Of a stretch of 64,000 nucleotides of DNA, positions 1 to 64,000 are shown in pieces. A program made the position numbers and the translations under genes. Origin of the DNA: Cupriavidus malaysiensis (lineage in GTDB: Bacteria > Pseudomonadota > Gammaproteobacteria > Burkholderiales > Burkholderiaceae); contig NZ_CP017754.1 in assembly GCF_001854325.1 (NCBI RefSeq), positions 372,001 to 436,000 on the forward strand. The letters run 5' to 3'. Numbering within the stretch: position 1 is the first letter of the stretch; every line of letters begins with the position of its first letter. Below the pieces are notes generated by a model. It searched no databases, had not been told where the DNA came from, and saw nothing but the letters and a program-made list of their open reading frames with translations.

Positions 1-328
1 GCTGGTAGGCCGCGATATGCGCCAGCGAGGCGTAGTAGCGCCGCTCACGCTGCAGCGCCTGGATCTGCTCCAGCGTGCGCCCCCGTTCGGCGCGTGCCGC
101 CGCCGAGGTGGTCAGCGCCGCCGCGTCGGCCCTGGCGGTGTTGGCCGTGCCGCCCGCCGCCGGCCGGGCGGCGGGCGCGCCGTCGTTCTGCACAGCGCTG
201 CCGGCGCAGCCGGCCAGCAAGGCCGCCGCCGTGGCGGCGGCCATCCAGAGCCCCTTGGGTCCTCTGGGTCCTCTGGGTCCTTTGGGTCCTTTGGGTCCCT
301 TGCGGCCCGGCTTGTCGTTCCTGTTCAT
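1..328 (-). CDS. Lipoprotein, 3' end outside window
   Basis: Reading leftwards from an ATG at 328, preceded by AGGGAAG, the first 109 residues are visible and the frame is still open at the window edge. The protein starts with a very basic n-region carrying a collagen-like run of Gly-Pro-Lys/Arg triplets (about residues 11-26). A hydrophobic Ala/Leu segment follows, ending in a lipobox LAGC with Cys41, so it should be a secreted lipoprotein. After the Cys comes an Ala-rich linker and then a helical region. The Gly-Pro triplets come from a 9-bp DNA repeat. An alternative ATG at 244 would remove the repeat and leave a normal-length signal peptide; which start is used cannot be decided here. No family was recognised. 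Confidence 0.65.
   Translation of the reverse strand, partial: MNRNDKPGRKGPKGPKGPRGPRGPKGLWMAAATAAALLAGCAGSAVQNDGAPAARPAAGGTANTARADAAALTTSAAARAERGRTLEQIQALQRERRYYASLAHIAAYQ
253..297. repeat. Five 9-bp tandem repeats
   Basis: Five consecutive 9-bp units of the form C-Y-Y-TGGGTC lie at 253-261, 262-270, 271-279, 280-288 and 289-297. They differ only at the pyrimidines. On the minus strand they are in frame and encode Gly-Pro-Lys/Arg triplets in the n-region of the lipoprotein signal peptide. Confidence 0.9.
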
Positions 329-657
329 GATGCTTCCCTTTGTCCTGATCCGTAGTATCGGTGAGTCGGCTCGCCGCGGCGGACGTTCCAAGGGAAAGGA
401 GAATCGCAATATGCGTGCCATTGCCCCGGCCGGCGGCCGCGCCTGCCCGCGCTCCGCCGCCGGCAGGCGCCAGGCAAGGCAAGGCGGGCACCGGGTATGG
501 GCTAGCGCTTAGACGGATACGTGTTACGCGTTACGTAACATGGCGATGGGGCGCCGTCTGCGCGCACGCAGCGGACGGGCGACGATGGCGTCGTGCTGGC
601 GAGCGGTCGTGGCCCGGACAGGGGGCGAGAGCCGCGCGGGGCTGCGCGGCCATCGCT
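329..657. other. Intergenic stretch with a small palindrome
   Basis: There is no convincing gene here. The stretch lies between the start of the minus-strand lipoprotein and the end of the minus-strand MFS gene, so it should hold the lipoprotein promoter. The one notable element is TGTTAC at 522-527 and GTAACA at 535-540, with the 10-bp perfect palindrome GTTACGTAAC at 530-539. This is operator-like, but I cannot assign a regulator. Confidence 0.4.
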
Positions 658-2106
658 TCAGCCGCGCGCCTCGCCGCGGGCCCGCGCCGCCAGTGCCACC
701 ACCAGCGCCAGGCCCACCAGCCCGGCCGCCACCGCGAAGGTCGCCCGCATGCCTGCCGCCACCGCGGCGGGTGGCGCGGCAGTGATATCGCCGCCGCCGG
801 CGGCATGGGCGAACACCGCGCCCATCACCGCGGCGCCGGTGACCAGCCCGAGGTTGCGCGCCAGGTTCAGCAGGCCGGAGACGACACCGCGCCGGTCCGC
901 GCCGATGCCGCGCATCACCGCGGTATTGTTGGCCGCCTGGAACAGCGCGTAGCCCACCGTCACCACCACGATCGCGGCCAGGTAGGCGGTCACGCCCAGC
1001 GTGGCCGGCAGCAGTGCCAGCAGCGCCGTGCCGATTACCATCGCCGCCAGCCCGGCCGCGACCGCGCGCGCGGCGCCGTAGCGGTCGACCAGGCGTCCCG
1101 CGGGCAGGCCGCCCAGCGCCGACACCAGCGGACCGGCGGACAGCGCCAGCCCCACCCGCGCCGCATCCAGGCCCAGGCCGCGCGCCAGGTAGAAGGGGCC
1201 CACCACCAGCGTCGCCATCATCACCGTGGCCACCAGCGCGCTGGCCAGCAGCCCCGCGCGCAGCACGGGCTCGCGCAGCATGCCCAGGCGCAGCAGCGGC
1301 GCCGCCGCGCGCGCCTGGACCCGCACGAAGAGCGCGCCGATGGCCAGCGCCGCCGCCAGCAGCGCGCCATTGCGCGGGCCGAAGCGGCCGTGGCCGGTGG
1401 TCATGGCGAGCGCATAGGCGGCCAGCGCCAGCGCCAGCAGCAGCGTGCCGAGCGGATCGAGCTGGCCGGCGCCGCCTTGCCTGCGGTCGGGATCGGGCGG
1501 CAGGCCGCGCCGTGCCAGCCACCACGCCAGCAGCCCCAGCGGCACGTTGGCCAGGAACAGGGCGCGCCAGCCGCCGCCGGCGATTAGCAGGCCGCCCAGC
1601 GAAGGCCCCAGCGCCGTGCCCACCGCCGACATGGTGCCGAGCAGGCCCATGGCGCTGCCGGCGCGTTCCTGCGGCACCGCCTCGCCCACCAGCGCCAGCG
1701 TCAGCGCCATCAGGATGGCCGCGCCCAGCCCCTGCAGCGCGCGCGCCGCCACCAGCCACCCCAGCGCCGGCGCGGCGCCGCCCAGCCCCGAGGCCGCGGC
1801 GAAGAGGAGGAGGCCGGCCAGCAGCAGGCGCCGGCGTCCGGCCAGGTCGCCCAGCCGGCCCATGCTGACCACCAGCGCGGTCACCGCCAGCAGGTAGGCC
1901 AGCACCACCCACTGCACGGCCTGGAACGGCGCGGCGAAGGCCTGCGCCAGCGCCGGCAGGGCCACGTTGGCGCTGCTGGTGCCGAGCGAGGACAGCAGCA
2001 TGGACAAGGACAGCCCGGCCAGCGCCAGCCGCGGCGAAGCGCGGTCCCGGTTGCGTCCGGATGCCGGTGGCTCGCTGCCGGCGTCGATCGATCGGAAAGT
2101 GGTCAT
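658..2106 (-). CDS. MFS drug-efflux-type transporter (DHA2/EmrB-like)
   Basis: The 482-residue protein is rich in transmembrane segments. It carries the major facilitator signature between helices 2 and 3 (GRLGDLAGRRR, about residues 77-87) and a motif-C-like segment in helix 5 (GTALGPSLGGLL). The length and motifs fit the proton-driven drug:H+ antiporter-2 group in the inner membrane; the substrate is unknown. The ATG at 2106 is chosen because GGAG lies six bases before it, so an upstream in-frame extension to 2217 is probably untranslated. It is divergent from a LysR-type gene at 2238, and a LysR regulator commonly controls the gene divergent to it. Confidence 0.85.
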   Translation of the reverse strand: MTTFRSIDAGSEPPASGRNRDRASPRLALAGLSLSMLLSSLGTSSANVALPALAQAFAAPFQAVQWVVLAYLLAVTALVVSMGRLGDLAGRRRLLLAGLLLFAAASGLGGAAPALGWLVAARALQGLGAAILMALTLALVGEAVPQERAGSAMGLLGTMSAVGTALGPSLGGLLIAGGGWRALFLANVPLGLLAWWLARRGLPPDPDRRQGGAGQLDPLGTLLLALALAAYALAMTTGHGRFGPRNGALLAAALAIGALFVRVQARAAAPLLRLGMLREPVLRAGLLASALVATVMMATLVVGPFYLARGLGLDAARVGLALSAGPLVSALGGLPAGRLVDRYGAARAVAAGLAAMVIGTALLALLPATLGVTAYLAAIVVVTVGYALFQAANNTAVMRGIGADRRGVVSGLLNLARNLGLVTGAAVMGAVFAHAAGGGDITAAPPAAVAAGMRATFAVAAGLVGLALVVALAARARGEARG

Positions 2107-2220
2107 CAGGTCTCCACGCCTGCGGGGGCAGGCCATGGGGCAACAGCCTAGGCCTCGGCGAGCGCAGGCGGAAGGCGCATGGATCGCAAGGTATTCCTGC
2201 ATTTGACGCCATCTCATGGC

Positions 2221-2237
2221 GGCGCCAAGATGGCGCC
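2221..2237. promoter_or_regulatory. Inverted repeat at the LysR start codon
   Basis: A perfect 7-bp inverted repeat, GGCGCCA-AGA-TGGCGCC, ends immediately before the LysR ATG in the 131-bp divergent intergenic region. It could be an autoregulatory site or an mRNA hairpin hiding the start. No Shine-Dalgarno sequence is visible for the LysR gene. Function is inferred only from position. Confidence 0.3.
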
Positions 2238-3230
2238 ATGAGCACGCCCGACTTCAATCTCCTCCTCACCCTGCACGTGCTGCTGGACGAAGGCAGCGTG
2301 GCGCGCGCCGCGCAACGCCTGGGCCTCAGCGCCTCGGCCATGAGCCGCGCGCTGGCGCGCCTGCGCGCCACCACCGGCGATCCGCTGCTGGTGCGCGCCG
2401 GGCGCGGCCTGGTGCCCACGCCGCGCGCGCTGGCGCTGCGCGAGCAGGCCGGGCAGCTGGTGCAGGAGGTCGAAGCGGTGCTGCGCCCCGCCGCGCGGCC
2501 GCGCCTGGCGCAGGTCGAGCGCACCTTCACGCTGCGCACCAGCGAAGGCTTCGTCGAGAACTTCGGCCCTGGCCTGCTCGCGCGCATCGCGCAGCAGGCC
2601 CCCGGCGTGCGGCTGCGTTTCGTGCAGAAGCCCGACAAGGACAGCGCGCCGCTGCGCGACGGCACGGTCGACCTGGAGACCGGCGTGGTCAGCGAGGAAA
2701 GCGGCCCCGAGCTGCGCGTGCAGGCCCTGTTCCGCGATCGCTTCATCGGCGTGGTGCGCCAGGGGAATCCGCTCAGCCGCGGCAAGGTCACCGCCGCGCG
2801 CTACGCCGCCGGCCAGCACATCAGCGTCTCGCGGCGCGGGCGCGACAGGGGCGCCATCGACGACGCGCTGCAGGCCATGGGCCTGGCGCGCCACGTCGCC
2901 ACCATCGTCGGCGGCTTCGCCACCGCGCTCGCGCTGGCGCGCGCCACCGATCTCATCGCCAGCGTGCCCGAGCGCCACACCGGCAACCTGCGCGCCGGCC
3001 TGCACAGCTTCGCGCTGCCGGTGGCCACGCCCGAGCTGACCGTTTCCATGCTGTGGCATCCGCGCCTGCACGCCGACCCGGTGCACCAGTGGCTGCGCGG
3101 CTGCGTGCGCGAGGTGTGCACCGGGCAGGTGGGCGAGCTGGCGCCACGCGAGAAGGAGGCGACGGGCGGGAAGGATGGGAAGGGCGGTGGCAAGGGCGGC
3201 AAGGGTGGCAAAGGCAGGGCGCGCGGCTAG
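2238..3230 (+). CDS. LysR-family transcriptional regulator
   Basis: This 330-residue protein has an N-terminal winged helix-turn-helix (about residues 5-62, with the LysR-typical LLDEGSVARAAQRLGLSASAMSRAL pattern in two parts) and a C-terminal periplasmic-binding-like effector domain. It is divergent from the MFS exporter at 658-2106, which is its most likely target. The last 20 or so residues are unusual: a Gly/Lys-rich tail (KGGGKGGKGGKGRARG) encoded by short repeats, outside the conserved fold. The start at 2238 gives a normal LysR N-terminus; an in-frame extension upstream to 2061 looks like read-through of the intergenic DNA. Confidence 0.88.
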   Translation: MSTPDFNLLLTLHVLLDEGSVARAAQRLGLSASAMSRALARLRATTGDPLLVRAGRGLVPTPRALALREQAGQLVQEVEAVLRPAARPRLAQVERTFTLRTSEGFVENFGPGLLARIAQQAPGVRLRFVQKPDKDSAPLRDGTVDLETGVVSEESGPELRVQALFRDRFIGVVRQGNPLSRGKVTAARYAAGQHISVSRRGRDRGAIDDALQAMGLARHVATIVGGFATALALARATDLIASVPERHTGNLRAGLHSFALPVATPELTVSMLWHPRLHADPVHQWLRGCVREVCTGQVGELAPREKEATGGKDGKGGGKGGKGGKGRARG

Positions 3231-3464
3231 CGTGAGCCTGATGCCGCGCCGCCTGCGCGGCCCGCGGCGTGCCTGCTAAAGCATCCTGAAACCCGGCTTT
3301 CGCAAAGCGAAATTGGCCGCCGGGGGGAAATCGCCGATGCTTGTGGCCTGCATCCGCGCGCGGGCATGGCGCCGCGACGGCCACCGCCACCGCTTCGATG
3401 GCCGTTTCCATGGCCGCCGCCCGCCGCGGATGCCCGCACAGAACAAGCCAGGAGACACTGCCCC

Positions 3465-4355
3465 ATGATGCAGTCCCGCACCATCGGCGACCTCAAGGTC
3501 ACCCGCATCCTCGAATACGCCGGCCCCACCCACGATCCCGCCTTCCTGTTTCCCGACATCGACCGCTCGGTGCTGGACGCCAATGCCGGCCTGATGGCGC
3601 CGCACCACTGGATCCCGCACATGAACAAGCTGATCGTGACGATCCAGTTCTGGGTGGTGCACGCGGGCAACCACATCATCGTGGTCGATACCGGGGTGGG
3701 CAACTTCAAGCCGCGGCCCGGCATCGCGCGCATGAACATGCTGAACACCCTGGTGCGCGAATGGATGACCGCGGCCGGCGCGCCGCCGGAGCGGGTCACC
3801 CACGTCGTCATGACGCACCTGCACGCCGACCACGTGGGCTGGAACACCACCTGGCAGGACAACCGCTGGGTGCCCACCTTCCCCAATGCGCGCTACTACA
3901 TTCCCAAGGACGACTTCGTCTTCTGCGAGCAGGGCCGCAACAAGGAGCCCGGCGTGGTCGACGTGTTCGGCGAGTCCTTCTTCGACAGCGTGATGCCGGT
4001 GGTCAACGAGGGCCTGGCCGAGATGATCGTGCCCGGGCAGGAGATCGCCGACTGCCTGCAGGTGGAGGACGCCGCCGGCCACAGCCCGGGCCAGGTCGCC
4101 TTCCGCGTGCGCTCGCGCGGCGAGGAGGCCGTGTTCTGCGGCGACATCCTGCACAGCCCGCTGCAGATCGTGCGCCCGGACGTGAACTCCGGCTACTGCA
4201 TCCGCCCGGACCTGGCGCGCAGCACGCGCCTGGGCTTCCTGCACCAGGCCGCCGACAGCGGCGCGCTGGTGCTGCCGGTGCACTTCGGCGAGCCGTACTG
4301 CGGCTACGTGCGCCGCGAAGGGCAGGGCTTCCGCTTCGAGCCGGCCGGCTGGTAG
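3465..4355 (+). CDS. mmlL: Metallo-beta-lactamase-fold hydrolase, probable methyl-enol-lactone hydrolase
   Basis: The 296-residue protein has the zinc-binding HLHADH motif at residues 118-123, followed by a later His (AGHSPGQ), an Asp (FCGDI) and a His (PVHFG), the full MBL ligand set. Established MBL members with this layout open lactones. Its place, two genes before a CoA-transferase and in the order L-R-F-G-H-I-J, matches mmlL of the methylmuconolactone pathway, where a hydrolase opens 4-methyl-3-oxoadipate enol-lactone. The role is inferred from context; the fold is seen directly. The ATG at 3465 follows GGAGA at good spacing, and ATG 3468 is an equal alternative. No signal peptide is visible, so the protein is probably cytoplasmic. 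Confidence 0.72.
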   Translation: MMQSRTIGDLKVTRILEYAGPTHDPAFLFPDIDRSVLDANAGLMAPHHWIPHMNKLIVTIQFWVVHAGNHIIVVDTGVGNFKPRPGIARMNMLNTLVREWMTAAGAPPERVTHVVMTHLHADHVGWNTTWQDNRWVPTFPNARYYIPKDDFVFCEQGRNKEPGVVDVFGESFFDSVMPVVNEGLAEMIVPGQEIADCLQVEDAAGHSPGQVAFRVRSRGEEAVFCGDILHSPLQIVRPDVNSGYCIRPDLARSTRLGFLHQAADSGALVLPVHFGEPYCGYVRREGQGFRFEPAGW

Positions 4356-4466
4356 CGCGGCGCGGCCCCGCGTATTGCCGCAGCTTTCCGCGTCTTCCCG
4401 CATGTTGCCGCGGCGGGTCGCGCGGTTATCATCCGGGCAATACGATCGAGCCGCGAGACCTGCAGC

Positions 4467-5381
4467 ATGGCTGTTCCCTTCGATATCACCGACTTCCGCC
4501 TCTTCGTCAACGTGGCGGAGTCACGCAGCCTGACGCGCGGCGCCGAGCGCTCCTTCCTGTCGGTGCCGGCGGTCAGCAACCGCATCAAGAACCTGGAAGA
4601 CACGCTGGGCGTGCGCCTGCTGGAGCGCTCGCCGCAGGGCGTGGCGCTGACCGCGGCCGGCGAGGTCTACCTGCAGCACGCGCGCGTGGTGCTGGCCGAG
4701 CTGGAGCGCCTGACCGGCAACCTGCAGCCCTACACCGCGGGCCTGAGCGGGCAGCTCAAGCTGGTGGGCAACACCACGGCCATCACCGAATACCTGCCGC
4801 CGGTGATCGGCGACTACCTCGCCACCCACCCCGACGTGCGCATCGACGTGCGCGAGCGCCTCAGCGACGACATCGTGCGCGTGGTGCGCGAGGGCGGCGC
4901 CGACCTCGGCATCATCTCCGGCAACGTGCCCACGGCCGGCCTGCAGGCGGTGCCCTTCGTCAAGAGCGCGCTGATCCTGGTGGCGCCGCTCGGTCATCCG
5001 CTGCTGGCCCGGCCGGCGGTGTGGTTCGAGCAGTCGCTCGAGTACGCCTTCGTGGCCCTGCTCGAAGCCACCGCCTACCAGATGTTCCTGACGCGCGCGG
5101 CGGGCGCGCTGCACAAGCCGATGACCATCCGCGTCCACGTGGCCAGCTACGACGCCACCTGCCGCATGGTGGCCGCCGGCGCCGGCATCGCCATCATGCC
5201 CAAGGCCGCCTTCGCGCGCCTGCGCGGCGAGCAGCCGCTCGGCAGCTGCGACCTGCTCGACGACTGGGCCGTGCGCACCTTCCAGCTCTGCGCGCGCGAT
5301 CTCGAAGGCCTGTCCAGCTTCGCGCGCGAGTTCGCCAACCGCCTGATCGGGCGCTACGCGCCGGGTGGCGGCGCGGCGTAG
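4467..5381 (+). CDS. mmlR: LysR-family regulator of the mml cluster
   Basis: A 304-residue LysR protein with an N-terminal winged helix-turn-helix (about residues 6-65) and an effector-binding domain. It lies between the lactone hydrolase and the CoA-transferase genes, on the same strand, with a 347-bp gap before the next gene. That position is the one held by mmlR in the methylmuconolactone clusters I know, so it probably senses a lactone or muconate intermediate. The ligand is inferred. The start at ATG 4467 gives a canonical N-terminus (VPFDITDFRLFVNVAES). Confidence 0.8.
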   Translation: MAVPFDITDFRLFVNVAESRSLTRGAERSFLSVPAVSNRIKNLEDTLGVRLLERSPQGVALTAAGEVYLQHARVVLAELERLTGNLQPYTAGLSGQLKLVGNTTAITEYLPPVIGDYLATHPDVRIDVRERLSDDIVRVVREGGADLGIISGNVPTAGLQAVPFVKSALILVAPLGHPLLARPAVWFEQSLEYAFVALLEATAYQMFLTRAAGALHKPMTIRVHVASYDATCRMVAAGAGIAIMPKAAFARLRGEQPLGSCDLLDDWAVRTFQLCARDLEGLSSFAREFANRLIGRYAPGGGAA

Positions 5382-5728
5382 CGGAGCAACGGTGTAGCGG
5401 TGTAGCGGTGTAGAACCGTAGCGGCGTTGCCTGACGGGGTGGCGCCGCGCTGACACCGTCCTTCGCCGCGCGCCCGCGCGGCGTCGCGTGCCGGCCAACG
5501 GGGCCGGCGCTTCCATGGTCGCCACGATCTCCGCTTACGTTGCCATCCGAACCGCCAAGACATCCTGGCGCGCGCTGCGCCGCGCATCGCCACGCGTCGG
5601 CGTGCCATGTCACTGCCTGCCGGCAGCCTGGCCTTAACGCGGCGCTAAGGGTGCTTGTCGATCGCGAAATTGTGAGTCGCGCGGCGCGGTGGCAACCTTC
5701 TCGCATCCACAGAACAACGACGCGAGAC
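5382..5728 (+). other. Long leader before the CoA-transferase operon
   Basis: No gene is seen. Just after the mmlR stop, three 8-bp units of GGTGTAGC type (5391-5414) form a small tandem repeat. The remainder should carry the promoter for mmlFGHIJ and LysR binding sites. I cannot pick a confident -35/-10 pair. Confidence 0.4.
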
Positions 5729-6472
5729 ATGATCGACAAGCTTTACGAAACGGCGCGCGCGGCCGTGGCCGACGTGGCCGACGGTGCCACCGTCGCCATC
5801 GGCGGGTTCGGCGGCGCCGGCATGCCGGACGAACTGATCGATGCCCTGATCGAGCAGGGCGCGCGGGATCTCACCGTGGTCAGCAACAACGCCGGCAATG
5901 GCGACACGGGCCTCGCCGCGCTGCTGGCGGCGCGCCGCGTGCGCAAGCTGATGTGCTCCTTCCCGCGCCAGCGCGATGCCCATGTGTTCGAGGGCCTGTA
6001 CCGCGCCGGCGAGATCGAGCTGGAGGTGATCCCGCAAGGCACGCTGGCCGAGCGCCTGCGCGCGGCCGGCTGCGGCATCGGCGGCTTCTACACGCCGACC
6101 GGCCACGGCACGCTGCTGGCCGAAGGCAAGGAAGCGCGCCGCATCGGCACGCGCGACTACGTGCTCGAATTTCCCATCGCCGTCGACGTCGCCCTGATCA
6201 ACGCCGAGGCGGCGGACCGCTGGGGCAACCTGGTCTACCGCAAGACCGCGCGCAACTTCGCGCCGGTGATGGCCATGGCCGCCACCATCACCATCGCCGC
6301 GGTCAGGCGCGTGTGCGAGCTGGGCGAACTGGATCCCGAGACCGTCGTCACGCCCGGCATCTTCGTCAAGCGCGTGGTGCTGCGCGACGGCGCGCCGCCG
6401 GCCGCGGAGCCGGCCGTGCGCGTGCCGGCCGTCGTGCCAGCCGGCGTGGCCATCAATACTTGGGGGAGGTGA
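5729..6472 (+). CDS. mmlF: 3-oxoadipate/4-methyl-3-oxoadipate CoA-transferase, subunit A
   Basis: The 247-residue protein is the alpha subunit of a family I CoA-transferase. It opens with the glycine-rich CoA-binding segment (VAIGGFGGAGMPDELI, about residues 23-38). The enzyme transfers CoA from succinyl-CoA to a 3-oxoadipate, the step before thiolase. Subunit B follows after five bases, as usual. Sequence alone would also fit PcaI of the plain beta-ketoadipate pathway. The neighbouring methylisomerase makes the methylated substrate more likely. The frame is open to 5540, but the protein homology begins at ATG 5729. Confidence 0.85.
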   Translation: MIDKLYETARAAVADVADGATVAIGGFGGAGMPDELIDALIEQGARDLTVVSNNAGNGDTGLAALLAARRVRKLMCSFPRQRDAHVFEGLYRAGEIELEVIPQGTLAERLRAAGCGIGGFYTPTGHGTLLAEGKEARRIGTRDYVLEFPIAVDVALINAEAADRWGNLVYRKTARNFAPVMAMAATITIAAVRRVCELGELDPETVVTPGIFVKRVVLRDGAPPAAEPAVRVPAVVPAGVAINTWGR

Positions 6473-6477
6473 GGCGC

Positions 6478-7140
6478 ATGGACCAAGTGGCAAGAAACCT
6501 GCTGGCCGCGCGCGTGGCGCGCGATATCCCCAACGGGGCCTACGTGAACCTCGGCATCGGCCTGCCCACCCTGGTGGCCAACCACCTGCCCAAGCATCGC
6601 GAGGTGATCCTGCACAGCGAGAACGGCGTGCTCGGCCAATGGTCGGCGGCCGAGCCCGGGCAGGAAGACTGGGACCTGATCAACGCCGGCAAGGAAGCCA
6701 TCCGCCTGGAGCGCGGCGCGGCCTTTTTCCACCATGCCGACTCCTTCGGCATGATGCGCGGCGGCCACCTCGACATCTGCGTGCTCGGCGCCTTCCAGGT
6801 CTCGGAGCGCGGCGACCTCGCCAACTGGCATACCGGCGCGCCCGATGCCATTCCGGCGGTGGGCGGCGCCATGGACCTGGCCATCGGCGCCAAGCAGGTG
6901 TTCGTGATGATGGACCACCTGAGCAAGGACGGCGCCAGCAAGCTGCGCCGCCAGTGCAGCTATCCGCTGACCGGCCTCGCCTGCGTGAGCCGCGTCTACA
7001 CCGAACTGGGCACCTTCGCCATCGGTCCGCACGGCGTGGCGGTGCTGGAACTCGTCGGCGACATGTCGCCGCAGGCCCTGCAGTCGGTCACCGACGTGGC
7101 GCTCGACTTCACGCGCCTGGCATCGCCCGAGTACGCCTGA
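6478..7140 (+). CDS. mmlG: 3-oxoadipate/4-methyl-3-oxoadipate CoA-transferase, subunit B
   Basis: The 220-residue beta subunit carries the catalytic glutamate in the family I signature SENGVLG (about residue 46) and the glycine-rich stretch NLGIGLPTLV before it. With subunit A it forms the heteromeric CoA-transferase. The start at ATG 6478 is preceded by GGGAGGTGAGG, an excellent ribosome binding site five bases after the stop of the A subunit, so the two are made together. Confidence 0.88.
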   Translation: MDQVARNLLAARVARDIPNGAYVNLGIGLPTLVANHLPKHREVILHSENGVLGQWSAAEPGQEDWDLINAGKEAIRLERGAAFFHHADSFGMMRGGHLDICVLGAFQVSERGDLANWHTGAPDAIPAVGGAMDLAIGAKQVFVMMDHLSKDGASKLRRQCSYPLTGLACVSRVYTELGTFAIGPHGVAVLELVGDMSPQALQSVTDVALDFTRLASPEYA

Positions 7141-7210
7141 ACGCCCGGACGCATGAATGCCCGGACGCCGGCGTGGCAGCCGCTGCCGCGCCGGCGTTCG
7201 GGAGAGTACA

Positions 7211-7287
7211 CAAGACGGGCCGAAAATCAGGCCGCAAGACAGGCCGCAAGACAGGCCGCAGCAGCGGCTACAAGACAGACAAGACAG
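7211..7287. repeat. 12-bp and 9-bp tandem repeats in the mmlG-mmlH gap
   Basis: The 160-bp gap holds two exact 12-bp units of CAAGACAGGCCG (7235-7246, 7247-7258), an imperfect copy at 7211-7222, and then two 9-bp units ACAAGACAG (7270-7278, 7279-7287). They end just before the ribosome binding site of the transporter gene. They look like slippage repeats rather than regulator sites. Confidence 0.8.
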
Positions 7288-7300
7288 ACAGGAGACGACA

Positions 7301-8587
7301 ATGATGGATTGGTACAAGTCCGGCACGCCGCAGCAGAAGAAGACCTTCTGGGCCTGCTATTCCGGCTGGGCACTCGATTCCTTCGACATGCAGATGTTCA
7401 GCTTCCTGCTGCCCGCGCTGACCGCGGCCTGGGGGCTGGGCAAGGCGGAAGTCGGCGTGCTCGGCACCGTGGCGCTGGTGGTCACCGCCATCGGCGGCTG
7501 GGGCGCCGGCATTCTCGCCGACCGCTACGGCCGCGCGCGCATCCTGGTGTTCGCCATCGTCTGGTTCACCTTCTTCGGTGTGCTGGCCGGCTTCGCGCAG
7601 ACCTACAACCAGCTGCTGGTGGCGCGCACGCTGCAGGGGCTCGGCTTCGGCGGCGAGTGGGCGGTGGGCGCGGCGCTGATGGCCGAGGTGATCGATCCCC
7701 GCCACCGCGGCAAGGCCATGGGCTACGTGCAATCCGGCTTCGCCGTGGGCTGGGCGCTGGCGGTGGTGGTGGCCACCGCGCTGCTGGCCTGGCTGCCGCA
7801 CGACATGGCGTGGCGCATGGCCTTCTGGTTCGGCGTGATCCCCGCCTCGATCGTGCTCTTCATCCGCCGCCATATCCGCGACTCGGCCATGTTCGAGCGC
7901 GCCCGCCGCAGCCGCGCGCCGCGCGCTTCGCTGGCCTCGGTGTTCAACCGCCAGTACGCCCGCTCGCTGATCCTCTCCAGCGTGCTGGTGATCGGCCTGC
8001 AGGCCGGCTGCTACGCCATCCTGGTGTGGCTGCCCTCGCTGCTGGCGCAGCGCCAGGTGGCTGCCTCGTCGATGATCGTCACCGTCTTCATCATGGCCTT
8101 CGGCTCGTTCTGCGGCTTCGCCGTCGCCGCCGACCTGGCCGACCGCATCGGCCGCCGGCCCACGCTGATCGGCCTGGCGGTGTGCGCCTGGATCGTCACC
8201 GCCAGCTACATGCTGCTGCCGCTCAACCCGGTGCTGGCCGCCGTGCTCGGCTTCCTGGTCGGCTTCTCCGCCATCGGCATGTTCGCCGCGCTCGGCCCCT
8301 TCCTCAGCGAGCTGTTCCCCACCCATGTGCGCACCACCTGCATGGGCTTCGCCTACAACGTCGGCAAGTCGGTCGGCGCGGGCTCGGTGGTCGGCGTCGG
8401 CGTGCTGTCCACCCACATCGGGCTGGCCAATGCCATGGGCGCGTTCTGCCTGGTCGCCTACGCCATCGCCGTGTTCGGCATCCTGCTGCTGCCCGAGACG
8501 CGCGGCATCGCCATCGAAGCGATCGGCGCGGCGGAGGACGAGCCGGCCGCGGTGGCCCTCGCCGACGCCGCGCGGGCGCATACTTGA
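7301..8587 (+). CDS. mmlH: MFS aromatic acid/methylmuconolactone transporter
   Basis: The 428-residue, 12-helix protein belongs to the MFS group that imports aromatic acids and lactones. It shows the first-helix signature with an acidic residue (WALDSFDMQMF), the loop 2-3 motif GILADRYGRARI and the mid-protein repeat ADLADRIGRRPTL. Lying between the CoA-transferase and methylisomerase genes, it is placed as mmlH and probably takes up 4-methylmuconolactone or a related acid across the inner membrane. Substrate is inferred. ATG 7301 follows AGGAGACGACA; ATG 7304 is next to it. Confidence 0.82.
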   Translation: MMDWYKSGTPQQKKTFWACYSGWALDSFDMQMFSFLLPALTAAWGLGKAEVGVLGTVALVVTAIGGWGAGILADRYGRARILVFAIVWFTFFGVLAGFAQTYNQLLVARTLQGLGFGGEWAVGAALMAEVIDPRHRGKAMGYVQSGFAVGWALAVVVATALLAWLPHDMAWRMAFWFGVIPASIVLFIRRHIRDSAMFERARRSRAPRASLASVFNRQYARSLILSSVLVIGLQAGCYAILVWLPSLLAQRQVAASSMIVTVFIMAFGSFCGFAVAADLADRIGRRPTLIGLAVCAWIVTASYMLLPLNPVLAAVLGFLVGFSAIGMFAALGPFLSELFPTHVRTTCMGFAYNVGKSVGAGSVVGVGVLSTHIGLANAMGAFCLVAYAIAVFGILLLPETRGIAIEAIGAAEDEPAAVALADAARAHT

Positions 8588-8680
8588 ACACCTGAAAGAG
8601 ACGGCCGGTACGGCGACGCTATGCGATGCCACGCAGCGCTGCCAGGTGCCGGCCCACCGATTCCACCCTGAGGAGACACG

Positions 8681-9019
8681 ATGATCCGCATGCTGTACCT
8701 GCTGGTGAAGCCTGAAGGCATGTCCGACGCCACCTTCCGCGCCGAATGCCAGCGCCACTACGACATGTCGCACGGCATTCCCGGCCTGCACCGCTACGAG
8801 GTGCGCCTGGTCGCCGAGCAGCCCACCGACACGCACGTGCCGTTCTTCGACATCGGCCACGTGGACGCCATCGGCGAATGCTGGTTCGAGAACGAAGCGG
8901 CCTACGCCACCTACCTGGCCTCGGACGTCCGCAAGGCATGGTTCGAGCACGGCAAGACCTTCATCGGCCGGCTCAAGCCGTTCCGCACCGAAACCGTCGG
9001 CGGCGACGACACGGCCTGA
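8681..9019 (+). CDS. mmlI: 4-methylmuconolactone methylisomerase
   Basis: This 112-residue EthD/ferredoxin-fold protein has His26, Tyr39, His52 and Cys67. To my knowledge these are the residues of the active site described for 4-methylmuconolactone methylisomerase. That enzyme moves the methyl-bearing lactone ring of 4-methylmuconolactone to give 3-methylmuconolactone, which lets a dead-end product of 4-methylcatechol ortho-cleavage be degraded. It lies between the transporter and the CatC-like isomerase, as in mml clusters. ATG 8681 follows GAGGAGACACG. It is the most diagnostic gene of the cluster. Confidence 0.9.
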
Positions 9020-9139
9020 GCACGGCGGGCGCCGGCCAGGCTTGCCGATATCCACGAGCCCGACGACTGCCTCGACGAAGACGCCAGCCATCGACAACGC
9101 CGACCCCATCGACCCCATCGAAACCACCCAGGAGACACC

Positions 9140-9415
9140 ATGCTGTTCCACGTACAGATGGACGTGAAGATTCCCGACACCCTGCCGGCCGAGCAGGCCG
9201 ACGCCATCAAGGCCGCCGAGAAGGCGCGCGCCATCGAGATCCAGCAGGCCGGCAAGTGGCCGCACCTGTGGCGCGTGGTGGGCCGCTACGCCAACGTCAG
9301 CATCTTCGACGTGGAGAGCAACGACGAGCTGCACGCGCTGCTGTCGTCGCTGCCGCTGTTCCCCTACATGACCATCCAGGTCACGCCGCTGGCGCGGCAT
9401 CCGTCGGCGATCTGA
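9140..9415 (+). CDS. mmlJ: (Methyl)muconolactone delta-isomerase, CatC family
   Basis: The 91-residue protein is full length for the small muconolactone isomerase family. It shows the family pattern from MLFHVQMDVKIP at the start to the WPHLWRVVGRYANVSIFDVES core. CatC converts muconolactone to 3-oxoadipate enol-lactone. In this cluster the substrate is more likely 3-methylmuconolactone delivered by MmlI, so mmlJ is preferred to catC. ATG 9140 follows CAGGAGACACC. Two 9-bp units GACCCCATC precede it. No thiolase (mmlK) or muconate cycloisomerase (mmlC) follows within this window. Confidence 0.85.
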   Translation: MLFHVQMDVKIPDTLPAEQADAIKAAEKARAIEIQQAGKWPHLWRVVGRYANVSIFDVESNDELHALLSSLPLFPYMTIQVTPLARHPSAI

Positions 9416-9544
9416 GCGCGGGCGGCCATGGTGCGCCGGGGCGGCGCGCCTGCCAGCTGTCCCGACGCATTGGTGCCTGCGTGGTAATCGGCAGGTGGAA
9501 GCACGACGCTGCCATCGGCCGTACTTTGGTGCCTACAATCCGGA

Positions 9545-9604
9545 TTGTGTATCAGGAAAAAACAGCCTATGCTTTGTAAAGTAAAAATACAGGCCATAGA
9601 CTGT
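9545..9604 (+). promoter_or_regulatory. hipBA promoter and overlapping operator
   Basis: TTGTGT at 9545-9550 and TATGCT at 9568-9573 are separated by exactly 17 bp and make a plausible sigma-70 promoter. A 10-bp inverted repeat with one mismatch, ACAGCCTATG (9562-9571) and CATAGACTGT (9595-9604), covers the -10 and the transcription start. It ends directly before the hipB ATG. HipB family antitoxins repress their own promoters through such repeats, so this is probably the autoregulatory operator. Confidence 0.6.
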
Positions 9605-9871
9605 ATGCGCGAATTCACGGTCCGCACGCCCGAGCAACTCCCAGCCATGCTCCGAGGCTTCCGCAAGCAAGCCGGCCTGACCCAGGCCGAACTGGCTGCC
9701 CGTCTGGGCGTACGCCAGCAGACATTGTCGGGGCTGGAGCGCAACGCGGAAAGCGTCAGCGCCGGGCGCCTGTTGACGCTGCTGTCGGTATTGGGTGTCG
9801 AACTCGTGCTTCGGCAAGCGGACGCTGCCGCGCAGGCCGCGCCCCCGCCAACCGATCTTCCTCAGTGGTGA
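9605..9871 (+). CDS. hipB: HipB-like antitoxin, XRE-family DNA-binding protein
   Basis: The 88-residue protein contains a helix-turn-helix of the XRE type (about residues 13-67: LRGFRKQAGLTQAELAARLG...LSGLERN). It precedes and overlaps a HipA kinase gene, the standard antitoxin-toxin order. It should bind and neutralise HipA and repress the operon. The ATG at 9605 is chosen because the promoter -10 covers an upstream in-frame ATG at 9569. If 9569 is used, 12 residues are added. Confidence 0.82.
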   Translation: MREFTVRTPEQLPAMLRGFRKQAGLTQAELAARLGVRQQTLSGLERNAESVSAGRLLTLLSVLGVELVLRQADAAAQAAPPPTDLPQW

Positions 9872-11217
9872 CGCCGATGGGGCGCCGCTCTCGCACGCGC
9901 AGCCTCGGACTCTGGATGAACGGCGTCTATGTCGGCAACTGGCAGTTCCAGCCGCAACACGGGGACGTACTGCAATATGCGGAGGCCTGGCTTTCGGCGC
10001 CCGAAGGGCGTCCGCTGTCCTTGTCGCTGCCGTTCACGCCGGGCAACGCCGCGCATCGGGGTGACGCCGTGCGCGCCTACTTCGAAAACCTGCTGCCCGA
10101 CAGTCGGGAGATACGCGATCGCATTGCACGGCGTTTCCGCACGGAAACGACCGATGCCTTCGATCTGTTGGCACAAGTCGGGCGCGACTGTGCGGGCGCA
10201 CTGCAATTGCTGCCGGACGGCATGGCGCCGACAGGCGTCGCCACGATCGATGGGGAACCACTGAACGAAGCGCAGATGGCGAGGGCATTGCGCGGAGCGG
10301 TCATGCAGCAGCCGCCAGCCGGGGCCGATGATGGTGAGTTCCGCATATCGATCGCCGGCGCCCAGGAGAAGACTGCTTTCCTGTGGGCGGACGGTCAATG
10401 GTTGCGCCCCAGAGGCTCCACGCCCACCAGTCATATCTTCAAGCTCCCCATGGGACTGGTCGGCAATATGCAACTGGACCTGGGCGAATCGGTCGAGAAT
10501 GAATGGCTGTGCGCACAGATCCTCGCGGCCTATGGCATGCCCGTGGCCGCTTGCCGGCCGCTCATGTTCGAGAACCAGAAGGTGCTCTGTGTCGAACGCT
10601 TCGATCGCATGTGGTCGAAGGGAAGCAAGCCCTGGCTCATCCGCCTGCCTCAGGAGGACATGTGCCAGGCCACCGCCACGCCGCCATATCGGAAGTACGA
10701 AGCCGATGGTGGCCCGGGGATCGACCGCATCATGCGTCTGCTCGATGGCTCGATGCATCGTGAGGCGGATCGCCTGCGCTTTTTCCAGGCACAGGTTCTG
10801 TTCTGGATGCTGTGCGCCCCCGACGGACATGCCAAGAATTTCAGCTTGGCGTTGCGTCCTGGTGGCGCCTACCAGCTGACACCCCTATACGATGTGATGT
10901 CGGCCTATCCACTGCTTGGCGAAGGACCAGGGAAACTCTCGCCGCACAAGGTCCGCCTGGCGATGGCGGTCCGTTCCAGCAACGCACATTGGCGAGTACG
11001 GGACATCCGGCGGCGGCACTGGCTGGAACTGGGGCGCCGCCACGCCATCGTCACGCCGGAGGGCGGCGACGCGGAGTCCGTGGTCAACGGTCTCGCAGCA
11101 AGCACGCCTGCGGTAGTCACCCGCGTGCGCAGCCTGTTGCCAGCGGGGTTCCCTTCGGCACTGGCCGACACCATCCTTGGTGGATTGCAGGCGGCGGCGG
11201 ACAAGCTTGCGGCCTGA
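9868..11217 (+). CDS. hipA: HipA-like serine/threonine kinase toxin
   Basis: The roughly 449-residue protein has the HipA N-terminal domain and the HipA-type kinase core. The ATP-binding segment GAQEKTAFLW is near residue 164, the catalytic loop PDGHAKNFS near 318 and the metal-binding LYDVMSAYP near 341, all apparently intact. Known HipA toxins phosphorylate glutamyl-tRNA synthetase and stop growth; this target is assumed, not seen. The start is a GTG overlapping the hipB stop (GTGA). ATG 9877 is an alternative. The base composition is less GC-biased than the metabolic genes before it. Confidence 0.85.
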   Translation: MTPMGRRSRTRSLGLWMNGVYVGNWQFQPQHGDVLQYAEAWLSAPEGRPLSLSLPFTPGNAAHRGDAVRAYFENLLPDSREIRDRIARRFRTETTDAFDLLAQVGRDCAGALQLLPDGMAPTGVATIDGEPLNEAQMARALRGAVMQQPPAGADDGEFRISIAGAQEKTAFLWADGQWLRPRGSTPTSHIFKLPMGLVGNMQLDLGESVENEWLCAQILAAYGMPVAACRPLMFENQKVLCVERFDRMWSKGSKPWLIRLPQEDMCQATATPPYRKYEADGGPGIDRIMRLLDGSMHREADRLRFFQAQVLFWMLCAPDGHAKNFSLALRPGGAYQLTPLYDVMSAYPLLGEGPGKLSPHKVRLAMAVRSSNAHWRVRDIRRRHWLELGRRHAIVTPEGGDAESVVNGLAASTPAVVTRVRSLLPAGFPSALADTILGGLQAAADKLAA

Positions 11218-11538
11218 GTCCAGAGCGCGTCTCCGGATACCGTTCCCGCCCATCCCCGAAATGGCGCGCTATGCCAGCGCGTCGTCGAAAGCGGGCCCTC
11301 TCCGGCGTCAGCAGCGGCCCGATGTCCGTTTCGTAGACATGGTGCCCGCTGTCGATGAGCAAGCCGGGTCGTCCAACATCGACTCGCCGGTCTTGTGGCC
11401 GCATCTGCCTTTCGATGCGATGGCCATGAGGATGCGGGGCTCGAAGCCGTGCACCGCACAGGGCGTCATGTGCATGAAGCAAAGCCAGCCCCGCAGGGCT
11501 GGCTTTTTTCCGGGTGCAATCAATGCACCGCCGGCAGT
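11218..11538. other. Intergenic stretch after hipA
   Basis: No convincing gene is seen here. The stretch separates hipA (plus) from a convergent minus-strand gene. Its only clear element is the terminator at 11483-11509. Confidence 0.5.
11483..11509 (+). terminator. Rho-independent terminator
   Basis: A perfect 9-bp stem, AGCCAGCCC and GGGCTGGCT, with a 4-base CGCA loop is followed by a run of T. It is oriented for plus-strand transcription, about 265 bp after hipA. On the minus strand only a short T run follows. Confidence 0.85.
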
Positions 11539-11775
11539 TCAGTCATGCGCCCCGTCGGTGTACGGGTCGCGCGGATCATTGGTCCTGGCGCTGTCGGCAT
11601 AGACATCGAACTTGCCGGCCTTCGCGCCATCGGTGTAGGGATCGCGCGCGCCGGTGCGATAGGTGATGCCGGCGCGGTTGTCGGTGGCGCGCGTGCCGTC
11701 GTGCAGGCTGGCGGCATTGGCATCGGCGGCGATGGCCGCCAGGGCGGCGATGGCGATCGGGATCAGGATTTTCAT
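11539..11775 (-). CDS. Small exported protein with DPYTDGA repeats
   Basis: This 78-residue protein has a clear Sec signal peptide (hydrophobic residues 3-16, probable cleavage after ANA near residue 21). The short mature region carries two copies of DPYTDGA (about residues 45 and 70), each preceded by Arg, and a related FDVYADSAR. ATG 11775 follows GGAGCGCATC. It sits directly downstream of the sigma/anti-sigma pair on the same strand and could be a target of that sigma factor. No family was recognised and the function is unknown. Confidence 0.6.
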   Translation of the reverse strand: MKILIPIAIAALAAIAADANAASLHDGTRATDNRAGITYRTGARDPYTDGAKAGKFDVYADSARTNDPRDPYTDGAHD

Positions 11776-11933
11776 GATGCGCTCCAGGTGAGTGGTGATG
11801 ACTTCCGCGGTGCGCTGCCTCGGCCTTGTGGCGGGCATCGCGCCGGGGCATGGCGGCCGCGCCGGTTGCCGCGGTGTTGCAGCGCGCGGCGGCGGGTGGG
11901 CCATGCATCCGTAGGACCGGGCCGGCGGCGGAC

Positions 11934-12809
11934 TTATTCCCCCGGATCGCCGACGGCGTCGCGCAAGGCCTGCGCGAACGCGCGCACGTGCGCCGGCTCG
12001 GCGTCGCTGATGGCCCAGAAGTCCATGCCGGCCGCGCACCAGCGCACCATCGCGTAGCCGTCCGCCGAGCGGTTGGCGGGCGTGCAGGCGCCCTCGGCGG
12101 CGGGCAGGACATAGAGGTCGATCGGGTGCCGCTGGTCGCGATAGACCAGCACCGCGACGCGGCGATGCGCCACGTAGTCCATGCGACCCCCGGCCAGCGG
12201 GAAGCCGCGGGTCGCCAGGTCGACCACGGGCGGCGCATAGTCGAGGCGGCCGTTGAACCATGGCTTCACGGTATGCTGGTCCGTCGACACCACGTCGACC
12301 GGATGCTGGGACAGCAGCGCGCGCACATGGCTCGCCACGATCTCCTGGCCGAGCCGTTCGTCGTGCCGCGCCGGCACCGGCGCGAGCAGGGCGAACAGCA
12401 GCGCGGAGGCGGCAAGCCCGGCCAGGCCGCCGCCTGCCCAGGGCAGCGCGGGGCCGATGGCCGGACGCAGCCATGGCGTCCCGCGCGGCCATTGCTGCAA
12501 TGGGCGTGATGGCTGCCATTGCGGGCGTTGCCATTGCGGCCAGCGTAGCCAGCGCAGCCAGCGTGTGCGGCGCGGCTGGCGTGCCGGATCCGCCGGATCC
12601 GCCTGATCTGCCTGATCTGCCTGGTGTGGCAGGTCGGCCTGGCGAGCATCGCCGGCCAGCCGCGCCATCACGCGCGCGCGCAAATCCGGCGGCGCGCGAT
12701 GATAGAGCGAGTCGTCGCGCAACAGTTCATGCAGCAGTTCGTGCAGTGGTTGGTTCAGCCGCTCATGCTGCTGCGCAGGCAGCGGGCGGCCGGTCGGGTC
12801 ATGGCTCAT
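11934..12809 (-). CDS. Membrane-bound anti-sigma factor
   Basis: The 291-residue protein overlaps the end of the upstream ECF sigma gene by 11 bp, the usual layout for a cognate anti-sigma. A cytoplasmic N-terminal region (1-60) is followed by a repeat-encoded acidic linker (QADQADQADPADP), a Trp-rich basic stretch (about 83-108), one membrane helix (about 124-145) and a C-terminal domain of about 145 residues outside the membrane. No zinc-binding HxxxCxxC motif is apparent in the N-terminal part. The partner is inferred from overlap; the repeat-built linker is unusual. Confidence 0.75.
   Translation of the reverse strand: MSHDPTGRPLPAQQHERLNQPLHELLHELLRDDSLYHRAPPDLRARVMARLAGDARQADLPHQADQADQADPADPARQPRRTRWLRWLRWPQWQRPQWQPSRPLQQWPRGTPWLRPAIGPALPWAGGGLAGLAASALLFALLAPVPARHDERLGQEIVASHVRALLSQHPVDVVSTDQHTVKPWFNGRLDYAPPVVDLATRGFPLAGGRMDYVAHRRVAVLVYRDQRHPIDLYVLPAAEGACTPANRSADGYAMVRWCAAGMDFWAISDAEPAHVRAFAQALRDAVGDPGE
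12584..12628. repeat. Five 9-bp tandem repeats in the anti-sigma gene
   Basis: Two CCGGATCCG units, two CCTGATCTG units and a diverged CCTGGTGTG lie head to tail. They are in frame in the minus-strand gene and write its Asp/Ala/Gln linker. Confidence 0.85.
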
Positions 12810-13401
12810 GATTTGCTCCCATCGGATGGCCGGATGCCGGCGCGCGCGCCAGCGCGGCGCCGTCCGCCTGCGCGGCACGCAGCGCGGCGCAGAGCAGGTG
12901 GCGGCCGCGCGACAGCCGCGACATCACGGTGCCGAGCGGAATGCCGGCGATGCCGGCGATATCCCTGTAGCTGAGGTCTTCCAATTCGCGCAGCACCAGG
13001 ACCTCGCGGTACTCCACCGGCAGTTGTTCGAGCGCGTGGTGCACCAGGCGGCTAGCTTCCCGGCGCATCACCAGGACCTCGGGATCGCTGCCGATGCCGT
13101 CGACCCAGCCCGGCAGGCGCGTGTCGCCGTGCAGGGTGTCGTCGTAAGGCGTGCCGTCGGCGGCATCGCTGCGCCGCCGCCATTCGGTAAACCAGGTATT
13201 GCGCACGATGGCGAGCAGCCAGGCGCGCGCGTTGTCGCCGCGGAAGCTGTCGAAGAAGCGGAAGGCGCGCAGGCAGGCTTCCTGCACGATATCGTCCGCC
13301 TCGCTGGCGCTGCCGCTCAGCCAGCGCGCCAGGTTGTAGGCGGCATCCAGGTGCGGCAACGCCACCTGCTCGAAGCGGCGGGACTCGTCGGTCGGGGCCA
13401 C
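12799..13401 (-). CDS. ECF-type RNA polymerase sigma factor
   Basis: The 200-residue protein has region 2 (about residues 12-80, with EADDIVQEACLRAF and the promoter-melting segment) and region 4 (about 130-185, helix-turn-helix DIAGIAGIPLGTVMSRLSRGR). It lacks regions 1 and 3, as expected for the ECF group. It is followed by an overlapping anti-sigma gene, so its activity is probably held down at the membrane until a signal releases it. The start is GTG at 13401, preceded by AGGAGA at good spacing. Confidence 0.9.
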   Translation of the reverse strand: MAPTDESRRFEQVALPHLDAAYNLARWLSGSASEADDIVQEACLRAFRFFDSFRGDNARAWLLAIVRNTWFTEWRRRSDAADGTPYDDTLHGDTRLPGWVDGIGSDPEVLVMRREASRLVHHALEQLPVEYREVLVLRELEDLSYRDIAGIAGIPLGTVMSRLSRGRHLLCAALRAAQADGAALARAPASGHPMGANHEP

Positions 13402-13485
13402 GGCATTCTCCTGTCCCTCATACCTGTCTTACCGGGCGCGGCCGCGCGCTATTCCCGCAGCGGCCGCCACAGCCGGCACCGGCGC

Positions 13486-13515
13486 GTGCGGGGCGCCGCT
13501 TGCGGCGCCCCGCAC
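13486..13515 (-). terminator. Strong hairpin after the lipoprotein gene
   Basis: A perfect 14-bp inverted repeat, GTGCGGGGCGCCGC and its complement with only TT between, lies immediately beyond the stop of the minus-strand lipoprotein gene. There is no T run, so it may end transcription with help or simply protect the mRNA 3' end. Confidence 0.5.
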
Positions 13516-13521
13516 GATGGA

Positions 13522-14043
13522 CTACGACTCAAGCAGGTAGTCCGGCACCACCTGGGTGAGCCGCAGCACGCCCTGCGGATCGAAGTAGAAATGCATGGTC
13601 GCGTACGACACGTTGTCCTCGGCAAAGCGGTAGCTCCATACCTGGCGCCGCATGCGCGGGAAGCGGCTGGTGTCGACCGGCTTGCCGTAGTGGGCCAGCA
13701 CGTCCTGCATGGTCCACTCGCCGACCTTGGCTTCGCCGGCCTCCGCGCCGCTCAGCATCGGATGCACGCGGATCACGTGCCCGGAGGGGTCGAGGCTGGC
13801 GGACCACTTGGTCTGGCTCGGCCCGGGGTAGAGCCAGCGCTGGGAGCCGTCGGGCAGGCGATAGGTTTCGCGCGGCGGTCCGAGCCTGGCCTGCAGCGCG
13901 TCGCTGCCGGCGCCGGGCGCCACCGTGCGCCAGGCGGGATCCGCGCAGGCGAACAGCAGGGGCAGGGCGCACAGCGCCAGCCACAGTCCCGCGCGGCGGG
14001 GGCGCGGCGCATGGGCGGATCGGGTCAGGGAAGCGGGCTTCAT
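13522..14043 (-). CDS. Outer-membrane-type lipoprotein, BamE/SmpA-like
   Basis: The 173-residue protein has a signal peptide ending in a lipobox (LLFAC, Cys33). In the mature part, GSDALQARLGPPRETYRLPDG followed by a Trp/Tyr-containing strand and a second similar half (VLAHYGKPVDTSRF...YFDPQGVLR) resembles the SmpA/BamE-like fold of small outer membrane lipoproteins. It overlaps the preceding LRAT-type gene by ATGA, so the two are translationally coupled and probably act together. The fold assignment is by eye; the function is unknown. Confidence 0.65.
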   Translation of the reverse strand: MKPASLTRSAHAPRPRRAGLWLALCALPLLFACADPAWRTVAPGAGSDALQARLGPPRETYRLPDGSQRWLYPGPSQTKWSASLDPSGHVIRVHPMLSGAEAGEAKVGEWTMQDVLAHYGKPVDTSRFPRMRRQVWSYRFAEDNVSYATMHFYFDPQGVLRLTQVVPDYLLES

Positions 14044-14603
14044 GATGGCACTCCGACGGTCTCAGTCTGGTTGAGGAAGGCCTCCCCCGTGGCCGCGTGA
14101 AGGCCCGGCTGCCTGGTGGCGGCGCGGGCGGGCAGCAGCCGCACGCCGGCGCCTGCCGGTGGCCGCTTGCCGCGATATGCCGCGCGATAGGCCTCGCGAT
14201 AGGCCTGGAACAGCCGCACCGCCCGGCAGAGCGCCGCGCGCGGATGGCAGTGCCAGTCCCGCACCTGCTCGCTGCGGCTTTCGCCGGACAGGCACCAGGT
14301 GCAGAAGTGCTCGCAGTTGTTGCTCAGGAGCCGGTAGTCGTTCTCGTCGAGCCGGGAACGCGCACGCCGCACCACCTCCGGGCCCGGGTAGCCGGGCCGG
14401 GGATCGGCGTCGATCCACACGGGCTGGCCGGCGGTGAAGCCGGCCAGGGCCACTTCCTCCACTGGTCCGCGCTGCAGCGCGCCGCCGAATCCCGCGTAAT
14501 GCACGACCTTGCCGTCTCCCACGTAGATGCCGTGGTGGCAATAGCCGCAGCGCAGCGTGACGAGGTGGGTGCCGGGGGCCGGGGGGAAGTGGGTGTCGGG
14601 CAT
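14040..14603 (-). CDS. LRAT-domain protein (NlpC/P60-related)
   Basis: The 187-residue protein carries the lecithin:retinol acyltransferase-like motif set: His24 in HHGIYVG, His36 in VVHYAG and Cys97 in NCEHF, the usual His/His/Cys catalytic arrangement. Bacterial members act as acyltransferases or peptidases on unknown substrates. The C-terminal 70 residues are basic and variable. ATG 14603 follows GAGGAGCGCACC; an in-frame start 17 codons upstream has no such site. It is coupled to the lipoprotein gene by an ATGA overlap. Confidence 0.78.
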   Translation of the reverse strand: MPDTHFPPAPGTHLVTLRCGYCHHGIYVGDGKVVHYAGFGGALQRGPVEEVALAGFTAGQPVWIDADPRPGYPGPEVVRRARSRLDENDYRLLSNNCEHFCTWCLSGESRSEQVRDWHCHPRAALCRAVRLFQAYREAYRAAYRGKRPPAGAGVRLLPARAATRQPGLHAATGEAFLNQTETVGVPS

Positions 14604-14770
14604 GGTGCGCTCCTCGCGGGTGGAGGTGGCCGGCACCGATGGCGGCATCGCCATGGCGGCGTTGCTGTCCGTGCCGGCACCTGTATGACGCCGGCAGGAC
14701 GGGATTTATTCGCGCGGCGGTTCAGGCTGGCGGGGCCGCGCCGCCCTCCGCCGCCCTGCGCCGGCCCCGC

Positions 14771-15700
14771 TCAGCCCAGGTGCTGCACGAACCAGTCCCG
14801 CGCCGCCGCGATGGCGCGCCCGGCATGCGTGGTGTAGGGATCGAAGTGCCCGCCCGGCAGCAGGCACAGCCGCTTCGGCTCCAGCGCCCGTTCGTAGGCC
14901 GCCAGCGCCAGGTCGGTCGGGGTCACCGTGTCGTGCTCGGCCACCACCATCAGCAGCGGGGTCGGGCTGACGCGGTCGATCCACGCGCCCGGCTCGTACT
15001 CGCTGGCCAGCTCGCTGGAGCGCAGCGTGACGCGGTTGTCCCAGCCATCGGCCAGCGTCCAGGCCGCGCTGTAGAAGGCCTGCGCGTCATCGCTGCCGTA
15101 GATGCCCGCCTCGCCGTCCTGGTCGATCACGCGCCGGTAGCGCGGCGGCTCGCCGCGGTAGCGCGCCGCGCGGTCCTGCGCGAAGGCCGCGCGCACCGCG
15201 TGCAGCTGCGGCCCGGCGCGGCGCAGCAGGCTCTGGTAGCCGCTGATGGTCGGCACCTGCGCCACCACGCAGCGCACGCGGCGGTCGTGCGCGCCCACGG
15301 AGATGGCGTGGCCGCCGCTGTAGCTGGAGCCCCACACGCCCACGCGCGCCGGATCCACCTGCGGCAGCGCCATGGCCCAGCTGATGACGTCGCGCAGGTC
15401 GTCCACCTGCTGGCGCGGATCGATCTCGCCGCGCAGCGCGCCGCCGCTGCGGCCGAAGTTGCGGTGGTCGTACAGCACCACCGCGAAGCCAGCCTCGGCG
15501 AAGGCCGCGGCGAAGCGGTCGAGATACAGCTCCTTGACCGCCGCGAAGCCGTGGCTCATGACGATCAGCGGGGCCGCTGCCGCGGATGTAGTCGATGCTG
15601 CTGCGGTCGCTGCGGCCGGCAGCGCCGGGAGGTAAAGCCAGCCATCCAGCTCGATGCCGTTGGCCGGGATGCGGTGCGATTCACGGGTGGGTCCTGCCAT
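14771..15700 (-). CDS. Alpha/beta hydrolase
   Basis: The 309-residue protein shows the alpha/beta-hydrolase fold: oxyanion strand VMSHGF (about 47-52), nucleophile elbow GSSYSG (124-129, nucleophile probably Ser126, as in GxSYxG esterases), acidic residue in AEHDTVTP and catalytic His in GGHFDPY near the end. Closest by eye are the dienelactone hydrolase/S15-type esterases; the substrate is unknown. There is no signal peptide, so it is probably cytoplasmic. ATG 15700 follows CAGGAGCCGAC. An Ala/Thr-rich insertion at residues 29-44 is probably a surface loop. Confidence 0.82.
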   Translation of the reverse strand: MAGPTRESHRIPANGIELDGWLYLPALPAAATAAASTTSAAAAPLIVMSHGFAAVKELYLDRFAAAFAEAGFAVVLYDHRNFGRSGGALRGEIDPRQQVDDLRDVISWAMALPQVDPARVGVWGSSYSGGHAISVGAHDRRVRCVVAQVPTISGYQSLLRRAGPQLHAVRAAFAQDRAARYRGEPPRYRRVIDQDGEAGIYGSDDAQAFYSAAWTLADGWDNRVTLRSSELASEYEPGAWIDRVSPTPLLMVVAEHDTVTPTDLALAAYERALEPKRLCLLPGGHFDPYTTHAGRAIAAARDWFVQHLG

Positions 15701-15850
15701 GTCGGCTCCTGCTTGCGTGGGTAGCGAAGGGATGCCGCCGCGCGGCGGGCCCGTGCCGAAGAGGCCGGCCCACGCGGCGAAGCGATACCCCGCAGCATAG
15801 GCCGCCGCGCCCGCCCCGTCTGCCGCCGGCGCGCCACGAACTTGCGCGGA

Positions 15851-16630
15851 TCAGCCAGCCTGGCGCCGCAGCTCGCGCGGCGAGTACCCGGTCAGCCGCC
15901 GGAAGGCCGTGGCGAACGCCCCCGCCGAGCCATAGCCCAGGTCCGCCGCCACGCGCGCCACCGCCTCGCCCTCGCGCAGGCGCGGCATGGCGGCGAACAC
16001 CCGTGCCTGCTGCCGCCACAAGGCAAAGCTGGTACCGAACTCCGCCTGGAACAAGCGCGACAAGGTGCGCGTCGACGCCCCCACCAGCCGCCCCCACGCC
16101 TCCAGGCCACGCTCGTCGCCCGGATCGTGCAGCAGGCCCAGGCAGATCTTCTGCAGGCGGCCGTCCCTGGGCATGGCAAGCTGCAGCGGGATCGCCGGCG
16201 CCAGCGCCAGCTCGTCCAGCAGCAACTGCATCAGGTGCGCCTCGCGCCCATCCGCCGGCGTCGCCCGCGTCACCGGCCGCGCCTGCAGCACCAGCTCGCG
16301 CAGCAGCGGCGCCACCACCAGGCTGCGCGGCTGCGCCGGCATGCGCGCCGCGCACAAGGCCGGCGCCACGTACACCGTGCGCAACGCCACCGCACCCCGC
16401 GCGCGCAAGCGGTGCGGCGCGCCGGCCGGCATCCACAAGGCCTGCTGCGGCGAGATCACCCAGAAGCCGTCTGCGCAGCGCAGCTCCATCACGCCGCTCA
16501 CCGCATGGATCAGCTGCGGCGCCTCATGCCAGTGCTCGGGCATCTCGTGGCCGTCGGGGTAGGCGCGGGCGACCGGCTGGAGCAGGGTGTCGGGGGTGGG
16601 GAGGACGGGGAGGTGGGTGGGTGGGGGCAT
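15851..16630 (-). CDS. AraC-family transcriptional regulator
   Basis: The 259-residue protein has an N-terminal cupin sensor domain (EHWHEAPQLIHAVSGVMEL...WMPAGAPHRL, about residues 31-80) and a C-terminal AraC DNA-binding domain with two helix-turn-helix units. The signature region is YGSAGAFATAFRRLTGYSPRELRR near the end. Its target is probably nearby; the alpha/beta hydrolase downstream on the same strand is one candidate. It is divergent from the WYL regulator at 16910. Confidence 0.85.
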   Translation of the reverse strand: MPPPTHLPVLPTPDTLLQPVARAYPDGHEMPEHWHEAPQLIHAVSGVMELRCADGFWVISPQQALWMPAGAPHRLRARGAVALRTVYVAPALCAARMPAQPRSLVVAPLLRELVLQARPVTRATPADGREAHLMQLLLDELALAPAIPLQLAMPRDGRLQKICLGLLHDPGDERGLEAWGRLVGASTRTLSRLFQAEFGTSFALWRQQARVFAAMPRLREGEAVARVAADLGYGSAGAFATAFRRLTGYSPRELRRQAG

Positions 16631-16909
16631 GGTCGGCGGGGCGGATGGGGCGCGACTATCGTCTCATGGCTTGGCAGGGGCTGTCGTGCGTTCAGGGAGC
16701 GCTCGGATGCGGTAGAGGGTGCCCTGCCGGGCGTGTCTCGCTCGCACACTGCCGCGGCATCGTCGCCGTGCCGATCGTCCGATGCACCCCCCCGATCAGG
16801 AGGGGGCCGATTCCCCTAAAGCCGCACGCCCGGCCACCGATACTAAATGCCGAGCCCACGGCATTCCGCCCGGCATCCCGCCGTACCAGGGCCTAGCCAA
16901 AGACCTGCC

Positions 16910-17980
16910 ATGGCCACCTCTTCCCTCTGGCCCGAGCTCGAGAACGACATCCTCGCGCGCATGCCCTCCGCGGCCGAGCAACCGATCGCCTCGGGCGAGC
17001 TGATCGACCGCGTCCAGCAGTTGCATCCGCGCCAGCCGCCCAGCCGCGACACCATCCGCCGCGCGCTGGAGCAACTGGAGCTGGAGGGCTATGTCGGCAA
17101 ATCCGGCGAGGCACGTGCCCGCAAGTGGTGGAAGACCGGCAAGCCGCGCGCCGCGAACGGTGTGGCGCGGCGCCCGCCGCTCGAGTTGGCGATCGCGCTG
17201 CTGACCTTGCAGCGCCACGCGCCCAATCACCTGCCCAGCCATGTGACCGGCCTGCTCACCGAGTACTTCACCGGCGCCGAGAAGGTGCTGCAGGAGAGCC
17301 CGGTCGATCCCACCCTGGTCGACGCGCGCGCCTGGGCCACCAAGACGGTGCGCATCGATGCCGGCTATCCCTTCGTCTCGCCGCCCGTCGAGAGCGGGAT
17401 CCTGAACGAGATCCGCCGCGCCCTGTACGCGACCAAGGTGCTGTCGGTGTCCTACCGCAACTCGCGGCTGGAGACCGCGGCGCCGGCTTCGTACGAGGTG
17501 GTGCCGCTGGCGCTGGTCGAACGCGGCCCGGTGCTCTACGTGGTGGCGAGCCGGCGCAGCAGCAGCACCGGCGCCTTCCGCCGCTACCAGCTGCGCCTGG
17601 ACCGTTTCGTCGACGCCACCTGCACGGATGTGCCCGGCGAGCCCGATCCCGCCTTCGACCTGGACGCCTACGTGCGCCACAACCAGTTCTTCTCCTTCTT
17701 TCCACAGGAGCCGATCCGCATCGCGCTGCGCGTGCGCGAGGACGTGGGCCTGCGCGACCGCTTCCGCGAGCAGCGTCTGTCCGACGACCAGTGCATCGAG
17801 GAAGAGGCCGGCGGCTTCCGCCTGAGCGCGACCGTGATCCCCTCGGTGGAACTGCGCAACCTGCTGATGGAGCGCGCCGCGCGGGTCGAGGTGCTGGCCC
17901 CGGCCGAGCTGCGCGCGGAAATCGCGCAGGGCCTGCGGCAGGCCTGCCGCTACTACGACGACCTGCCGGCGCAGCCGTGA
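16910..17980 (+). CDS. WYL-domain transcriptional regulator
   Basis: The 356-residue protein has an N-terminal winged helix (about residues 4-70), a WYL domain (about 150-240, containing EVVPLALVERGPVLYVVAS and YQLRLDRF) and a C-terminal WCX-type region ending in LRQACRYYDDL. WYL proteins bind nucleotide-type ligands and often control anti-phage or DNA-damage genes. It is convergent with an unrecognised gene (stops 20 bp apart), beyond which lies the AddAB-like pair. It is a candidate for binding the palindrome at 18805. The start is MATSSLW at 16910; an upstream ATG at 16847 has no clear ribosome binding site. Confidence 0.85.
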   Translation: MATSSLWPELENDILARMPSAAEQPIASGELIDRVQQLHPRQPPSRDTIRRALEQLELEGYVGKSGEARARKWWKTGKPRAANGVARRPPLELAIALLTLQRHAPNHLPSHVTGLLTEYFTGAEKVLQESPVDPTLVDARAWATKTVRIDAGYPFVSPPVESGILNEIRRALYATKVLSVSYRNSRLETAAPASYEVVPLALVERGPVLYVVASRRSSSTGAFRRYQLRLDRFVDATCTDVPGEPDPAFDLDAYVRHNQFFSFFPQEPIRIALRVREDVGLRDRFREQRLSDDQCIEEEAGGFRLSATVIPSVELRNLLMERAARVEVLAPAELRAEIAQGLRQACRYYDDLPAQP

Positions 17981-18000
17981 AGCGCGCACGGCCACCCCGC

Positions 18001-18756
18001 TCAGAACGGTGCCAAGGGGGTGGCGGGCCAGGGATAGACCACGGTGAACTCGGCCGACAGGTCGAGCGAACCGGTCTGGCGCCGATGCAGGCGCAGGCGT
18101 TCCCGCATCTGCGGGCGGAAGGTCTCGACCAGGTCCACCACATGCGTCTGCGCGGCCACCAGCACGCGGCGCGGCGCGGCGTAGGCGCGCTCGCAGGCGG
18201 TCCACAGCACCTCCATGGTGCGCTTGGCCAGCGCGTCTCGGTCGGTGCCCTGTTCCCGCGTCAGCACGCACAAGGCATTGGTGGCGGCCAGTTCCTCCAG
18301 GCCCACGGGCAGGCCGGGCTCGGCCGACAGCATCGGCTCGATCGCCGTGCGCGCCAGGATGTTCAGCGCCGTGGCCAGGCTGCGCTCGCCCGCCAGCACC
18401 CAGCAGCCGACCCGGTCGAGCGGCAGGTGCTGGGTCGAGCCCAGCACCAGGGCGATCTCGACAGTGCGGCGCTGGCGCGCCTTGCGCATGGCGTCCACCG
18501 GGCCCATCGCGTTCCAGCGCGCACCGCCGAACACGCCGCTCAGGCGCGTGGCATCCACCAGGTGGATGACGATATCGGGCCGGCGCGCCGCGCGCTCGTC
18601 GACGCTCCATTGCAGCCGCCCGTCGAGCGAGTCCAGGTCCGGCAGCAGGCCGGCGGCCTCGGCCTCGGAGAAGCCCCAGCGGCGCAGCAGGATGCGCTGC
18701 GCGACGGCTTGCGGTTGGACGTTGTGTACGGTGAGATGGGCATCGATGCGCGACAT
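18001..18756 (-). CDS. Unrecognised protein divergent from the AddB-like gene
   Basis: This 251-residue protein is soluble, with no signal peptide or membrane helix. Readable features are a Rossmann-like strand-turn (RPDIVIHLVDATRLSGVFGG, about residues 59-78) and two further hydrophobic strands (EIALVLGS, VGCWVLAG), suggesting an alpha/beta fold. I know no family with this pattern. ATG 18756 lies 49 bp from the palindrome at 18805, which therefore sits in its promoter region. The position, head to head with the nuclease-helicase operon and tail to tail with the WYL gene, suggests a shared function. Confidence 0.65.
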   Translation of the reverse strand: MSRIDAHLTVHNVQPQAVAQRILLRRWGFSEAEAAGLLPDLDSLDGRLQWSVDERAARRPDIVIHLVDATRLSGVFGGARWNAMGPVDAMRKARQRRTVEIALVLGSTQHLPLDRVGCWVLAGERSLATALNILARTAIEPMLSAEPGLPVGLEELAATNALCVLTREQGTDRDALAKRTMEVLWTACERAYAAPRRVLVAAQTHVVDLVETFRPQMRERLRLHRRQTGSLDLSAEFTVVYPWPATPLAPF

Positions 18757-18804
18757 AGACGGATTGGCTCTCCCTCGGATTGGATGAGGCCAGTGTGGCG
18801 CGGC

Positions 18805-18836
18805 ATCTGCGCAAGGCGTGCGCAGATATCTGCGCA
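18805..18836. promoter_or_regulatory. Palindrome with a third half-site, shared with 47251
   Basis: ATCTGCGCA (18805-18813), five bases AGGCG, TGCGCAGAT (18819-18827) and immediately a third half-site ATCTGCGCA (18828-18836) form an operator-like array. It lies in the divergent region between the 251-residue gene and the AddB-like gene. The same 23-bp palindrome, with one spacer change, recurs at 47251-47273. A winged-helix dimer such as the nearby WYL regulator could bind nine-base arms with a five-base spacer. Confidence 0.6.
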
Positions 18837-18876
18837 GAATGCAGGGCAGGCGGGAGAGGGCGGACAGGTACCGCCA

Positions 18877-19018
18877 GGCACTACCGAGGGCGCTAGCGAG
18901 GGCACTAGCGAGGGCACTACCGAGGACACCAGCGGGCGCATGCCGGTGACGCTGCCGGAGCGCCGGTCCATGCCGCCGGTACAGAAGACGCAGCCAACGC
19001 AGCCAACGCAGCCAACGC
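18877..19018. repeat. 12-bp and 9-bp tandem repeats in the addB-like leader
   Basis: Four 12-bp units of the GGCACTAGCGAG type occupy 18877-18924. Three exact 9-bp units ACGCAGCCA plus a partial copy occupy 18988-19018. Both are in the long untranslated leader. Confidence 0.85.
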
Positions 19019-19026
19019 GGAACATG

Positions 19027-19060
19027 CCGGCCCCGCCATCGCGCGGGGCCGGCCAGGAGG
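19027..19060 (+). promoter_or_regulatory. Hairpin next to the Shine-Dalgarno of the AddB-like gene
   Basis: CCGGCCCCGC (19027-19036) and GCGGGGCCGG (19043-19052) form a perfect 10-bp stem with a 6-base loop. It ends two bases before the strong ribosome binding site AGGAGG (19055-19060). Such a structure could limit ribosome access; the regulatory role is inferred. Confidence 0.4.
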
Positions 19061-19067
19061 ACAGCTT

Positions 19068-21815
19068 GTGAACACCAGACCACGGCACACCATCGTCACG
19101 CAAGGGCGCCTCGCCCTGCGCGGGCAGCGCCTGCGCGCCGCGCGGACGCGCGCACAGGGCGTGCAGATCGTCGATATCGAACAGCTCGCCGCGCGCCTGG
19201 CCGGCGGCTTCATCGCGCCGCTGGACGACGACACCCTGCGCGCCGCCATCCAGGCCGTGCTGCCCGGCACGCCGCTCGGCGAGCTCGACACCATCAAGGA
19301 CCTGCCCGGCATGGTCGGCGCCGCCGCCGACACACTGCGCAAGGCCTGGCGCGCCGGCATCGACCTGCAGGCGCGCGCCGGCGACCACGCGCGGCTGGCG
19401 GCCATGGCCGCCCTGGAGCGCGCCGTGCTGGCCCAGCTGCCGCCGGGCATGCTCCATCCGCCCGCGCTGGCCGCCGCCGCCCAGGCGCGCCTGGCGCACG
19501 CCCCCGCGCTGCTCGGCCGCGTCGACGTCGACGGCCTGGCCGACCTGCCGCCCTGCTGGCGCCCGCTGCTGCTGGCGCTGGCCGCCGTGCTGCCGCTGCG
19601 CTGGCTGGCCGGGCCGCGCCCTGTGCCGGCATGGCTCGACGGCAGCGCGGTGGCGGTCGAGCGCAGCGCGCCCTGCGCGCCGGCGCGCAGCGTGGTCAGC
19701 GCCGCCACCGCGCAGCACGAGGCCATCGAAGCGATGCGCTGGGCGCGCGCGCTGCTGGCATCCGGGCAGGCGCGCCCGGAGGAGATCGCCATCGCCGCGG
19801 TGACGCCGGCCGACTATGACGACCACTTCCTCGCGCTGCGCTCCGACAGCGGGCTCGACCTGCACTTCGTGCATGGCGTGACGGTTGCTGCCAGCCGCGA
19901 CGGCCAGGCCGCCGCCGCGCTGGCCGACGTCCTGCTGCGCGGCCTGAGCCAGGCGCGCCTGCGCCGCCTCGCCACCCTGTGCGCCGGTGGCGCGGGCCTG
20001 CTGGGCCAGCTGCCCGAGAACTGGACGCGGGCGCTGCCGGCCGACGCGCCGCTCAGCAGCGCCGCCGCCTGGACGCGGCTGCTGGACCGCCTCGGCACCA
20101 CCGGCACCACCGACGCCACCGGCGCCACCGGCGCCACCGAGTGGCCGGAGGCCAAGGCACTCGGCGCCACGCTGCGCGCCGTGGTGGCGCTGCTGTCGCG
20201 CGGCCATGACGGCGCGGCCGAGGCCGGCGAGGCGCTGCTCGGCGGGCGCGCGCTCGCCATCTGGCGCCGCGCCCTGCTGGCCGGTCCGGCGGCAGCGCTC
20301 GACGTCACGCTGGCCGGGCTCAAGCAGGACGACGGCCTGGAGGCCTGCGTGTGCGCCGCCTGGATGCCCGCCAGCGCGCTGGCGTCGGCGCCGCGCCGCT
20401 TCGTGCGGCTGCTCGGCCTCAACTCCTCGCACTGGCCGCGCGGGCGCGCGGAAGACCGCCTGCTGTCCGAGCACATCGTGCCGGCGGCCGAGCTCGATCC
20501 GCTGCCCGTCGCCGCCGCCGACCGGCGCGACTTCGGCATCATCCTCGCCACCACCGAGAGCGAGGTGGTGCTGTCGCGCGCACGCCGCGACGGCGAGGGG
20601 CGCCTGCTGGGCCGCAGCCCGCTGCTGCACGGCCAGCCCGACGAAACCTATCTGCGCCGCAACGCGGCACCGGCACAGGCCTGCAGCGAGGGCGACCGCC
20701 TGCTGGCCCGCCCCGACGAATTCGCGCGGCTGCCGCAGGCCGAGGCCGCGCAGCGCTGCTGGCTCGACTGGCAGCGCACCGAGCTCACGCCGCACGACGG
20801 CCTGGTGCGCGCCGGCCATCCCGCGCTGGCCGCCGTGCTGGCGCGCCCGCAGTCGGCCAGCTCGCTCAGCCGCCTGCTGCGTAATCCGCTCGGCTACCTG
20901 TGGCAGTACGGTCTGGGCTGGCGCGCGCCGGAAGACGGCACGGAGCGGCTCACGCTCGATCCGCCCAGCCTGGGCAACCTGGTCCACCTGACACTGGACC
21001 TGGCCCTGCAGGCGCTGGAGGCACAGGGAACGCAGGGAACGCAGGGAACGGAGGAAGGGGGGCTGGCTGCCGCCAGCCCGCAGCGCATCGCCGCCGCCGT
21101 GCAGGCGGCCGCGGCCGAGGCCGCGCGGCAATGGGAGGCCGGCGAGGCCGTGCCGCCGGCGCTGATCTGGCGCCGCACCCTGGAAGACGTGCGCGCCATC
21201 AGCACCACCGCGCTGGCCGCCAGCCAGGGGCGGCTGCCCGCCGCGCGCGCCTTCGGTGAAGTCCCCTTCGGCGGCATGGCGCCCAAGACCGGCAGCGCCG
21301 TGCCCTGGGACCACCAGGCCAGCGTCGAGATCCCCGGCACCGGCCTGCGCATCCGCGGCTATATCGACCGCCTCGATATCTCCGGCGACGGCCGCCGCGC
21401 GCTGGTGCTCGACTACAAGACCGGCGCCGTCCCGGACACCGGCAGCGAGGGCAAGGAGAAGCCCTTCGTGCTCAACGGCGGCAAGGAACTGCAGCGCTGC
21501 CTGTACGCCTTCGCCGTGCGGGCCCTGCTGGGCGACGGCGTCGAGATCAGCGCCGCGCTGCTCTACCCGCGCGACGGCGTCGAGCTGGTGCTGGACGATC
21601 CGCAGGGCACGCTGGATACCGTGGTGGCCAGCCTGCGGGCCGCGCGCGACGCGCTGCTGGGCGGTGCCACCGTGATCGGCATCGACAGCGGCAGCGACTA
21701 CGACGACCTGGGCTTCGCCCTGCCGGCCAATGCCAAGGCCGGCTACCTGCGGCGCAAGCTCGCCGCCGCCACCGCACGCCTGGGCGACGCCGCCCGCATC
21801 TGGGAAGCCGCATGA
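19068..21815 (+). CDS. AddB-like PD-(D/E)XK nuclease subunit
   Basis: The 915-residue protein has a C-terminal RecB/AddB-type nuclease. RGYIDRLDISGDG and LVLDYKTG (about residues 763-785) give the D...DxK metal site, and a helical region precedes it. The N-terminal half resembles an inactivated helicase, as in AddB; no Walker A is visible. It is co-translated with the helicase at 21812 (ATGA overlap). Together they resemble AddAB, which resects DNA ends and degrades linear DNA. GTG 19068 is chosen for AGGAGG seven bases upstream. Two in-frame 9-bp repeats (20094-20138, 21024-21050) write Gly/Thr-rich loops. Four cysteines for an AddB iron-sulphur cluster are not evident. Confidence 0.75.
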   Translation: MNTRPRHTIVTQGRLALRGQRLRAARTRAQGVQIVDIEQLAARLAGGFIAPLDDDTLRAAIQAVLPGTPLGELDTIKDLPGMVGAAADTLRKAWRAGIDLQARAGDHARLAAMAALERAVLAQLPPGMLHPPALAAAAQARLAHAPALLGRVDVDGLADLPPCWRPLLLALAAVLPLRWLAGPRPVPAWLDGSAVAVERSAPCAPARSVVSAATAQHEAIEAMRWARALLASGQARPEEIAIAAVTPADYDDHFLALRSDSGLDLHFVHGVTVAASRDGQAAAALADVLLRGLSQARLRRLATLCAGGAGLLGQLPENWTRALPADAPLSSAAAWTRLLDRLGTTGTTDATGATGATEWPEAKALGATLRAVVALLSRGHDGAAEAGEALLGGRALAIWRRALLAGPAAALDVTLAGLKQDDGLEACVCAAWMPASALASAPRRFVRLLGLNSSHWPRGRAEDRLLSEHIVPAAELDPLPVAAADRRDFGIILATTESEVVLSRARRDGEGRLLGRSPLLHGQPDETYLRRNAAPAQACSEGDRLLARPDEFARLPQAEAAQRCWLDWQRTELTPHDGLVRAGHPALAAVLARPQSASSLSRLLRNPLGYLWQYGLGWRAPEDGTERLTLDPPSLGNLVHLTLDLALQALEAQGTQGTQGTEEGGLAAASPQRIAAAVQAAAAEAARQWEAGEAVPPALIWRRTLEDVRAISTTALAASQGRLPAARAFGEVPFGGMAPKTGSAVPWDHQASVEIPGTGLRIRGYIDRLDISGDGRRALVLDYKTGAVPDTGSEGKEKPFVLNGGKELQRCLYAFAVRALLGDGVEISAALLYPRDGVELVLDDPQGTLDTVVASLRAARDALLGGATVIGIDSGSDYDDLGFALPANAKAGYLRRKLAAATARLGDAARIWEAA
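20094..20138 (+). repeat. Five in-frame 9-bp repeats
   Basis: Five units of GGCRCCACC type (one GACGCCACC) encode Gly/Asp-Thr/Ala-Thr triplets in the AddB-like protein near residue 345. A second set, three exact units of CAGGGAACG at 21024-21050, encodes Gln-Gly-Thr triplets. Confidence 0.85.
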
Positions 21816-24800
21816 TGACCACCGCCATGCCTGTCCTCCTCGACCAAGCCGCCCGCCGCACCGCCATCGCCGCGCATGAGCGCTCCCTGCTGGTGGAAGC
21901 CGGCGCGGGCTCCGGCAAGACTGCCGTGATGGCCGGCCGCATCGCGCTGCTGCTGGCGCGGGGCATCGCGCCCGCGCACATCGCCGCGGTGACCTTCACC
22001 GAGCTGGCGGCCAGCGAATTGCTGATCCGCGTGCGCGAGTTCGTCGCCGCGCTGGCCTCGGGCCAGGTGCCGGCCGAGATGCGCGCCGCGCTGCCCGCCG
22101 GTCCGGATGCCCGCCAGCTCGAACACCTGCAGGCCGCCAGCCACGCCATCGACGAGATGACGTGCTCCACCATCCACGGCTTCTGCCAGCGCCTGATCCG
22201 GCCCTATCCGGTGGAAGCCGGCATCGACCCCGGCGCCACGCTGATGGACCGCGACCAGGCCGACCTGGTCTACCGCGAACTGGCCGACGCCTGGCTGCGC
22301 GCGGCCCTCGCCGATGCCGGCGCAGCGGGAGCGGCCGACCCGCAGGGCGGCAGCCTGCTCGCCCAGCTGGCCTGGCGCGAGCCGGCGGCCACCGTAGCGC
22401 TGGCCGGCAAGGTGCTGGACCTGCTGCGCCAGCATCGCCAGGCCGGCGTGCGCGCGCCCGAGGCACTGGCGCCGCGGCTGGCGGCCTTCCGCGCCGCGGT
22501 GCAGGACTTCCAGGCCTTGCTGGCCGAGTGCGCAACGGTGGACGAAGCCGAGACCGCCGCCATCGTCGCGGGGTTTGCCGGGATGGCGCAGGCCATTCCC
22601 GCGCGCTGGGAAGGACACGGCAACGAGCACGCCGCCCAGCAACTGGCCGCGCTGGTGCTCACGCGGCCCGCCGCCGTGCTGCTGACGGCCAGCGGCGGCT
22701 TTGCCGCCTACAAGAAGAAGGGCAAGTGGAGCGCCGCCGCGCGCGCCGCCGGCCTGCGGGCTGCCGACGGCGAGGCCATGGCCCAGCGTGCCACCGCCTG
22801 CTATGCCGCCTGCCGCGATGCCTGGCTGGCGCTGCAGCAGCACACCGCCTCGTGGGTGCTGGCCGGCCTGGTCGAGGCCCTGCGCCCGGTCGCCGACCAG
22901 TTCCGCGACTACAAGCGCCAGGCCGGCCTGCTCGACTTCGATGACCTGATCCACGCCGCGCGCGACCTGCTGCGCGACCACGAGCCGGTGCGCCGCGCGC
23001 TGGCCGGGCGCTTCACCCACGTGCTGGTCGACGAGTTCCAGGACACCGACCCGCTGCAGTCCGAGATCTTCTGGCGCCTGTGCGGCGAGCCCGTCGCCGG
23101 TGGCGATGGCGGCGAGATCGGCGGCGACGGCGGCGACGGTGGCGACGGCGGCGACGGCGGCACGGACTGGCGCGCCTACCGCATCCGCCCGGGCGCGCTG
23201 TTCCTGGTGGGCGATCCCAAGCAGGCCATCTACCGCTTCCGCGGCGCCGACGTGGCCGCCTATGTGGAGGCGCGCACGGCCTTCGCGCGCCAGGACGGCG
23301 ACAGCGTGCTCGCCATCGCCACCAACTTCCGCTCGCGCGCCACCATCCTCGACTGGGTCAACGCGCGCTTCGCCGACCTGCTGTCCGAGGCGCAGGGCCA
23401 GCCCGGCTTCACCGCCCTGCAGCCCTTCCATGCCGATGCCGGCGAGCGGCCCTGCGTGGCCGCGCTGGACGTGGCGGCCGCCGACGAGGACGGCGCCGCC
23501 AGCGCCGAGCAACAGCGCGACGCCGAGGCCGAAGCCGTGGCCGAGCTGTGCGCCCGCCTGATCGGCAGCGAGCCCGTCATCGACCGCCGCAGCGGCCAGG
23601 CCCGCCCCTGCCGCCCCGGCGACATCGCCCTGCTGGCCCCCACCGGCAGCGAACTGTGGCGCTACGAAGAAGCGCTGGAGCGGCGCGGCGTGCCGGTCGC
23701 CACGCAGGCCGGCAAGGGCCTGTACCGGCGCCAGGAGATCCAGGACCTGATCGCCGTCACGCGCGTGCTGGCCGACCCGCGCGACACGCTCGCGCTGGGC
23801 GCGCTGCTGCGCGGGCCGCTGGTCGGCCTGAGCGAGGAAGAGCTGCTCGATATCGTGTGGGCGCTGCCGCGCACCGACGAGGAGATCGCCGCCGGCAAGC
23901 TGGCCGCGCTCACCCTCCACCTCGAGGCGCAGGCCATCGCCCATCCGCTCGCACGCCACATCGTCGAGACCCTGCAGGCGCTGCGCCGCCGCGCCAACGC
24001 CACCACCCCGCACGCGCTGATCGCGCAGGCGGTCGAGGCGCTGCGCGTGCGCCCGCTGCTGCAGCAGCGCCACCGCGGCCAGGCCGAGCGCGCGCTGGCC
24101 AACGTCGACCTCTACCTCAATCTCTGCCGCGCCTACGCGGTGCGCGGCCTGCGCGCGCTGGCCCAGGCCATGACCGCCGCCTGGAGCGACGAAGCGCGCG
24201 CCCCGGAAGGCCGCCCCGATGCGCAGGAAGAGGCGGTGGCGCTCTACACCATGCACGCCGCCAAGGGCCTCGAATGGCCGGTGGTGGTGCCGATCAACAC
24301 CATGACCCAGGTGAAGGCGGCCGACAGCACCGTGGTGGAGCGCCACACCGGCCATCTCTTCTGCCCCGTCTTCGGCACCGACCCGGTCGGCCTGGAAGCC
24401 GCGCGCCAGGCCGAGCAGGACGAGCTGCAGCGCGAGCGCCTGCGCCTCTGGTACGTGGCCGCCACCCGCGCGCGCGAACTGCTGGTGCTGCCGCGCCTGG
24501 ACGTGCCGCCGCCGCGCAGCAACGCGTGGATCGCGCTGCCGCAGTTCCCGCTGCAGGCACTGCCCGCGCTCGACCTGTCCCACCTGCCTGCCGACCCCGG
24601 CGCTGGCGGCCTCGGCGCCGCCGAAACCGCCAGCGCGCAGACGCCCGAGGTCTTCGCGCAGCAGGCCGAAGCCATCGCCGCCGGCCGGCGCCGGCTCGCC
24701 TGGGTGGCCCCCAGCCGCGACGAAGGCGCCGGCACGCCGCTGCTGCGCCCGCTCGACACGGAGCGCATCGCCAGCAGCCTCGACGACGCGCCGTCCGCCG

Positions 24801-25381
24801 CCGCGTCCGATTGCGCGCAGGCGACGGCGCAGGCGACGGCACAGGACGAGCGGCAAGAGGCCAAGGTGCAAGAGGCCAAGGTGCAGGGCGGCCGCGAGCG
24901 CGGCCTGCTGATCCACAAGCTGCTCGAAGAAGTGCTGAACGGCGAAACCGCCGACGTCCCCGACACGCTCGCCGCGCGCGCCGCCGAGCTGATCGGCATG
25001 CTGGGCCTGCCGCCGTGCGCCGACCCCGCCCGGGGTCCCGCCGCCGAGGAGATCGCCGCCAGCGTCGCCCGCACCCTGGCCTTGCCCGAGGTCGCCGCGC
25101 TGCGGTCCGCGCTGGTACCCGAGTACACGCTGTACGCGGCCACCGCCTGGGACGACCAGGAAGAAGCCACCGCCGGCATCGCCGACGCCATCGCCTTCGG
25201 CGACGACGGCCGCCCGCAGGTGGTCATCGACTGGAAGAGCGACGTCGATCCCGCGCCGCAGACCGTCGAGCACTACCGCGCGCAGGTGCGGCAGTACCTG
25301 GCCATGAGCGGGGCGCGGCGGGGGCTCATCGTGATGGTGACGTCGGGACGGGTGATCGAGGTGGAGAGCTTCCGCGCATGA
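21812..25381 (+). CDS. AddA-like UvrD-family helicase-nuclease
   Basis: The 1189-residue protein is a superfamily 1A helicase fused to a nuclease. It has Walker A GAGSGKT at 31-37, Walker B/DExx as VDEFQDTDPLQ near 405, motif III LVGDPKQAIYRFRGAD, a UvrD C-terminal motif VALYTMHAAKGLEWPVVV, and a C-terminal PD-(D/E)XK site IDWKSDVDP near 1138. That is the AddA layout. It overlaps the AddB-like gene by ATGA. Helicase insertions contain slippage repeats: a Gly/Asp run (23120-23155) and exact 15-bp duplicates (24854-24883). Whether it is a housekeeping recombination enzyme or a defence nuclease is open; its neighbours favour the latter. Confidence 0.82.
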   Translation: MMTTAMPVLLDQAARRTAIAAHERSLLVEAGAGSGKTAVMAGRIALLLARGIAPAHIAAVTFTELAASELLIRVREFVAALASGQVPAEMRAALPAGPDARQLEHLQAASHAIDEMTCSTIHGFCQRLIRPYPVEAGIDPGATLMDRDQADLVYRELADAWLRAALADAGAAGAADPQGGSLLAQLAWREPAATVALAGKVLDLLRQHRQAGVRAPEALAPRLAAFRAAVQDFQALLAECATVDEAETAAIVAGFAGMAQAIPARWEGHGNEHAAQQLAALVLTRPAAVLLTASGGFAAYKKKGKWSAAARAAGLRAADGEAMAQRATACYAACRDAWLALQQHTASWVLAGLVEALRPVADQFRDYKRQAGLLDFDDLIHAARDLLRDHEPVRRALAGRFTHVLVDEFQDTDPLQSEIFWRLCGEPVAGGDGGEIGGDGGDGGDGGDGGTDWRAYRIRPGALFLVGDPKQAIYRFRGADVAAYVEARTAFARQDGDSVLAIATNFRSRATILDWVNARFADLLSEAQGQPGFTALQPFHADAGERPCVAALDVAAADEDGAASAEQQRDAEAEAVAELCARLIGSEPVIDRRSGQARPCRPGDIALLAPTGSELWRYEEALERRGVPVATQAGKGLYRRQEIQDLIAVTRVLADPRDTLALGALLRGPLVGLSEEELLDIVWALPRTDEEIAAGKLAALTLHLEAQAIAHPLARHIVETLQALRRRANATTPHALIAQAVEALRVRPLLQQRHRGQAERALANVDLYLNLCRAYAVRGLRALAQAMTAAWSDEARAPEGRPDAQEEAVALYTMHAAKGLEWPVVVPINTMTQVKAADSTVVERHTGHLFCPVFGTDPVGLEAARQAEQDELQRERLRLWYVAATRARELLVLPRLDVPPPRSNAWIALPQFPLQALPALDLSHLPADPGAGGLGAAETASAQTPEVFAQQAEAIAAGRRRLAWVAPSRDEGAGTPLLRPLDTERIASSLDDAPSAAASDCAQATAQATAQDERQEAKVQEAKVQGGRERGLLIHKLLEEVLNGETADVPDTLAARAAELIGMLGLPPCADPARGPAAEEIAASVARTLALPEVAALRSALVPEYTLYAATAWDDQEEATAGIADAIAFGDDGRPQVVIDWKSDVDPAPQTVEHYRAQVRQYLAMSGARRGLIVMVTSGRVIEVESFRA
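23120..23155 (+). repeat. In-frame 9-bp repeats in the AddA-like gene
   Basis: Four units of GGCGGCGAC (one GGTGGCGAC) encode a Gly-Gly-Asp run inserted just before motif III of the helicase. It lies in a loop, since the flanking motifs are intact. Confidence 0.85.
24818..24883 (+). repeat. 12-bp and exact 15-bp duplications
   Basis: CAGGCGACGGCG and a near copy (24818-24841) are followed by two exact copies of CAAGAGGCCAAGGTG (24854-24868 and 24869-24883). They form a Gln/Ala/Lys/Glu linker between the helicase and nuclease parts of the AddA-like protein. Confidence 0.85.
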
Positions 25382-25418
25382 CAAGCACACCACGCCAGAG
25401 CGCCAGCAGGAGAACACC

Positions 25419-25832
25419 ATGCCCCAACTGATCGAACACATCGACGCCATCGCCCGCCGCAAGCAGCGTGACGTCCTCTATCTCTCCTTCTTCGACGACG
25501 ACGCCGACTGGCGCCGGCCGGGCAACTGGCGGGCCAACCCCACGCGCGCCCAGGTCATCGACTGGCTGGATGCCAACGGCGTCGGCTGGTGCGAGTGCGG
25601 CGAGATCGCCAGCGAAACGGCCATGCGCAGCTATGGCGGCACGCTCTATCTCGACGTGCCCTTCGATCTCGCCGACCCGGCCTACCAGGCGCTGGCCGCC
25701 TTCCTCGAGCATCCCGACGGCACGCTGCGCCTGCCCGGCATGAAGTTCTGGGCGGTCTCGCTCGAAGTGGCGATGCGCAATGCGCACCATGACGAGCCGG
25801 GGTTCTGGGAGGCTTGGGCGGAGCGGTTCTGA
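25419..25832 (+). CDS. Unrecognised acidic protein after the AddA-like gene
   Basis: A 137-residue soluble protein with many Asp, Trp and Phe residues, for example LYLSFFDDDADWRRPGNW near the start and WCECGEIAS in the middle. No motif was recognised. ATG 25419 follows AGCAGGAGAACACC, 37 bp after the helicase stop, so it is probably the third gene of that operon. Size and acidity would suit a small accessory or inhibitor protein, but nothing in the sequence proves it. Confidence 0.65.
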   Translation: MPQLIEHIDAIARRKQRDVLYLSFFDDDADWRRPGNWRANPTRAQVIDWLDANGVGWCECGEIASETAMRSYGGTLYLDVPFDLADPAYQALAAFLEHPDGTLRLPGMKFWAVSLEVAMRNAHHDEPGFWEAWAERF

Positions 25833-25951
25833 GGGAGGTTGGACTTGGTGATGCGTTTGCCTGCACCGGGATCGCAGCGAGACATCGCAGCGATCGCCTG
25901 GTGGGTTGATCCGGGCCTGACAAGGCCGATTTTCCAAGAGGAGACAAGAAG

Positions 25952-26206
25952 ATGAGTCAATGCCGATTCTGCGGTTCGCGCAGCTATGGCAGTGGTTGCA
26001 CCTACAGTCCGCACAAGCGTCACGAACACAATGGCGACGAAAAAAAGTGCGAGTTCTGTGGATCGAGCAGCCATGGACGGGGTTGCACCTACAGCCCGAC
26101 CAAAACACACCGCCATGGCAGTGGCAACAACAAGTGCCGCTGGTGCGGTTCCAGTGCCACCGGCTCGGGGTGCACCTACAGTCCGAGCCGGACACACGAA
26201 CGCTGA
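25952..26206 (+). CDS. Small protein of three Cys/His zinc-knuckle repeats
   Basis: The 84-residue protein consists almost entirely of three tandem repeats of 27-32 residues. Each has the form CxxCGSxxxGxGCTYSPxxxH with a further His. Three Cys plus one or two His per repeat are well suited to bind one zinc each. The middle and last repeats are separated by Gly/Asn-rich linkers. ATG 25952 follows AGAGGAGACAAGAAG, a strong ribosome binding site. The codon use is less GC-biased than the flanking genes. Such knuckles usually bind nucleic acid or protein; function is unknown. It lies between the AddAB-like operon and the convergent NERD helicase. Confidence 0.75.
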   Translation: MSQCRFCGSRSYGSGCTYSPHKRHEHNGDEKKCEFCGSSSHGRGCTYSPTKTHRHGSGNNKCRWCGSSATGSGCTYSPSRTHER

Positions 26207-26234
26207 TCGCGCGGGACGGCGGGCAGGGTGCTTG

Positions 26235-27866
26235 CTACAGCCGCTCCACCAGGATCCCCGCCGCCCGCTCCGACAACACCAGCACCAGCTTCATCGTCGC
26301 CCGCGTGGCGCCGACGAAGAGCCGGCGCACGGCCTGGTCGTCCAGCGTTTCAAAGTCGACCTCGGCCAGCACCACGGCCGGTGCCGACTGGCCCTTGAAG
26401 CGGTGGACCGTCTCGGCCAGCACGTCGCCGTCGGAGTAGACCGGCCGGCCGTGCACGTCGTACTCGCCGGTGAAGGTGCGCAGCGTATGCGGGCCGAGCT
26501 GGTTGAAGCCCAGCAGGCGCGAGCTCTCTCGGCCGCGGTAGCTGAGCAGGGCCACGTCGCCCTTGCGGAAGCCCGCCGCGTAGCACTGGCGGATGCCGTC
26601 CTTCACGCATTCGCGCAGGGTGGCGTCGTCGCGGTAGACCAGGAATTCCACCTCGGCGGCCGCGAGCGGCGCGGCCGCCTCGATCTTCACCTCGGGCGGC
26701 ACGATGGCCTGCAGCAGCTTCACCACCGGGCGCGGACTGCGGAAGTTGCTCTCGGCACGCAGCCGCACCCAGCCGGGCAGTTCCACCGGCGGCTGGCCGT
26801 ACAGGTTCTGCAGCGGGTCTTCCAGCCACAGCACGCGGCCGTCGGGGCGGGCGTGGCGCAGCACCAGGTCGCGCCAGGCGGGAGCGAAGTCCTGGCCCTC
26901 GTCCACGATCACGCTGTCGAACAGGAAGGCCGGCGTCACCTCCCGTTCCGCGGCCGCGGCCACCAGTCGGCCGAAGGCATCCGGCTGCTGGAAGTCCGGC
27001 GTGATGCCGGCCGCGCGCAGCAACTGGTCGCACAGCATGTGGAAGGTGCCGACATGGCCGCCGGCCGGCGCGATGCGCGCGAAGTGGTCGGCCAGCGGGC
27101 GGTTGAAGCAGACATAGAGCGGGCGCTTGCCGGCCTCGATGGCGGCGCGGTACTCGGCCAGCGCCAGCTGCGTCTTGCCCGATCCCGCCGTGCCGGTCAC
27201 GCGCAGGCGGAAGGGCTCCAGATCGAGCTGGCGCGCCCAGTGCGCCAGTCCGCCCGAGACGCGCGTGACCATGGCGCGCGCCTGGCCCACCAGGGCGCTG
27301 ACGTCGGTCTCGAGCTGGATGATGTCGCACAGGAAGCGGTCCACGCGCGCCGCCAGCGCATCGTCCTCGCCCACCGGCAGCACCTGCTGGATCCACTGGC
27401 ACAGCGCGTCGCGCCGCTGCGCATCGATGATGCGCTCGGGCGACAGCCCGGCCGTGGCCGGCGAGCGCACCACGTGGTCCGGGCAGTACAGCAGGTGCTC
27501 CAGCCGGATCGGCTGCGCCGGCAGCGCGCGCCCCAGCTTGCCGCGCAGGCCGTCCGCGGTGCGGCCCATCTGCACCGGCACCGACTTCAGCCTGCCGCCA
27601 TAGTTCTTGGCCAGCCCCTCGTCGGTCTCGACCAGGTAGCCGCTCTTCTGCTCGATCAGCATCAGGTGGCCGGCGCGGTTCATCACCACGAAATCGATCT
27701 CGCCGTAGATGGCGTGGGCGCGCTCCACATTGGTCCAGTGCACCGCGTGGTAGACGGTGTAGCCGTCCGGCAGGCCCTTGGCCAGCACCGCCAGCGTATC
27801 GAGCTCTCGCTGCAGCGGACCGTCCGCTTCCATGGTCTCCCAGCCGTCGGGAACGACGCGTGCCAT
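26235..27866 (-). CDS. NERD-nuclease/UvrD-like helicase fusion
   Basis: The 543-residue protein starts with a NERD-type nuclease domain (about residues 15-130; Glu56, Asp58 and ExK at 72-74). A superfamily 1 ATPase follows, with Walker A TGTAGSGKT at 224-232, Walker B VDEGQDFAP near 320, NFRSPRPVV and a C-terminal motif ETVHRFKGQSAPAVVL. NERD helicases are frequent in phage-defence and mobile regions. The start ATG 27866 gives a clean N-terminus; further upstream lies repeat DNA. It is divergent from the dynamin-like operon at 28143. Confidence 0.82.
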   Translation of the reverse strand: MARVVPDGWETMEADGPLQRELDTLAVLAKGLPDGYTVYHAVHWTNVERAHAIYGEIDFVVMNRAGHLMLIEQKSGYLVETDEGLAKNYGGRLKSVPVQMGRTADGLRGKLGRALPAQPIRLEHLLYCPDHVVRSPATAGLSPERIIDAQRRDALCQWIQQVLPVGEDDALAARVDRFLCDIIQLETDVSALVGQARAMVTRVSGGLAHWARQLDLEPFRLRVTGTAGSGKTQLALAEYRAAIEAGKRPLYVCFNRPLADHFARIAPAGGHVGTFHMLCDQLLRAAGITPDFQQPDAFGRLVAAAAEREVTPAFLFDSVIVDEGQDFAPAWRDLVLRHARPDGRVLWLEDPLQNLYGQPPVELPGWVRLRAESNFRSPRPVVKLLQAIVPPEVKIEAAAPLAAAEVEFLVYRDDATLRECVKDGIRQCYAAGFRKGDVALLSYRGRESSRLLGFNQLGPHTLRTFTGEYDVHGRPVYSDGDVLAETVHRFKGQSAPAVVLAEVDFETLDDQAVRRLFVGATRATMKLVLVLSERAAGILVERL

Positions 27867-27891
27867 CTGGATTCTCCGTCTTGGTGAGGTG

Positions 27892-27927
27892 GCCGATGTA
27901 GCCGATGTAGCCGATGTGGATGATGTG
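27892..27927. repeat. 9-bp tandem repeats upstream of the NERD helicase
   Basis: Two exact units GCCGATGTA, one GCCGATGTG and one diverged GATGATGTG lie 26 bp upstream of the minus-strand start codon, within the promoter or leader. Confidence 0.8.
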
Positions 27928-28142
27928 GCGGGAGGATACCGCATGGCGCTGCAGGCAGCGCTCCCGCTCCATGTGCGATGCAATCGGCGAGGTCGATGCA
28001 TCCGGCCAGGCGGTCCCCCTCGCATGGGGGGCTAAGGATGCGCGCATGCCTTCCGATATAGGGCTGCGCGGACAAAGCTCTTCCCGGCGGCGGCGGGGCC
28101 GGATACGCATGGGCGGCCGCGGCCGCAGCGAAGAGGAATGCA

Positions 28143-28955
28143 ATGGACATATCGGCAATCACCACCGCATTGCCCGAGCGGCGCGACGACATCGCGCGCC
28201 TGCAACTGCTGTCAAGCAGCGGCCGGCTGCCGACGGTCGCCGTGCTGGGCAAGTACAACCACGGCAAAAGCACGCTGCTGAATGCCTTGATCGGCAACGA
28301 GGTCTTCAAGGTGTCCGACGTGCGCGAGACCGTGCGCGTGCAGGCTCACGAGAGCCAGGGCATCCGCTGGCTCGATACGCCGGGGCTCGGCGCCGACGTG
28401 GCCGGTGGTGACGACGCGCTCGCGCGCGAAGGCAATGCGCGAGAGGCGGATATCCGCCTGTTCATCCATGCCGCCGGCGAGGGCGAGCTGGATGCCGAGG
28501 AGCAGGCGTGCCTGGAGGCCCTGTGCGCGGACGACGAGTGCTCGTCCCGGCAGACTGTCGTGGTGCTCACCCGCATGGCGCAGGTCGACGAGGCCGACAT
28601 GGCAGCGATCCTCGGCGCCTTGCGCCAGCAGACCGGCGACCTGCCCGTGTTTCCCGTGTCCGCATCGCGCTATACGCGCGGGACCCGCGAGAACAAGCCC
28701 TTGCTGGCGGGCCGCAGCGGCGTGCCGGAGCTGCTGGCCTTCCTGCGCGAATGCGCCGACGAGGTAACGGAGCGGCGCGAGCGCTCGCGCCGCGCGCTGG
28801 GTGAGCTGCTGCTCGAAGCTGTGCGGCAAAAGCGGGCGGCATGCGAGGCTGCGCGCGGGCGCCTGCGCAAGGACATGGCTTCGCGCCTGGCGGCGTTCAA
28901 GCACGACTACGTCGATATGCGCACCAGGCTTCGACGGGAACTCAAGGGAAACTGA
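28143..28955 (+). CDS. Dynamin-like GTPase, small member (first of three)
   Basis: The 270-residue protein is a P-loop GTPase. G1 GKYNHGKS is at 36-43, a conserved Thr lies in the switch region, and G3 DTPGLG is at 78-83. The expected G4 N/TKxD is replaced by LTRMAQVD. The C-terminal 70 residues are a basic coiled coil. It starts an operon of three GTPases and one small anchored protein and is probably their smallest partner, as in the LeoABC set of bacterial dynamins. The next gene begins three bases after its stop. Confidence 0.78.
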   Translation: MDISAITTALPERRDDIARLQLLSSSGRLPTVAVLGKYNHGKSTLLNALIGNEVFKVSDVRETVRVQAHESQGIRWLDTPGLGADVAGGDDALAREGNAREADIRLFIHAAGEGELDAEEQACLEALCADDECSSRQTVVVLTRMAQVDEADMAAILGALRQQTGDLPVFPVSASRYTRGTRENKPLLAGRSGVPELLAFLRECADEVTERRERSRRALGELLLEAVRQKRAACEAARGRLRKDMASRLAAFKHDYVDMRTRLRRELKGN

Positions 28956-28958
28956 ATC

Positions 28959-29372
28959 ATGCTGCCCTTTCTGGCTGCCGCGGCAGCCATCGCGGCCGTC
29001 ACCGCCGCCGTCAAGCACTTCTCCAGCGATGACGACACGTCGCACTCGTCGTCCGGAGGTTCCCAGCGCGACGAAGACGGCGAGCGCCGAGCCGCGCAGC
29101 GCGCACTGGTGCGCCGCAATGCCACCGTGCAGTTGAACAGCCTGCTGGCACGCCACGGGCTGGATCCCGGCGACGCTGCCATCCAGCGCTTGGTCGAGCG
29201 CTTCGTGACACACAACGCCGCCAGCGAGGAGAATCCGTTCACCGACCACTTCGCTCGCACACCGCCGATGCGGGAGCTGGCGGCCCGCGTCGAAGCCGCC
29301 TCCCAGGAACTCGACACGTTCGATGCCGCCGAGCTGGCACTGCAACGCCTGCTGAACGGGGACGTCCGATGA
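28959..29372 (+). CDS. Small membrane-anchored protein of the dynamin-like operon
   Basis: The 137-residue protein begins with a short hydrophobic helix (residues 2-19, Leu/Ala/Ile/Val), then a Ser/Asp-rich linker and a helical soluble region. It has no GTPase motif. It is tightly placed, starting three bases after GTPase 1 and ending in an ATGA overlap with GTPase 2. It may tether the GTPase complex to the membrane; this is inferred from topology and position. Confidence 0.7.
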   Translation: MLPFLAAAAAIAAVTAAVKHFSSDDDTSHSSSGGSQRDEDGERRAAQRALVRRNATVQLNSLLARHGLDPGDAAIQRLVERFVTHNAASEENPFTDHFARTPPMRELAARVEAASQELDTFDAAELALQRLLNGDVR

Positions 29373-31099
29373 GCGCGTTGGAAAAGGCCCGCACGCCGGA
29401 ACGCGCTTTTCTCGATGCGCTCGCCAGCTTCGACGTGATCGCCCGGGACGTGGCGCCGCAGGTGGCGCGGCTGGAGCACTGGCGCAGCACGCTGCGGACC
29501 GCGCTGGAACTTGCACCGCCGCCGAAAGGCCTGAAGCCAGGCAGCGCGCTGGCCAGCCAGGCCGAGCACGTGCGCACCCTGCTGCGCGACAGCATGGCCC
29601 GCTGGGAAGAGGATCTCGCCCGGCGCGCCCCCATGCGTCAGCTGGCCGAGACCTTCGGCGACCGCGCGGTGCTGCTGGTATTCGGCAAGGTCAACGCCGG
29701 CAAGAGTTCGTTCTGCAATTACCTGGTCGACAGGTTCCGTGCGCTGGGCATGCCGGTCGAGGCCTTCGTGGTGCGCGATGGCGCGCTGGAGGCACTCGAT
29801 CAGCCCTTCAGCGTCGGCGCCACGGAGACCACGGCGACCATCCAGGGCGTCCGCGTCGGCGAGCAACTGGTGCTGCTCGATTCGCCGGGCCTGCATTCGA
29901 TCACCGCGGAGAACGGCGATCTGACACAGCGCTTCATCGACAGTGCCGATGGCGTGCTGTGGCTGACCAGCTCCACGTCGCCAGGCCAGGTGCAGGAGCT
30001 GGCGGAACTGAAGCGCCAGCTGGCGCAAGGCAAGCCCCTGCTGCCGGTGATCACCAAGAGCGATATCGACGACGAGGACGAGGTCGACGGACAGATCGTC
30101 ATGCGTTGCATCAACAAGACTGCCGACAACCGCCACAGCCAGCAGGCAGATGTGTTGAAGCGGGCGCGCCAGTGCCTGGAGGCGGCGCAGCTGGACCCCG
30201 CGCTGGTGCGCGAGCCGGTGTCGCTGTCGGTGCAGATGGCGCGTCTGGACGATACCGCCGCCGGGCGCGCGGCGGCCGGCATCGATACGCTGTTCCGGGC
30301 CTTGCTCGAGATCGTCGCCCCCGCGAGCGGCTACAAGCGCACCAAGGCGGCCACGCTCGTCCTCAACCATCTCGAAGCGGATGTGCTGGCGCCGCTGGAG
30401 CGCGACATCCTGCCGCAACTGGCCAGGCTCGAAGATTCCGCGCACCAGGCGACCGCCCTGCTGGCCGAGCGCACGCCGCGCATCGCGTCGGCCGTGGTGG
30501 CGGAAGTGCTGGGCGGCCTGTCCGAGCTGCTGGAAGCGCACAAGGAGAGCCGCGACATCGATGCGCTCTATCGTGCGCTGTCGGCGCGCGGGCGCGACGC
30601 GGTCGAGCACCATGTGCGGAAGGAACTGGCCGACTATGCCGAGCAGCTGCGCGAGATCGCCCTCGACCTGAATGCCGACGGCGCGCAATACGATGAAGAG
30701 ACCATCGAAGTGATGGTGCGCAGCGGCGGCGTCAAGAAGGCCGCCGTGGCCACCGGCGCGGGACTGATCGGCACGGTGCTGGGGACTCTTGCGGGCGGAC
30801 CGCTCGGTGGCGTGATCGGCGGTGCCGTGGCAGGCTGGCTGGGCGACAAGGGCGGCGATCGCCTGCTGGAAACCCATCGCAAGACCATCCCGGTCGGCAT
30901 CAGCTACGACCGGCTCTACGCCAGCCTGGAGCAGGAACTGCGCCGCGTGCTGCCCGATGCCGTCGCCACCTGCGTCGGCGAATGCCGCAAGGCCATCGGC
31001 TTCGTCGCAGCGGAGGCCCGCGGACTGGCGGCCATCGTCGACGCCAGCCGCAGCAATCTCGCCGTCATCAAGGAGGCTATCCGCCATGAGTCCGTTTGA
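29369..31099 (+). CDS. Dynamin-like GTPase, second of three
   Basis: The 576-residue protein has G1 GKVNAGKS at 106-113, a conserved Thr-Thr in the switch region (ATETTATIQ), G3 DSPGLHS and G4 ITKSD. The helical stalk region is followed by a glycine-zipper hairpin (about 455-490, GAGLIGTVLGTLAGGPLGGVIGGAVAGW in two halves) that can insert into a membrane. That combination is typical of bacterial dynamin-like proteins. ATGA overlap upstream and a 14-bp overlap downstream show one operon. Confidence 0.85.
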   Translation: MSALEKARTPERAFLDALASFDVIARDVAPQVARLEHWRSTLRTALELAPPPKGLKPGSALASQAEHVRTLLRDSMARWEEDLARRAPMRQLAETFGDRAVLLVFGKVNAGKSSFCNYLVDRFRALGMPVEAFVVRDGALEALDQPFSVGATETTATIQGVRVGEQLVLLDSPGLHSITAENGDLTQRFIDSADGVLWLTSSTSPGQVQELAELKRQLAQGKPLLPVITKSDIDDEDEVDGQIVMRCINKTADNRHSQQADVLKRARQCLEAAQLDPALVREPVSLSVQMARLDDTAAGRAAAGIDTLFRALLEIVAPASGYKRTKAATLVLNHLEADVLAPLERDILPQLARLEDSAHQATALLAERTPRIASAVVAEVLGGLSELLEAHKESRDIDALYRALSARGRDAVEHHVRKELADYAEQLREIALDLNADGAQYDEETIEVMVRSGGVKKAAVATGAGLIGTVLGTLAGGPLGGVIGGAVAGWLGDKGGDRLLETHRKTIPVGISYDRLYASLEQELRRVLPDAVATCVGECRKAIGFVAAEARGLAAIVDASRSNLAVIKEAIRHESV

Positions 31100-32627
31100 A
31101 ATCTACCAGGTGCTGCTGAACGACGCCGAACCACTCGCGGCACGCCATCTGGAGGGCGCGCCGGCCGTGATCGCCCGCCTACGCGCGGCCGTCGCCGAGA
31201 AGACCATCCACGTCATGCTGTTCGGCGCCTACAACGCCGGCAAGAGCACGCTCATCAATGCGCTGAGCGGCGCCATCGTTGCCAAGGTGGACGACGTGCC
31301 GACCACGGCCGCGGTGCAGCCCTATCCGTGGAACGGCCATGTCCTGCTCGACACGCCGGGAATCAATGCACCGATCGAGCATGAGACCGTCACGCTGGAC
31401 GAAATGCGCGAGCAGGCCCACCTGGTGCTCTTCGTGCTGCGCCAGGAAGACCAGGATGCGCAGGACATCGTCGAGCGCCTGCTCGACATCATCGAAAGCG
31501 GGCATCCGCTCTTCGTGCTGCTGAACTACCGGGGCGAAGCGGACATTGCCGCGCTGATCGAGCGCTTCGCCGCAACGCTGGCGCGCGCCGGTGCGGCGCG
31601 CGGCATTCCGGAGGCAATGCTGGCCGCCGTGCCGGTGCTGATGATGAACCTCCGTTCGGCCGAGCGTGGCCGTGTCGATGGCAAGCCGCTGCTGCTCGAG
31701 CACGCGCGCTACGACATGTTCATCGACCGCTTCGCGCAATGGCTGGGTGAGTACGAGGACGAGCACAAGCGGTTGGCGGGCACGCACGCGCTGATCACGC
31801 GCGAGCTGCTCGATCCGGTGCGGGCGGCGCTCGGCAACGGTCGCGCGGGCGGCGCGGATGGCAAGGCCGAGTTGCTCGCCGCGCAACTAGCGCACCTGCG
31901 GCGCGACCACAACGTGCTGCGGCTGGCCGCCACCAGCCGGCTGCGGCGAGAGCTCCAGCAGAGCCGCGCCGCGCTCGGCGTCGCGCTCGATGAAGCGGGT
32001 TCGGAGGCCGAGCTCACGGCAAAGGCATCGACACTGGTCGGGGAGCTGGCCGAGACCATGCGGAAATGGCTGGAGCTTGAACTCGCCTCGCAGCACAAGG
32101 CGCGCATCGATGCGGCGCTGGGCGACAACGTGCTGGACGCCACCCAGTTCCAGTCGCTCGACGAGAAGTCCTGGGGGCGCCTGGTCGGCCCCGCGCTGGA
32201 GCAGCTCAAGAACGTCGACAGCGGCCATATCAAGCAACTGCTGATGTGGGGGCGCCAGCTGAAGATCCCCGGCCTCAAGGGTCGCTGGGAGAAGACGTTC
32301 GACAAATGGGCAGGCCGTGCCGGCCCGGCCATCAGTGTGGTGGTCGCACTCGGCCAGATGGGGCTGGCCGAAATGGAGGAGCGGCGCGAGAACGAGCGCG
32401 CCCGCGCGCGCGCCATCCAGCGCAGCCAGTGCCTCGACCAGATCTCGGCCGACATCTTCGCCGGCCTGCAAGCCAGCCTGTACGAAGCCATCGACGGCAT
32501 CTTCGCGCAGCAGGCGCAGCCGGTGGAGGCCGACCTGAAGACAGCGGAGGCCGAGGCGTCGGCGCTGGAGCGCGACCGGGTTCGCTGGGCGGCCATCGCG
32601 GACGGTTTCGCGGCGGCGAGGTTCTGA
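31086..32627 (+). CDS. Dynamin-like GTPase, third of three
   Basis: The 513-residue protein has G1 GAYNAGKS at 47-54, switch Thr residues in DDVPTTAAVQP and G3 DTPGIN near 88. In place of a clear G4 N/TKxD it has FVLLNYRGEAD. A long helical stalk follows. The hydrophobic stretch PAISVVVALGQMGLAEM (near 418-434) may be a membrane paddle. ATG 31086 lies inside the end of the previous gene, after AAGGAGG. Three GTPases encoded together suggest hetero-oligomers that remodel or seal membranes. Confidence 0.85.
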   Translation: MSPFEIYQVLLNDAEPLAARHLEGAPAVIARLRAAVAEKTIHVMLFGAYNAGKSTLINALSGAIVAKVDDVPTTAAVQPYPWNGHVLLDTPGINAPIEHETVTLDEMREQAHLVLFVLRQEDQDAQDIVERLLDIIESGHPLFVLLNYRGEADIAALIERFAATLARAGAARGIPEAMLAAVPVLMMNLRSAERGRVDGKPLLLEHARYDMFIDRFAQWLGEYEDEHKRLAGTHALITRELLDPVRAALGNGRAGGADGKAELLAAQLAHLRRDHNVLRLAATSRLRRELQQSRAALGVALDEAGSEAELTAKASTLVGELAETMRKWLELELASQHKARIDAALGDNVLDATQFQSLDEKSWGRLVGPALEQLKNVDSGHIKQLLMWGRQLKIPGLKGRWEKTFDKWAGRAGPAISVVVALGQMGLAEMEERRENERARARAIQRSQCLDQISADIFAGLQASLYEAIDGIFAQQAQPVEADLKTAEAEASALERDRVRWAAIADGFAAARF

Positions 32628-32819
32628 GCGGCGGGCGGGCAGGCAGGTTCGCGGTACCGGCAGCACGCTCGCGATTGCCGCGACCTGCCCGCGCCGGCTC
32701 TTTGGGGGGCGGAGCAGCAACGGTGGCGAGTTCGGTGCGCAACTGCGCGCTCCGCCCAGCGACACATCCTGTCGCACCCCCGTGGACAATGGCCTGCCAT
32801 GCCCACGGAGAACCGCCCC

Positions 32820-34949
32820 ATGCTGCGCCACCACCGAAGCCGCTCCCACCGCGATCCCCAGGACGTCTCGCCCGCCGTGCGGCTCTGGCTGCTGCGCCTG
32901 CTGGTGCCGCTCGGCGCGCATCGGGAGTTCATCCAGCGCTCGGGCTTCGGCAACGATGCGCTGGCCCACGCGATCGGCCTCGGTGCCTTTGTCGACCCGG
33001 AAGACCTGGAGTTCGACGCGGAGGCGGTGCGCCGCCGGCTGCGCAAGCTGCACCAGGAGGCCGAGCGCAACGCCGGTGATGCTGGCGCCGGCGGCGATCG
33101 CGACATGCCCGCCTTCCTGGCGCGCAACATCGCCCGCCTGGCCGAAGTGGTCGGCTTGTCGGCGCTGGACTGCCGCATCCTGGCCTTCGTGGTCCTGCTC
33201 AAGAACGAGCGCCTGCTCGACGACACCGCCGACTGGCTCGGTTCCCTGTCGGCCGCCAAGGTCTTCGACACCCTCGCCGTGCTGCTCGACGAGCCCGAGC
33301 CCGCGGTGCGCGCCGCGCTCGGCCCGCACGGCGTGCTGGCCCGCTCCGGCCTGGTGTCGATCGACCGCAGCTGCCGCTACACCCTGAACGGCAAGCTCGA
33401 ACTGCTCTCGGACAGCTTCGCCGACCACATCGTCTCCACCGATGCCGACCCCATCGGCCTGCTGCGCGACACCGTCGCGGTGGCGGCGCCGGCCACGCTG
33501 CGGCTTGACGACTACGAACACGTGCGCAGCTCGCTCGCGGTGCTGCTGCCCTATCTGCGCCAGGCCATGGCGGCAGGCCGCCCGGGCGTCAACGTCTTCC
33601 TCTACGGCCCGCCCGGCACCGGCAAGAGCGAGCTGGCCAAGGTGCTGGCGCGGGAGATCGGCACCGAGCTGTTCGAGGTGGCCAGCGAAGACGACGACGG
33701 CGATCCCATCAGCGGCGAGCGCCGCCTGCGCGCCTACCGCGCCGGGCAGAGCTTCCTCGGCCAGCGCCGCGCGCTGATCCTGTTCGACGAAGTCGAAGAC
33801 GTGTTCCAGGATGGCGACGGCCTGTTCGGCCTGGGCGGGCGCAAGAGCACCGCGCAGACGCGCAAGGCATGGATCAACCGCACGCTGGAAGCCAACCCGG
33901 TGCCCACGCTGTGGCTGTCCAACTCGGCGCGCGGCCTGGATGGCGCCTTCCTGCGCCGCTTCGACATGGTGATGGAACTGCCGGTGCCGCCGCGCCGGCA
34001 GCGTACCCGTATCATCGAGGGCGCCTGCGCCGGCCTGCTGGACGCCCGCGCCGTGGCCCGCATGGCCGAGTCCGAAGTGCTGGCGCCTGCCGTCGTCACG
34101 CGCGCCGCCGCGGTGGTGCAGGCCATCCGCCAGGAGCTCGGCCCGGACGGCACCGCCAGCGCGATGGCACTGCTGATCGGCAACACCCTGCGCGCGCAAG
34201 GCCACCCGGACCTCGCCCGGCCGGGCGCCGAGCGCCTGCCCGAGCTCTACGATCCCACCCTGGTCCACGCCGACGCCGATCTCGACGCCCTGGCCGCCGG
34301 CCTGCAGCGCTCCCGCGCCGGCCGCCTGTGCCTGGTTGGCCCGCCGGGCACCGGCAAGACCGCCTTCGGGCGCTGGCTGGCCGAGCGGCTCGCGGTGCCG
34401 CTGCACGTCAAGCGCGTCTCCGACCTGGTCTCGCCCTACGTCGGCGAAAGCGAGCAGAACCTCGCCCACGCCTTCCGCCGCGCGGCCGAAGACGGCGCGC
34501 TGCTGCTGATCGACGAAGTCGACAGCTTCCTGCAGGACCGCCGCGGCGCGCAGCGCAGTTGGGAAGTCAGCCTGGTCAACGAAATGCTCACGCAGATGGA
34601 AGCCTTTCCCGGCGTCTTCGTCGCCTCCACCAACCTGATGGACGGCCTCGATCCCGCCGCGCTGCGCCGCTTCGACCTCAAGGTGGCATTCCACCCCCTG
34701 AAATCCGATCAAGCCTGGACGCTGCTGTGCCGATATGCAGAGCAGCTCGCGCTGCCGGCGCCGGAAGCCGCGCTGCTGCCCCGCGTGTCGCAGCTGGCGC
34801 GCCTGGCCACGCTGACGCCCGGCGACTACGCCGCGGTGGCGCGGCGGCACCGCTTCAACGCGCTGGCCTCGGCCGCCGATTTCGTCGCGGCGCTGGAGGG
34901 CGAATGCGCGCTCAAGGACGGCGGCAAGGCGGCGATCGGGTTCCGGTAG
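32820..34949 (+). CDS. Double AAA+ ATPase
   Basis: The protein of about 709 residues has a helical N-terminal domain (1-230) and two AAA+ modules. Module 1 has Walker A GPPGTGKSE near 264 and LFDEVEDVF; module 2 has GPPGTGKTA near 507, LLLIDEVDSFLQD and ASTNLMDGLDPAALRRFD with arginine finger. It resembles the Cdc48/spastin-like ATPases of mobile regions. Either ATG 32799 or 32820 may start it; 32820 has GGAG ten bases upstream. It is followed by a second WYL regulator and McrBC. Confidence 0.8.
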   Translation: MLRHHRSRSHRDPQDVSPAVRLWLLRLLVPLGAHREFIQRSGFGNDALAHAIGLGAFVDPEDLEFDAEAVRRRLRKLHQEAERNAGDAGAGGDRDMPAFLARNIARLAEVVGLSALDCRILAFVVLLKNERLLDDTADWLGSLSAAKVFDTLAVLLDEPEPAVRAALGPHGVLARSGLVSIDRSCRYTLNGKLELLSDSFADHIVSTDADPIGLLRDTVAVAAPATLRLDDYEHVRSSLAVLLPYLRQAMAAGRPGVNVFLYGPPGTGKSELAKVLAREIGTELFEVASEDDDGDPISGERRLRAYRAGQSFLGQRRALILFDEVEDVFQDGDGLFGLGGRKSTAQTRKAWINRTLEANPVPTLWLSNSARGLDGAFLRRFDMVMELPVPPRRQRTRIIEGACAGLLDARAVARMAESEVLAPAVVTRAAAVVQAIRQELGPDGTASAMALLIGNTLRAQGHPDLARPGAERLPELYDPTLVHADADLDALAAGLQRSRAGRLCLVGPPGTGKTAFGRWLAERLAVPLHVKRVSDLVSPYVGESEQNLAHAFRRAAEDGALLLIDEVDSFLQDRRGAQRSWEVSLVNEMLTQMEAFPGVFVASTNLMDGLDPAALRRFDLKVAFHPLKSDQAWTLLCRYAEQLALPAPEAALLPRVSQLARLATLTPGDYAAVARRHRFNALASAADFVAALEGECALKDGGKAAIGFR

Positions 34950-34981
34950 CCGCGGCGCGATCGCACATGGCATCATCGAAA

Positions 34982-34994
34982 CACGGGTCCCGTG
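34982..34994. promoter_or_regulatory. Palindrome before the second WYL gene
   Basis: CACGGG-T-CCCGTG is a perfect palindrome 78 bp upstream of the WYL start, with another CACGGG at 34996. It may be an operator of the WYL regulator; there is no other support. Confidence 0.25.
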
Positions 34995-35071
34995 CCACGG
35001 GAACCCGACCCCAACAACGACACGCCATCCGCCTTCGCGCGGATGGCGGGCAAGCTCCCACGCACCGCCAC

Positions 35072-36064
35072 ATGCCCAAGCGACCGGATACGCTGGAGAC
35101 CACCCTGCTGGCCGTGGAACTGCTGCGCCGCATCCCGCGCCACCGCAAGATCTCCGCCGTCGAGCTGCACGAACAGCTCAAGCACGCCGGCATCGAACGC
35201 GAACTGCGCACCATCCAGCGCCAGCTGGAAAAGCTCAGCGAACAGTTCGACATCGAACGCGACGACCGCAGCAAGCCCTTCGGCTACCGCTGGAAAGAGC
35301 GCGCCAGCGGCCTCTCGCTGCCGGTGCTCAGCGAACAGGAATCGCTGATGCTGATGCTGGCCGAACAGCACCTGCGCCACCTGCTGCCCAGCAGCCTGAT
35401 GCAGTCCATGGACGGCTTCTTCCAGCAGGCCCGCGCCAACCTTTCACCCCACGGCGGCAACGCCACGGGCAATGTGACGGGCAGGGGCAACCGGCGCGAG
35501 CGCGAATGGCTCAACAAGGTGCGCGTGGTCAGCACCACCCAGCCCCTGCTGCCGCCCAAGATCCGGCCCGGCGTGTTCGAAACGGTGAGCAACGCCCTCT
35601 ACGCCAACCGCTGGCTGGCGCTCGACTACAAGAACGCCGCCGGCAAGCGCAAGACCGCCAGCGTGATGCCGCTCGGCCTCGCGCAGCAAGGCGTGCGCCT
35701 CTACCTGGTGTGCCGCTACGAAGGCTATGACAACGAACGCATCCTGGCGCTGCACCGCATCCTGTCGGCCGAGGCATCCGTGCACACATTTGAGCGTCCG
35801 CGCGATTTCGATCTGCAGCGATACGACGCCGACGGGCATTTCGGCTTCGGCGATGGCAAGCGGATCCGGCTCATGTTCCGCATCGCCAAGGAGGCCGGCC
35901 TGCATCTGCTGGAGTCGCCGTTGTCGAGCGATCAGCAGGTGCGGGAGGTGGGGGATGGTTTTGAGATTTCTGCGACGGTGGTGGAGACGGCGCAGTTGGA
36001 GTGGTGGTTGCGGGGGTTCGGGGAGGCGGTGGGGGAGGTCAGGCGAGAGGCACTCTCCATGTGA
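35072..36064 (+). CDS. WYL-domain transcriptional regulator (second)
   Basis: The 330-residue protein has an N-terminal DeoR-like winged helix (about residues 5-75, KISAVELHEQLKHAGIERELRTIQRQL in two parts), a WYL domain (about 165-240, WLALDYKNAAGKRKTASVMPLGLAQQGVRLYLV) and a C-terminal WCX region. It lies between the double-AAA gene and mcrBC, all on one strand, and may regulate one or both. It is not a close copy of the WYL protein at 16910; the domain order is the same. Confidence 0.85.
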   Translation: MPKRPDTLETTLLAVELLRRIPRHRKISAVELHEQLKHAGIERELRTIQRQLEKLSEQFDIERDDRSKPFGYRWKERASGLSLPVLSEQESLMLMLAEQHLRHLLPSSLMQSMDGFFQQARANLSPHGGNATGNVTGRGNRREREWLNKVRVVSTTQPLLPPKIRPGVFETVSNALYANRWLALDYKNAAGKRKTASVMPLGLAQQGVRLYLVCRYEGYDNERILALHRILSAEASVHTFERPRDFDLQRYDADGHFGFGDGKRIRLMFRIAKEAGLHLLESPLSSDQQVREVGDGFEISATVVETAQLEWWLRGFGEAVGEVRREALSM

Positions 36065-36147
36065 CTCCTGAAGCGGGAAGTCTGCCGGCGAGCGATGAGT
36101 TTGCCGAGGCGGCGGACGGGAAGAGGACACGAGACGAGCATCAGATC

Positions 36148-36180
36148 AACACCAGACGAACACCAGACGAACACCAGACG
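36148..36180. repeat. Three exact 11-bp repeats upstream of mcrB
   Basis: AACACCAGACG is repeated three times without a change, ending 13 bp before the mcrB start codon. An 11-bp unit is out of frame with coding and lies where the ribosome binding site should be. Copy number could affect spacing and expression. Confidence 0.9.
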
Positions 36181-36193
36181 GGCAAAGCAAGCG

Positions 36194-38281
36194 ATGACTG
36201 ACCAGGCCTTTGATATTGAACATTTCCACTTGCTCAACTCCTGGAAAGGGGAGGTCCGAGACAAGAACGACGCACAGCATGAGCACGTCTACGAGAGGCT
36301 GAAGGCGGCTTACGGGCTGACCAAGCAGTGGGCGGAACGGGTGCAGAAGAGGCTGTTTCCGCAGGGCAAGACGCGTGTGGTGCAGCGTCCGACCCACCAA
36401 TGGACCGAGCGCTTCCTTTCCTATAACTGGGCGCGCATCTACCCGACGAAGGACGCACCTGCCGGACTGGCGTACACCGTGGGGATGGAGGCCGGGCACG
36501 GCTTTGTCGTCAAGATCGACGTCGTCAACAAGGCGGTGAGCGATCCCTCGCTGCGTGGCCGGTACGAGGAGATGCGCGGTGAGTTCACGGCATCGGGGAT
36601 CGTCAAGGTCATGCCGACGGAGCAGGGTGTGCAGATGGGACTGGATGGCCTGGTGGACTGGGCCGTGCAGGCGATCCAGTCCTTCACCCCGACTTACGAT
36701 CAACTGGTGGAGCGACTGGGATTCGCCAACGGCCAGGACGATCGGAGCCTGCTGGCCAAGTTCCGCGGCCACCAGGATTTCGAGGCGCGGCAGCCGAAAT
36801 GGAGCGCGCAGACCACCGCGCTGTTCCTGCGCATGGCAAGCGCCCTGCACGAAGCCGGGCTGGACTGGTGGTACACGCGCGCAACGAACAGCCAGCTGCG
36901 CTTCGGCCGCAAGGAGCTCGGAGCGGGAAAAGGAACGCCGGTCGGATCGTTCTATCTGCAGCATGAAGGCATCCGCGTCCGTCAGGTGCTGACGTCGCCC
37001 GGCGGCGAAGCGGAGACCGCCATGATCTCGGACGATCTGCTGCAGCGGATCGAGGCGGTCATCGACGGCGACGGCGGCTGGCAGGAGCGGCTGGGCAATC
37101 GTCCGGACCGGCCCGGACACTGGCCGGTGGATTACCTGGCGAACGGCGATGCGGGCGAGGCAGCCGACGAGCCGGACGAGCCGGACGAGCCGGACGTGGG
37201 GGCGTTGGAGCGCGCGAGTAACACGATCTTCTACGGCCCGCCCGGCACCGGAAAGACGCGCGCGCTGCAGGAATGGATCAAGACACACTACACCGGAGAG
37301 TCCGGCGCCCGGCACGCCTTCGTCACCTTTCACCAGTCCTATGGCTATGAGGAGTTCGTCGAAGGCCTGCGCCCGGTGCTGGCCGACGATGCGGCTCGCA
37401 TTGCCGCAGGGGCGAATGGAGAGGAGAAGGCCGAAGCGATCGAAGCGACCGAAGCGACCCAAGCGACCGAAGCCAAAGGCGACGTGCAGTACGAGATCCG
37501 CCGCGGGATCTTCTGGAATCTCTGCGACCAGGCCCGCCAGGACCCGGGCCAGCGCTACGCCATGGTCATCGACGAGATCAACCGCGGCAACATCAGCAAG
37601 ATCTTCGGCGAACTGATCACCCTGATCGAGGCGGACAAGCGCGAAGGCGCACCCTACGAGGCGAAGGTGACGCTGCCCTATTCGCAGCAATCCTTCACCA
37701 TTCCACCGAACGTCGATCTCATCGGCTCGATGAACACCGCGGACCGCTCGCTGGCGCTGGTGGACACCGCGCTGCGTCGGCGCTTCGAGTTCATCGAGTA
37801 CATGCCGGATCCGTCGTTGCTGACGGGCATCAGGGTCTCGCGCCATGGCATCGACATCGACCTGGAAGCGATGCTGGCCAAGATCAACCAGCGCATCGAA
37901 GCGCTGTACGACCGCGACCACACCATCGGCCACGCCTACCTGATGCCGCTGAAGACGCTGCCCGAGGGAGCGGACGCCTTCCAACAGCTGGCCGCCATCT
38001 TCCGCCGCAAGATACTGCCGCTGCTGGAGGAATACTTCTTCGAAGACTGGCAGAAGATCCGCCTGGTCCTTGGCGACAACCAGAAGACGAGCGAGGAGAA
38101 GCAGTTTATTCGGGCGCTCCAGAAGTCAGATGACCTGACTGCGTTGTTCGGTTCGGGGCATAACCTGGATCAATACTCCGTTCGACCGCGCTATGAGCTC
38201 AACATCTCTGCCTTCTCCGATCCGGAGGCATATGTCGGAATCTATCGCGAAGCGGCGCGTCGCTCCGAGATGGAAGAATGA
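36194..38281 (+). CDS. mcrB: McrB-type GTPase of a modified-DNA restriction system
   Basis: The 695-residue protein has an N-terminal DNA-recognition region with an MrcB/DUF3578-like segment (about residues 50-180) and the McrB AAA+ motor. Walker A YGPPGTGKT is near 347, Walker B VIDEINRGNISKIFGEL near 457, and the family signature MNTADRSLALVDTALRRRF near 512. McrB moves on DNA with modified bases and recruits McrC. In-frame 9-bp repeats write DEP triplets (37166-37192) and EAT triplets (37433-37468). ATG 36194 is chosen because the repeats lie upstream. It overlaps mcrC by ATGA. Confidence 0.88.
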   Translation: MTDQAFDIEHFHLLNSWKGEVRDKNDAQHEHVYERLKAAYGLTKQWAERVQKRLFPQGKTRVVQRPTHQWTERFLSYNWARIYPTKDAPAGLAYTVGMEAGHGFVVKIDVVNKAVSDPSLRGRYEEMRGEFTASGIVKVMPTEQGVQMGLDGLVDWAVQAIQSFTPTYDQLVERLGFANGQDDRSLLAKFRGHQDFEARQPKWSAQTTALFLRMASALHEAGLDWWYTRATNSQLRFGRKELGAGKGTPVGSFYLQHEGIRVRQVLTSPGGEAETAMISDDLLQRIEAVIDGDGGWQERLGNRPDRPGHWPVDYLANGDAGEAADEPDEPDEPDVGALERASNTIFYGPPGTGKTRALQEWIKTHYTGESGARHAFVTFHQSYGYEEFVEGLRPVLADDAARIAAGANGEEKAEAIEATEATQATEAKGDVQYEIRRGIFWNLCDQARQDPGQRYAMVIDEINRGNISKIFGELITLIEADKREGAPYEAKVTLPYSQQSFTIPPNVDLIGSMNTADRSLALVDTALRRRFEFIEYMPDPSLLTGIRVSRHGIDIDLEAMLAKINQRIEALYDRDHTIGHAYLMPLKTLPEGADAFQQLAAIFRRKILPLLEEYFFEDWQKIRLVLGDNQKTSEEKQFIRALQKSDDLTALFGSGHNLDQYSVRPRYELNISAFSDPEAYVGIYREAARRSEMEE
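37166..37192 (+). repeat. In-frame 9-bp repeats in mcrB
   Basis: Three exact units GACGAGCCG encode Asp-Glu-Pro triplets just before the motor domain. A second set at 37433-37468, four units of GAAGCGACC type, encodes Glu-Ala-Thr triplets in a loop inside it. Confidence 0.88.
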
Positions 38282-39576
38282 ACGCGCTGACACTGCACGA
38301 GTTCGACTGCGTGGTGAGCGAGGCGCACGGCGCCACCCGCCACGCCGTGCCGGAACGCGTGTTCGCCTGGCTGGAAAGCCAGTGCTTCCACGAAGGCGAC
38401 GATCGCCCCGCCTGGCTGCGGCCGGCGCGCGTCGATGGCCGCAGGGCCGTGCAGGTGCGCCACTACGCCGGCGTGGTCCAGGCCCCCTGCGGCTTCCAGA
38501 TCGAGGTGCTGCCCAAGATCGGCAGGCACACCTCGGCGGACGAAGCGAGGGCGCGGCTGATCGACATGCTCAAGTGCCTGGGCGGCTTCCGCCACCTGCA
38601 GACGGCGCAGGCCGATCTGTCCACAGTGCGCATGCCGCTGCTGGACGTCTTCATCCGCTCCTTCCTGGCGAGCGTGCAGAGCGTGGTGAAGCGTGGTGTG
38701 CGCAATGACTACGTCACGCACCAGGACAACCTGGCGGCCCTGCGCGGCAAGCTGCTGATGGCGCCGCACCTGACGCAGAACCTGGCCCGCCGCGACCGCT
38801 TCTTCACCGCGCACGACGAGTACTCGCCCAATCGCCCGGAGAACCGCCTGCTGCACGCCGCCCTGCGCGCCGCCATCGCCATCTCGCGCGCCCAGGAGAA
38901 CCAGCGGCTGGCCCGCGAACTGTGCTTCGTCTTCGCCGACGTACCGCCGTCGTCGTCGATTTCCGGCGACCTGCGCGCGATCCGCCTGGATCGCGGCATG
39001 GCGCACTACGAAGCGGCGCTCGACTGGGCCAGGCTGATCCTGCAGGGCTTCGGCCCGGTCACCAGCGCCGGTGCGCAGCAGGCGCCATCGCTGCTGTTCC
39101 CCATGGAGCAACTCTTCGAAGCCTACGTGCGCAAGCACCTCGCCAGCCAGTTGCGCGATGGCCACGTGCTGACGGCCCAGGCCAGCCAGCACCATCTTGT
39201 TTCCCACCGGCAGGCGCAATGGTTCCGCCTGAAGCCGGACCTGCTGATCCGCGCCGGCCGCAATACCCGCGTGGTGCTGGACACCAAATGGAAGCTGCTG
39301 GACGCGAGCCAGAACACGGCGCGCGACAAGTACCAGCTCAGCCAGGCCGATTTCTACCAGCTCTATGCCTACGGCCACCACTACCTGGACGGCCAGGGCG
39401 ACCTGGCCCTGATCTATCCGCGCACGGACGCCTTCGCCCAGGCACTGCCCGTGTTCGACTTCCCTCGCACGCCGGGCATGCGGATGTGGGTGCTGCCGTT
39501 CTGCCTGAAGACAAAGCGGCTGATGCTGCCGGCGTCGCTCGCATTGGATCAGGTCCTGCAGCGGCCGGCCGACTGA
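38278..39576 (+). CDS. mcrC: McrC-type nuclease subunit
   Basis: The 432-residue protein has the McrC layout: an N-terminal beta-rich part, a helical middle with RNDYVTHQDNLAALRGKLL and the NRPENRLLHAAL segment, and a PD-(D/E)XK site with Asp in KPDLLIRAG (near 319) and DxK in VVLDTKWK (near 333-337). It cuts DNA when McrB translocates to it. The start overlaps the mcrB stop by ATGA, so both are made together. It is the last gene of the island block. Confidence 0.88.
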   Translation: MNALTLHEFDCVVSEAHGATRHAVPERVFAWLESQCFHEGDDRPAWLRPARVDGRRAVQVRHYAGVVQAPCGFQIEVLPKIGRHTSADEARARLIDMLKCLGGFRHLQTAQADLSTVRMPLLDVFIRSFLASVQSVVKRGVRNDYVTHQDNLAALRGKLLMAPHLTQNLARRDRFFTAHDEYSPNRPENRLLHAALRAAIAISRAQENQRLARELCFVFADVPPSSSISGDLRAIRLDRGMAHYEAALDWARLILQGFGPVTSAGAQQAPSLLFPMEQLFEAYVRKHLASQLRDGHVLTAQASQHHLVSHRQAQWFRLKPDLLIRAGRNTRVVLDTKWKLLDASQNTARDKYQLSQADFYQLYAYGHHYLDGQGDLALIYPRTDAFAQALPVFDFPRTPGMRMWVLPFCLKTKRLMLPASLALDQVLQRPAD

Positions 39577-40000
39577 GCGGGCTCGATCCCTACCCGCTCG
39601 CCCAGGGCGTTCCTGGTGCCGATATGGCGCGGATATGGCGCCAGCGCTATCGTCAGGATCGTCCTGCCATGCCTGCTGTCTGCTCGGCCTGACAGCCTTC
39701 CAGCCTCCACGCTTGGCCGCGCTCGCGGGCCCGTCACGTGCAGCCTCCCGCACCGCCGCTGCTGACGATGGGAAATGTGGTGCTCCCAGTTGGGATTCTT
39801 CGGTTCCGCACGATCCGCCGTTGGCCGCAAGATGCCGGGCTGGATCGCGCGCCTGCAGACGGTGCAGCAGGCACGGCGTCGATGCCATCGGTACGCCGAC
39901 AGGCGCACCGGACTCGCTGCCCGCCATGCTCTGTCTGGCATTCCAAGCCCGCCATTCCCAGCCCGCTAATCCCAGCCCGCTAATCCCAGCCCGCCAATCC
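39577..40000. other. Intergenic stretch with 14-bp repeats
   Basis: No gene is seen. Two exact 14-bp units CCCAGCCCGCTAAT (39957-39970, 39971-39984) plus a near copy (39985-39998) run right up to the next start codon, where a ribosome binding site would be expected. A fourth degenerate copy lies at 39943-39956. The rest has no recognisable element. Confidence 0.6.
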
Positions 40001-40573
40001 ATGCCCGAGCCCGCTGAACTGCACTACCGTGTTTCGGAAGACGACTTTGTTGCCGTGCGGCGCGTGCTGGCCTGGCCCCAGGCGTGGGTCCGCCTGCTTG
40101 CGCTGGTCATCTACCCCATCGCCGGCGCGGTCTTTGCCGGCGTAGCTTGGTCGCGCGGCGAACTGGTGTGGATGGCCGGCGCGCTGGCCTACGCGGTATC
40201 GCCATGGGTATTGCGCTACGCCGTGGCCACGCCGCTGTCACGCCGCTGCTATCGCCGCTCTCCAACGCTGGGCATGGCGGCCACGATGCGCGTCGACGAC
40301 GATGGCGTGGCCCTGGCCTCCGCCTGCGGCCGGATGCGGCTGCAATGGGCGGACATCGTGCGCTGGTACCAGGACGAGCGGCTGCTGCTGCTGTTCATCC
40401 AGCCGAGCTATTGCTTCGTGATTCCCAAGCGTGCCGACGCCGATGGCCACGTCCTGCCGCGCCTGTGCGGGCTGTTGCGGCAGCACCTGGGGCGCGCGCC
40501 AGGGTGCCGGACCGGGGCGGCCGCACTGGAGCTCGGCAAGGCACCCTGTCACGCCAAACGCTTACCCCTGTAG
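40001..40573 (+). CDS. YcxB-like membrane protein
   Basis: The 190-residue protein has a short N-terminal region (LHYRVSEDDFVAVRR), two adjacent membrane helices (about residues 30-50 and 52-73) and a cytoplasmic C-terminal domain of the YcxB type (VDDDGVALASACGRMRLQWADIVRWYQDERLLLLFI, read in two parts, then CFVIPKRA). The role of the family is not established. The ATG at 40001 directly follows tandem repeats and has no visible ribosome binding site. There is a small gap to the next gene on the same strand. Confidence 0.72.
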   Translation: MPEPAELHYRVSEDDFVAVRRVLAWPQAWVRLLALVIYPIAGAVFAGVAWSRGELVWMAGALAYAVSPWVLRYAVATPLSRRCYRRSPTLGMAATMRVDDDGVALASACGRMRLQWADIVRWYQDERLLLLFIQPSYCFVIPKRADADGHVLPRLCGLLRQHLGRAPGCRTGAAALELGKAPCHAKRLPL

Positions 40574-40583
40574 ACATGCCACC

Positions 40584-41147
40584 ATGCTCACCCCCATGAA
40601 ATCGACCTCCTTCCTCGCTTCACTCTGCCTCGCTGCCGGCATCACAGCACTCTCCGCCCAGGCGCTCGCCGCGCCGCCTGCCGCCCAGGGAACGGCAGGG
40701 GCAGGGGCAGGGGCAATGGCAGCGGCAGCGGCAGCGGCAGAGGCGGAATATGTCCCCACCGCGCAGGACTTCATCGGCCGATGGGAACTCACCGGCGCAG
40801 GCCTGCGCCGGCCGCCGGATCTCAAGAGCCCGGAAACGCCGGAGCAGAAGAACGGCGCCGCGGCCTGGCAGCAGACCACGCTGGCCTTCTACCGCGCCTT
40901 CGACTACCTGGAAATCAAGCCGGACGGCAGCTTCAATTTCCACCAGCCCGGCGATGGGGCTGCCGCGCGCTGCGTCTGGTGCGGCAAGTGGACGTTCCAC
41001 GACGGATCGCTCTGGCTGGACCAGGGCACCGGTCCCAGGCTCGACATCTTCGCCCGCCAAGGCGACATGCGCATGAGCTACACGAAGGAGACCGCCGAGG
41101 TCTCGTACTACAAATGGCTGGTCTGGTCCTGGACGAAGCTGCCCTGA
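40584..41147 (+). CDS. Exported protein of unknown function
   Basis: A 187-residue protein with a Sec signal peptide (hydrophobic core LASLCLAAGITALSAQALA), then a low-complexity Gly/Ala run from short repeats, and a compact domain. The domain contains FIGRWELTGAGLRRPP and CVWCGKWTFHDGSLWLD, the latter with a CxxC pair. The pattern of WELTG, FNFHQPG and GKWTFHDG suggests a lipocalin-like beta-barrel, but this is by eye. The start may be ATG 40584 or 40596; neither has a clear ribosome binding site. Confidence 0.65.
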   Translation: MLTPMKSTSFLASLCLAAGITALSAQALAAPPAAQGTAGAGAGAMAAAAAAAEAEYVPTAQDFIGRWELTGAGLRRPPDLKSPETPEQKNGAAAWQQTTLAFYRAFDYLEIKPDGSFNFHQPGDGAAARCVWCGKWTFHDGSLWLDQGTGPRLDIFARQGDMRMSYTKETAEVSYYKWLVWSWTKLP

Positions 41148-41323
41148 GCCTGTGACGGTGGTTCACCAGCGGCCGTGGAGAGTTTTGCCGTGCCGCCGGG
41201 CTGCATGGCCTTCGGCCCGCCGCGTCGAAGCAGGCGCCAGCTAGCCCGGCCGTTAGCGGTAGTTGGCGGCAGCAGGCGGCAGCCGTGGCCGGAGCCGTTG
41301 GACCGGGTGGGCCTGGGCGACAA

Positions 41324-42343
41324 CTACTCGATCCACACCCGGTTCCGCCCCGCCTCCTTGGCCCGGTACAACGCCCGGTCCGCCACCACGAAGGCCTCGC
41401 GATACCCCCGATCGCACGGCCCGTTGCGCAAGGTGTGCGAGCCGCCGATGCTCAGCGTCACCCGCCCATACGGCGAGCCCCGATGCGCGATGGCGAAGCG
41501 CTCCACACCGGCGCGCACGCTCTCCAGCACCGCGCCCAGCGCCGGCCGCTGCGCCGCGCCCACCAGCAGCGCGAACTCTTCGCCGCCGACGCGGCCGGCC
41601 ACCATCTGGTGCTTCTCGGCCTCTTCGCGCAGCAGCGCCGACACCTGCCGCAGGCAGGCGTCGCCGGCCGGGTGGCCGTAGGCGTCGTTGTACTGCTTGA
41701 ACCAGTCCACGTCGATCATCACCGCGCCCAGCCCCTCGCCTGCGCGCGTGTCCTGCCACTGGCGGTGGATGCGCTCCAGCGTCTGGCGGCGGTTGAAGAG
41801 CTGCGTGAGCGGATCGACGGCGGCCGCGGTGCGCAGCTTCAGGTCGTTCTCGATCATCGCGCCCAGGTGGCGCAGCGCGTCCACCTGGCGCGGCTCCAGC
41901 CGGCGCGGCTGCGGATCGAGCGCGGCCAGCGCGCCCACCACCTCACCGTCCGGCAGGCGGATCGGCACCGCCGCATAGAAACGCGCATGCGGCGCCTCCT
42001 GCACCAGCATGCACTCCTGCACCTCGGGCCGCAGCATCGTGTCCTCCACCACGAAGACCCCGCCCGAACGGATCGCGTACTCGCACAAGGAGTTGTGGCG
42101 CGGGATGGGCCGCACCGCCAGGCCCGCCTCGCCGCGGTAGTGCTGGTGGTTGCGGTCGATCAGCGTCACCAGCGCCAGCGACGCGCCGGTCGCCACCTTG
42201 ATGATCTCCGCCGCGTGGCGGAAGCACTCGCGCATCACCTGGTCGTCATGCAGCAGCCACTCGGTGACGGAAGGGGCGGGGTTGTCGCTGGCGGAATCCG
42301 AGGCATGTGCTTCAGGAGGCGCTAGGGCGAAGGAGGGCAGCAT
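41324..42343 (-). CDS. GAF-GGDEF diguanylate cyclase
   Basis: The 339-residue cytoplasmic protein has an N-terminal GAF sensor domain (about residues 35-165) and a GGDEF domain (about 172-335) with an intact active site GGEEF at 253-257 and metal-binding Asp in MIDVDWFK. It should make cyclic di-GMP. The inhibitory RxxD site expected five residues before GGEEF is absent (KHQM), so product feedback through that site is unlikely. No membrane helix is seen. Confidence 0.88.
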   Translation of the reverse strand: MLPSFALAPPEAHASDSASDNPAPSVTEWLLHDDQVMRECFRHAAEIIKVATGASLALVTLIDRNHQHYRGEAGLAVRPIPRHNSLCEYAIRSGGVFVVEDTMLRPEVQECMLVQEAPHARFYAAVPIRLPDGEVVGALAALDPQPRRLEPRQVDALRHLGAMIENDLKLRTAAAVDPLTQLFNRRQTLERIHRQWQDTRAGEGLGAVMIDVDWFKQYNDAYGHPAGDACLRQVSALLREEAEKHQMVAGRVGGEEFALLVGAAQRPALGAVLESVRAGVERFAIAHRGSPYGRVTLSIGGSHTLRNGPCDRGYREAFVVADRALYRAKEAGRNRVWIE

Positions 42344-42658
42344 CTGGCAGCGAGGGCGGGGAGGGCGGGAGTCCGGGTGCCTAACGGCAGTGGGGGGCGA
42401 AAGTTTAGCGACGGTGGGGCCCGTGCTGGTCCGAGCGGGGAACGCGCGCGGCAGGGGGAGCGGCAGCCGCTGCGGTGCGGAGGGGCGCCGGCGTCACAGC
42501 CTTCCGGCATCGGGCTTTCGGTTGGCAGACATTTGTGAGGGACGTCATTCCTTGGATTGCCGATGCCGTCGCCGCAGCAGTCGCCTTCCATCCGGCGGGT
42601 CTCGCCGGCCCGCTTCACCGGAGCCGGGCCGGATGACCGAATGCCGCCGCGGCAGGCC
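42344..42658. other. Intergenic stretch
   Basis: No gene or clear regulatory element is seen between the start of the diguanylate cyclase gene and the end of the small membrane protein gene. It should contain the cyclase promoter. Confidence 0.4.
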
Positions 42659-42997
42659 CTACCTCACCGGATGCTGGGCCAGATACAGCAACCATGTCAG
42701 CGCCAGCATCAGCAGCAAGGACGCGCAGGCCCAAGCCAGCAGGACCCTTCCCGCCCGAGGCTTGCTGCCCGCAATGGCCAGAAGCACCCCCCAACCGAGC
42801 GGCATGGCCACGTACACGGCCAGCGAGGCGCTGGTCAACCAGGGCGGACACGACTCCCGGCACACATCGGTGCCCGCCAGGCGCTCGACAACGCCGACCA
42901 CCATGTCGAAGACAAGGCCGAGCAATAGCCCGACCAGGAAAAGGAACGCCCGCAGCAAAGCCCGCAGGAGCACGCGAAGGAAAGCCCGCTTCATCAT
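42659..42997 (-). CDS. Small membrane protein coupled to the Tae4-like gene
   Basis: This 112-residue protein has three predicted membrane helices (about 5-35, 57-76 and 85-108). A short loop between the first two carries a Cys pair (DVCRESCPPW) that would face the periplasm if the basic N-terminus is inside. The start codon at 42997 overlaps the stop of the amidase gene, so it is translated with it. The family was not recognised. Position makes it a candidate immunity or accessory protein for the amidase, although known Tai4 immunity proteins are soluble periplasmic proteins. Confidence 0.6.
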   Translation of the reverse strand: MMKRAFLRVLLRALLRAFLFLVGLLLGLVFDMVVGVVERLAGTDVCRESCPPWLTSASLAVYVAMPLGWGVLLAIAGSKPRAGRVLLAWACASLLLMLALTWLLYLAQHPVR

Positions 42998-43674
42998 CGG
43001 ATCTCGAAAAAGAGAATGGTCTTCGCCCGGCGCAGGTCGGAGTACAGCGGAATCCACGGATCCTGGATGCCCAGCGCGAAACGCAGCCCGTTCAGCAAGG
43101 AACTCGCCATGCCGTGGTTCGTCAGCCGCGAGCCGTTCCACAGATCGATATGGCCCCCGCTCGCCCGCGCCGCCGACTCCCCGGTCCGCGCCCAATAGCC
43201 ATCGAAGGCAACGATCCCCGTCCGGCCCCGGATGCGCGCCTGCCAGTCCCTGCCGGTGATGTCCTCCGGCCGCGCCGGCAAGCCGCAGAACGGCCGCCTG
43301 GCCAGCCACGAGCCCATCTGGTCGGCACGCACCGCGGTGAACTTGCCATCGAGCAGGATGCGCCCGAACACATTGCCCGGCTTCACCGTGACGTTGGCCG
43401 GCGTGAACGACCGCATCTCCACGCCCAGCTTGTGCAAGGTCACGCTCAAGCGGATCGCGCACTGGTTGCCGAAGCCGGGCGGCACCCCGCCGCTGGCGGG
43501 ATCGCGATACGGGTTGCCGGTGACGTAGCCCTGCCAGAGGTCGGCGAAGGTCACCGTTGGGGTGGAAGGTGGGCAGGCGGGGGCGGCGGAAGCGAGGGTG
43601 ATTGTCGGGCAGGCCAGGGCGGCACTGGCGAATGAACGGAAGCGGAAGAAGGGCAGGCGCCAAGCGAGAGTCAT
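42994..43674 (-). CDS. tae4: Type VI secretion amidase effector, Tae4-like
   Basis: The C-terminal 180 residues match the Tae4 peptidoglycan amidase. FADLWQGYVTGNPYRDP leads to the catalytic Cys in GNQCAIRLSVTL, and the catalytic His lies in GGHIDLWNGSRLT. Tae4 enzymes cut the D-Glu/mDAP bond in the wall of rival cells. Unusually, the gene carries an N-terminal extension with signal-peptide character (MTLAWRLPFFRF...TLASA). The chosen ATG 43674 is one of several possible starts (43698, 43746 or a TTG at 43809). No other type VI gene is seen in this window. Confidence 0.72.
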   Translation of the reverse strand: MTLAWRLPFFRFRSFASAALACPTITLASAAPACPPSTPTVTFADLWQGYVTGNPYRDPASGGVPPGFGNQCAIRLSVTLHKLGVEMRSFTPANVTVKPGNVFGRILLDGKFTAVRADQMGSWLARRPFCGLPARPEDITGRDWQARIRGRTGIVAFDGYWARTGESAARASGGHIDLWNGSRLTNHGMASSLLNGLRFALGIQDPWIPLYSDLRRAKTILFFEIR

Positions 43675-43898
43675 CGAAGCAAGCTGCCGAGCAGCCATTA
43701 CGAGCCAGAAGAGAACGGGCGTCCTGCGTGGCAGGACGGCGTTCATTCTCGTTGTGCTTGTGGCCGTGGAAAAGACCAAGGCCCCCCGCTTCAGCGCATT
43801 CAGGAACAAGCGCGATCAGTTTCCGACGATTCCGAATTCTGGGCGAATGCGATGGACGTAAAAGGACCGCATTGTCTTTGCGACAGGAGCGCGCTGCG

Positions 43899-44600
43899 AT
43901 GCGGAAACCCAAACCGACCAGCCGGCCTTGCGGCCATGTCCTCCACACCGATCCCCACCTCTACGTGCTCGCGCGCTACGCGCCCCGCCCGGATGAGCCG
44001 GACTACTGCCGGGCCTCATGCGAAGCCCTGGATGCCGAAAACCCGGAAATGGGCAACGGACTGGTCTTCTACCTCTCGCCGTTCGACGCGTACCTGGACG
44101 CGGCATTCCGGTCCGCCCCAGGCGAGCCCTTCCACGTCGTCCCCGCGGTGGCCTTCGACCCGCGCGAGATGATCTGCGAGCACGACGGCAAACTCCACTA
44201 CTTCCTGCACTTCGGCTGGTGCGCCAGCGACGGCAAGCTGGTCATGCGCCGCCAAGGCAGCCTGGCGAGCGTGTACTTGCGCGAGACCCTGCAGGTGCCG
44301 CCGGCCAAGCTGCACACCATCGACCTGACGATCCGCGCCGACGACCTGGCGCACCACCGCTACACGCGCGAACAAGCCGGGCTATACGCCTACACCGAGA
44401 CCTTCGAGCAGATCCTGGCGCTGGACGAGCGCAGCCGGAGGCAACAGGTGGGACGCGCCATCGAGAACATGCCGGAAAGAACGACGGCGGATGCGCAGGT
44501 CAACCAGCTGGCCATGTATGACCCGGAGGCTGCGCAGTGGCATTTCATTCCGTTTGAGGTGTTTGTGTCGAGGTTGGGTGAGGGGAGGCGGACGGCATGA
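43899..44600 (+). CDS. Unrecognised protein heading the competition array
   Basis: The 233-residue soluble protein is divergent from the Tae4-like gene. It is rich in Cys, His and Tyr (for example LHYFLHFGWCASDGKL) and ends in an ATGA-type overlap with an ATG at 44597. ATG 43899 follows AGGAGCGCGCTGCG. No family was recognised. A 75-bp internal piece of this gene (44289-44363) recurs at 45741-45815 with four mismatches, so the gene takes part in local recombination. It may be an immunity protein or an effector accessory; the sequence does not decide. Confidence 0.6.
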   Translation: MRKPKPTSRPCGHVLHTDPHLYVLARYAPRPDEPDYCRASCEALDAENPEMGNGLVFYLSPFDAYLDAAFRSAPGEPFHVVPAVAFDPREMICEHDGKLHYFLHFGWCASDGKLVMRRQGSLASVYLRETLQVPPAKLHTIDLTIRADDLAHHRYTREQAGLYAYTETFEQILALDERSRRQQVGRAIENMPERTTADAQVNQLAMYDPEAAQWHFIPFEVFVSRLGEGRRTA

Positions 44601-44707
44601 CGAATTTCCCAGAGTGTGAACTATCCACTGCTCGTCGCTCATCGCTCAGCTGGAAGCTAAAGCTGAAAATCCCCAATGCATCGAAAATGCGGATAACGTG
44701 GCCGGCT

Positions 44708-45142
44708 ATGTCATTGTCTAGACTTCGCGTTGCGGTTGGTCTCCTGGCCGGGCTTCTCGCGATGCCGGCGCTGGCCTGCAGCTTCACCATTGCATTCAAT
44801 ACGCAGTTCGAGCCCGGCGCAGACCGCCTGCCGGCCTCTGAAGTGCGCAGGCTTGCAGAGTGGTTGATCGACGAGCCGGGCAAGTACGAGAACCAAGACA
44901 AGTTTCTCATCATCCTGTATGCCGCACCCACCTCAGGCATCAGTGATGCGCTGGCGCGCAAGCGTGCCTCTCATTTGAGGCATTGGCTGACAATGCTCCA
45001 TGTGCCAGATAGCAGAATCATCCAGGAGGTCGCTCGCTACAAGCCGGGGAAATCGGCCGAGCCACCAAACTTCGCGCAAGTGGATTTCCTGCCGGGGTGC
45101 CCGCATCCGTGCTGTCCCGGGATGGTGCCCATCGTGAAGTAG
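44708..45142 (+). CDS. Exported Cys-rich protein, array copy 1
   Basis: The 144-residue protein has a Sec signal peptide (VGLLAGLLAMPALA, cleavage before Cys25). The mature domain contains SFTIAFNTQFEPGADRL, the helix SEVRRLAEWLIDEPGKYEN and a C-terminal CPHPCC motif. It is clearly homologous to the next gene (mature parts about two-thirds identical by eye) and more distantly to those at 45826 and 46282. The most likely place is the periplasm. Another ATG at 44597 overlaps the upstream stop and would add 37 residues. It may be an immunity protein against a cell-wall toxin; this rests on location beside tae4. Confidence 0.62.
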   Translation: MSLSRLRVAVGLLAGLLAMPALACSFTIAFNTQFEPGADRLPASEVRRLAEWLIDEPGKYENQDKFLIILYAAPTSGISDALARKRASHLRHWLTMLHVPDSRIIQEVARYKPGKSAEPPNFAQVDFLPGCPHPCCPGMVPIVK

Positions 45143-45151
45143 CACTGGGCA

Positions 45152-45634
45152 ATGGACAGCATGAAACGCGGAGGTCCAAGGGGCTCGGAGATCGTGAAAG
45201 CGCAGTTGCCCAAGGCATTCCACGCTGTCGCGGGCATTGCCATGCTGCTTGCTATGCCCGCGCTGGCTTGTAGCTTCGATATCTCCTTCAACTCCGAGTT
45301 CGAGCCGGGCAAGGATCGTCTTGCGGCATCGGAAGTCCGTCGTATGGCGGAGTGGCTGATCGACTCTCCGGGAAAGTACGAGAACCAAAAGGAGTTCCAC
45401 ATCTTCCTGTATGCCGCACCTGGCTTGGGCGTCAGTCAAGCCCTGGCACACCGGCGGGCATCCCATTTGCAACATTGGCTGACCACGCTCCGCGTGCCGG
45501 AGAGCAATATCTCCGTGGAGGTCGGCCGCTATCGGCCAGGGGTAACGTATGAGCCCTTGAATTTCGCGCAAGTGGACTTCATGCCGGGCTGCCCGCATCC
45601 GTGTTGCCCTGGAATGGTGCCCATCGTGAAGTAA
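45152..45634 (+). CDS. Exported Cys-rich protein, array copy 2
   Basis: A 160-residue close relative of copy 1: signal peptide (IAMLLAMPALA), SFDISFNSEFEPGKDRL, SEVRRMAEWLIDSPGKYEN and terminal CPHPCCPGMVPIVK identical to copy 1. Its N-terminal pre-signal region (MDSMKRGG...KAQLPKAF) is longer than usual for a signal peptide, so translation may start later. Sequence decay is not seen. It starts nine bases after copy 1 ends. Confidence 0.62.
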   Translation: MDSMKRGGPRGSEIVKAQLPKAFHAVAGIAMLLAMPALACSFDISFNSEFEPGKDRLAASEVRRMAEWLIDSPGKYENQKEFHIFLYAAPGLGVSQALAHRRASHLQHWLTTLRVPESNISVEVGRYRPGVTYEPLNFAQVDFMPGCPHPCCPGMVPIVK

Positions 45635-45644
45635 GTAGCCCTAG

Positions 45645-45820
45645 GGCAACGGACAGCAGGCACGCGGAGGCCAAAGCATGATGAAGATCGCGAAAGCGCG
45701 GTTGCCGAAGGCACTCCGCGCTGCCTCCGGCGTCGCCTTGCTGCAGGAGCCGCCGGCCAAGCTGCACGCCATCGACCTGAAGATCCGCGCCGACGACCTG
45801 GCGTACCACCGCTACGGAGA
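45645..45820 (+). pseudogene. Recombination scar: copy-2-like 5' end fused to a piece of the 43899 gene
   Basis: From about 45645 to 45735 the sequence follows the upstream region and first codons of array copy 2 (MMKIAKARLPKALRAASGVAL compared with the KAQLPKAFHAVAGIAML part of copy 2). At 45741 it switches to 75 bp that match 44289-44363 inside the gene at 43899 with four mismatches, in the same reading frame. It is too short to be a working gene. The junction looks like the remains of a duplication and deletion within the array. Confidence 0.75.
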
Positions 45821-45825
45821 CCGAG

Positions 45826-46257
45826 ATGCTGAAAGCCATTGTCTTGCTGCTCGTCGGGCTTTCATGGAACGCCTACGCGTGCAAGCTCCCCTATATCGAG
45901 TATGAGCCGGTGTTCGAGGTTGGGGATCGTGCTCTGTCTGGAAGCGAAGTGAAGCGTATGGCCTTCTGGCGCAGCGATACACGTCGAGCCTTTCCCGCAG
46001 GCTTTCGCGTAGACATCGTGGTTTGGCAGAACAGCTACGCCGGCATTTCGGCGTCACTTGCATAGGATCGGTCCGAGCATCTGAGAACCCTGCTACGGAA
46101 TCTCGGCGTACCGCAAGACGACATCGTAGAGGTGGGGATTCGAAGAAACACCATGCGGCTTAGCAAGCCCGGGGCTGAGGCGCTCTTCAACCGTGCCGAA
46201 TTACACCTGGCTCCGCGCTGTCCGCATGCGTGCTGCGACCTGGGCGATCTCAGGTAG
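45826..46257 (+). pseudogene. Exported Cys-rich protein, array copy 3, one nonsense codon
   Basis: The frame reads MLKAIVLLLVGLSWNAYACK at the start, matches copy 4 through GFRVDIVVWQNSYAGISASLA, meets TAG at 46063-46065, and then continues in the same frame to PRCPHACCDLGDLR and a stop at 46255-46257. Everything except that one codon is intact, including the terminal CPHxCC motif. It is a recent pseudogene, unless the TAG is suppressed or is a sequencing error. Confidence 0.8.
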
Positions 46258-46281
46258 AGGGCATCGTCTTATACACAAGCC

Positions 46282-46716
46282 ATGATGCGTCAATTGGCCG
46301 TGCTCTTGATTCTTGGCGTTTCCTTGAATGCCTGCGCTTGCAAGCCTCCGTACATAGAATATGAATCGTTCTTCGAGTCCGGCTCGGGATCACTATCCAG
46401 CGAGGAGATACGACGCATGCTGGATTGGCGCGACAAGACGCGCCAGGCCTTCCCGGCAGGATTCGAGGTTCTCATTGAGGTGTGGGAAAACCCCAGTGCA
46501 GGTATCCCACCATCGCTCGTCTCGCGTCGCGTGGCGTTCCTGCGCGGCTTGCTTGAGAACCTGGGCGTGGCGCGTCGGGATATCGGCCCGGAAGACGTGT
46601 ATCAGAGCAGGGAAAAGATCCTCGTCATGGAGCACGAGCGATTCCTCAACACTGCATCGTTGATTCTTCAGCCACGCTGCCCGCATCTCTGCTGCGATCA
46701 AGGGAACCTTCGCTAG
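46282..46716 (+). CDS. Exported Cys-rich protein, array copy 4
   Basis: The 144-residue protein has a short signal peptide (LAVLLILGVSLNACA), a mature start CKPPYIEYESFFESG, the helix SEEIRRMLDWRDKTRQAFPAGF and the terminal motif CPHLCC. It pairs with the broken copy 3, while copies 1 and 2 form the other pair, so two duplications are implied. It is probably periplasmic. Function is unknown; candidate immunity protein from context. Confidence 0.62.
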   Translation: MMRQLAVLLILGVSLNACACKPPYIEYESFFESGSGSLSSEEIRRMLDWRDKTRQAFPAGFEVLIEVWENPSAGIPPSLVSRRVAFLRGLLENLGVARRDIGPEDVYQSREKILVMEHERFLNTASLILQPRCPHLCCDQGNLR

Positions 46717-47592
46717 GTGCCGTCGGATGGTACACAGAGCGGCACAAGCGAAGCGATGACCTGCGGCGATTCTCTGGCACAGGCTTGACTCAGGTGAATA
46801 GACGAATCCCCGCGACATTCACGCCATGACCGATGGAAGCTTCGCTGCGCTCGCCCTGGCTGGTGTTCTAGCCGGCCAATTGCCGGCCAGGCACGGGGTG
46901 CGTCGTTAAGCTGAAGGCGCTGCGAGACGCAGCGCTTCCGCATTCTGCTCGACTTATAGTCCTACGACATCTTTCCCGCCGGCTTATGCCCCTGCCTTCC
47001 GTATGCCATGGTGATAGGAGGGCGATCGTCTCGAGGCAGATCAAGGTTCTCCAGTAGCCGTTTCCTTCCTCTCCAACACGGCCGCCATTTGCCCGGTGTC
47101 ATTTCGATGACACATTGCTATTTCCCGTACGTCGAGGCGGTGGCCACTTGCCCCCGAGCTACATCGGTAGATCTCGGCAACTCTTGAACTAGACGTTTTC
47201 CGCCTACCTCACGATCCGATCGTACCGTTGGGGGGGCAATGGTAGCCACGATCTGCGCAAGACGTGCGCAGATCGTGCGGCATCCTTTCGACAGACCGCT
47301 CGCGGCGCCCCATGAAATGACGCATGTCATGCATGTCATGCAAGCCTTGCTGACGTCCGCAACCGATGTCGCAGCTGAGATGCGGCTTGACCGGACCGCT
47401 CTTGGCAAGAGCCTGAGCTAGTTCCAAAGCCGCTTCGACCGTCGCCCCTCGTTCCCTACTTTAGAGGTATCCCAGGGGACGTCATTCGAACCGTAATCCA
47501 TTGGCTGATAGATAGCGTGCGGTGTCAGTTCTATCGTTCCACACGGCAGTCCAACCCGTTTTGAATTCCAAGCAAAAATCATTGTGCACACG
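46717..47592. other. 876-bp intergenic region before the Zorya-like operon
   Basis: No convincing gene is present; short open frames here lack ribosome binding sites and protein-like composition. It contains the shared palindrome at 47251-47273. About 60 bp further, an 8-9 bp iteration of the CATGTCATG type (47326-47340) is found. The boundary of the Cys-rich array and the defence operon falls here. I could not choose a promoter for the 47593 gene. Confidence 0.4.
47251..47273. promoter_or_regulatory. Palindrome shared with 18805
   Basis: ATCTGCGCA (47251-47259), spacer AGACG, TGCGCAGAT (47265-47273) is a perfect 9-bp inverted repeat. It equals the element at 18805-18827 except for one base in the spacer. 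It lies about 320 bp upstream of the AAA+ gene of the Zorya-like operon. It is probably an operator or a dispersed repeat; two occurrences next to two defence-type operons favour an operator. Confidence 0.55.
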
Positions 47593-48570
47593 ATGAGTGA
47601 TCATGCGTCCCAGGCTGGAAAACGACCCGCGCCTGAGCGCCCCAGACCTGCTGAGCCCCTGCGCGCACCGACCAATCAGCAGTTCCTTACCCAAGAGCCC
47701 CGTTTCCAGTTGGATCGCGATCTGGTGCTATCTCAAGGCACCTCGCTGCGGCTCTCTGAATGCCTCACCAAACTCCGTCATCGCAAGACGATCTATGTCG
47801 ACTGGAATTTCGGCTCAGTCGATCCGATGGGACTCAGCACCATCCTCAATTTCTATGGGCCGCCCGGCACCGGCAAGACCATGGCTGCCGAGGCCCTCGC
47901 AGGCACCCTGCAAATGCCGTTCATGCCTCTAGGCATCGCTGAACTGGAAAGCAAGTTCATGGGCGACACTGCGAAGAACATACAGGCGGCCTTCGAGGCG
48001 GCGCGCATGGAAGGCGCGCTACTCTTCTTTGACGAAGCGGACACCTTGCTCGGGAAGCGGCTGTCGTCTGTCACGCAGGGCGTCGACAACGAGGTCAATG
48101 CGATGCGCTCGACGTTGCTCATCGAACTCGAACGTTTTGACGGCATCGTCGTCTTCGCCACCAACTTCGCCAAGAACTACGACGAGGCATTCCGCAGCCG
48201 CATCAGCTATCACGTGCATTTCGACCTCCCCGATCTTGCTGCACGCAAACGCTTGTGGGGCCGGATGCTGGTGCCCGATATCCCGATCGAAAGCACGCGC
48301 GATGCGTTGGTCACTCATGCTGCGACATTAAGCGACGGGTTCTCAGGACGCGAGATCCGCACGTGCATGCGCTTGGCCTTGCCCAAGGCACTGCAAGATG
48401 CCGAGCGCCTGTCGCGTCCAGCCGCCCTTGCCACCACGCACATCGAAGCAGCGATCGGCGAAGTCCGCCGTGCAAACACGGAGATCTCCAGTACTCAGCC
48501 TGTTGCTAAATCGGCAGCCGGCGATGTAACCATCAGCCGGCAGCTGCTTGGCGTCACTCACGTACAGTAA
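47593..48570 (+). CDS. AAA+ ATPase of the Zorya-like operon
   Basis: The 325-residue protein is one AAA+ module. Walker A GPPGTGKT is at 89-96, Walker B LLFFDEAD at 143-150, sensor 1 FATNF and arginine finger in NYDEAFRSRI, followed by the small helical lid. The pore-loop region GIAELESKFMGDTAKN resembles FtsH/spastin-type ATPases that thread or remodel proteins. No helicase or nuclease motif is present. The gene starts the operon; the next begins 13 bp after its stop. A GTG at 47584 is an alternative start. In this context it may remodel the channel complex or its helical partner; that is inferred. Confidence 0.82.
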   Translation: MSDHASQAGKRPAPERPRPAEPLRAPTNQQFLTQEPRFQLDRDLVLSQGTSLRLSECLTKLRHRKTIYVDWNFGSVDPMGLSTILNFYGPPGTGKTMAAEALAGTLQMPFMPLGIAELESKFMGDTAKNIQAAFEAARMEGALLFFDEADTLLGKRLSSVTQGVDNEVNAMRSTLLIELERFDGIVVFATNFAKNYDEAFRSRISYHVHFDLPDLAARKRLWGRMLVPDIPIESTRDALVTHAATLSDGFSGREIRTCMRLALPKALQDAERLSRPAALATTHIEAAIGEVRRANTEISSTQPVAKSAAGDVTISRQLLGVTHVQ

Positions 48571-48583
48571 GAAGAGGAAAAAA

Positions 48584-49852
48584 ATGGGATTCCTGTCCTC
48601 GATCGCATCCGGCTTTCGGAGTGTGGTCTCAGCAGTAGCTACCGGCGCCAGAAAGGTCTATGAAACGGCCAAGGAGGTGGCGGGCAAGGCTATTGGATGG
48701 TTGGCGGACGAGGCCGAAACTTTCGTGGGCTCAGTCAAGGAAACTTGGAAGAAGGTGCGCCCTGTGTTGGCTGCCATCAAGCCATACTTCAAAGACGCCG
48801 CAGCATTAGCCTTGAAGAACAACCTCCCTTGGCTCGGCGCCGCCATCCTCGTGCTGGACAGGGTGCTGACGGAACTGTTTAAGCTCGAGAACAGCCCGGT
48901 ACTAAAAAGGCTCGATGCCGCAATCCAGTGGTCCATCCGCTGGGCACGTGAATTCAAGTCGCGCATGACAGAGGCGGAGGCTGCTGAAGCGCGCCGTCAT
49001 CGCAAGATATTTGACGAAGCCCAGGCGAGCCTTCCCGCGAAAGTCAAGCGCGAAATTGATATGGCGTCACTGATCAATGACTACGCCTTGGCTTGCGAGG
49101 GCGTTGAGGCAATGCTCGAAGCCGAAGAAATTGCCGACTTCGATCACTACCTCCGCCTGCGTGCCACTCAAAAACTGTTGCGCATGGCCGAAGACACGCT
49201 TCGCTCAGCCAAGGACGTGGAATCCATTTCCGATGACGATATCTTCTTGGTAAGGATTGCTTCTGCACTAATCGCGCCGACGCCGACACTGACGCAGTCC
49301 GAGGGGGAACATCTGGACCAGATCATTCAGAAGCGCTACCGGAAGAACCTACTGCCGTTCGTGTTCGAAGAGCTCACAAAGTCCTGGGACTTGGCTCTTC
49401 AGGCGGACGAGAAGCGATGGGAGCTGGAAAATCGGAGAGTGGCAAAGGACCGCGTGCTTAAGCGCCAACTCGAAACCCAGCAGCTTCTGGGTGAACTGTC
49501 GGCAGAGGAGGCATCAATGCTGACAGATTTGCAGGCGACAGTTCCCGGCCTCACGGCTGCCACCGAAGCCCTCGCAAAGCTCAATCGGGAGCGCCGAAAC
49601 TACGTGTACGCGAGCGAAGGTTTCCTGCAACTGCTGGAAAAGAGCGAAGAGCAACTCGCAAGCGAAGACAAGACGTACTTGATCAGCCAGGGGCGTGAGG
49701 TCGGCATGATCCTGATCGACTGCGCTCAGAACGGGAAGCCGTGGGATGGCCTTACCGCCGAGCAACAGTCGCTCATCATCGACTTTGCCAATATCTTCGA
49801 AAGCGCATCGCACGCACGCGGAAACCTGTTGGAGGTAGAGAGCCATGCTTGA
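48584..49852 (+). CDS. Amphipathic-helix protein of the Zorya-like operon, family unknown
   Basis: The 422-residue, almost wholly helical protein starts with amphipathic segments (GFLSSIASGFRSVVSAVATG, residues 2-21, and a following Ala/Lys helix) that could lie on a membrane. A weakly hydrophobic stretch (NLPWLGAAILVLDRVL, near 80-95) and long charged helices, including a likely coiled coil (about 270-310), follow. No catalytic motif is visible. ATG 48584 follows AGAGG. It overlaps the channel gene by 8 bp, so the two are probably made in fixed ratio. I cannot place it among ZorC, ZorD, ZorE, ZorF or ZorG. Confidence 0.75.
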   Translation: MGFLSSIASGFRSVVSAVATGARKVYETAKEVAGKAIGWLADEAETFVGSVKETWKKVRPVLAAIKPYFKDAAALALKNNLPWLGAAILVLDRVLTELFKLENSPVLKRLDAAIQWSIRWAREFKSRMTEAEAAEARRHRKIFDEAQASLPAKVKREIDMASLINDYALACEGVEAMLEAEEIADFDHYLRLRATQKLLRMAEDTLRSAKDVESISDDDIFLVRIASALIAPTPTLTQSEGEHLDQIIQKRYRKNLLPFVFEELTKSWDLALQADEKRWELENRRVAKDRVLKRQLETQQLLGELSAEEASMLTDLQATVPGLTAATEALAKLNRERRNYVYASEGFLQLLEKSEEQLASEDKTYLISQGREVGMILIDCAQNGKPWDGLTAEQQSLIIDFANIFESASHARGNLLEVESHA

Positions 49853-51362
49853 GCTACTGGATCAGTTGCGCCATTTCCTGACGCCTCAATTGCAACCGCT
49901 GGAACCTCTGCAGATAGCATTCTTCACCATCATCTTTGGTTTCGCGGCGTACACCTGCCTCGGGCTCAGACACGCGAAGCCGGAGAACTGGGAGCGCAAC
50001 TGGCATCGCGAAGCGGGCGATGATGCAGCGAACCTAGACGTCGAGCATGGTTCGGTCAACGACCTCTGCGCAGCAGTGGCTACCAAGCAGGAGAAGCTGG
50101 CCGATATCATGCCCGGCATGCTTCTCATCGTGGGTCTGCTCGGCACGTTCATCGGCCTGGGCATGGCACTGGACAAGGCCTCGATGATCCTGTCTGATGC
50201 ATCCGGTGGCGGCAACGTGGACGCCATGATGGGCAACCTTATGTCGATGATGCACGGCCTCGGGTCCAAGTTCAAAACATCGACCTGGGGCATTGCGGCC
50301 TTCCTGATCCTCAAGACTTGGAGCAGCCGCGTCAACTACGACGGGCACCGCCTGTCCTGGTGCGTGGCAAAGATGAAGGGCGAGGTTGACCGTCGGCACA
50401 GTGAAGCACGCAACCTGCAGCAGGAAGACAATGCGCGCATTGTCGACGCCATCGGAATGCTGGGAAGTACGATGAAGCAGATCGCCGAGTTGCAGGCCAA
50501 CGCGATCGTCGAGCGGCACCTAGAAATGCTGGAAGCCCAGAAGCACGCGCACAAACAGCAGATTGCGCAGCTGAGCGACGTAGCCGACGAGTCGAAGAAG
50601 ACGCGTGATGCCATGGAATCGTTCGTTGACGGGGTATCGGGAAGCACCGCTGCTGTCGCCGACGCCGCGAAGAAGATGGCCAAAGCAGCAGCTGACACCG
50701 TTCGCTCGACCAATGATCTCCAGTCTGTCATCGGCGAGTTGCGCACCGGCGTGAGTGAGGTGATCGGCGACATGAATCGGGAGCTGGGCAAGACGATCGA
50801 CAACATGGGGCACTCGTTCGCCGAGCATATGAACATCATCTCGGAACGTCTGGGGGGCGCCGCCAACGACATATCGAGTTCGATCAATCGACTATCGTCC
50901 AACGTCGACGAGACGCTGCAGGGTGTCAAAAAATCGATCGAGGATTCGCAGGCGACTCAAACCAAGGCATTCGTCCTATTCAATAGCACAAGCACAACGC
51001 TTGAGGGCAATATTGAGGCCATGACCGGCCTGGTGACAGAACTGCGCAAAGACATTACCAACGGTCTAGGATCAGTCGCAACAACAGGCCGGAAGATCGC
51101 TGAGATTTCCACCGCAATCGTCGAAGCGAGCGAAAAGACTGTCATGGCTATCGGCAAGACCGTCGAAGATAGCAAGGCGATATCCAGCGATCTCGGCAAC
51201 GCGACGAGCGCCATGCAAGGCGTTGCAATAGCCCTGCAGAAGAACGTGGGACAGGACGATCTTGTGAAAGCCGTGAACAGCATCGACCGCCAGGTTTCGG
51301 ATCTGCTAGGCAAGGCATCGCGCCCGGCCGCGTCGAGACGCCGCCTCACCCTTGATGCCTGA
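49845..51362 (+). CDS. ZorA-like MotA/TolQ/ExbB-family channel protein
   Basis: The 505-residue protein has a first membrane helix at 22-41, a second at 89-108 with the family motif GLLGTFIGLG, and a third at 145-161 preceded by FKTSTWGIA. These are the parts of MotA/TolQ-type proton channel subunits. From residue 165 on, a 340-residue helical tail with heptad-like repeats (SSSINRLSSNVDETL and similar) extends into the cytoplasm, as in ZorA of Zorya systems, where the tail carries the signal from the stator. The ribosome binding site GGAGGTAGAG precedes ATG 49845. ZorB-like gene follows after 11 bp. Confidence 0.85.
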   Translation: MLELLDQLRHFLTPQLQPLEPLQIAFFTIIFGFAAYTCLGLRHAKPENWERNWHREAGDDAANLDVEHGSVNDLCAAVATKQEKLADIMPGMLLIVGLLGTFIGLGMALDKASMILSDASGGGNVDAMMGNLMSMMHGLGSKFKTSTWGIAAFLILKTWSSRVNYDGHRLSWCVAKMKGEVDRRHSEARNLQQEDNARIVDAIGMLGSTMKQIAELQANAIVERHLEMLEAQKHAHKQQIAQLSDVADESKKTRDAMESFVDGVSGSTAAVADAAKKMAKAAADTVRSTNDLQSVIGELRTGVSEVIGDMNRELGKTIDNMGHSFAEHMNIISERLGGAANDISSSINRLSSNVDETLQGVKKSIEDSQATQTKAFVLFNSTSTTLEGNIEAMTGLVTELRKDITNGLGSVATTGRKIAEISTAIVEASEKTVMAIGKTVEDSKAISSDLGNATSAMQGVAIALQKNVGQDDLVKAVNSIDRQVSDLLGKASRPAASRRRLTLDA

Positions 51363-51373
51363 AGGCACATTCC

Positions 51374-52018
51374 ATGAAAGAGAAGCCAAACGAGTGGGTG
51401 GCCATTGCGGACCTGATGGCTGGCGTGATGGCTGTGGTGATGTTGCTGCTGGTCCTATCGGTCGTTCAGCGACAGTACGCGGAGATTCGCCACAAGGCGG
51501 AAATGGAACAGGGTTCGGCCGCCTATCGCAAGCACATCACCGAGATGCTGCAGGACATGAAACAGACGTTCTCAAGCCAGGGCTTGGAGGGGCTAGTTTC
51601 AATCGATTCGGACGCCGGCAAGATCACGCTGCGCGACGGCGTCTTTTCACGTGGAAGCGCCTGCATCACGCCTGAGGCAAAGATGGCCATCGCACAGATA
51701 GAAGCGAAAGTCGCCGACTATCTTGCGCGGATCCCCGGCGGTCAAATCTACGTGGAAGGCCATACCGACAATCTTCAAGTCTCCCGGCCAGTGACCGACT
51801 TCGCTCACTATTGCACCGTCTATGATGACAACTACACGTTGTCCGCGGCTCGTGCACGTGAAGCTCGGCGCTTGCTGATCGGCAAGCTCGGTAGTCAAGT
51901 TGCTAAGCGCGTGGTTGTGGCGGGCTTCGGCGACTCGCATCCGCTAGCGAACGTCGCGTCAGAAGACGCGCGCAACCGGCGAGTGGAAGTTCGATTCGTG
52001 GTGCAGCAGAACAGCTGA
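51374..52018 (+). CDS. ZorB-like MotB/OmpA-family stator protein
   Basis: The 214-residue protein has a single N-terminal membrane helix (about 12-31) with Asp13 in ADLMAGVMAVVML, at the place of the proton-carrying Asp of MotB/ZorB. A periplasmic linker leads to an OmpA-type peptidoglycan-binding domain (about 95-210), with the pattern IYVEGHTDN, LSAARAREARRLL and NRRVEVRF, the Asp and Arg that hold diaminopimelate. With the ZorA-like protein it should form an inner-membrane ion-driven motor anchored to the wall. It is the last gene of the operon. Confidence 0.87.
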   Translation: MKEKPNEWVAIADLMAGVMAVVMLLLVLSVVQRQYAEIRHKAEMEQGSAAYRKHITEMLQDMKQTFSSQGLEGLVSIDSDAGKITLRDGVFSRGSACITPEAKMAIAQIEAKVADYLARIPGGQIYVEGHTDNLQVSRPVTDFAHYCTVYDDNYTLSAARAREARRLLIGKLGSQVAKRVVVAGFGDSHPLANVASEDARNRRVEVRFVVQQNS

Positions 52019-52149
52019 ACGCTTGTACGAGCACCCAGAGCCCCGCGTAGTTTGGATGCACGATGGCTTGCTTTATGTTCCGCCTACATCGGCCATTGCA
52101 CGTGCAGATTCGTGCGAGAGCCGGGGCCGGGGCCGGAACCGCTGACGAC

Positions 52150-52380
52150 CCATAGAGCAATGGCATGGCCGCGTCCTTCGTCAAGGCCATGCAGCGTGAC
52201 TACATAGTCGTCATGGACAAGCCGGAAGCGCCAATAGCACTCTCCCAATTTACCGCTGCATTCGAACACTACAACGAACATCACCCGCACAAAGCGTTGA
52301 GATATTGCACACCGGGGGAGCTTCGGCGAGCTGCCGCCATCAATTTAGCAATGTCCGGGTGTCCTGAGCTACGGAAGCAA
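52150..52380 (+). pseudogene. IS3-family transposase remnant (C-terminal end)
   Basis: The frame reads P-stop-SNGMAASFVKAMQRDYIVV and later FEHYNEHHPHKALRYCTPGELRR. This is the C-terminal part of an IS3-type OrfB integrase (after the second catalytic Asp, with SNGMAEAFVKT and NENHPHKAL counterparts). A TAG replaces the usual Gln. The rest of the element is gone. It marks past insertion directly after the Zorya-like operon. Confidence 0.8.
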
Positions 52381-52388
52381 GTCCATGA

Positions 52389-52991
52389 TCAATGTCCGCC
52401 AAGGCCATACTCCACACGAAGCCCAGCGTTCCGCTGCAATATCCGGATTGTTTCCAATTGATTTAGTAGGTCATTCTTGAGCGATTGAACCTGTTCGTGA
52501 AGATGTAGCAATTGAATGCCGCGTCTATTGGAAGACAATGCGTCAACCACATCGTTCTCCGCTTCTCGGATTTCCGCTTCTAGTCGCAGTGCTATTTTCC
52601 TATTGCTATCGATTTCATTGAGTTTTGTGTAAAAATCATTCTCGATTCGGAGGGCTAGTGCGACGCCTATCAGCGCCATAGCCATAGGAATAACCGCCAA
52701 CTCCACAAATTTTGCCTGCCGGGTGTAGGCAATAGACAAGGACATGAGTATTCCTTTTGCGCCATCATCCAGCTTTCTAGCGTGTACCTCAAGCAGCTTG
52801 GTATCGTGGCTGGCAACAGTCTCCAGCCACCAATGAAAAAGAAACATCGTTAGGAGCAGGGCAATGCCAAGGCATAGCGGGATCCATGGTCTTTTTTTCC
52901 ATTGCACCCCGGCAAACTGATAAACCAACGTCAGCAGCATGACGCCGAAGACGGCCGCAGAAGAAAATACAGCAAGAGTGAACTTGTCCAT
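52389..52991 (-). CDS. Membrane protein with coiled coil, family unknown
   Basis: The 200-residue protein has membrane helices at about 6-28, 36-54 and 92-114, and a C-terminal charged helical region (KIALRLEAEIREAENDVVDAL...LHEQVQSLKNDLLNQLETI) likely to form a coiled coil in the cytoplasm. Its AT-richer codon use contrasts with the GC-rich chromosomal genes, which suggests transfer. It lies alone between two transposase remnants. Function is unknown. Confidence 0.65.
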   Translation of the reverse strand: MDKFTLAVFSSAAVFGVMLLTLVYQFAGVQWKKRPWIPLCLGIALLLTMFLFHWWLETVASHDTKLLEVHARKLDDGAKGILMSLSIAYTRQAKFVELAVIPMAMALIGVALALRIENDFYTKLNEIDSNRKIALRLEAEIREAENDVVDALSSNRRGIQLLHLHEQVQSLKNDLLNQLETIRILQRNAGLRVEYGLGGH

Positions 52992-53114
52992 TCACGCCAC
53001 CTTTTTATGAATATTGGAGCCTATCAGATTTTAATCAATTCTAGTGCCACCATAATGTGGGGGTGTATGGCACTTGATACGAGATATGCTAGGCGGCCTC
53101 AAATCTGAAGTGCA

Positions 53115-53138
53115 ACACCTTGCCATTCGGTAAGGTGT
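53115..53138. repeat. Inverted repeat at the IS30 remnant
   Basis: ACACCTTGCC and GGTAAGGTGT (one mismatch, short spacer) lie just before the transposase remnant start at 53144. It may be part of the left end of the element. Confidence 0.4.
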
Positions 53139-53143
53139 AATGA

Positions 53144-53908
53144 ATGACGAAAGCGAAGTACCAACAACTACAACTCGAAGAGCGCATGCGCATCGAGATT
53201 TGGAAGGCAGCAGATCTCAGCCTGGGAGGCATTGCTCGCAGGCTTGGTCACGCGCCCTCGACACTGATGCGTGAGCTTCGTCGCAATGCCACCGCCCGTG
53301 GCGGCTATGGCGCAATGCGCGCGCAAGCCTGCCGTACATAACGCCTCAAAGCCAGCCGTCCAGCCCCTAGGCTTGCTACTGATGGCGTGCGGCGGGGCGT
53401 GGTGCGTCACTTCCTCGATCAGATGTGGTCGCCTCAGGAAATCTCCGCTACGCTCAAGCGGGGCTTTCCTGACCAACCCGACCTCAACGTGTCCCACGAG
53501 ACCATCTACATCGCCATCTACGCCTATCCGCGAGGTGAGCCGCGCCGCTAACTCATCGCCTGCTTGCGACAGGTCCGGGCCAAGCGTCTGCCGCGCTCGC
53601 GCGGAACCGACCGGTGCAGCCAGATGTCCCGACATGGTCAGCGTCTACGTGCGCCCGTTTGAGGTCAATGATCGGCTCATGCCCGGGCACAGGGAGGGCG
53701 ACCTCACTAAGGGGGGCAACCCATCGGCCGTAGGCGTACTGGTCGAGTGCATGAGCCGCGTCGTACTGCTGGTCAAGATGCAGGACGCTACCGCTGATCG
53801 GCTCTGGCCGGCTTTACCGTGAAGCTGCGATCCTTGGTGGCGCCGCTGCGTCAGACCCTGACTTACGACCAGGACCGGGAGATGACCCGGCACGCCGAAC
53901 TGAGCACT
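53144..53908 (+). pseudogene. Degenerate IS30-family transposase
   Basis: The N-terminal helix-turn-helix (YQQLQLEERMRIEIWKAADL, then LGHAPSTLMRELRRN) ends in TAA at 53339, and the same frame goes on (VVRHFLDQMWSPQEISATLKRGFP, HETIYIAIYAYPRGEPRR) to a second stop. A frameshift near 53620 is needed to read DMVSVYVRPFEVNDRLMPGHREGDLTKGG with the first catalytic Asp region. Another shift gives TYDQDREMTRHAELS. The last third with the catalytic Glu is missing. At least two stops and two frameshifts make it inactive. Confidence 0.85.
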
Positions 53909-53925
53909 TCGCACTTGAAGCCGCC

Positions 53926-54220
53926 CCTAGATTGCCTTGCCGAAATTCTCCGCAGTAAGGAGCCGGCACCAAGCAGTCTTACCCAGAGCAGGGGAAGGCG
54001 ACGACGAGGCCGTGATTTCAGAGTCGGTCATAGTAAATCCAATGCCGAGGTAATCGGACAAGGAGAGCGCCTTGAGATCGGGCCAGATGACCTCGGCGAG
54101 GCGGCCGGCCCCCCCCCCGCATAAGGCTTGTAGGACGAGCCGCCAAGGCTCGGGGGGCAGTTGTCGGCACTTAGGCCCAATCGAGAGCCTCGCCTCTCAC
54201 CGAGGCGAGGCCGAAGGAAC
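53926..54220. other. Gap between IS30 remnant and helicase gene
   Basis: Nearly 300 bp without a gene. A run of C at 54111-54119 and a short inverted repeat around GCCTCGCC near 54189-54213, beside the helicase stop, are the only features. The latter could end the minus-strand helicase transcript. Confidence 0.35.
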
Positions 54221-57200
54221 CTAGGCGTATAGCTCGGAGCCGGACACTGCCGCACCCAGCCTATCGAACCACTGCCGCTCCCCAATCGGCGTCCCGAGCT
54301 GCGCCATCGCTTCGCCGAAGTACGGCATGTCACCCCACAGTGATGCGTCCCCAACGACGAACACGCGATTCTGCGCGCGCGTGACGGCGACATTGAGGAG
54401 GTTGGGTTTGGTCGCCGCCCATTTCGCCGATCCCGCGCTGTCGTGATCGGCACCGAGCACGAAGACGACGACATATTCCTCTTTGCCCTGAAACGTGTGC
54501 ACTGTGCCTATCCGCTCCCTGCACCAGGACGCCCAGGCCTTTTTGCTCGGAGCACGCTCGCCGGCCTCCGCTTGCCAATCGATCGCACGCAAGCGATCTT
54601 GCAGCGCGCGCTTGATCGCCTTGAAGGGCGAGATGACATACAGTGGAGGCAGTGTGCCGGAGGCCTGATACAGCCGCACTACCAGCTTCGCCACGATCTC
54701 GACCTGCTCGGGCACCACCTGCTTGCTGGCTGTTTTGCCGGACACATCGATCCACGCACTGTTTCCCAGGCGGAGCGGATCGGATGACGGCATACGCTCG
54801 GTCAGCCCGTACACCATCTTGCCGTGATAGGCGATCCGGTTCGCGATCGAGAACATCGGGTCGAGGCAGCGCCGGTGGACCCGCAATGGGCTGCCGATCC
54901 ACAGCGGCGGCGCGCCCTCCACGGGTACCGCAGTACCAAACGGATTGGCAGAGTCGGCCAATTGCTGTGCGGAGGTCATGGTGGGTGCGCAGCGCTTGTC
55001 GGAGGTGTGTGCCGACAGTTCCGCCAGTGCGTCGATCAATCGGCTCGGCACGGTGAAGACTGGCTCGATCTGTAGCGGGTCGCCGACGACCATGGCCCTT
55101 CGTGATCGCCATAGCGCACCGACCGCTGCCTGCGGCACGGCCTGGCCGGCCTCGTCGATGAACAGCCAGCCGATCGAGCCGGGGCCCATGCCGCGGAACT
55201 GCCGTGCGAACGACGCAAAGGTCGATGAGACCACGGGTACCATCAAGAACAAGCTCTGCCAGAGGAGCAGAGCTTGCTCTGGCCTTTGTAACGGCGGGCC
55301 GCTGAGCATCTTGCTGAGCGCGACCAAGTTCCCGCCGAAGCCGCCCCCCTTCTTTAAGACTTCGGCTAGCCAGGCCTCGTGCAAGGCCAAGGCAGCCACG
55401 GTCAATCCGGAGCGCAGTTGCGCCAAGGCTGAGTCTTGCCAGAGCCCGTCGCGCTGTACCTCGTCAGCTTCGATCGTTTCGGCGACACCCGGCACGCGCA
55501 TCTCGGGGAATTGCTCGCGATATGCGGCCAGCTTGTCCTGCTTTTCACGCCAGCTGGTGCGGGCCTTGTGCAGGTCTTGCTCGGCGCGTGCATGGAGCGC
55601 TTGTGCGTCGCGTAGGGTCGAACCTGTTGCGGCGGCTTCGGCGCGGCAGCGGGCTGCCAGCTTACGCGCCGCGATCTGTTCCCCGGCATTACGAGCCACA
55701 TCGCCGGCATGCTGCCGAGCGGCGGCCGTGCGGAACAGCCTGGACAGCATCCCTGGCTTCGCGCGATCGAGCAGGCGCTCTTCTTCGCGCAGGTCGGCGA
55801 GGGCGCTGTCGGCTGCCTGATGGGCGCTTTGGCTGCGTTCGGCGGCGGCATTGGCCTGCTCAACCTGCTGCGATGACGAGGCGAGCGCCGCCGAAGCCGT
55901 CCGCGTGGCCGCTTCCTCCGTCACCTCAGACCAGGCGGCCTGCAGTTCGGCGTAGTCCTTTCGTTGGTCGAGTGCCTGCTGCAAGGCCTGGTCTGCGCGC
56001 TGGAAGGCCCGTTTGGCCTCGTCGAAGGTCGGGCCAACATACTGGGCGCGCCATGTCCAGATCGTCTGGTAGTCATCGGAAGCGGTCCGATTGTCGGAAC
56101 CCCGGGCGTCGAAGAAGACGCGATCCACAAATCGACGGCGGTTCTTCGAATTGCCCAGCGCACAGGACACCAGTCCCCACGGTACGTCTTTGGGCTGCAG
56201 TCTGGTGAACTTGGCACGGCTGTTCTGTGCCGCGAGCTTGTGCGCAACCGGCTGCAGATAGCCGATCTCCTGCCATGCCTCGCCCAGCTGCTTGCGCTTG
56301 GGCAAGTCGGCGGAAATGTTCTCCACTGCCGCATTGTTCGACGATGCCACCACCATCTCAAATCCCGTGAGCTCCTGGCGCAGGACACCGACGGTCGCAT
56401 GGCTGCCATCGGCAAACTCCACGCGCTCGCGCACTGGGAATGCGCGGTCGGCGCTTGGCAAGCGGGCCAGCTCGCGTGCGCGGCGGACAATGTTCTCGCA
56501 GATCATGTCCCGCAGCAGCGTCGTCTTGCCGGTGCCCGGCGGGCCGTTGACGGAGAACAGTCCGCTATCCTTGAGCCGATCGAACGCCGTATTGATGGCG
56601 AATTGCTGCATCAGGCTCATCTTGCGCGTCGCGTCTTCCGGCCAGTGCCCCGCATTCATCTTGGCGGGATGCAGTGCCCGTATGATCTCCTGGCGGCCGG
56701 CATCGGTGTACAGGTCGACGCGCCGGCTGGGATCGCCCGGTAGCAAGTAGGCGCGCACGGTTTCAGGAACTTTTCCCTCACGCACGGACGCTATGCACCG
56801 CTCGATGTCCTCGATGAAGAAGCTGTTCAGGATGTCGATCTTCTGCGCTTCCTCTTCGGTATCGTCGTCGTCTTCGTCACCGCTCTCATTTTTCGCCGGA
56901 CCGTTAGGCTTGTTCGGCGACAACGACGCTGGACCACTCCCGCTCGCTGGCGTGCCGCGGCTTGCCGTTTCTCCGTGCTCCTTTCGCTCCTTCGAGTTGA
57001 TCTCAAGAAGTGCTACAAGAGACGACGGCGGCCACAAGCAGCCCGCCCAATCCAGCAGCAACGCATTCAACGTACGTAGCTCGTCGCCCGTCAGGGGGAG
57101 CGGTTTGGCCTCGTCGCCGCCGCTGGTGCGTTGCTGGCGGCGTTCAGATGCGAAATCGGCCAAACGGTCCGCCAGGCCGCGTCGCGCTGCGTCGAAGGTC

Positions 57201-57649
57201 CCAGCGCTGAGAGCGCCGAGTCCCGCTTGCTCTGCGGTGCCGATCGCCCACGGCACGGTCGACACGGAAATTGGATCAAGCACCGGCTCCCCATAGGGGC
57301 TCAGCGATACGCGCGCAATGCACGTGCGGCCATCCAACGTGGTGCGCTCTTCCTCCTCCACGGCATCGGACGTACCGTCGGATGGCAACGCACGGGCGAA
57401 ATCTATGATCCGCTGCATGTCGAACACGCCGAGATACAGCTTGAATCCCGTCAGCTCGCGCCCTTCGGGCACGGTCACGTTCTGCCAGGGCATGGGCCCG
57501 TCGGGCGCGAGGGCATCAGGCTGGATCCATCGGACCGCACCGTCGTCCTCGTCCGCCTTGTCCAGCACCTGCTTCAGGTCGAACGGGATGAAGAACTCGA
57601 TCTTGTGCCAGTAATCGAGAATGTCGAGGAGTTGTTCTTGTTCGGCCAT
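54221..57649 (-). CDS. Large UPF1/DNA2-type superfamily 1B helicase
   Basis: The 1142-residue protein has an N-terminal region of about 340 residues with an acidic linker (DEDDDDTEEE), then Walker A NGPPGTGKTTLL near 366. A long charged coiled-coil insertion (about 580-750) separates it from Walker B LFIDEAGQAVPQ near 830, motif III VVGDPLQIEPV and the C-terminal VHTFQGKE and LNVAVTRAQNRVFVVGD motifs. This is the DEAG-box UPF1/DNA2 type. Similar large helicases occur beside restriction genes in defence islands. No nuclease motif is evident. ATG 57649 gives the likely start; it is divergent from hsdM. Confidence 0.85.
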   Translation of the reverse strand: MAEQEQLLDILDYWHKIEFFIPFDLKQVLDKADEDDGAVRWIQPDALAPDGPMPWQNVTVPEGRELTGFKLYLGVFDMQRIIDFARALPSDGTSDAVEEEERTTLDGRTCIARVSLSPYGEPVLDPISVSTVPWAIGTAEQAGLGALSAGTFDAARRGLADRLADFASERRQQRTSGGDEAKPLPLTGDELRTLNALLLDWAGCLWPPSSLVALLEINSKERKEHGETASRGTPASGSGPASLSPNKPNGPAKNESGDEDDDDTEEEAQKIDILNSFFIEDIERCIASVREGKVPETVRAYLLPGDPSRRVDLYTDAGRQEIIRALHPAKMNAGHWPEDATRKMSLMQQFAINTAFDRLKDSGLFSVNGPPGTGKTTLLRDMICENIVRRARELARLPSADRAFPVRERVEFADGSHATVGVLRQELTGFEMVVASSNNAAVENISADLPKRKQLGEAWQEIGYLQPVAHKLAAQNSRAKFTRLQPKDVPWGLVSCALGNSKNRRRFVDRVFFDARGSDNRTASDDYQTIWTWRAQYVGPTFDEAKRAFQRADQALQQALDQRKDYAELQAAWSEVTEEAATRTASAALASSSQQVEQANAAAERSQSAHQAADSALADLREEERLLDRAKPGMLSRLFRTAAARQHAGDVARNAGEQIAARKLAARCRAEAAATGSTLRDAQALHARAEQDLHKARTSWREKQDKLAAYREQFPEMRVPGVAETIEADEVQRDGLWQDSALAQLRSGLTVAALALHEAWLAEVLKKGGGFGGNLVALSKMLSGPPLQRPEQALLLWQSLFLMVPVVSSTFASFARQFRGMGPGSIGWLFIDEAGQAVPQAAVGALWRSRRAMVVGDPLQIEPVFTVPSRLIDALAELSAHTSDKRCAPTMTSAQQLADSANPFGTAVPVEGAPPLWIGSPLRVHRRCLDPMFSIANRIAYHGKMVYGLTERMPSSDPLRLGNSAWIDVSGKTASKQVVPEQVEIVAKLVVRLYQASGTLPPLYVISPFKAIKRALQDRLRAIDWQAEAGERAPSKKAWASWCRERIGTVHTFQGKEEYVVVFVLGADHDSAGSAKWAATKPNLLNVAVTRAQNRVFVVGDASLWGDMPYFGEAMAQLGTPIGERQWFDRLGAAVSGSELYA

Positions 57650-57850
57650 GCGTTGAGGATTCCCTGGTCTTGGCTGTTTGTTTGTCTCTGTGCATATTCT
57701 CGCACTCTCGATCACGTAGCGAGGCTGTGAAAAGCGGGGGTTTTTTGAAGGCGACGTTGGATGCAGCCGTCCTACTGCATATCCCTCAAGAACAAGGGGA
57801 CGAGGGCGGCCGGCCTTGAGTAAAATGCCGTGGCAACGTACTGAAAATCA

Positions 57851-57870
57851 GATGTTTCCCACGAAACATC
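57851..57870. promoter_or_regulatory. Perfect inverted repeat upstream of hsdM
   Basis: GATGTTTC-CCAC-GAAACATC, 8-bp arms and a 4-bp spacer, lies 40 bp before the hsdM start in the 261-bp divergent region with the helicase. It may be an operator for the restriction operon or a leader hairpin. No controller gene is found beside it. Confidence 0.45.
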
Positions 57871-57910
57871 GCACTGCCGGGCCATATCCTCCAAGCCCGC
57901 ACCTGAACCG

Positions 57911-59755
57911 ATGAACCACCAAGCCCTCTCGTCATTCATCTGGTCCGTCGCAGACCTGCTCCGCGGCGACTACAAGCAGTCGGAATACGGCCGCGTCATC
58001 TTGCCGTTCACCGTGCTGCGCCGCCTGGACTGCGTGCTGGAGCCGACCAAGAAGGCAGTCCTCGCCGAGCGGGATGCCAAGACCAAGGCCGGCCTGAATC
58101 CGGATCCCTTCCTGCTGCGCAAGGCGGGAGGCATTGGCTTCTACAACACGAGCGAGCTCGACCTGATCAAGCTGCTGGGCGACCAGGATCACATCCGTCA
58201 GAACCTCTATGCCTACGTCCAAGCCTTTTCGCCAGCGGCGCGCGATATTTTCGAGCGCTTCGACTTCTTCACCCAGGTGGAGCGTCTGGCCAAGTCGAAC
58301 CTGCTCTATCTGGTAACGGAGAAGTTCGCCAACATCGACCTGCATCCCGAGACGGTGGACAACGCCAGCATGGGGCTGGTGTTCGAAGAGCTGATCCGCA
58401 AGTTCGCCGAAATCAGCAACGAGACGGCAGGGGAGCACTTCACCCCGCGCGAAGTCATCCGCCTGATGGTGAACCTGCTGTTCATCGAGGATGACGACGT
58501 GCTTTCGCCGGGCAACGCCGTGGTGCGCACCATCTATGACCCGACGGCCGGCACGGGTGGCATGCTTTCGGTGGCGGGCGAGTACCTGCTCGAACACAAC
58601 CCCCAGGCGCGGTTGACCATGTTCGGCCAGGAACTCAACGACGAGTCCTACGCCATCTGCAAGGCAGACATGCTCATCAAGGGCCAGCCGGTGGAGAACA
58701 TCATCGCCGGCAATACGCTCAGCGAAGACGGTCACGGCGGACGCCAGTTCGACTACATGCTCTCCAATCCGCCGTTCGGCGTGGAGTGGAAGAAGGTCGA
58801 GAAGGTCGTGCGCCAGGAGCATGAAAGCAAGGGCTTCGACGGCCGCTTCGGGCCGGGCCTGCCACGCGTGTCGGACGGCTCCATGCTGTTCCTGCTGCAC
58901 CTGATCTCCAAGATGCGCCCGCTGCAGGACGGCGGCAGCCGTTTCGGCATCGTGCTCAACGGCTCGCCGCTCTTCACCGGCGGTGCCGGCTCTGGCGAAA
59001 GCGAGATCCGCCGCTATGTACTGGAGAACGACCTGGTGGAAGCCATTGTCGGCTTGCCCACCGACATGTTCTACAACACGGGCATCTCCACCTATGTCTG
59101 GATCCTGTCCAACAAGAAGCCGGCCGACCGCAAGGGCTATGTGCAGCTGATCGATGCCAGCAGCTTCTGGCAGAAGATGCGCAAGAGCCTGGGCAGCAAG
59201 CGCAAGGAGATGAGCGACGACCACATCGCCACCGTGACTCGCCTGTTCGGTGATTTCACAGAAGCCGAGCTGGTGACGGTGTTCGATGCGGCAGGCCAGC
59301 AGGTCGGCGAAGCGAAGCTGGTCACGGGTACGGACAATGCGCCGGCTGTGCCGGAGGGCGGCAAGCTCAAGCGTGTGCCGATTGCGCGGATCTTCAAGAA
59401 CGAGGACTTCGGCTATACGACCATCACCGTTGAACGGCCGCTGCGCGATGAGGCGGGCGAGGTCGTGGTGGGACTGAAGGGCAAGCAGAAAGGCAAGCCG
59501 CAGCCCGATAGCGCGCTACGTGATACTGAGAATGTGCCGCTGGCCGAAGACATTGGTGCGTACTTCGAGCGTGAGGTACTGCCGCACGCAGCGGATGCCT
59601 GGATCGACGAGGAGAAAAGTAAGGTGGGCTACGAGATCCCGTTCAACCGGCACTTCTATGTGTTTGAGGCACCGAGGAGCTTGTGCGCGATAGACGAGGA
59701 GTTGAAGGTGACATCGGCAAGCATTATGAAGATGCTAGCGGAGTTGGCGGAATGA
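57911..59755 (+). CDS. hsdM: Type I restriction-modification methyltransferase subunit
   Basis: The 614-residue protein has the N-terminal HsdM helical domain ([20 protein letters not shown]), the S-adenosylmethionine motif [10 protein letters not shown] near 210 and the N6-adenine catalytic motif NPPFGVEW near 286. It should methylate adenine within the site set by HsdS. The C-terminal part is longer than in compact HsdM proteins, with an extra region ending in helix-rich sequence. It overlaps hsdS by ATGA. Confidence 0.92.
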
Positions 59756-61134
59756 GAATGCCAAGGTATCCAGAGTACAGAAAGAGTGGGGTGCACTGGT
59801 GTGCGGAGGTGCCATCGACTTGGGAGATATGTGCTCTTAAGCGGATTGTTCTCAAGGTCGAGTCCGGTGTCAGCGTTAATGCAGTTGATGCACCGGCGAA
59901 TCCGTACTCTCCGGGTGTTCTTAAGACTAGTTGTGTCTATGGGGGGGTGTTCGACCCCAGTGAGAATAAGGCCGTGCTCGAAGACGAATTCGGTCGCGTC
60001 GCTTGTCCAGTCAAGGCGGGGGCTTTAATTGTAAGTCGGATGAATACGCCTGCTCTTGTTGGAGCTGCGGGCCTAGTTCGAGAAAGTAATGAAAATCTGT
60101 ATTTGCCAGATCGCCTTTGGCAAGTTCATTTCGATGCGGTTGCCCCGGCTTTTGTTCACTACTGGACGCTTTCACTTGCCTATCGCACTCAGGTTGAAAT
60201 GGCCTGTGATGGTACCAGCTCAAGCATGCAAAATCTGGCCCAAAGCGACTTTATGCGGTTCACAATTGCGCTGCCGAGTCGCGATGAACAGACCGCTGTT
60301 GTTAGCTTTCTTGACCATGAAGTCGCTAAAATTGACGCACTTATTTCTGAACAGAAAAGGCTCATCGCCTTGCTGGTCGAGAAGCATCAAGCTACGATCG
60401 CTCACGCTGTCGCACGTGGTTTGAACTCTGATGTCCAGTTGAAGGATTCTGGGGTGGAGTGGCTCGGGGAAATTCCAGTGCACTGGAAGACGGGGAAGAT
60501 CCAGTCCTTCGCGCGTCGTGAGTCGGGTCACACGCCAAGCCGGCAAAATCCTGAGTACTGGAAAAATTGCACGATTCCTTGGTTCTCACTCGCTGACGTT
60601 TGGCAAATACGGGAAGGTAACGTCAGATATGTCTATGAGACGAAGGAGATGATTAGTGAGTTGGGTATTGCGAACTCCTCGGCTCGATTGCTTCCGGCGG
60701 GTACGGTGATTCTCTCTCGGACAGCCTCTGTTGGCTACTCTGCCATCATGGGGTGTGATATGGCGACTACGCAGGACTTCATTAATTGGGTCTGCGGGCC
60801 GCAACTTGTGCCGGAATTTCTCCTGTATGTGCTACGTGGGATGAGGTCGGAGTTCGATAGACTTATGATGGGCTCTACACATCAGACTATCTATATGCCA
60901 GATGTTGCGAAGCTTGCAATGGCCTTGCCCCCAAAAAATGAGCAGCAGGAGATCGTCGAATTTCTCGATTTTTCCCTTGCTAAGCTTGAAGTGCTTAAGC
61001 GCGAAGCGGAGCGGATGATATCTCTTCTCAAGGAACGGCGCGGCGCCATAATCGCGGCGGCCGTCACCGGCCAGATCGACGTTCGCAAGGCAGGTGCCCG
61101 CCCGATGGTCGCACGGGAACTCGCAGCTGCATGA
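59752..61134 (+). CDS. hsdS: Type I restriction-modification specificity subunit
   Basis: The 460-residue protein has two target-recognition domains, each opened by the same pattern ([18 protein letters not shown] near 8, [20 protein letters not shown] near 228). Each is followed by a conserved helix ([22 protein letters not shown] and [22 protein letters not shown]). The site is therefore a split sequence, which cannot be read from the protein. Codon use and AT content differ sharply from hsdM, as is usual for exchanged specificity genes. ATG 59752 overlaps the hsdM stop. Confidence 0.9.
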
Positions 61135-62066
61135 GCGACATCCAACTCTTCCGCCTAAACGCCGGCAAAGTCACAGAACTCACCGGCCAAGCGGCCCCAC
61201 TGGAAAAGACCCTGCAGACCCTCTTCGAGAGTCAGATGGAGCCCCTGCTAGGCGTGCGCTTCCTCGCGACCGAGTACACCACCGGCAAAACCCACAAAGG
61301 CCGCATCGACTCGCTGGGCCTGGACGAAAACGGCTGCCCAGTCATCGTCGAATACAAGCGCCACAGCAATGAGAACGTCATCAACCAGGGCTTGTTCTAT
61401 CTCGACTGGCTGCTGGACCATCAGGCCGAGTTCCGCTGGCTGGTGATGGAGAAACTGGGCAAGGCAGTGGCTGACCAGATCGAGTGGTCCGGCACGCGCT
61501 TGCTGTGCATCGCCGCCGACTACACCCGCTACGACCAGCACGCCGTCCAGCAGATCCCTCGCAACATCGAGCTCCTCCGCTACAAGTTGTTCGGTGACGA
61601 CCTGCTGTTGCTGGAGCTGGTGAATGCGCAGAGCGTGCCAGACGCAACGGCCGTGAAGCCGGCCGCGGCGAAGGCGTTGCCCGAAGAACCGGTCCAGCCG
61701 AAGGCTGCAAGTAAGGACAAGTCCCTGGCCGAGCAATTGGAGTTGGCCACGCCGGAAATCCGCGCCCTGTACACGCAGATCGTCTCCTTCCTGCAGGCGC
61801 TGGGCGAAGACGTTCAGGAGAAGCAACTCAAGCTCTACACCGCCTTCCGGCGCCTGAAGAACTTCGCCTGTGTGATCGTCTACCCCTATCGGCTCGTCGT
61901 AACGCTAAAGCTTGACCCCGCTACGGTCGTCATGGAAGGGGAGTTCAGCCGAGACGTCAGCCAGGTCGGCCACTGGGGCACCGGCGACGTGGAGCTCAGC
62001 CTGCGCAACGCGCACGACCTGGAGCGCGCCAAGCCTTTGCTGGAGCGAAGCTACACAGAGAACTGA
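61131..62066 (+). CDS. PD-(D/E)XK-like protein with DUF5655-type C-terminus
   Basis: The 311-residue protein has an N-terminal nuclease-like fold with Asp60 in GRIDSLGLD and ExK at 74-76 in VIVEYKR. An Ala/Lys linker (about 170-200) leads to a C-terminal domain resembling DUF5655 (about 205-308, YTQIVSFLQALGEDVQEKQLKLYTAFRRLKNFACV, read in parts). It overlaps hsdS by ATGA and precedes hsdR by 60 bp, so it belongs to the operon. It could be a modulator or an extra nuclease of the restriction system; its activity is not proved by the motif. Confidence 0.75.
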   Translation: MSDIQLFRLNAGKVTELTGQAAPLEKTLQTLFESQMEPLLGVRFLATEYTTGKTHKGRIDSLGLDENGCPVIVEYKRHSNENVINQGLFYLDWLLDHQAEFRWLVMEKLGKAVADQIEWSGTRLLCIAADYTRYDQHAVQQIPRNIELLRYKLFGDDLLLLELVNAQSVPDATAVKPAAAKALPEEPVQPKAASKDKSLAEQLELATPEIRALYTQIVSFLQALGEDVQEKQLKLYTAFRRLKNFACVIVYPYRLVVTLKLDPATVVMEGEFSRDVSQVGHWGTGDVELSLRNAHDLERAKPLLERSYTEN

Positions 62067-62126
62067 CGCTGCCATCGGCAAGCAGGCCGCACCGAACAAT
62101 TCGAAGAACACGCATCAGGGAAGACC

Positions 62127-64000
62127 ATGAGCCAGAAGAACCTGCACCAGGAGCATCACTTCGAGGAGGAGATCTGCCAGCACCTGGCCAAGCATGGCTG
62201 GCTGTACGCCGAAGGCGATGCCGCCCAGTTCGACCGCGCCAACGGTCTGTTCCGCCCAGACCTGCTGGCCTGGGTAGAAGCCACTCAGCCTGAGAGCTAC
62301 CAGCGCCTGGCCAAGACTCACGGCGCTGCGCTGCCCCAGGTGCTGGCCGAGCGCGTGCGCAAGAACCTCAACGAGCGCGGCACGCTGGACGTGCTGCGGC
62401 GCGGCGTGGAGATGCTGGGCCTGAAAGAGCCGCTGATGCTGGCGCAGTTCAAGCCGGCGCTGGCCATCAACCCAGCCATCCAGGCGCACTACGCGGCCAA
62501 CCGGCTGCGCGTGGTGCGGCAAGTCTGCCACTCGCCGAACCAGCCTAAGGACGAGCTGGACTTGGTGCTGTTCCTCAACGGCATTCCAGTGGCTACCGCC
62601 GAGCTGAAATCCGACTTCACGCAGAGCGTGCACGATGCGGTGGACCAGTACCGCTTCGACCGCCCGCCGCAGCCCAAGGGCGGTGTGCTGGAGCCCTTGC
62701 TTGCCTTCCCGGGCGGCGCGCTGGTGCACTTCGCCGTCAGCCAGTCGGAAGTGATGATGGCCACCAAGCTGGCGGGGCCGGCCACCACCTTCCTGCCCTT
62801 CAACCGAGGCAATGCCGGCGGCGCCGGCAATGCGCCGAACCCCGATGGCTTCCGCACGGCCTACTTGTGGGAGGAAGTCTGGTCGCGCGAGAGCTGGCTG
62901 GACATCCTGCATCGCTATCTGATCGGCAAGCGCGACGACAAGAAGCAGCTCAAGGCCGTCATCTTCCCGCGCTATCACCAGCTCGACGCCACGCGCAAGC
63001 TGGTGGCAGACGTCCTTGTCAACGGCCCCGGCAACCGCTACCTGATCCAGCATTCCGCCGGCTCCGGCAAGACCAACTCCATTGCCTGGACGGCGCATTT
63101 CCTGGCCGACCTGCACGACGCCCAGCACAACAAGCTGTTCGACAGCGTACTGGTGGTGAGCGACCGCACCGTGCTCGATGCACAGTTACAGGAAGCGATC
63201 TTCGATTTCGAGCGCACCACCGGTGTGGTGGCTAGCGTCACCAACGAGCACGGCAGCAAGAGCGCCCAACTCTCGCAGGCGCTGAAGGACGGCAAGAAGA
63301 TCATCGTCTGCACCATCCAGACCTTCCCCTTCGCGCTGAAAGCCGTGCAGAGCCTGGCTGCCACGGAGGGCAAACGTTTTGCGGTGATTGCTGACGAAGC
63401 CCATAGCTCCCAGACAGGCGAGGCCGCCTCCAAGCTCAAGGAGTTGTTGTCGGCGGAGGAGTGGGCGGAGCTCCAGGACGGAGGAGAGGTGGATACGGAA
63501 GCGCTGCTGGCCGCCCAGATGGAAGCCCGCACCGGCGCGAAGGGCTTGACCTACGTCGCCTTTACCGCCACCCCCAAAGGCAAGACGCTGGAACTGTTCG
63601 GGCGCAAGGGGGCGGATGGCATGCCGCAGCCCTTCCATGTCTATTCCATGCGCCAAGCCATCGAGGAAGGCTTCATCCTCGACGTGCTGAAGAACTACAC
63701 CAGCTACAAACTGGCCTTCAAGCTCGCCCACGACGGCCAGGAGTTCGACGACAAGCAGGTCGAACGCAGCGCCGCCATGAAAGGCGTGATGCAGTGGGTG
63801 CGGCTGCATCCCTACAACATCGCCAGCAAAGTGCAGATCATTGTCGAGCACTACCGCGAGAACGTGCAGCCGCTGCTCGAGGGCAGGGCCAAGGCCATGG
63901 TCGTGGTCGGCAGCCGCAAAGAGGCCGTGCGCTGGCAGAAGGCCATCCGAGCCTACATCGCCAAGCAGAACTACCCGCTGGGCGTGCTGGTCGCCTTCTC
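62127..64000 (+). CDS. hsdR: Type I restriction endonuclease subunit, 3' end outside window
   Basis: The first 624 residues are visible and the frame is open at the edge. The N-terminal nuclease has the site DELDLVLFLNG and ExK in ATAELKSDF (about 145-160). The motor has Walker A HSAGSGKTNS near 315 and DEAH-type IADEAHSSQ near 420. HsdR pulls DNA through the complex and cuts at a distance from the recognition site. ATG 62127 follows AGGGAAGACC. With hsdM and hsdS it completes a type I system; the visible part is intact. Confidence 0.92.
   Translation, partial: MSQKNLHQEHHFEEEICQHLAKHGWLYAEGDAAQFDRANGLFRPDLLAWVEATQPESYQRLAKTHGAALPQVLAERVRKNLNERGTLDVLRRGVEMLGLKEPLMLAQFKPALAINPAIQAHYAANRLRVVRQVCHSPNQPKDELDLVLFLNGIPVATAELKSDFTQSVHDAVDQYRFDRPPQPKGGVLEPLLAFPGGALVHFAVSQSEVMMATKLAGPATTFLPFNRGNAGGAGNAPNPDGFRTAYLWEEVWSRESWLDILHRYLIGKRDDKKQLKAVIFPRYHQLDATRKLVADVLVNGPGNRYLIQHSAGSGKTNSIAWTAHFLADLHDAQHNKLFDSVLVVSDRTVLDAQLQEAIFDFERTTGVVASVTNEHGSKSAQLSQALKDGKKIIVCTIQTFPFALKAVQSLAATEGKRFAVIADEAHSSQTGEAASKLKELLSAEEWAELQDGGEVDTEALLAAQMEARTGAKGLTYVAFTATPKGKTLELFGRKGADGMPQPFHVYSMRQAIEEGFILDVLKNYTSYKLAFKLAHDGQEFDDKQVERSAAMKGVMQWVRLHPYNIASKVQIIVEHYRENVQPLLEGRAKAMVVVGSRKEAVRWQKAIRAYIAKQNYPLGVLVAF

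Follow-up and report, generated by a model that had tools for sequence, protein, structure and literature searches.

A candidate Zorya-like operon of Cupriavidus malaysiensis joins ZorA- and ZorB-like genes to an AAA+ ATPase and a helical protein of unassigned family

In Zorya types I and II the ZorAB pair is accompanied by ZorCD and ZorE, respectively (PMC11890865), and in type III ZorA/B is accompanied by ZorF (DUF3348) and ZorG (DUF2894) (PMC8565338). A 64,000-nucleotide stretch of the Cupriavidus malaysiensis contig NZ_CP017754.1 (hereafter the window) contains, within 47593-52018, genes for an AAA+ ATPase, a helical protein here called H2, a ZorA-like and a ZorB-like protein (Table 1). 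This raises the question of whether a ZorAB pair in such company is still a Zorya-like defence system and, if so, what its output might be.

Table 1. Features of the operon and of its downstream surroundings, by position in the window
Feature	Position	Strand	Basis
AAA+ ATPase, 325 aa, one classical AAA module	47593..48570	+	Pfam PF00004 E 2e-25
H2, 422 aa, all-helical (predicted), family unassigned	48584..49852	+	Profile searches, AlphaFold2, 19-row alignment
ZorA-like MotA/TolQ/ExbB-type channel subunit, 505 aa, long helical cytoplasmic tail	49845..51362	+	PADLOC ZorA1 E 9e-14
ZorB-like stator, 214 aa, one membrane helix, periplasmic OmpA/Pal-type domain	51374..52018	+	PADLOC ZorB1 E 5e-22, PF00691
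IS3-type transposase C-terminal remnant, downstream border	52165..52461	+	Recognised by eye in ORF translation
Transposase fragment, HTH_38	53144..53341	+	Pfam HTH_38 E 2.7e-17
SF1 helicase, MkoC-like (Mokosh family)	54221..57715	-	PADLOC MkoC E 1.3e-68; Pfam AAA_11/AAA_12
Type I R-M genes: HsdM, HsdS, DUF5655 protein, HsdR-like frame	57911..64000	+	PF02384/PF12161, PF01420, DUF5655

The original prediction held that the four genes form a single unit. All frames were found at the predicted coordinates, with gaps of +13, -8 and +11 bp in order, and the AAA-H2-ZorA-ZorB arrangement was repeated in 20 other loci, giving 21 distinct loci with the window copy. AAA lies immediately 5′ of H2 in 20/21 (the remaining contig starts at H2), and ZorA 3′ of H2, together with ZorB, is present in all 21. 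The predicted linkage of the two front genes to ZorAB held in all 19 other loci in which both sides can be seen. Moreover, the pairwise distances of the four proteins are correlated across 16 loci (r 0.80-0.90), with none of 2000 permutations as high for any protein pair. Conservation of the order in 20 other loci, taken with these correlations, therefore argues that the unit does not arise by chance. Not all copies are intact, since zorA is interrupted in locus L019 and out of frame close to its start in L021. Full-text literature searches did not find the AAA+/H2/ZorAB operon in print.

The ZorA-like protein is a MotA/TolQ/ExbB-type subunit with a long cytoplasmic tail, as expected of ZorA. 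Its predicted kinship was upheld: GLLGTFIGLG starts at residue 97 and KFKTSTWG at 142, a tail of ~335 residues follows the third membrane helix, and PADLOC matched ZorA1 (E 9e-14), ZorA3 (5e-7) and ZorA2 (3e-6). Both GTFxGL and KFxTSxWG were found in 16/16 ZorA proteins checked, with tails of 272-568 aa, and a weak match to PDB 8VVN (E 0.0034) covers the GTF/TS-WG region. The ZorB-like protein has a single transmembrane helix with an Asp and an OmpA-like domain predicted to bind peptidoglycan. It matched ZorB1 (E 5e-22), ZorB3 (2e-19) and ZorB2 (4e-16) in PADLOC and also resembles MotB/PomB. Asp13, singled out in the prediction, lies within ADLMAG and is kept in 19/19 rows of its clade, as are two clade-specific cysteines, C97 and C147. 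NCBIfam scores were below cut-off (ZorA_1 47.4 against 190 bits, ZorA_2 32.5 against 100, ZorB1 23.6 against 400), and the two proteins are therefore related to the named families, yet stand outside them. In an unrooted ZorB tree, the clade rows group together (100/99), separate from those of Zorya I, II and III, with type I rows at 98/91 and type III rows at 100/100. Six MotB-like rows group separately (90/87) in the same unrooted tree, and the clade falls outside that group, which argues against membership of flagellar MotAB.

A search with ZorB only returned 15 loci, of which 13 contain AAA and H2, whilst two, both from Pseudomonas (L015 and L016), contain orphan ZorAB pairs of the same clade. 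By reading, the surroundings of L015 comprise T6SS-, NRAMP- and TonB-receptor-like genes and transporter genes. Hosts of the 21 operon loci include Cupriavidus, Paraburkholderia, Caballeronia, Sphaerotilus, Janthinobacterium, Pseudomonas and Alishewanella, and the 20 other loci are mostly from beta- and gammaproteobacteria. Within Cupriavidus the clade ZorB occurs in 3/60 genomes, with H2 in those same three, and at the level of the order it occurs in 3/230, all three again with H2. H2 itself was found in 3/148 relatives (own genome counted).

The AAA+ protein, for which an in-frame GTG at 47584 is an alternative upstream start, contains Walker A (GPPGTGKT, 89-96) and Walker B (FFDEAD, 145-150) motifs, an aromatic pore-loop-1-like ESKFMG, an Arg-finger-like R203 and a conserved C-terminal tail of the LLG type. 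By comparison with classical AAA proteins, we take ESKFMG to be the pore loop and R203 the Arg finger. In an alignment of 16 homologues, both Walker motifs, the aromatic pore-loop-like motif and the Arg of AFxxRI were present in all 16; the tail pattern matched in 15, the last having ILG. The top match in both PADLOC and NCBIfam was IetA (E 9e-29 and 3e-27), and the best-scoring solved structures were AFG2/VCP-type remodellers. On plasmids of Comamonas and Moraxella, relatives with ~35% identity are accompanied by three small genes, and no ZorAB is annotated near them in the stretch shown. The AAA protein is therefore a general module, and its substrate is unreadable from homology.

The two partners had been called non-canonical, and indeed no ZorC-ZorG model is among the matches listed for either. 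Profile searches with H2 against PADLOC, Pfam and NCBIfam returned no family at E≤1, a fold search against the PDB gave no match at E≤0.001, and hhalign against one ZorC sequence (from L019) gave a probability of 0.5%, i.e. no relation. AlphaFold2 predicts an all-helical protein (pLDDT 84.6 over residues 80-422) made of a helical bundle and a hairpin of long helices (residues 256-302 and 307-352); residues 1-22 are predicted with pLDDT below 50. E45, H188, R191, Q196, E262, E263, E345, Q349, E352, N403 and R412 are invariant polar residues. A single histidine is conserved at at least 80%, and an R-x4-6-H (HEPN-type) pair is absent from the conserved residues. The modelled protein matches no known nuclease family. 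The N-terminus reads MG[FWL][FLW]S in 18/19 alignment rows, and in 19/19 hydrophobicity is higher over residues 1-45 than over the remainder of the protein. The best N-terminal amphipathic windows gave shuffle p values of 0.000-0.040, uncorrected for the choice of the best of 45 windows. However, equally amphipathic stretches occur elsewhere in H2 (median 32% of equal stretches), and N-terminal amphipathicity is thus not special within the protein. There is no clear membrane span (maximum 19-aa Kyte-Doolittle 1.07-1.75). Because the N-terminus is no more amphipathic than elsewhere, we lowered slightly our estimate that H2 acts at the membrane as an effector, and now regard this as doubtful.

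The setting was predicted to be a defence island with transposase remnants, and this description stands, with IS fragments, an MkoC-like helicase and type I R-M genes downstream. The IS3-like remnant was recognised near 52165-52350, and the HTH_38 fragment is presumably IS30-like. PADLOC recognised MTase_I (E 3e-272) and REase_I (E 3e-19) among the R-M genes, and the HsdR-like frame runs to the window's end. GC content per 2 kb is 56-65% from ~44 kb to the end of the window, against 65-76% before. Other copies of the operon lie on a Paraburkholderia megaplasmid, on a faecal scaffold with an unverified phage label and on two IMG/VR contigs, one of which has type I R-M genes upstream. An integrase-like ORF was seen by eye downstream of the operon on that contig.

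PADLOC matches at E≤1e-5 were obtained for 28 of 50 flank proteins, hand-chosen as long ORFs near the operon and in part picked after earlier matches had been seen, against 1/10 controls drawn from two genomes only; ORFs were called greedily in high-GC DNA, and some are possibly spurious. Defence genes, differing by locus, lie beside 12/16 loci tested, where a WYL regulator on its own does not count as one. They include a complete Zorya I next to L019, JukA with JukB next to L004 and L011, JukB next to L021 and a JukA-like domain next to L017, as well as R-M, Zac/PDC-M27-like, HEC-06, NERD-UvrD and SoFic genes. The flanks of L006, L010 and L027 (1, 5 and 1 proteins tested) gave no PADLOC match, and the most-shared neighbour gene was found in no more than 4/19 loci compared. 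Because the four genes keep together and have other defence genes for neighbours, they probably constitute a new type of anti-phage system with a putative action, and we consider this system likely to be Zorya-like.

Comparison with known systems places the operon near Zorya, but in none of its types. With types I and II it shares MotA-like helices and a long cytoplasmic helical tail in ZorA, and a ZorB with one helix, an ion-carrying Asp and a peptidoglycan-binding-type domain. It differs in lacking ZorC, ZorD and ZorE, in having AAA+ and H2 before zorA, and in the separate branch and paired cysteines of its ZorB. Type I was rejected as no ZorC or ZorD model matches AAA+ or H2, and type II as no ZorE/HNH family is among the matches listed for the four proteins. 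Type III, reportedly frequent in Burkholderia, Ralstonia and Paraburkholderia (PMC11890865), likewise has ZorAB plus two soluble partners, but no ZorF or ZorG model matches AAA+ or H2, neither DUF3348 nor DUF2894 is among the matches listed, and the operon's ZorB lies outside the ZorB3 branch. Moreover, the ZorB3 family is frequent (74/120 Burkholderiaceae genomes at E<1e-100), whereas the operon's ZorB is rare. IetAS consists of the AAA+ protein IetA and the protease IetS. IetA is the best match of the operon's AAA+, but this scores 95.6 bits against an NCBIfam cut-off of 510, and no protease family, IetS included, is among the matches listed for the operon proteins. Lastly, JukB is brought in by JukA and forms pores in the early vesicle of the phage (PMC13282480). 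JukAB resembles the operon in combining a sensor with a membrane-acting effector, and adjoins it as a pair or as single genes at the loci named above. However, it is encoded by separate genes, the available part of that source describes no motor or AAA+ protein, and H2 matched no PADLOC Juk model.

We propose the label 'type IV' for this candidate Zorya type. ZorA and ZorB would form an inner-membrane, ion-driven motor tethered to peptidoglycan via ZorB, which, from homology to Zorya I and II, may sense envelope disturbance at the site of phage entry. Via the ZorA tail the signal would reach a soluble arm comprising AAA+ remodeller and H2, standing in for the nuclease arm of Zorya I and II. 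The AAA+ protein, presumed to act as a hexamer, might dock via its LLG-type tail and would most likely release or load H2, whose N-terminal segment may then act at or on the membrane near the entry site, so that infection would be blocked or the cell killed. This AAA+/helical-effector mechanism is compatible with the operon anatomy. Taken as a whole and weighted towards its first part, the reading of a candidate new Zorya type with an AAA+ and H2 arm and a membrane step seems to us marginally favoured. The specific chain of a nuclease-free Zorya, in which a rotary sensor drives an AAA+ remodeller to load a helical protein on the membrane at the entry site, is on balance unlikely.

Two alternatives keep the new Zorya-type motor or its arm and change the role of H2. 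It could, alone or with AAA+, target nucleic acid as ZorD and ZorE do, by means of a fold that current profiles miss. Invariant polar residues such as E45, H188 and R191 would suit this, but H2 has no family at E≤1, one well-conserved histidine, no HEPN-type pair, no relation to the ZorC sequence compared and an all-helical model without a PDB match; we hold such a role to be possible, short of probable. Alternatively, H2 may be an adaptor or scaffold tying the ZorA tail to an AAA+ unfoldase, which would dismantle phage proteins arriving at the entry site. The invariant pore-loop-like and Walker motifs (16/16), the AFG2/VCP-type structural matches and the bundle and hairpin modelled for H2 point in this direction. 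Against it, no protease family was among the matches listed for the four proteins, and the AAA is a general module with a substrate unreadable from homology; it too we hold to be possible, short of probable.

The operon could also be a non-defence envelope machine, i.e. a Tol-, Exb- or Mot-like maintenance device or surface sensor, found on islands by chance. The orphan pairs in L015 and L016, the former near T6SS-like and TonB-receptor-like genes, and the resemblance of ZorB to MotB/PomB are consistent with this, as is the ZorB3 count in Burkholderiaceae, which means that ZorAB-like pairs are not necessarily accessory. Against it stand the patchy occurrence of the clade in Cupriavidus, the lower-GC stretch, the plasmid, IMG/VR and phage-labelled copies, and defence neighbours that differ by locus. 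These neighbourhoods make a non-defence role less likely, and we judge it improbable.

For the Zorya family, a ZorAB operon without a recognisable nuclease or helicase provides a direct test of the generalisation about Zorya output. The invariant periplasmic cysteines offer a handle on stator gating, and the orphan ZorAB pairs one on gain or loss of the module. If the proposed reading is true, this Zorya would be the first whose end point is not nuclease recruitment, H2 would found a new protein family, and the motor would be a plug-in sensor serving unlike outputs.

The positions of all four genes in the original prediction were borne out in the window: an AAA+ protein (325 aa), H2 (a helical protein of 422 aa), a ZorA-like protein (505 aa) and a ZorB-like protein (214 aa), in this order. 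Homologue counts given here cover the named collections only, and gene calls at the compared loci (L-numbers) were mechanical. Searches recovered H2 from 3 of 148 relatives, from 4 of 399 genomes in the order, and from its own genome (7.95 Mb) only among 398 genomes of the phylum and 369 of the class, a 69-residue match elsewhere in the class not being counted. It was also present in 1 of 72,556 plasmid records, by each of three queries, and on two IMG/VR contigs; a single-sequence H2 scan of IMG/VR gave no match. A scan seeded with ZorB, covering 84,980 species genomes and taking exact matches to two short peptide patterns only, yielded 15 loci, of which 13 carried AAA and H2 in unchanged gene order and two (Pseudomonas viridiflava and P. 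ovata) consisted of ZorAB alone. An AAA-seeded search of phage records added a further complete copy, located on a faecal scaffold (unverified).

After duplicate removal, 21 H2 loci were retained, the window included. ZorA lay downstream of H2 and ZorB was present in all 21, and AAA lay upstream of H2 in 20, L027 beginning at H2. Clade ZorB occurred in 3 of 60 genus genomes, and these three are also the ones with H2. Over 16 loci, distances among the four proteins were correlated (r 0.80-0.90), a level not reached in any of 2000 permutations. In two copies zorA is disrupted: in Alishewanella jeotgali (L019) it is split by insertion, and in Pseudomonas lactucae (L021) its frame is lost near the start, through either decay or sequencing error. 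The opposite-strand ORF of 395 aa between the zorA pieces of L019 would fit an insertion element.

The ZorA-like and ZorB-like proteins clearly matched Zorya models in PADLOC, the latter scoring about equally against types I, II and III (76.8, 57.5 and 67.8 bits), and both fell far under the NCBIfam named-family cut-offs. In a ZorB tree of 47 rows, 17 operon rows and two orphans formed a single branch (100/99). Rows called I, II and III were chosen by the PADLOC ZorB1, ZorB2 and ZorB3 models, with partners seen only for the type I of L019; type III rows (100/100) and type I rows (98/91) formed branches of their own, and type II rows clustered with one row from another search (99/99). ZorB of the operon clade thus appears separate from the typed Zorya rows; separateness and not relationship is claimed, because the tree is rooted arbitrarily and several of the type I branches are long. 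Every one of the 19 clade rows has the Asp and exactly two cysteines, the latter at (G/S)SAC and CTVYDDN of the periplasmic domain, where they may form a putative disulphide; none of the other 28 rows had cysteines at these two columns. ZorA tails spanned 318-568 residues in operon copies and 272 in the two orphans. By reading, the orphan ZorAB of L015 is flanked by T6SS-like/NRAMP-like genes on one side and TonB-receptor/ABC-like genes on the other.

Other ZorB groups were also encountered. A further ZorB-like family (DEGEKPFWIS) from Burkholderiales (L061, L062, L064, L065) formed a separate branch (100/99). The ZorB3 ('Zorya III') model PDLC00651 had matches with E<1e-100 among 74 of 120 Burkholderiaceae genomes, including the window's own. 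This distribution is near-core, not patchy, and prompts the question of a housekeeping role for these pairs.

GC content per 2 kb of the window was 65-76%, then 56-65% from about 44 kb on. Directly 5′ of the operon is a row of small secreted-type proteins, related-looking by eye (181 aa, 160 aa, a short copy and 144 aa; motif ACSF or ACK), the 144-aa member having no Pfam match. On its 3′ side lie IS fragments, an MkoC-like helicase (PADLOC E 1.3e-68) and a type I restriction-modification set. Across loci, 28 of 50 flank proteins matched PADLOC at E<=1e-5 compared with 1 of 10 random controls, a contrast that is indicative only, because the flank set was chosen rather than random. Such matches occurred at 13 of 16 loci tested (12 without a lone WYL regulator at L013), with none at L006, L010 and L027 (1, 5 and 1 proteins tested). 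No neighbouring ORF of at least 110 aa was common to more than 4 of 19 loci. Juk genes adjoin the operon in 4 of the 16 loci (L004, L011, L021, L017), perhaps reflecting common targets or common islands.

Features of the window and compared loci
Feature	Locus	Coordinates
Four-gene operon	window	47593-52018
Secreted-type protein row	window	44597-46716
ORF between zorA pieces	L019	7226-8410
zorA frame loss	L021	7885-7997
Orphan clade ZorAB without AAA/H2, key residues retained	L015, L016	8684-10678
ZorB3-family (PDLC00651) match	G000 (window's genome), C2	2123018-2123653
ZorB3-family (PDLC00651) matches	L029-L058	
AAA relative, plasmid	L105	2866-5145
AAA relative, plasmid	L106	3953-6374
Complete Zorya I	flank of L019	
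JukA+JukB	flanks of L004, L011	
JukB	flank of L021	
JukA-like domain + PLD-helicase	flank of L017	
Type I R-M genes	flanks of L018, L028	
Zac/PDC-M27-like modules	flanks of L005, L012, L020	
HEC-06-like proteins	flanks of L004, L018	
NERD-UvrD protein	flank of L009	
SoFic	flank of L011	

The AAA+ protein consists of one classical AAA module (Pfam PF00004, E 2e-25), with IetA as its best defence-family match in PADLOC. The Walker A and B motifs, together with an aromatic pore-loop-like sequence, ESK[FY][MV]G, were kept in 16/16 homologues, and an LLG-type tail after a variable linker in 15 by pattern, the remaining one reading ILG. Because these features are kept, the protein resembles what we take, from classical AAA proteins, to be a functional threading remodeller with a docking peptide. 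On plasmids of Comamonas and Moraxella (L105, L106), relatives sharing about 35% identity each come first in a row, followed by three short hypothetical genes (of about 117-119, 123-130 and 206-232 aa), which may represent a further AAA-based system.

H2 matched no family at E<=1 in PADLOC, Pfam or NCBIfam, and the 19 rows of its alignment, the window's included, gave only scattered Pfam matches (E>=0.012, each in at most two rows). Its predicted structure is all-helical (whole-protein pLDDT 72.7, residues 1-22 below 50); a model of residues 80-422 (pLDDT 84.6, pTM 0.73) contains a long helical hairpin, and neither model had a PDB fold match at E<=0.001. An N-terminal MG[FWL][FLW]S is present in 18 of 19 rows, and residues 1-45 exceed the remainder in hydrophobicity in every row. 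Amphipathicity of these 45 residues is unremarkable, being matched by a median of 32% of equal stretches in the rest of H2, even though the best amphipathic windows scored above shuffled versions of themselves (p 0.000-0.040, uncorrected, best of 45 windows). No clear membrane span was found in H2 rows, and the strongly conserved polar residues form no recognisable catalytic pattern.

An AAA+ protein paired with a helical one is compatible with the hypothesis that the remodeller may deliver H2 to the membrane. H2 might about as well be an unrecognised nuclease or, with similar likelihood, an adaptor. For delivery to the membrane, JukB is a precedent for a membrane-acting output in the accessible text of PMC13282480. 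In Zorya I/II, as described in the accessible text of PMC11890865, ZorA5B2 is an ion-driven motor that binds peptidoglycan, and its ZorA tail has been suggested to bring in ZorCD or ZorE where the attack occurs. By homology, ZorAB of this operon would sense attack as in those systems, whereas its soluble arm is AAA+ and H2 rather than ZorCD or ZorE.

No recognisable description of an AAA+/H2 Zorya was found in the literature searched, and none is named in the accessible portions of a Zorya II preprint (PMC13192584) or of a stator survey (PMC12505986), the latter omitting ZorAB from its phylogeny there. Since the types on record in the accessible text of PMC11890865 and PMC8565338 are I, II and III, the operon is, judged from sequence, a candidate new Zorya type, for which 'type IV' serves only as a label.
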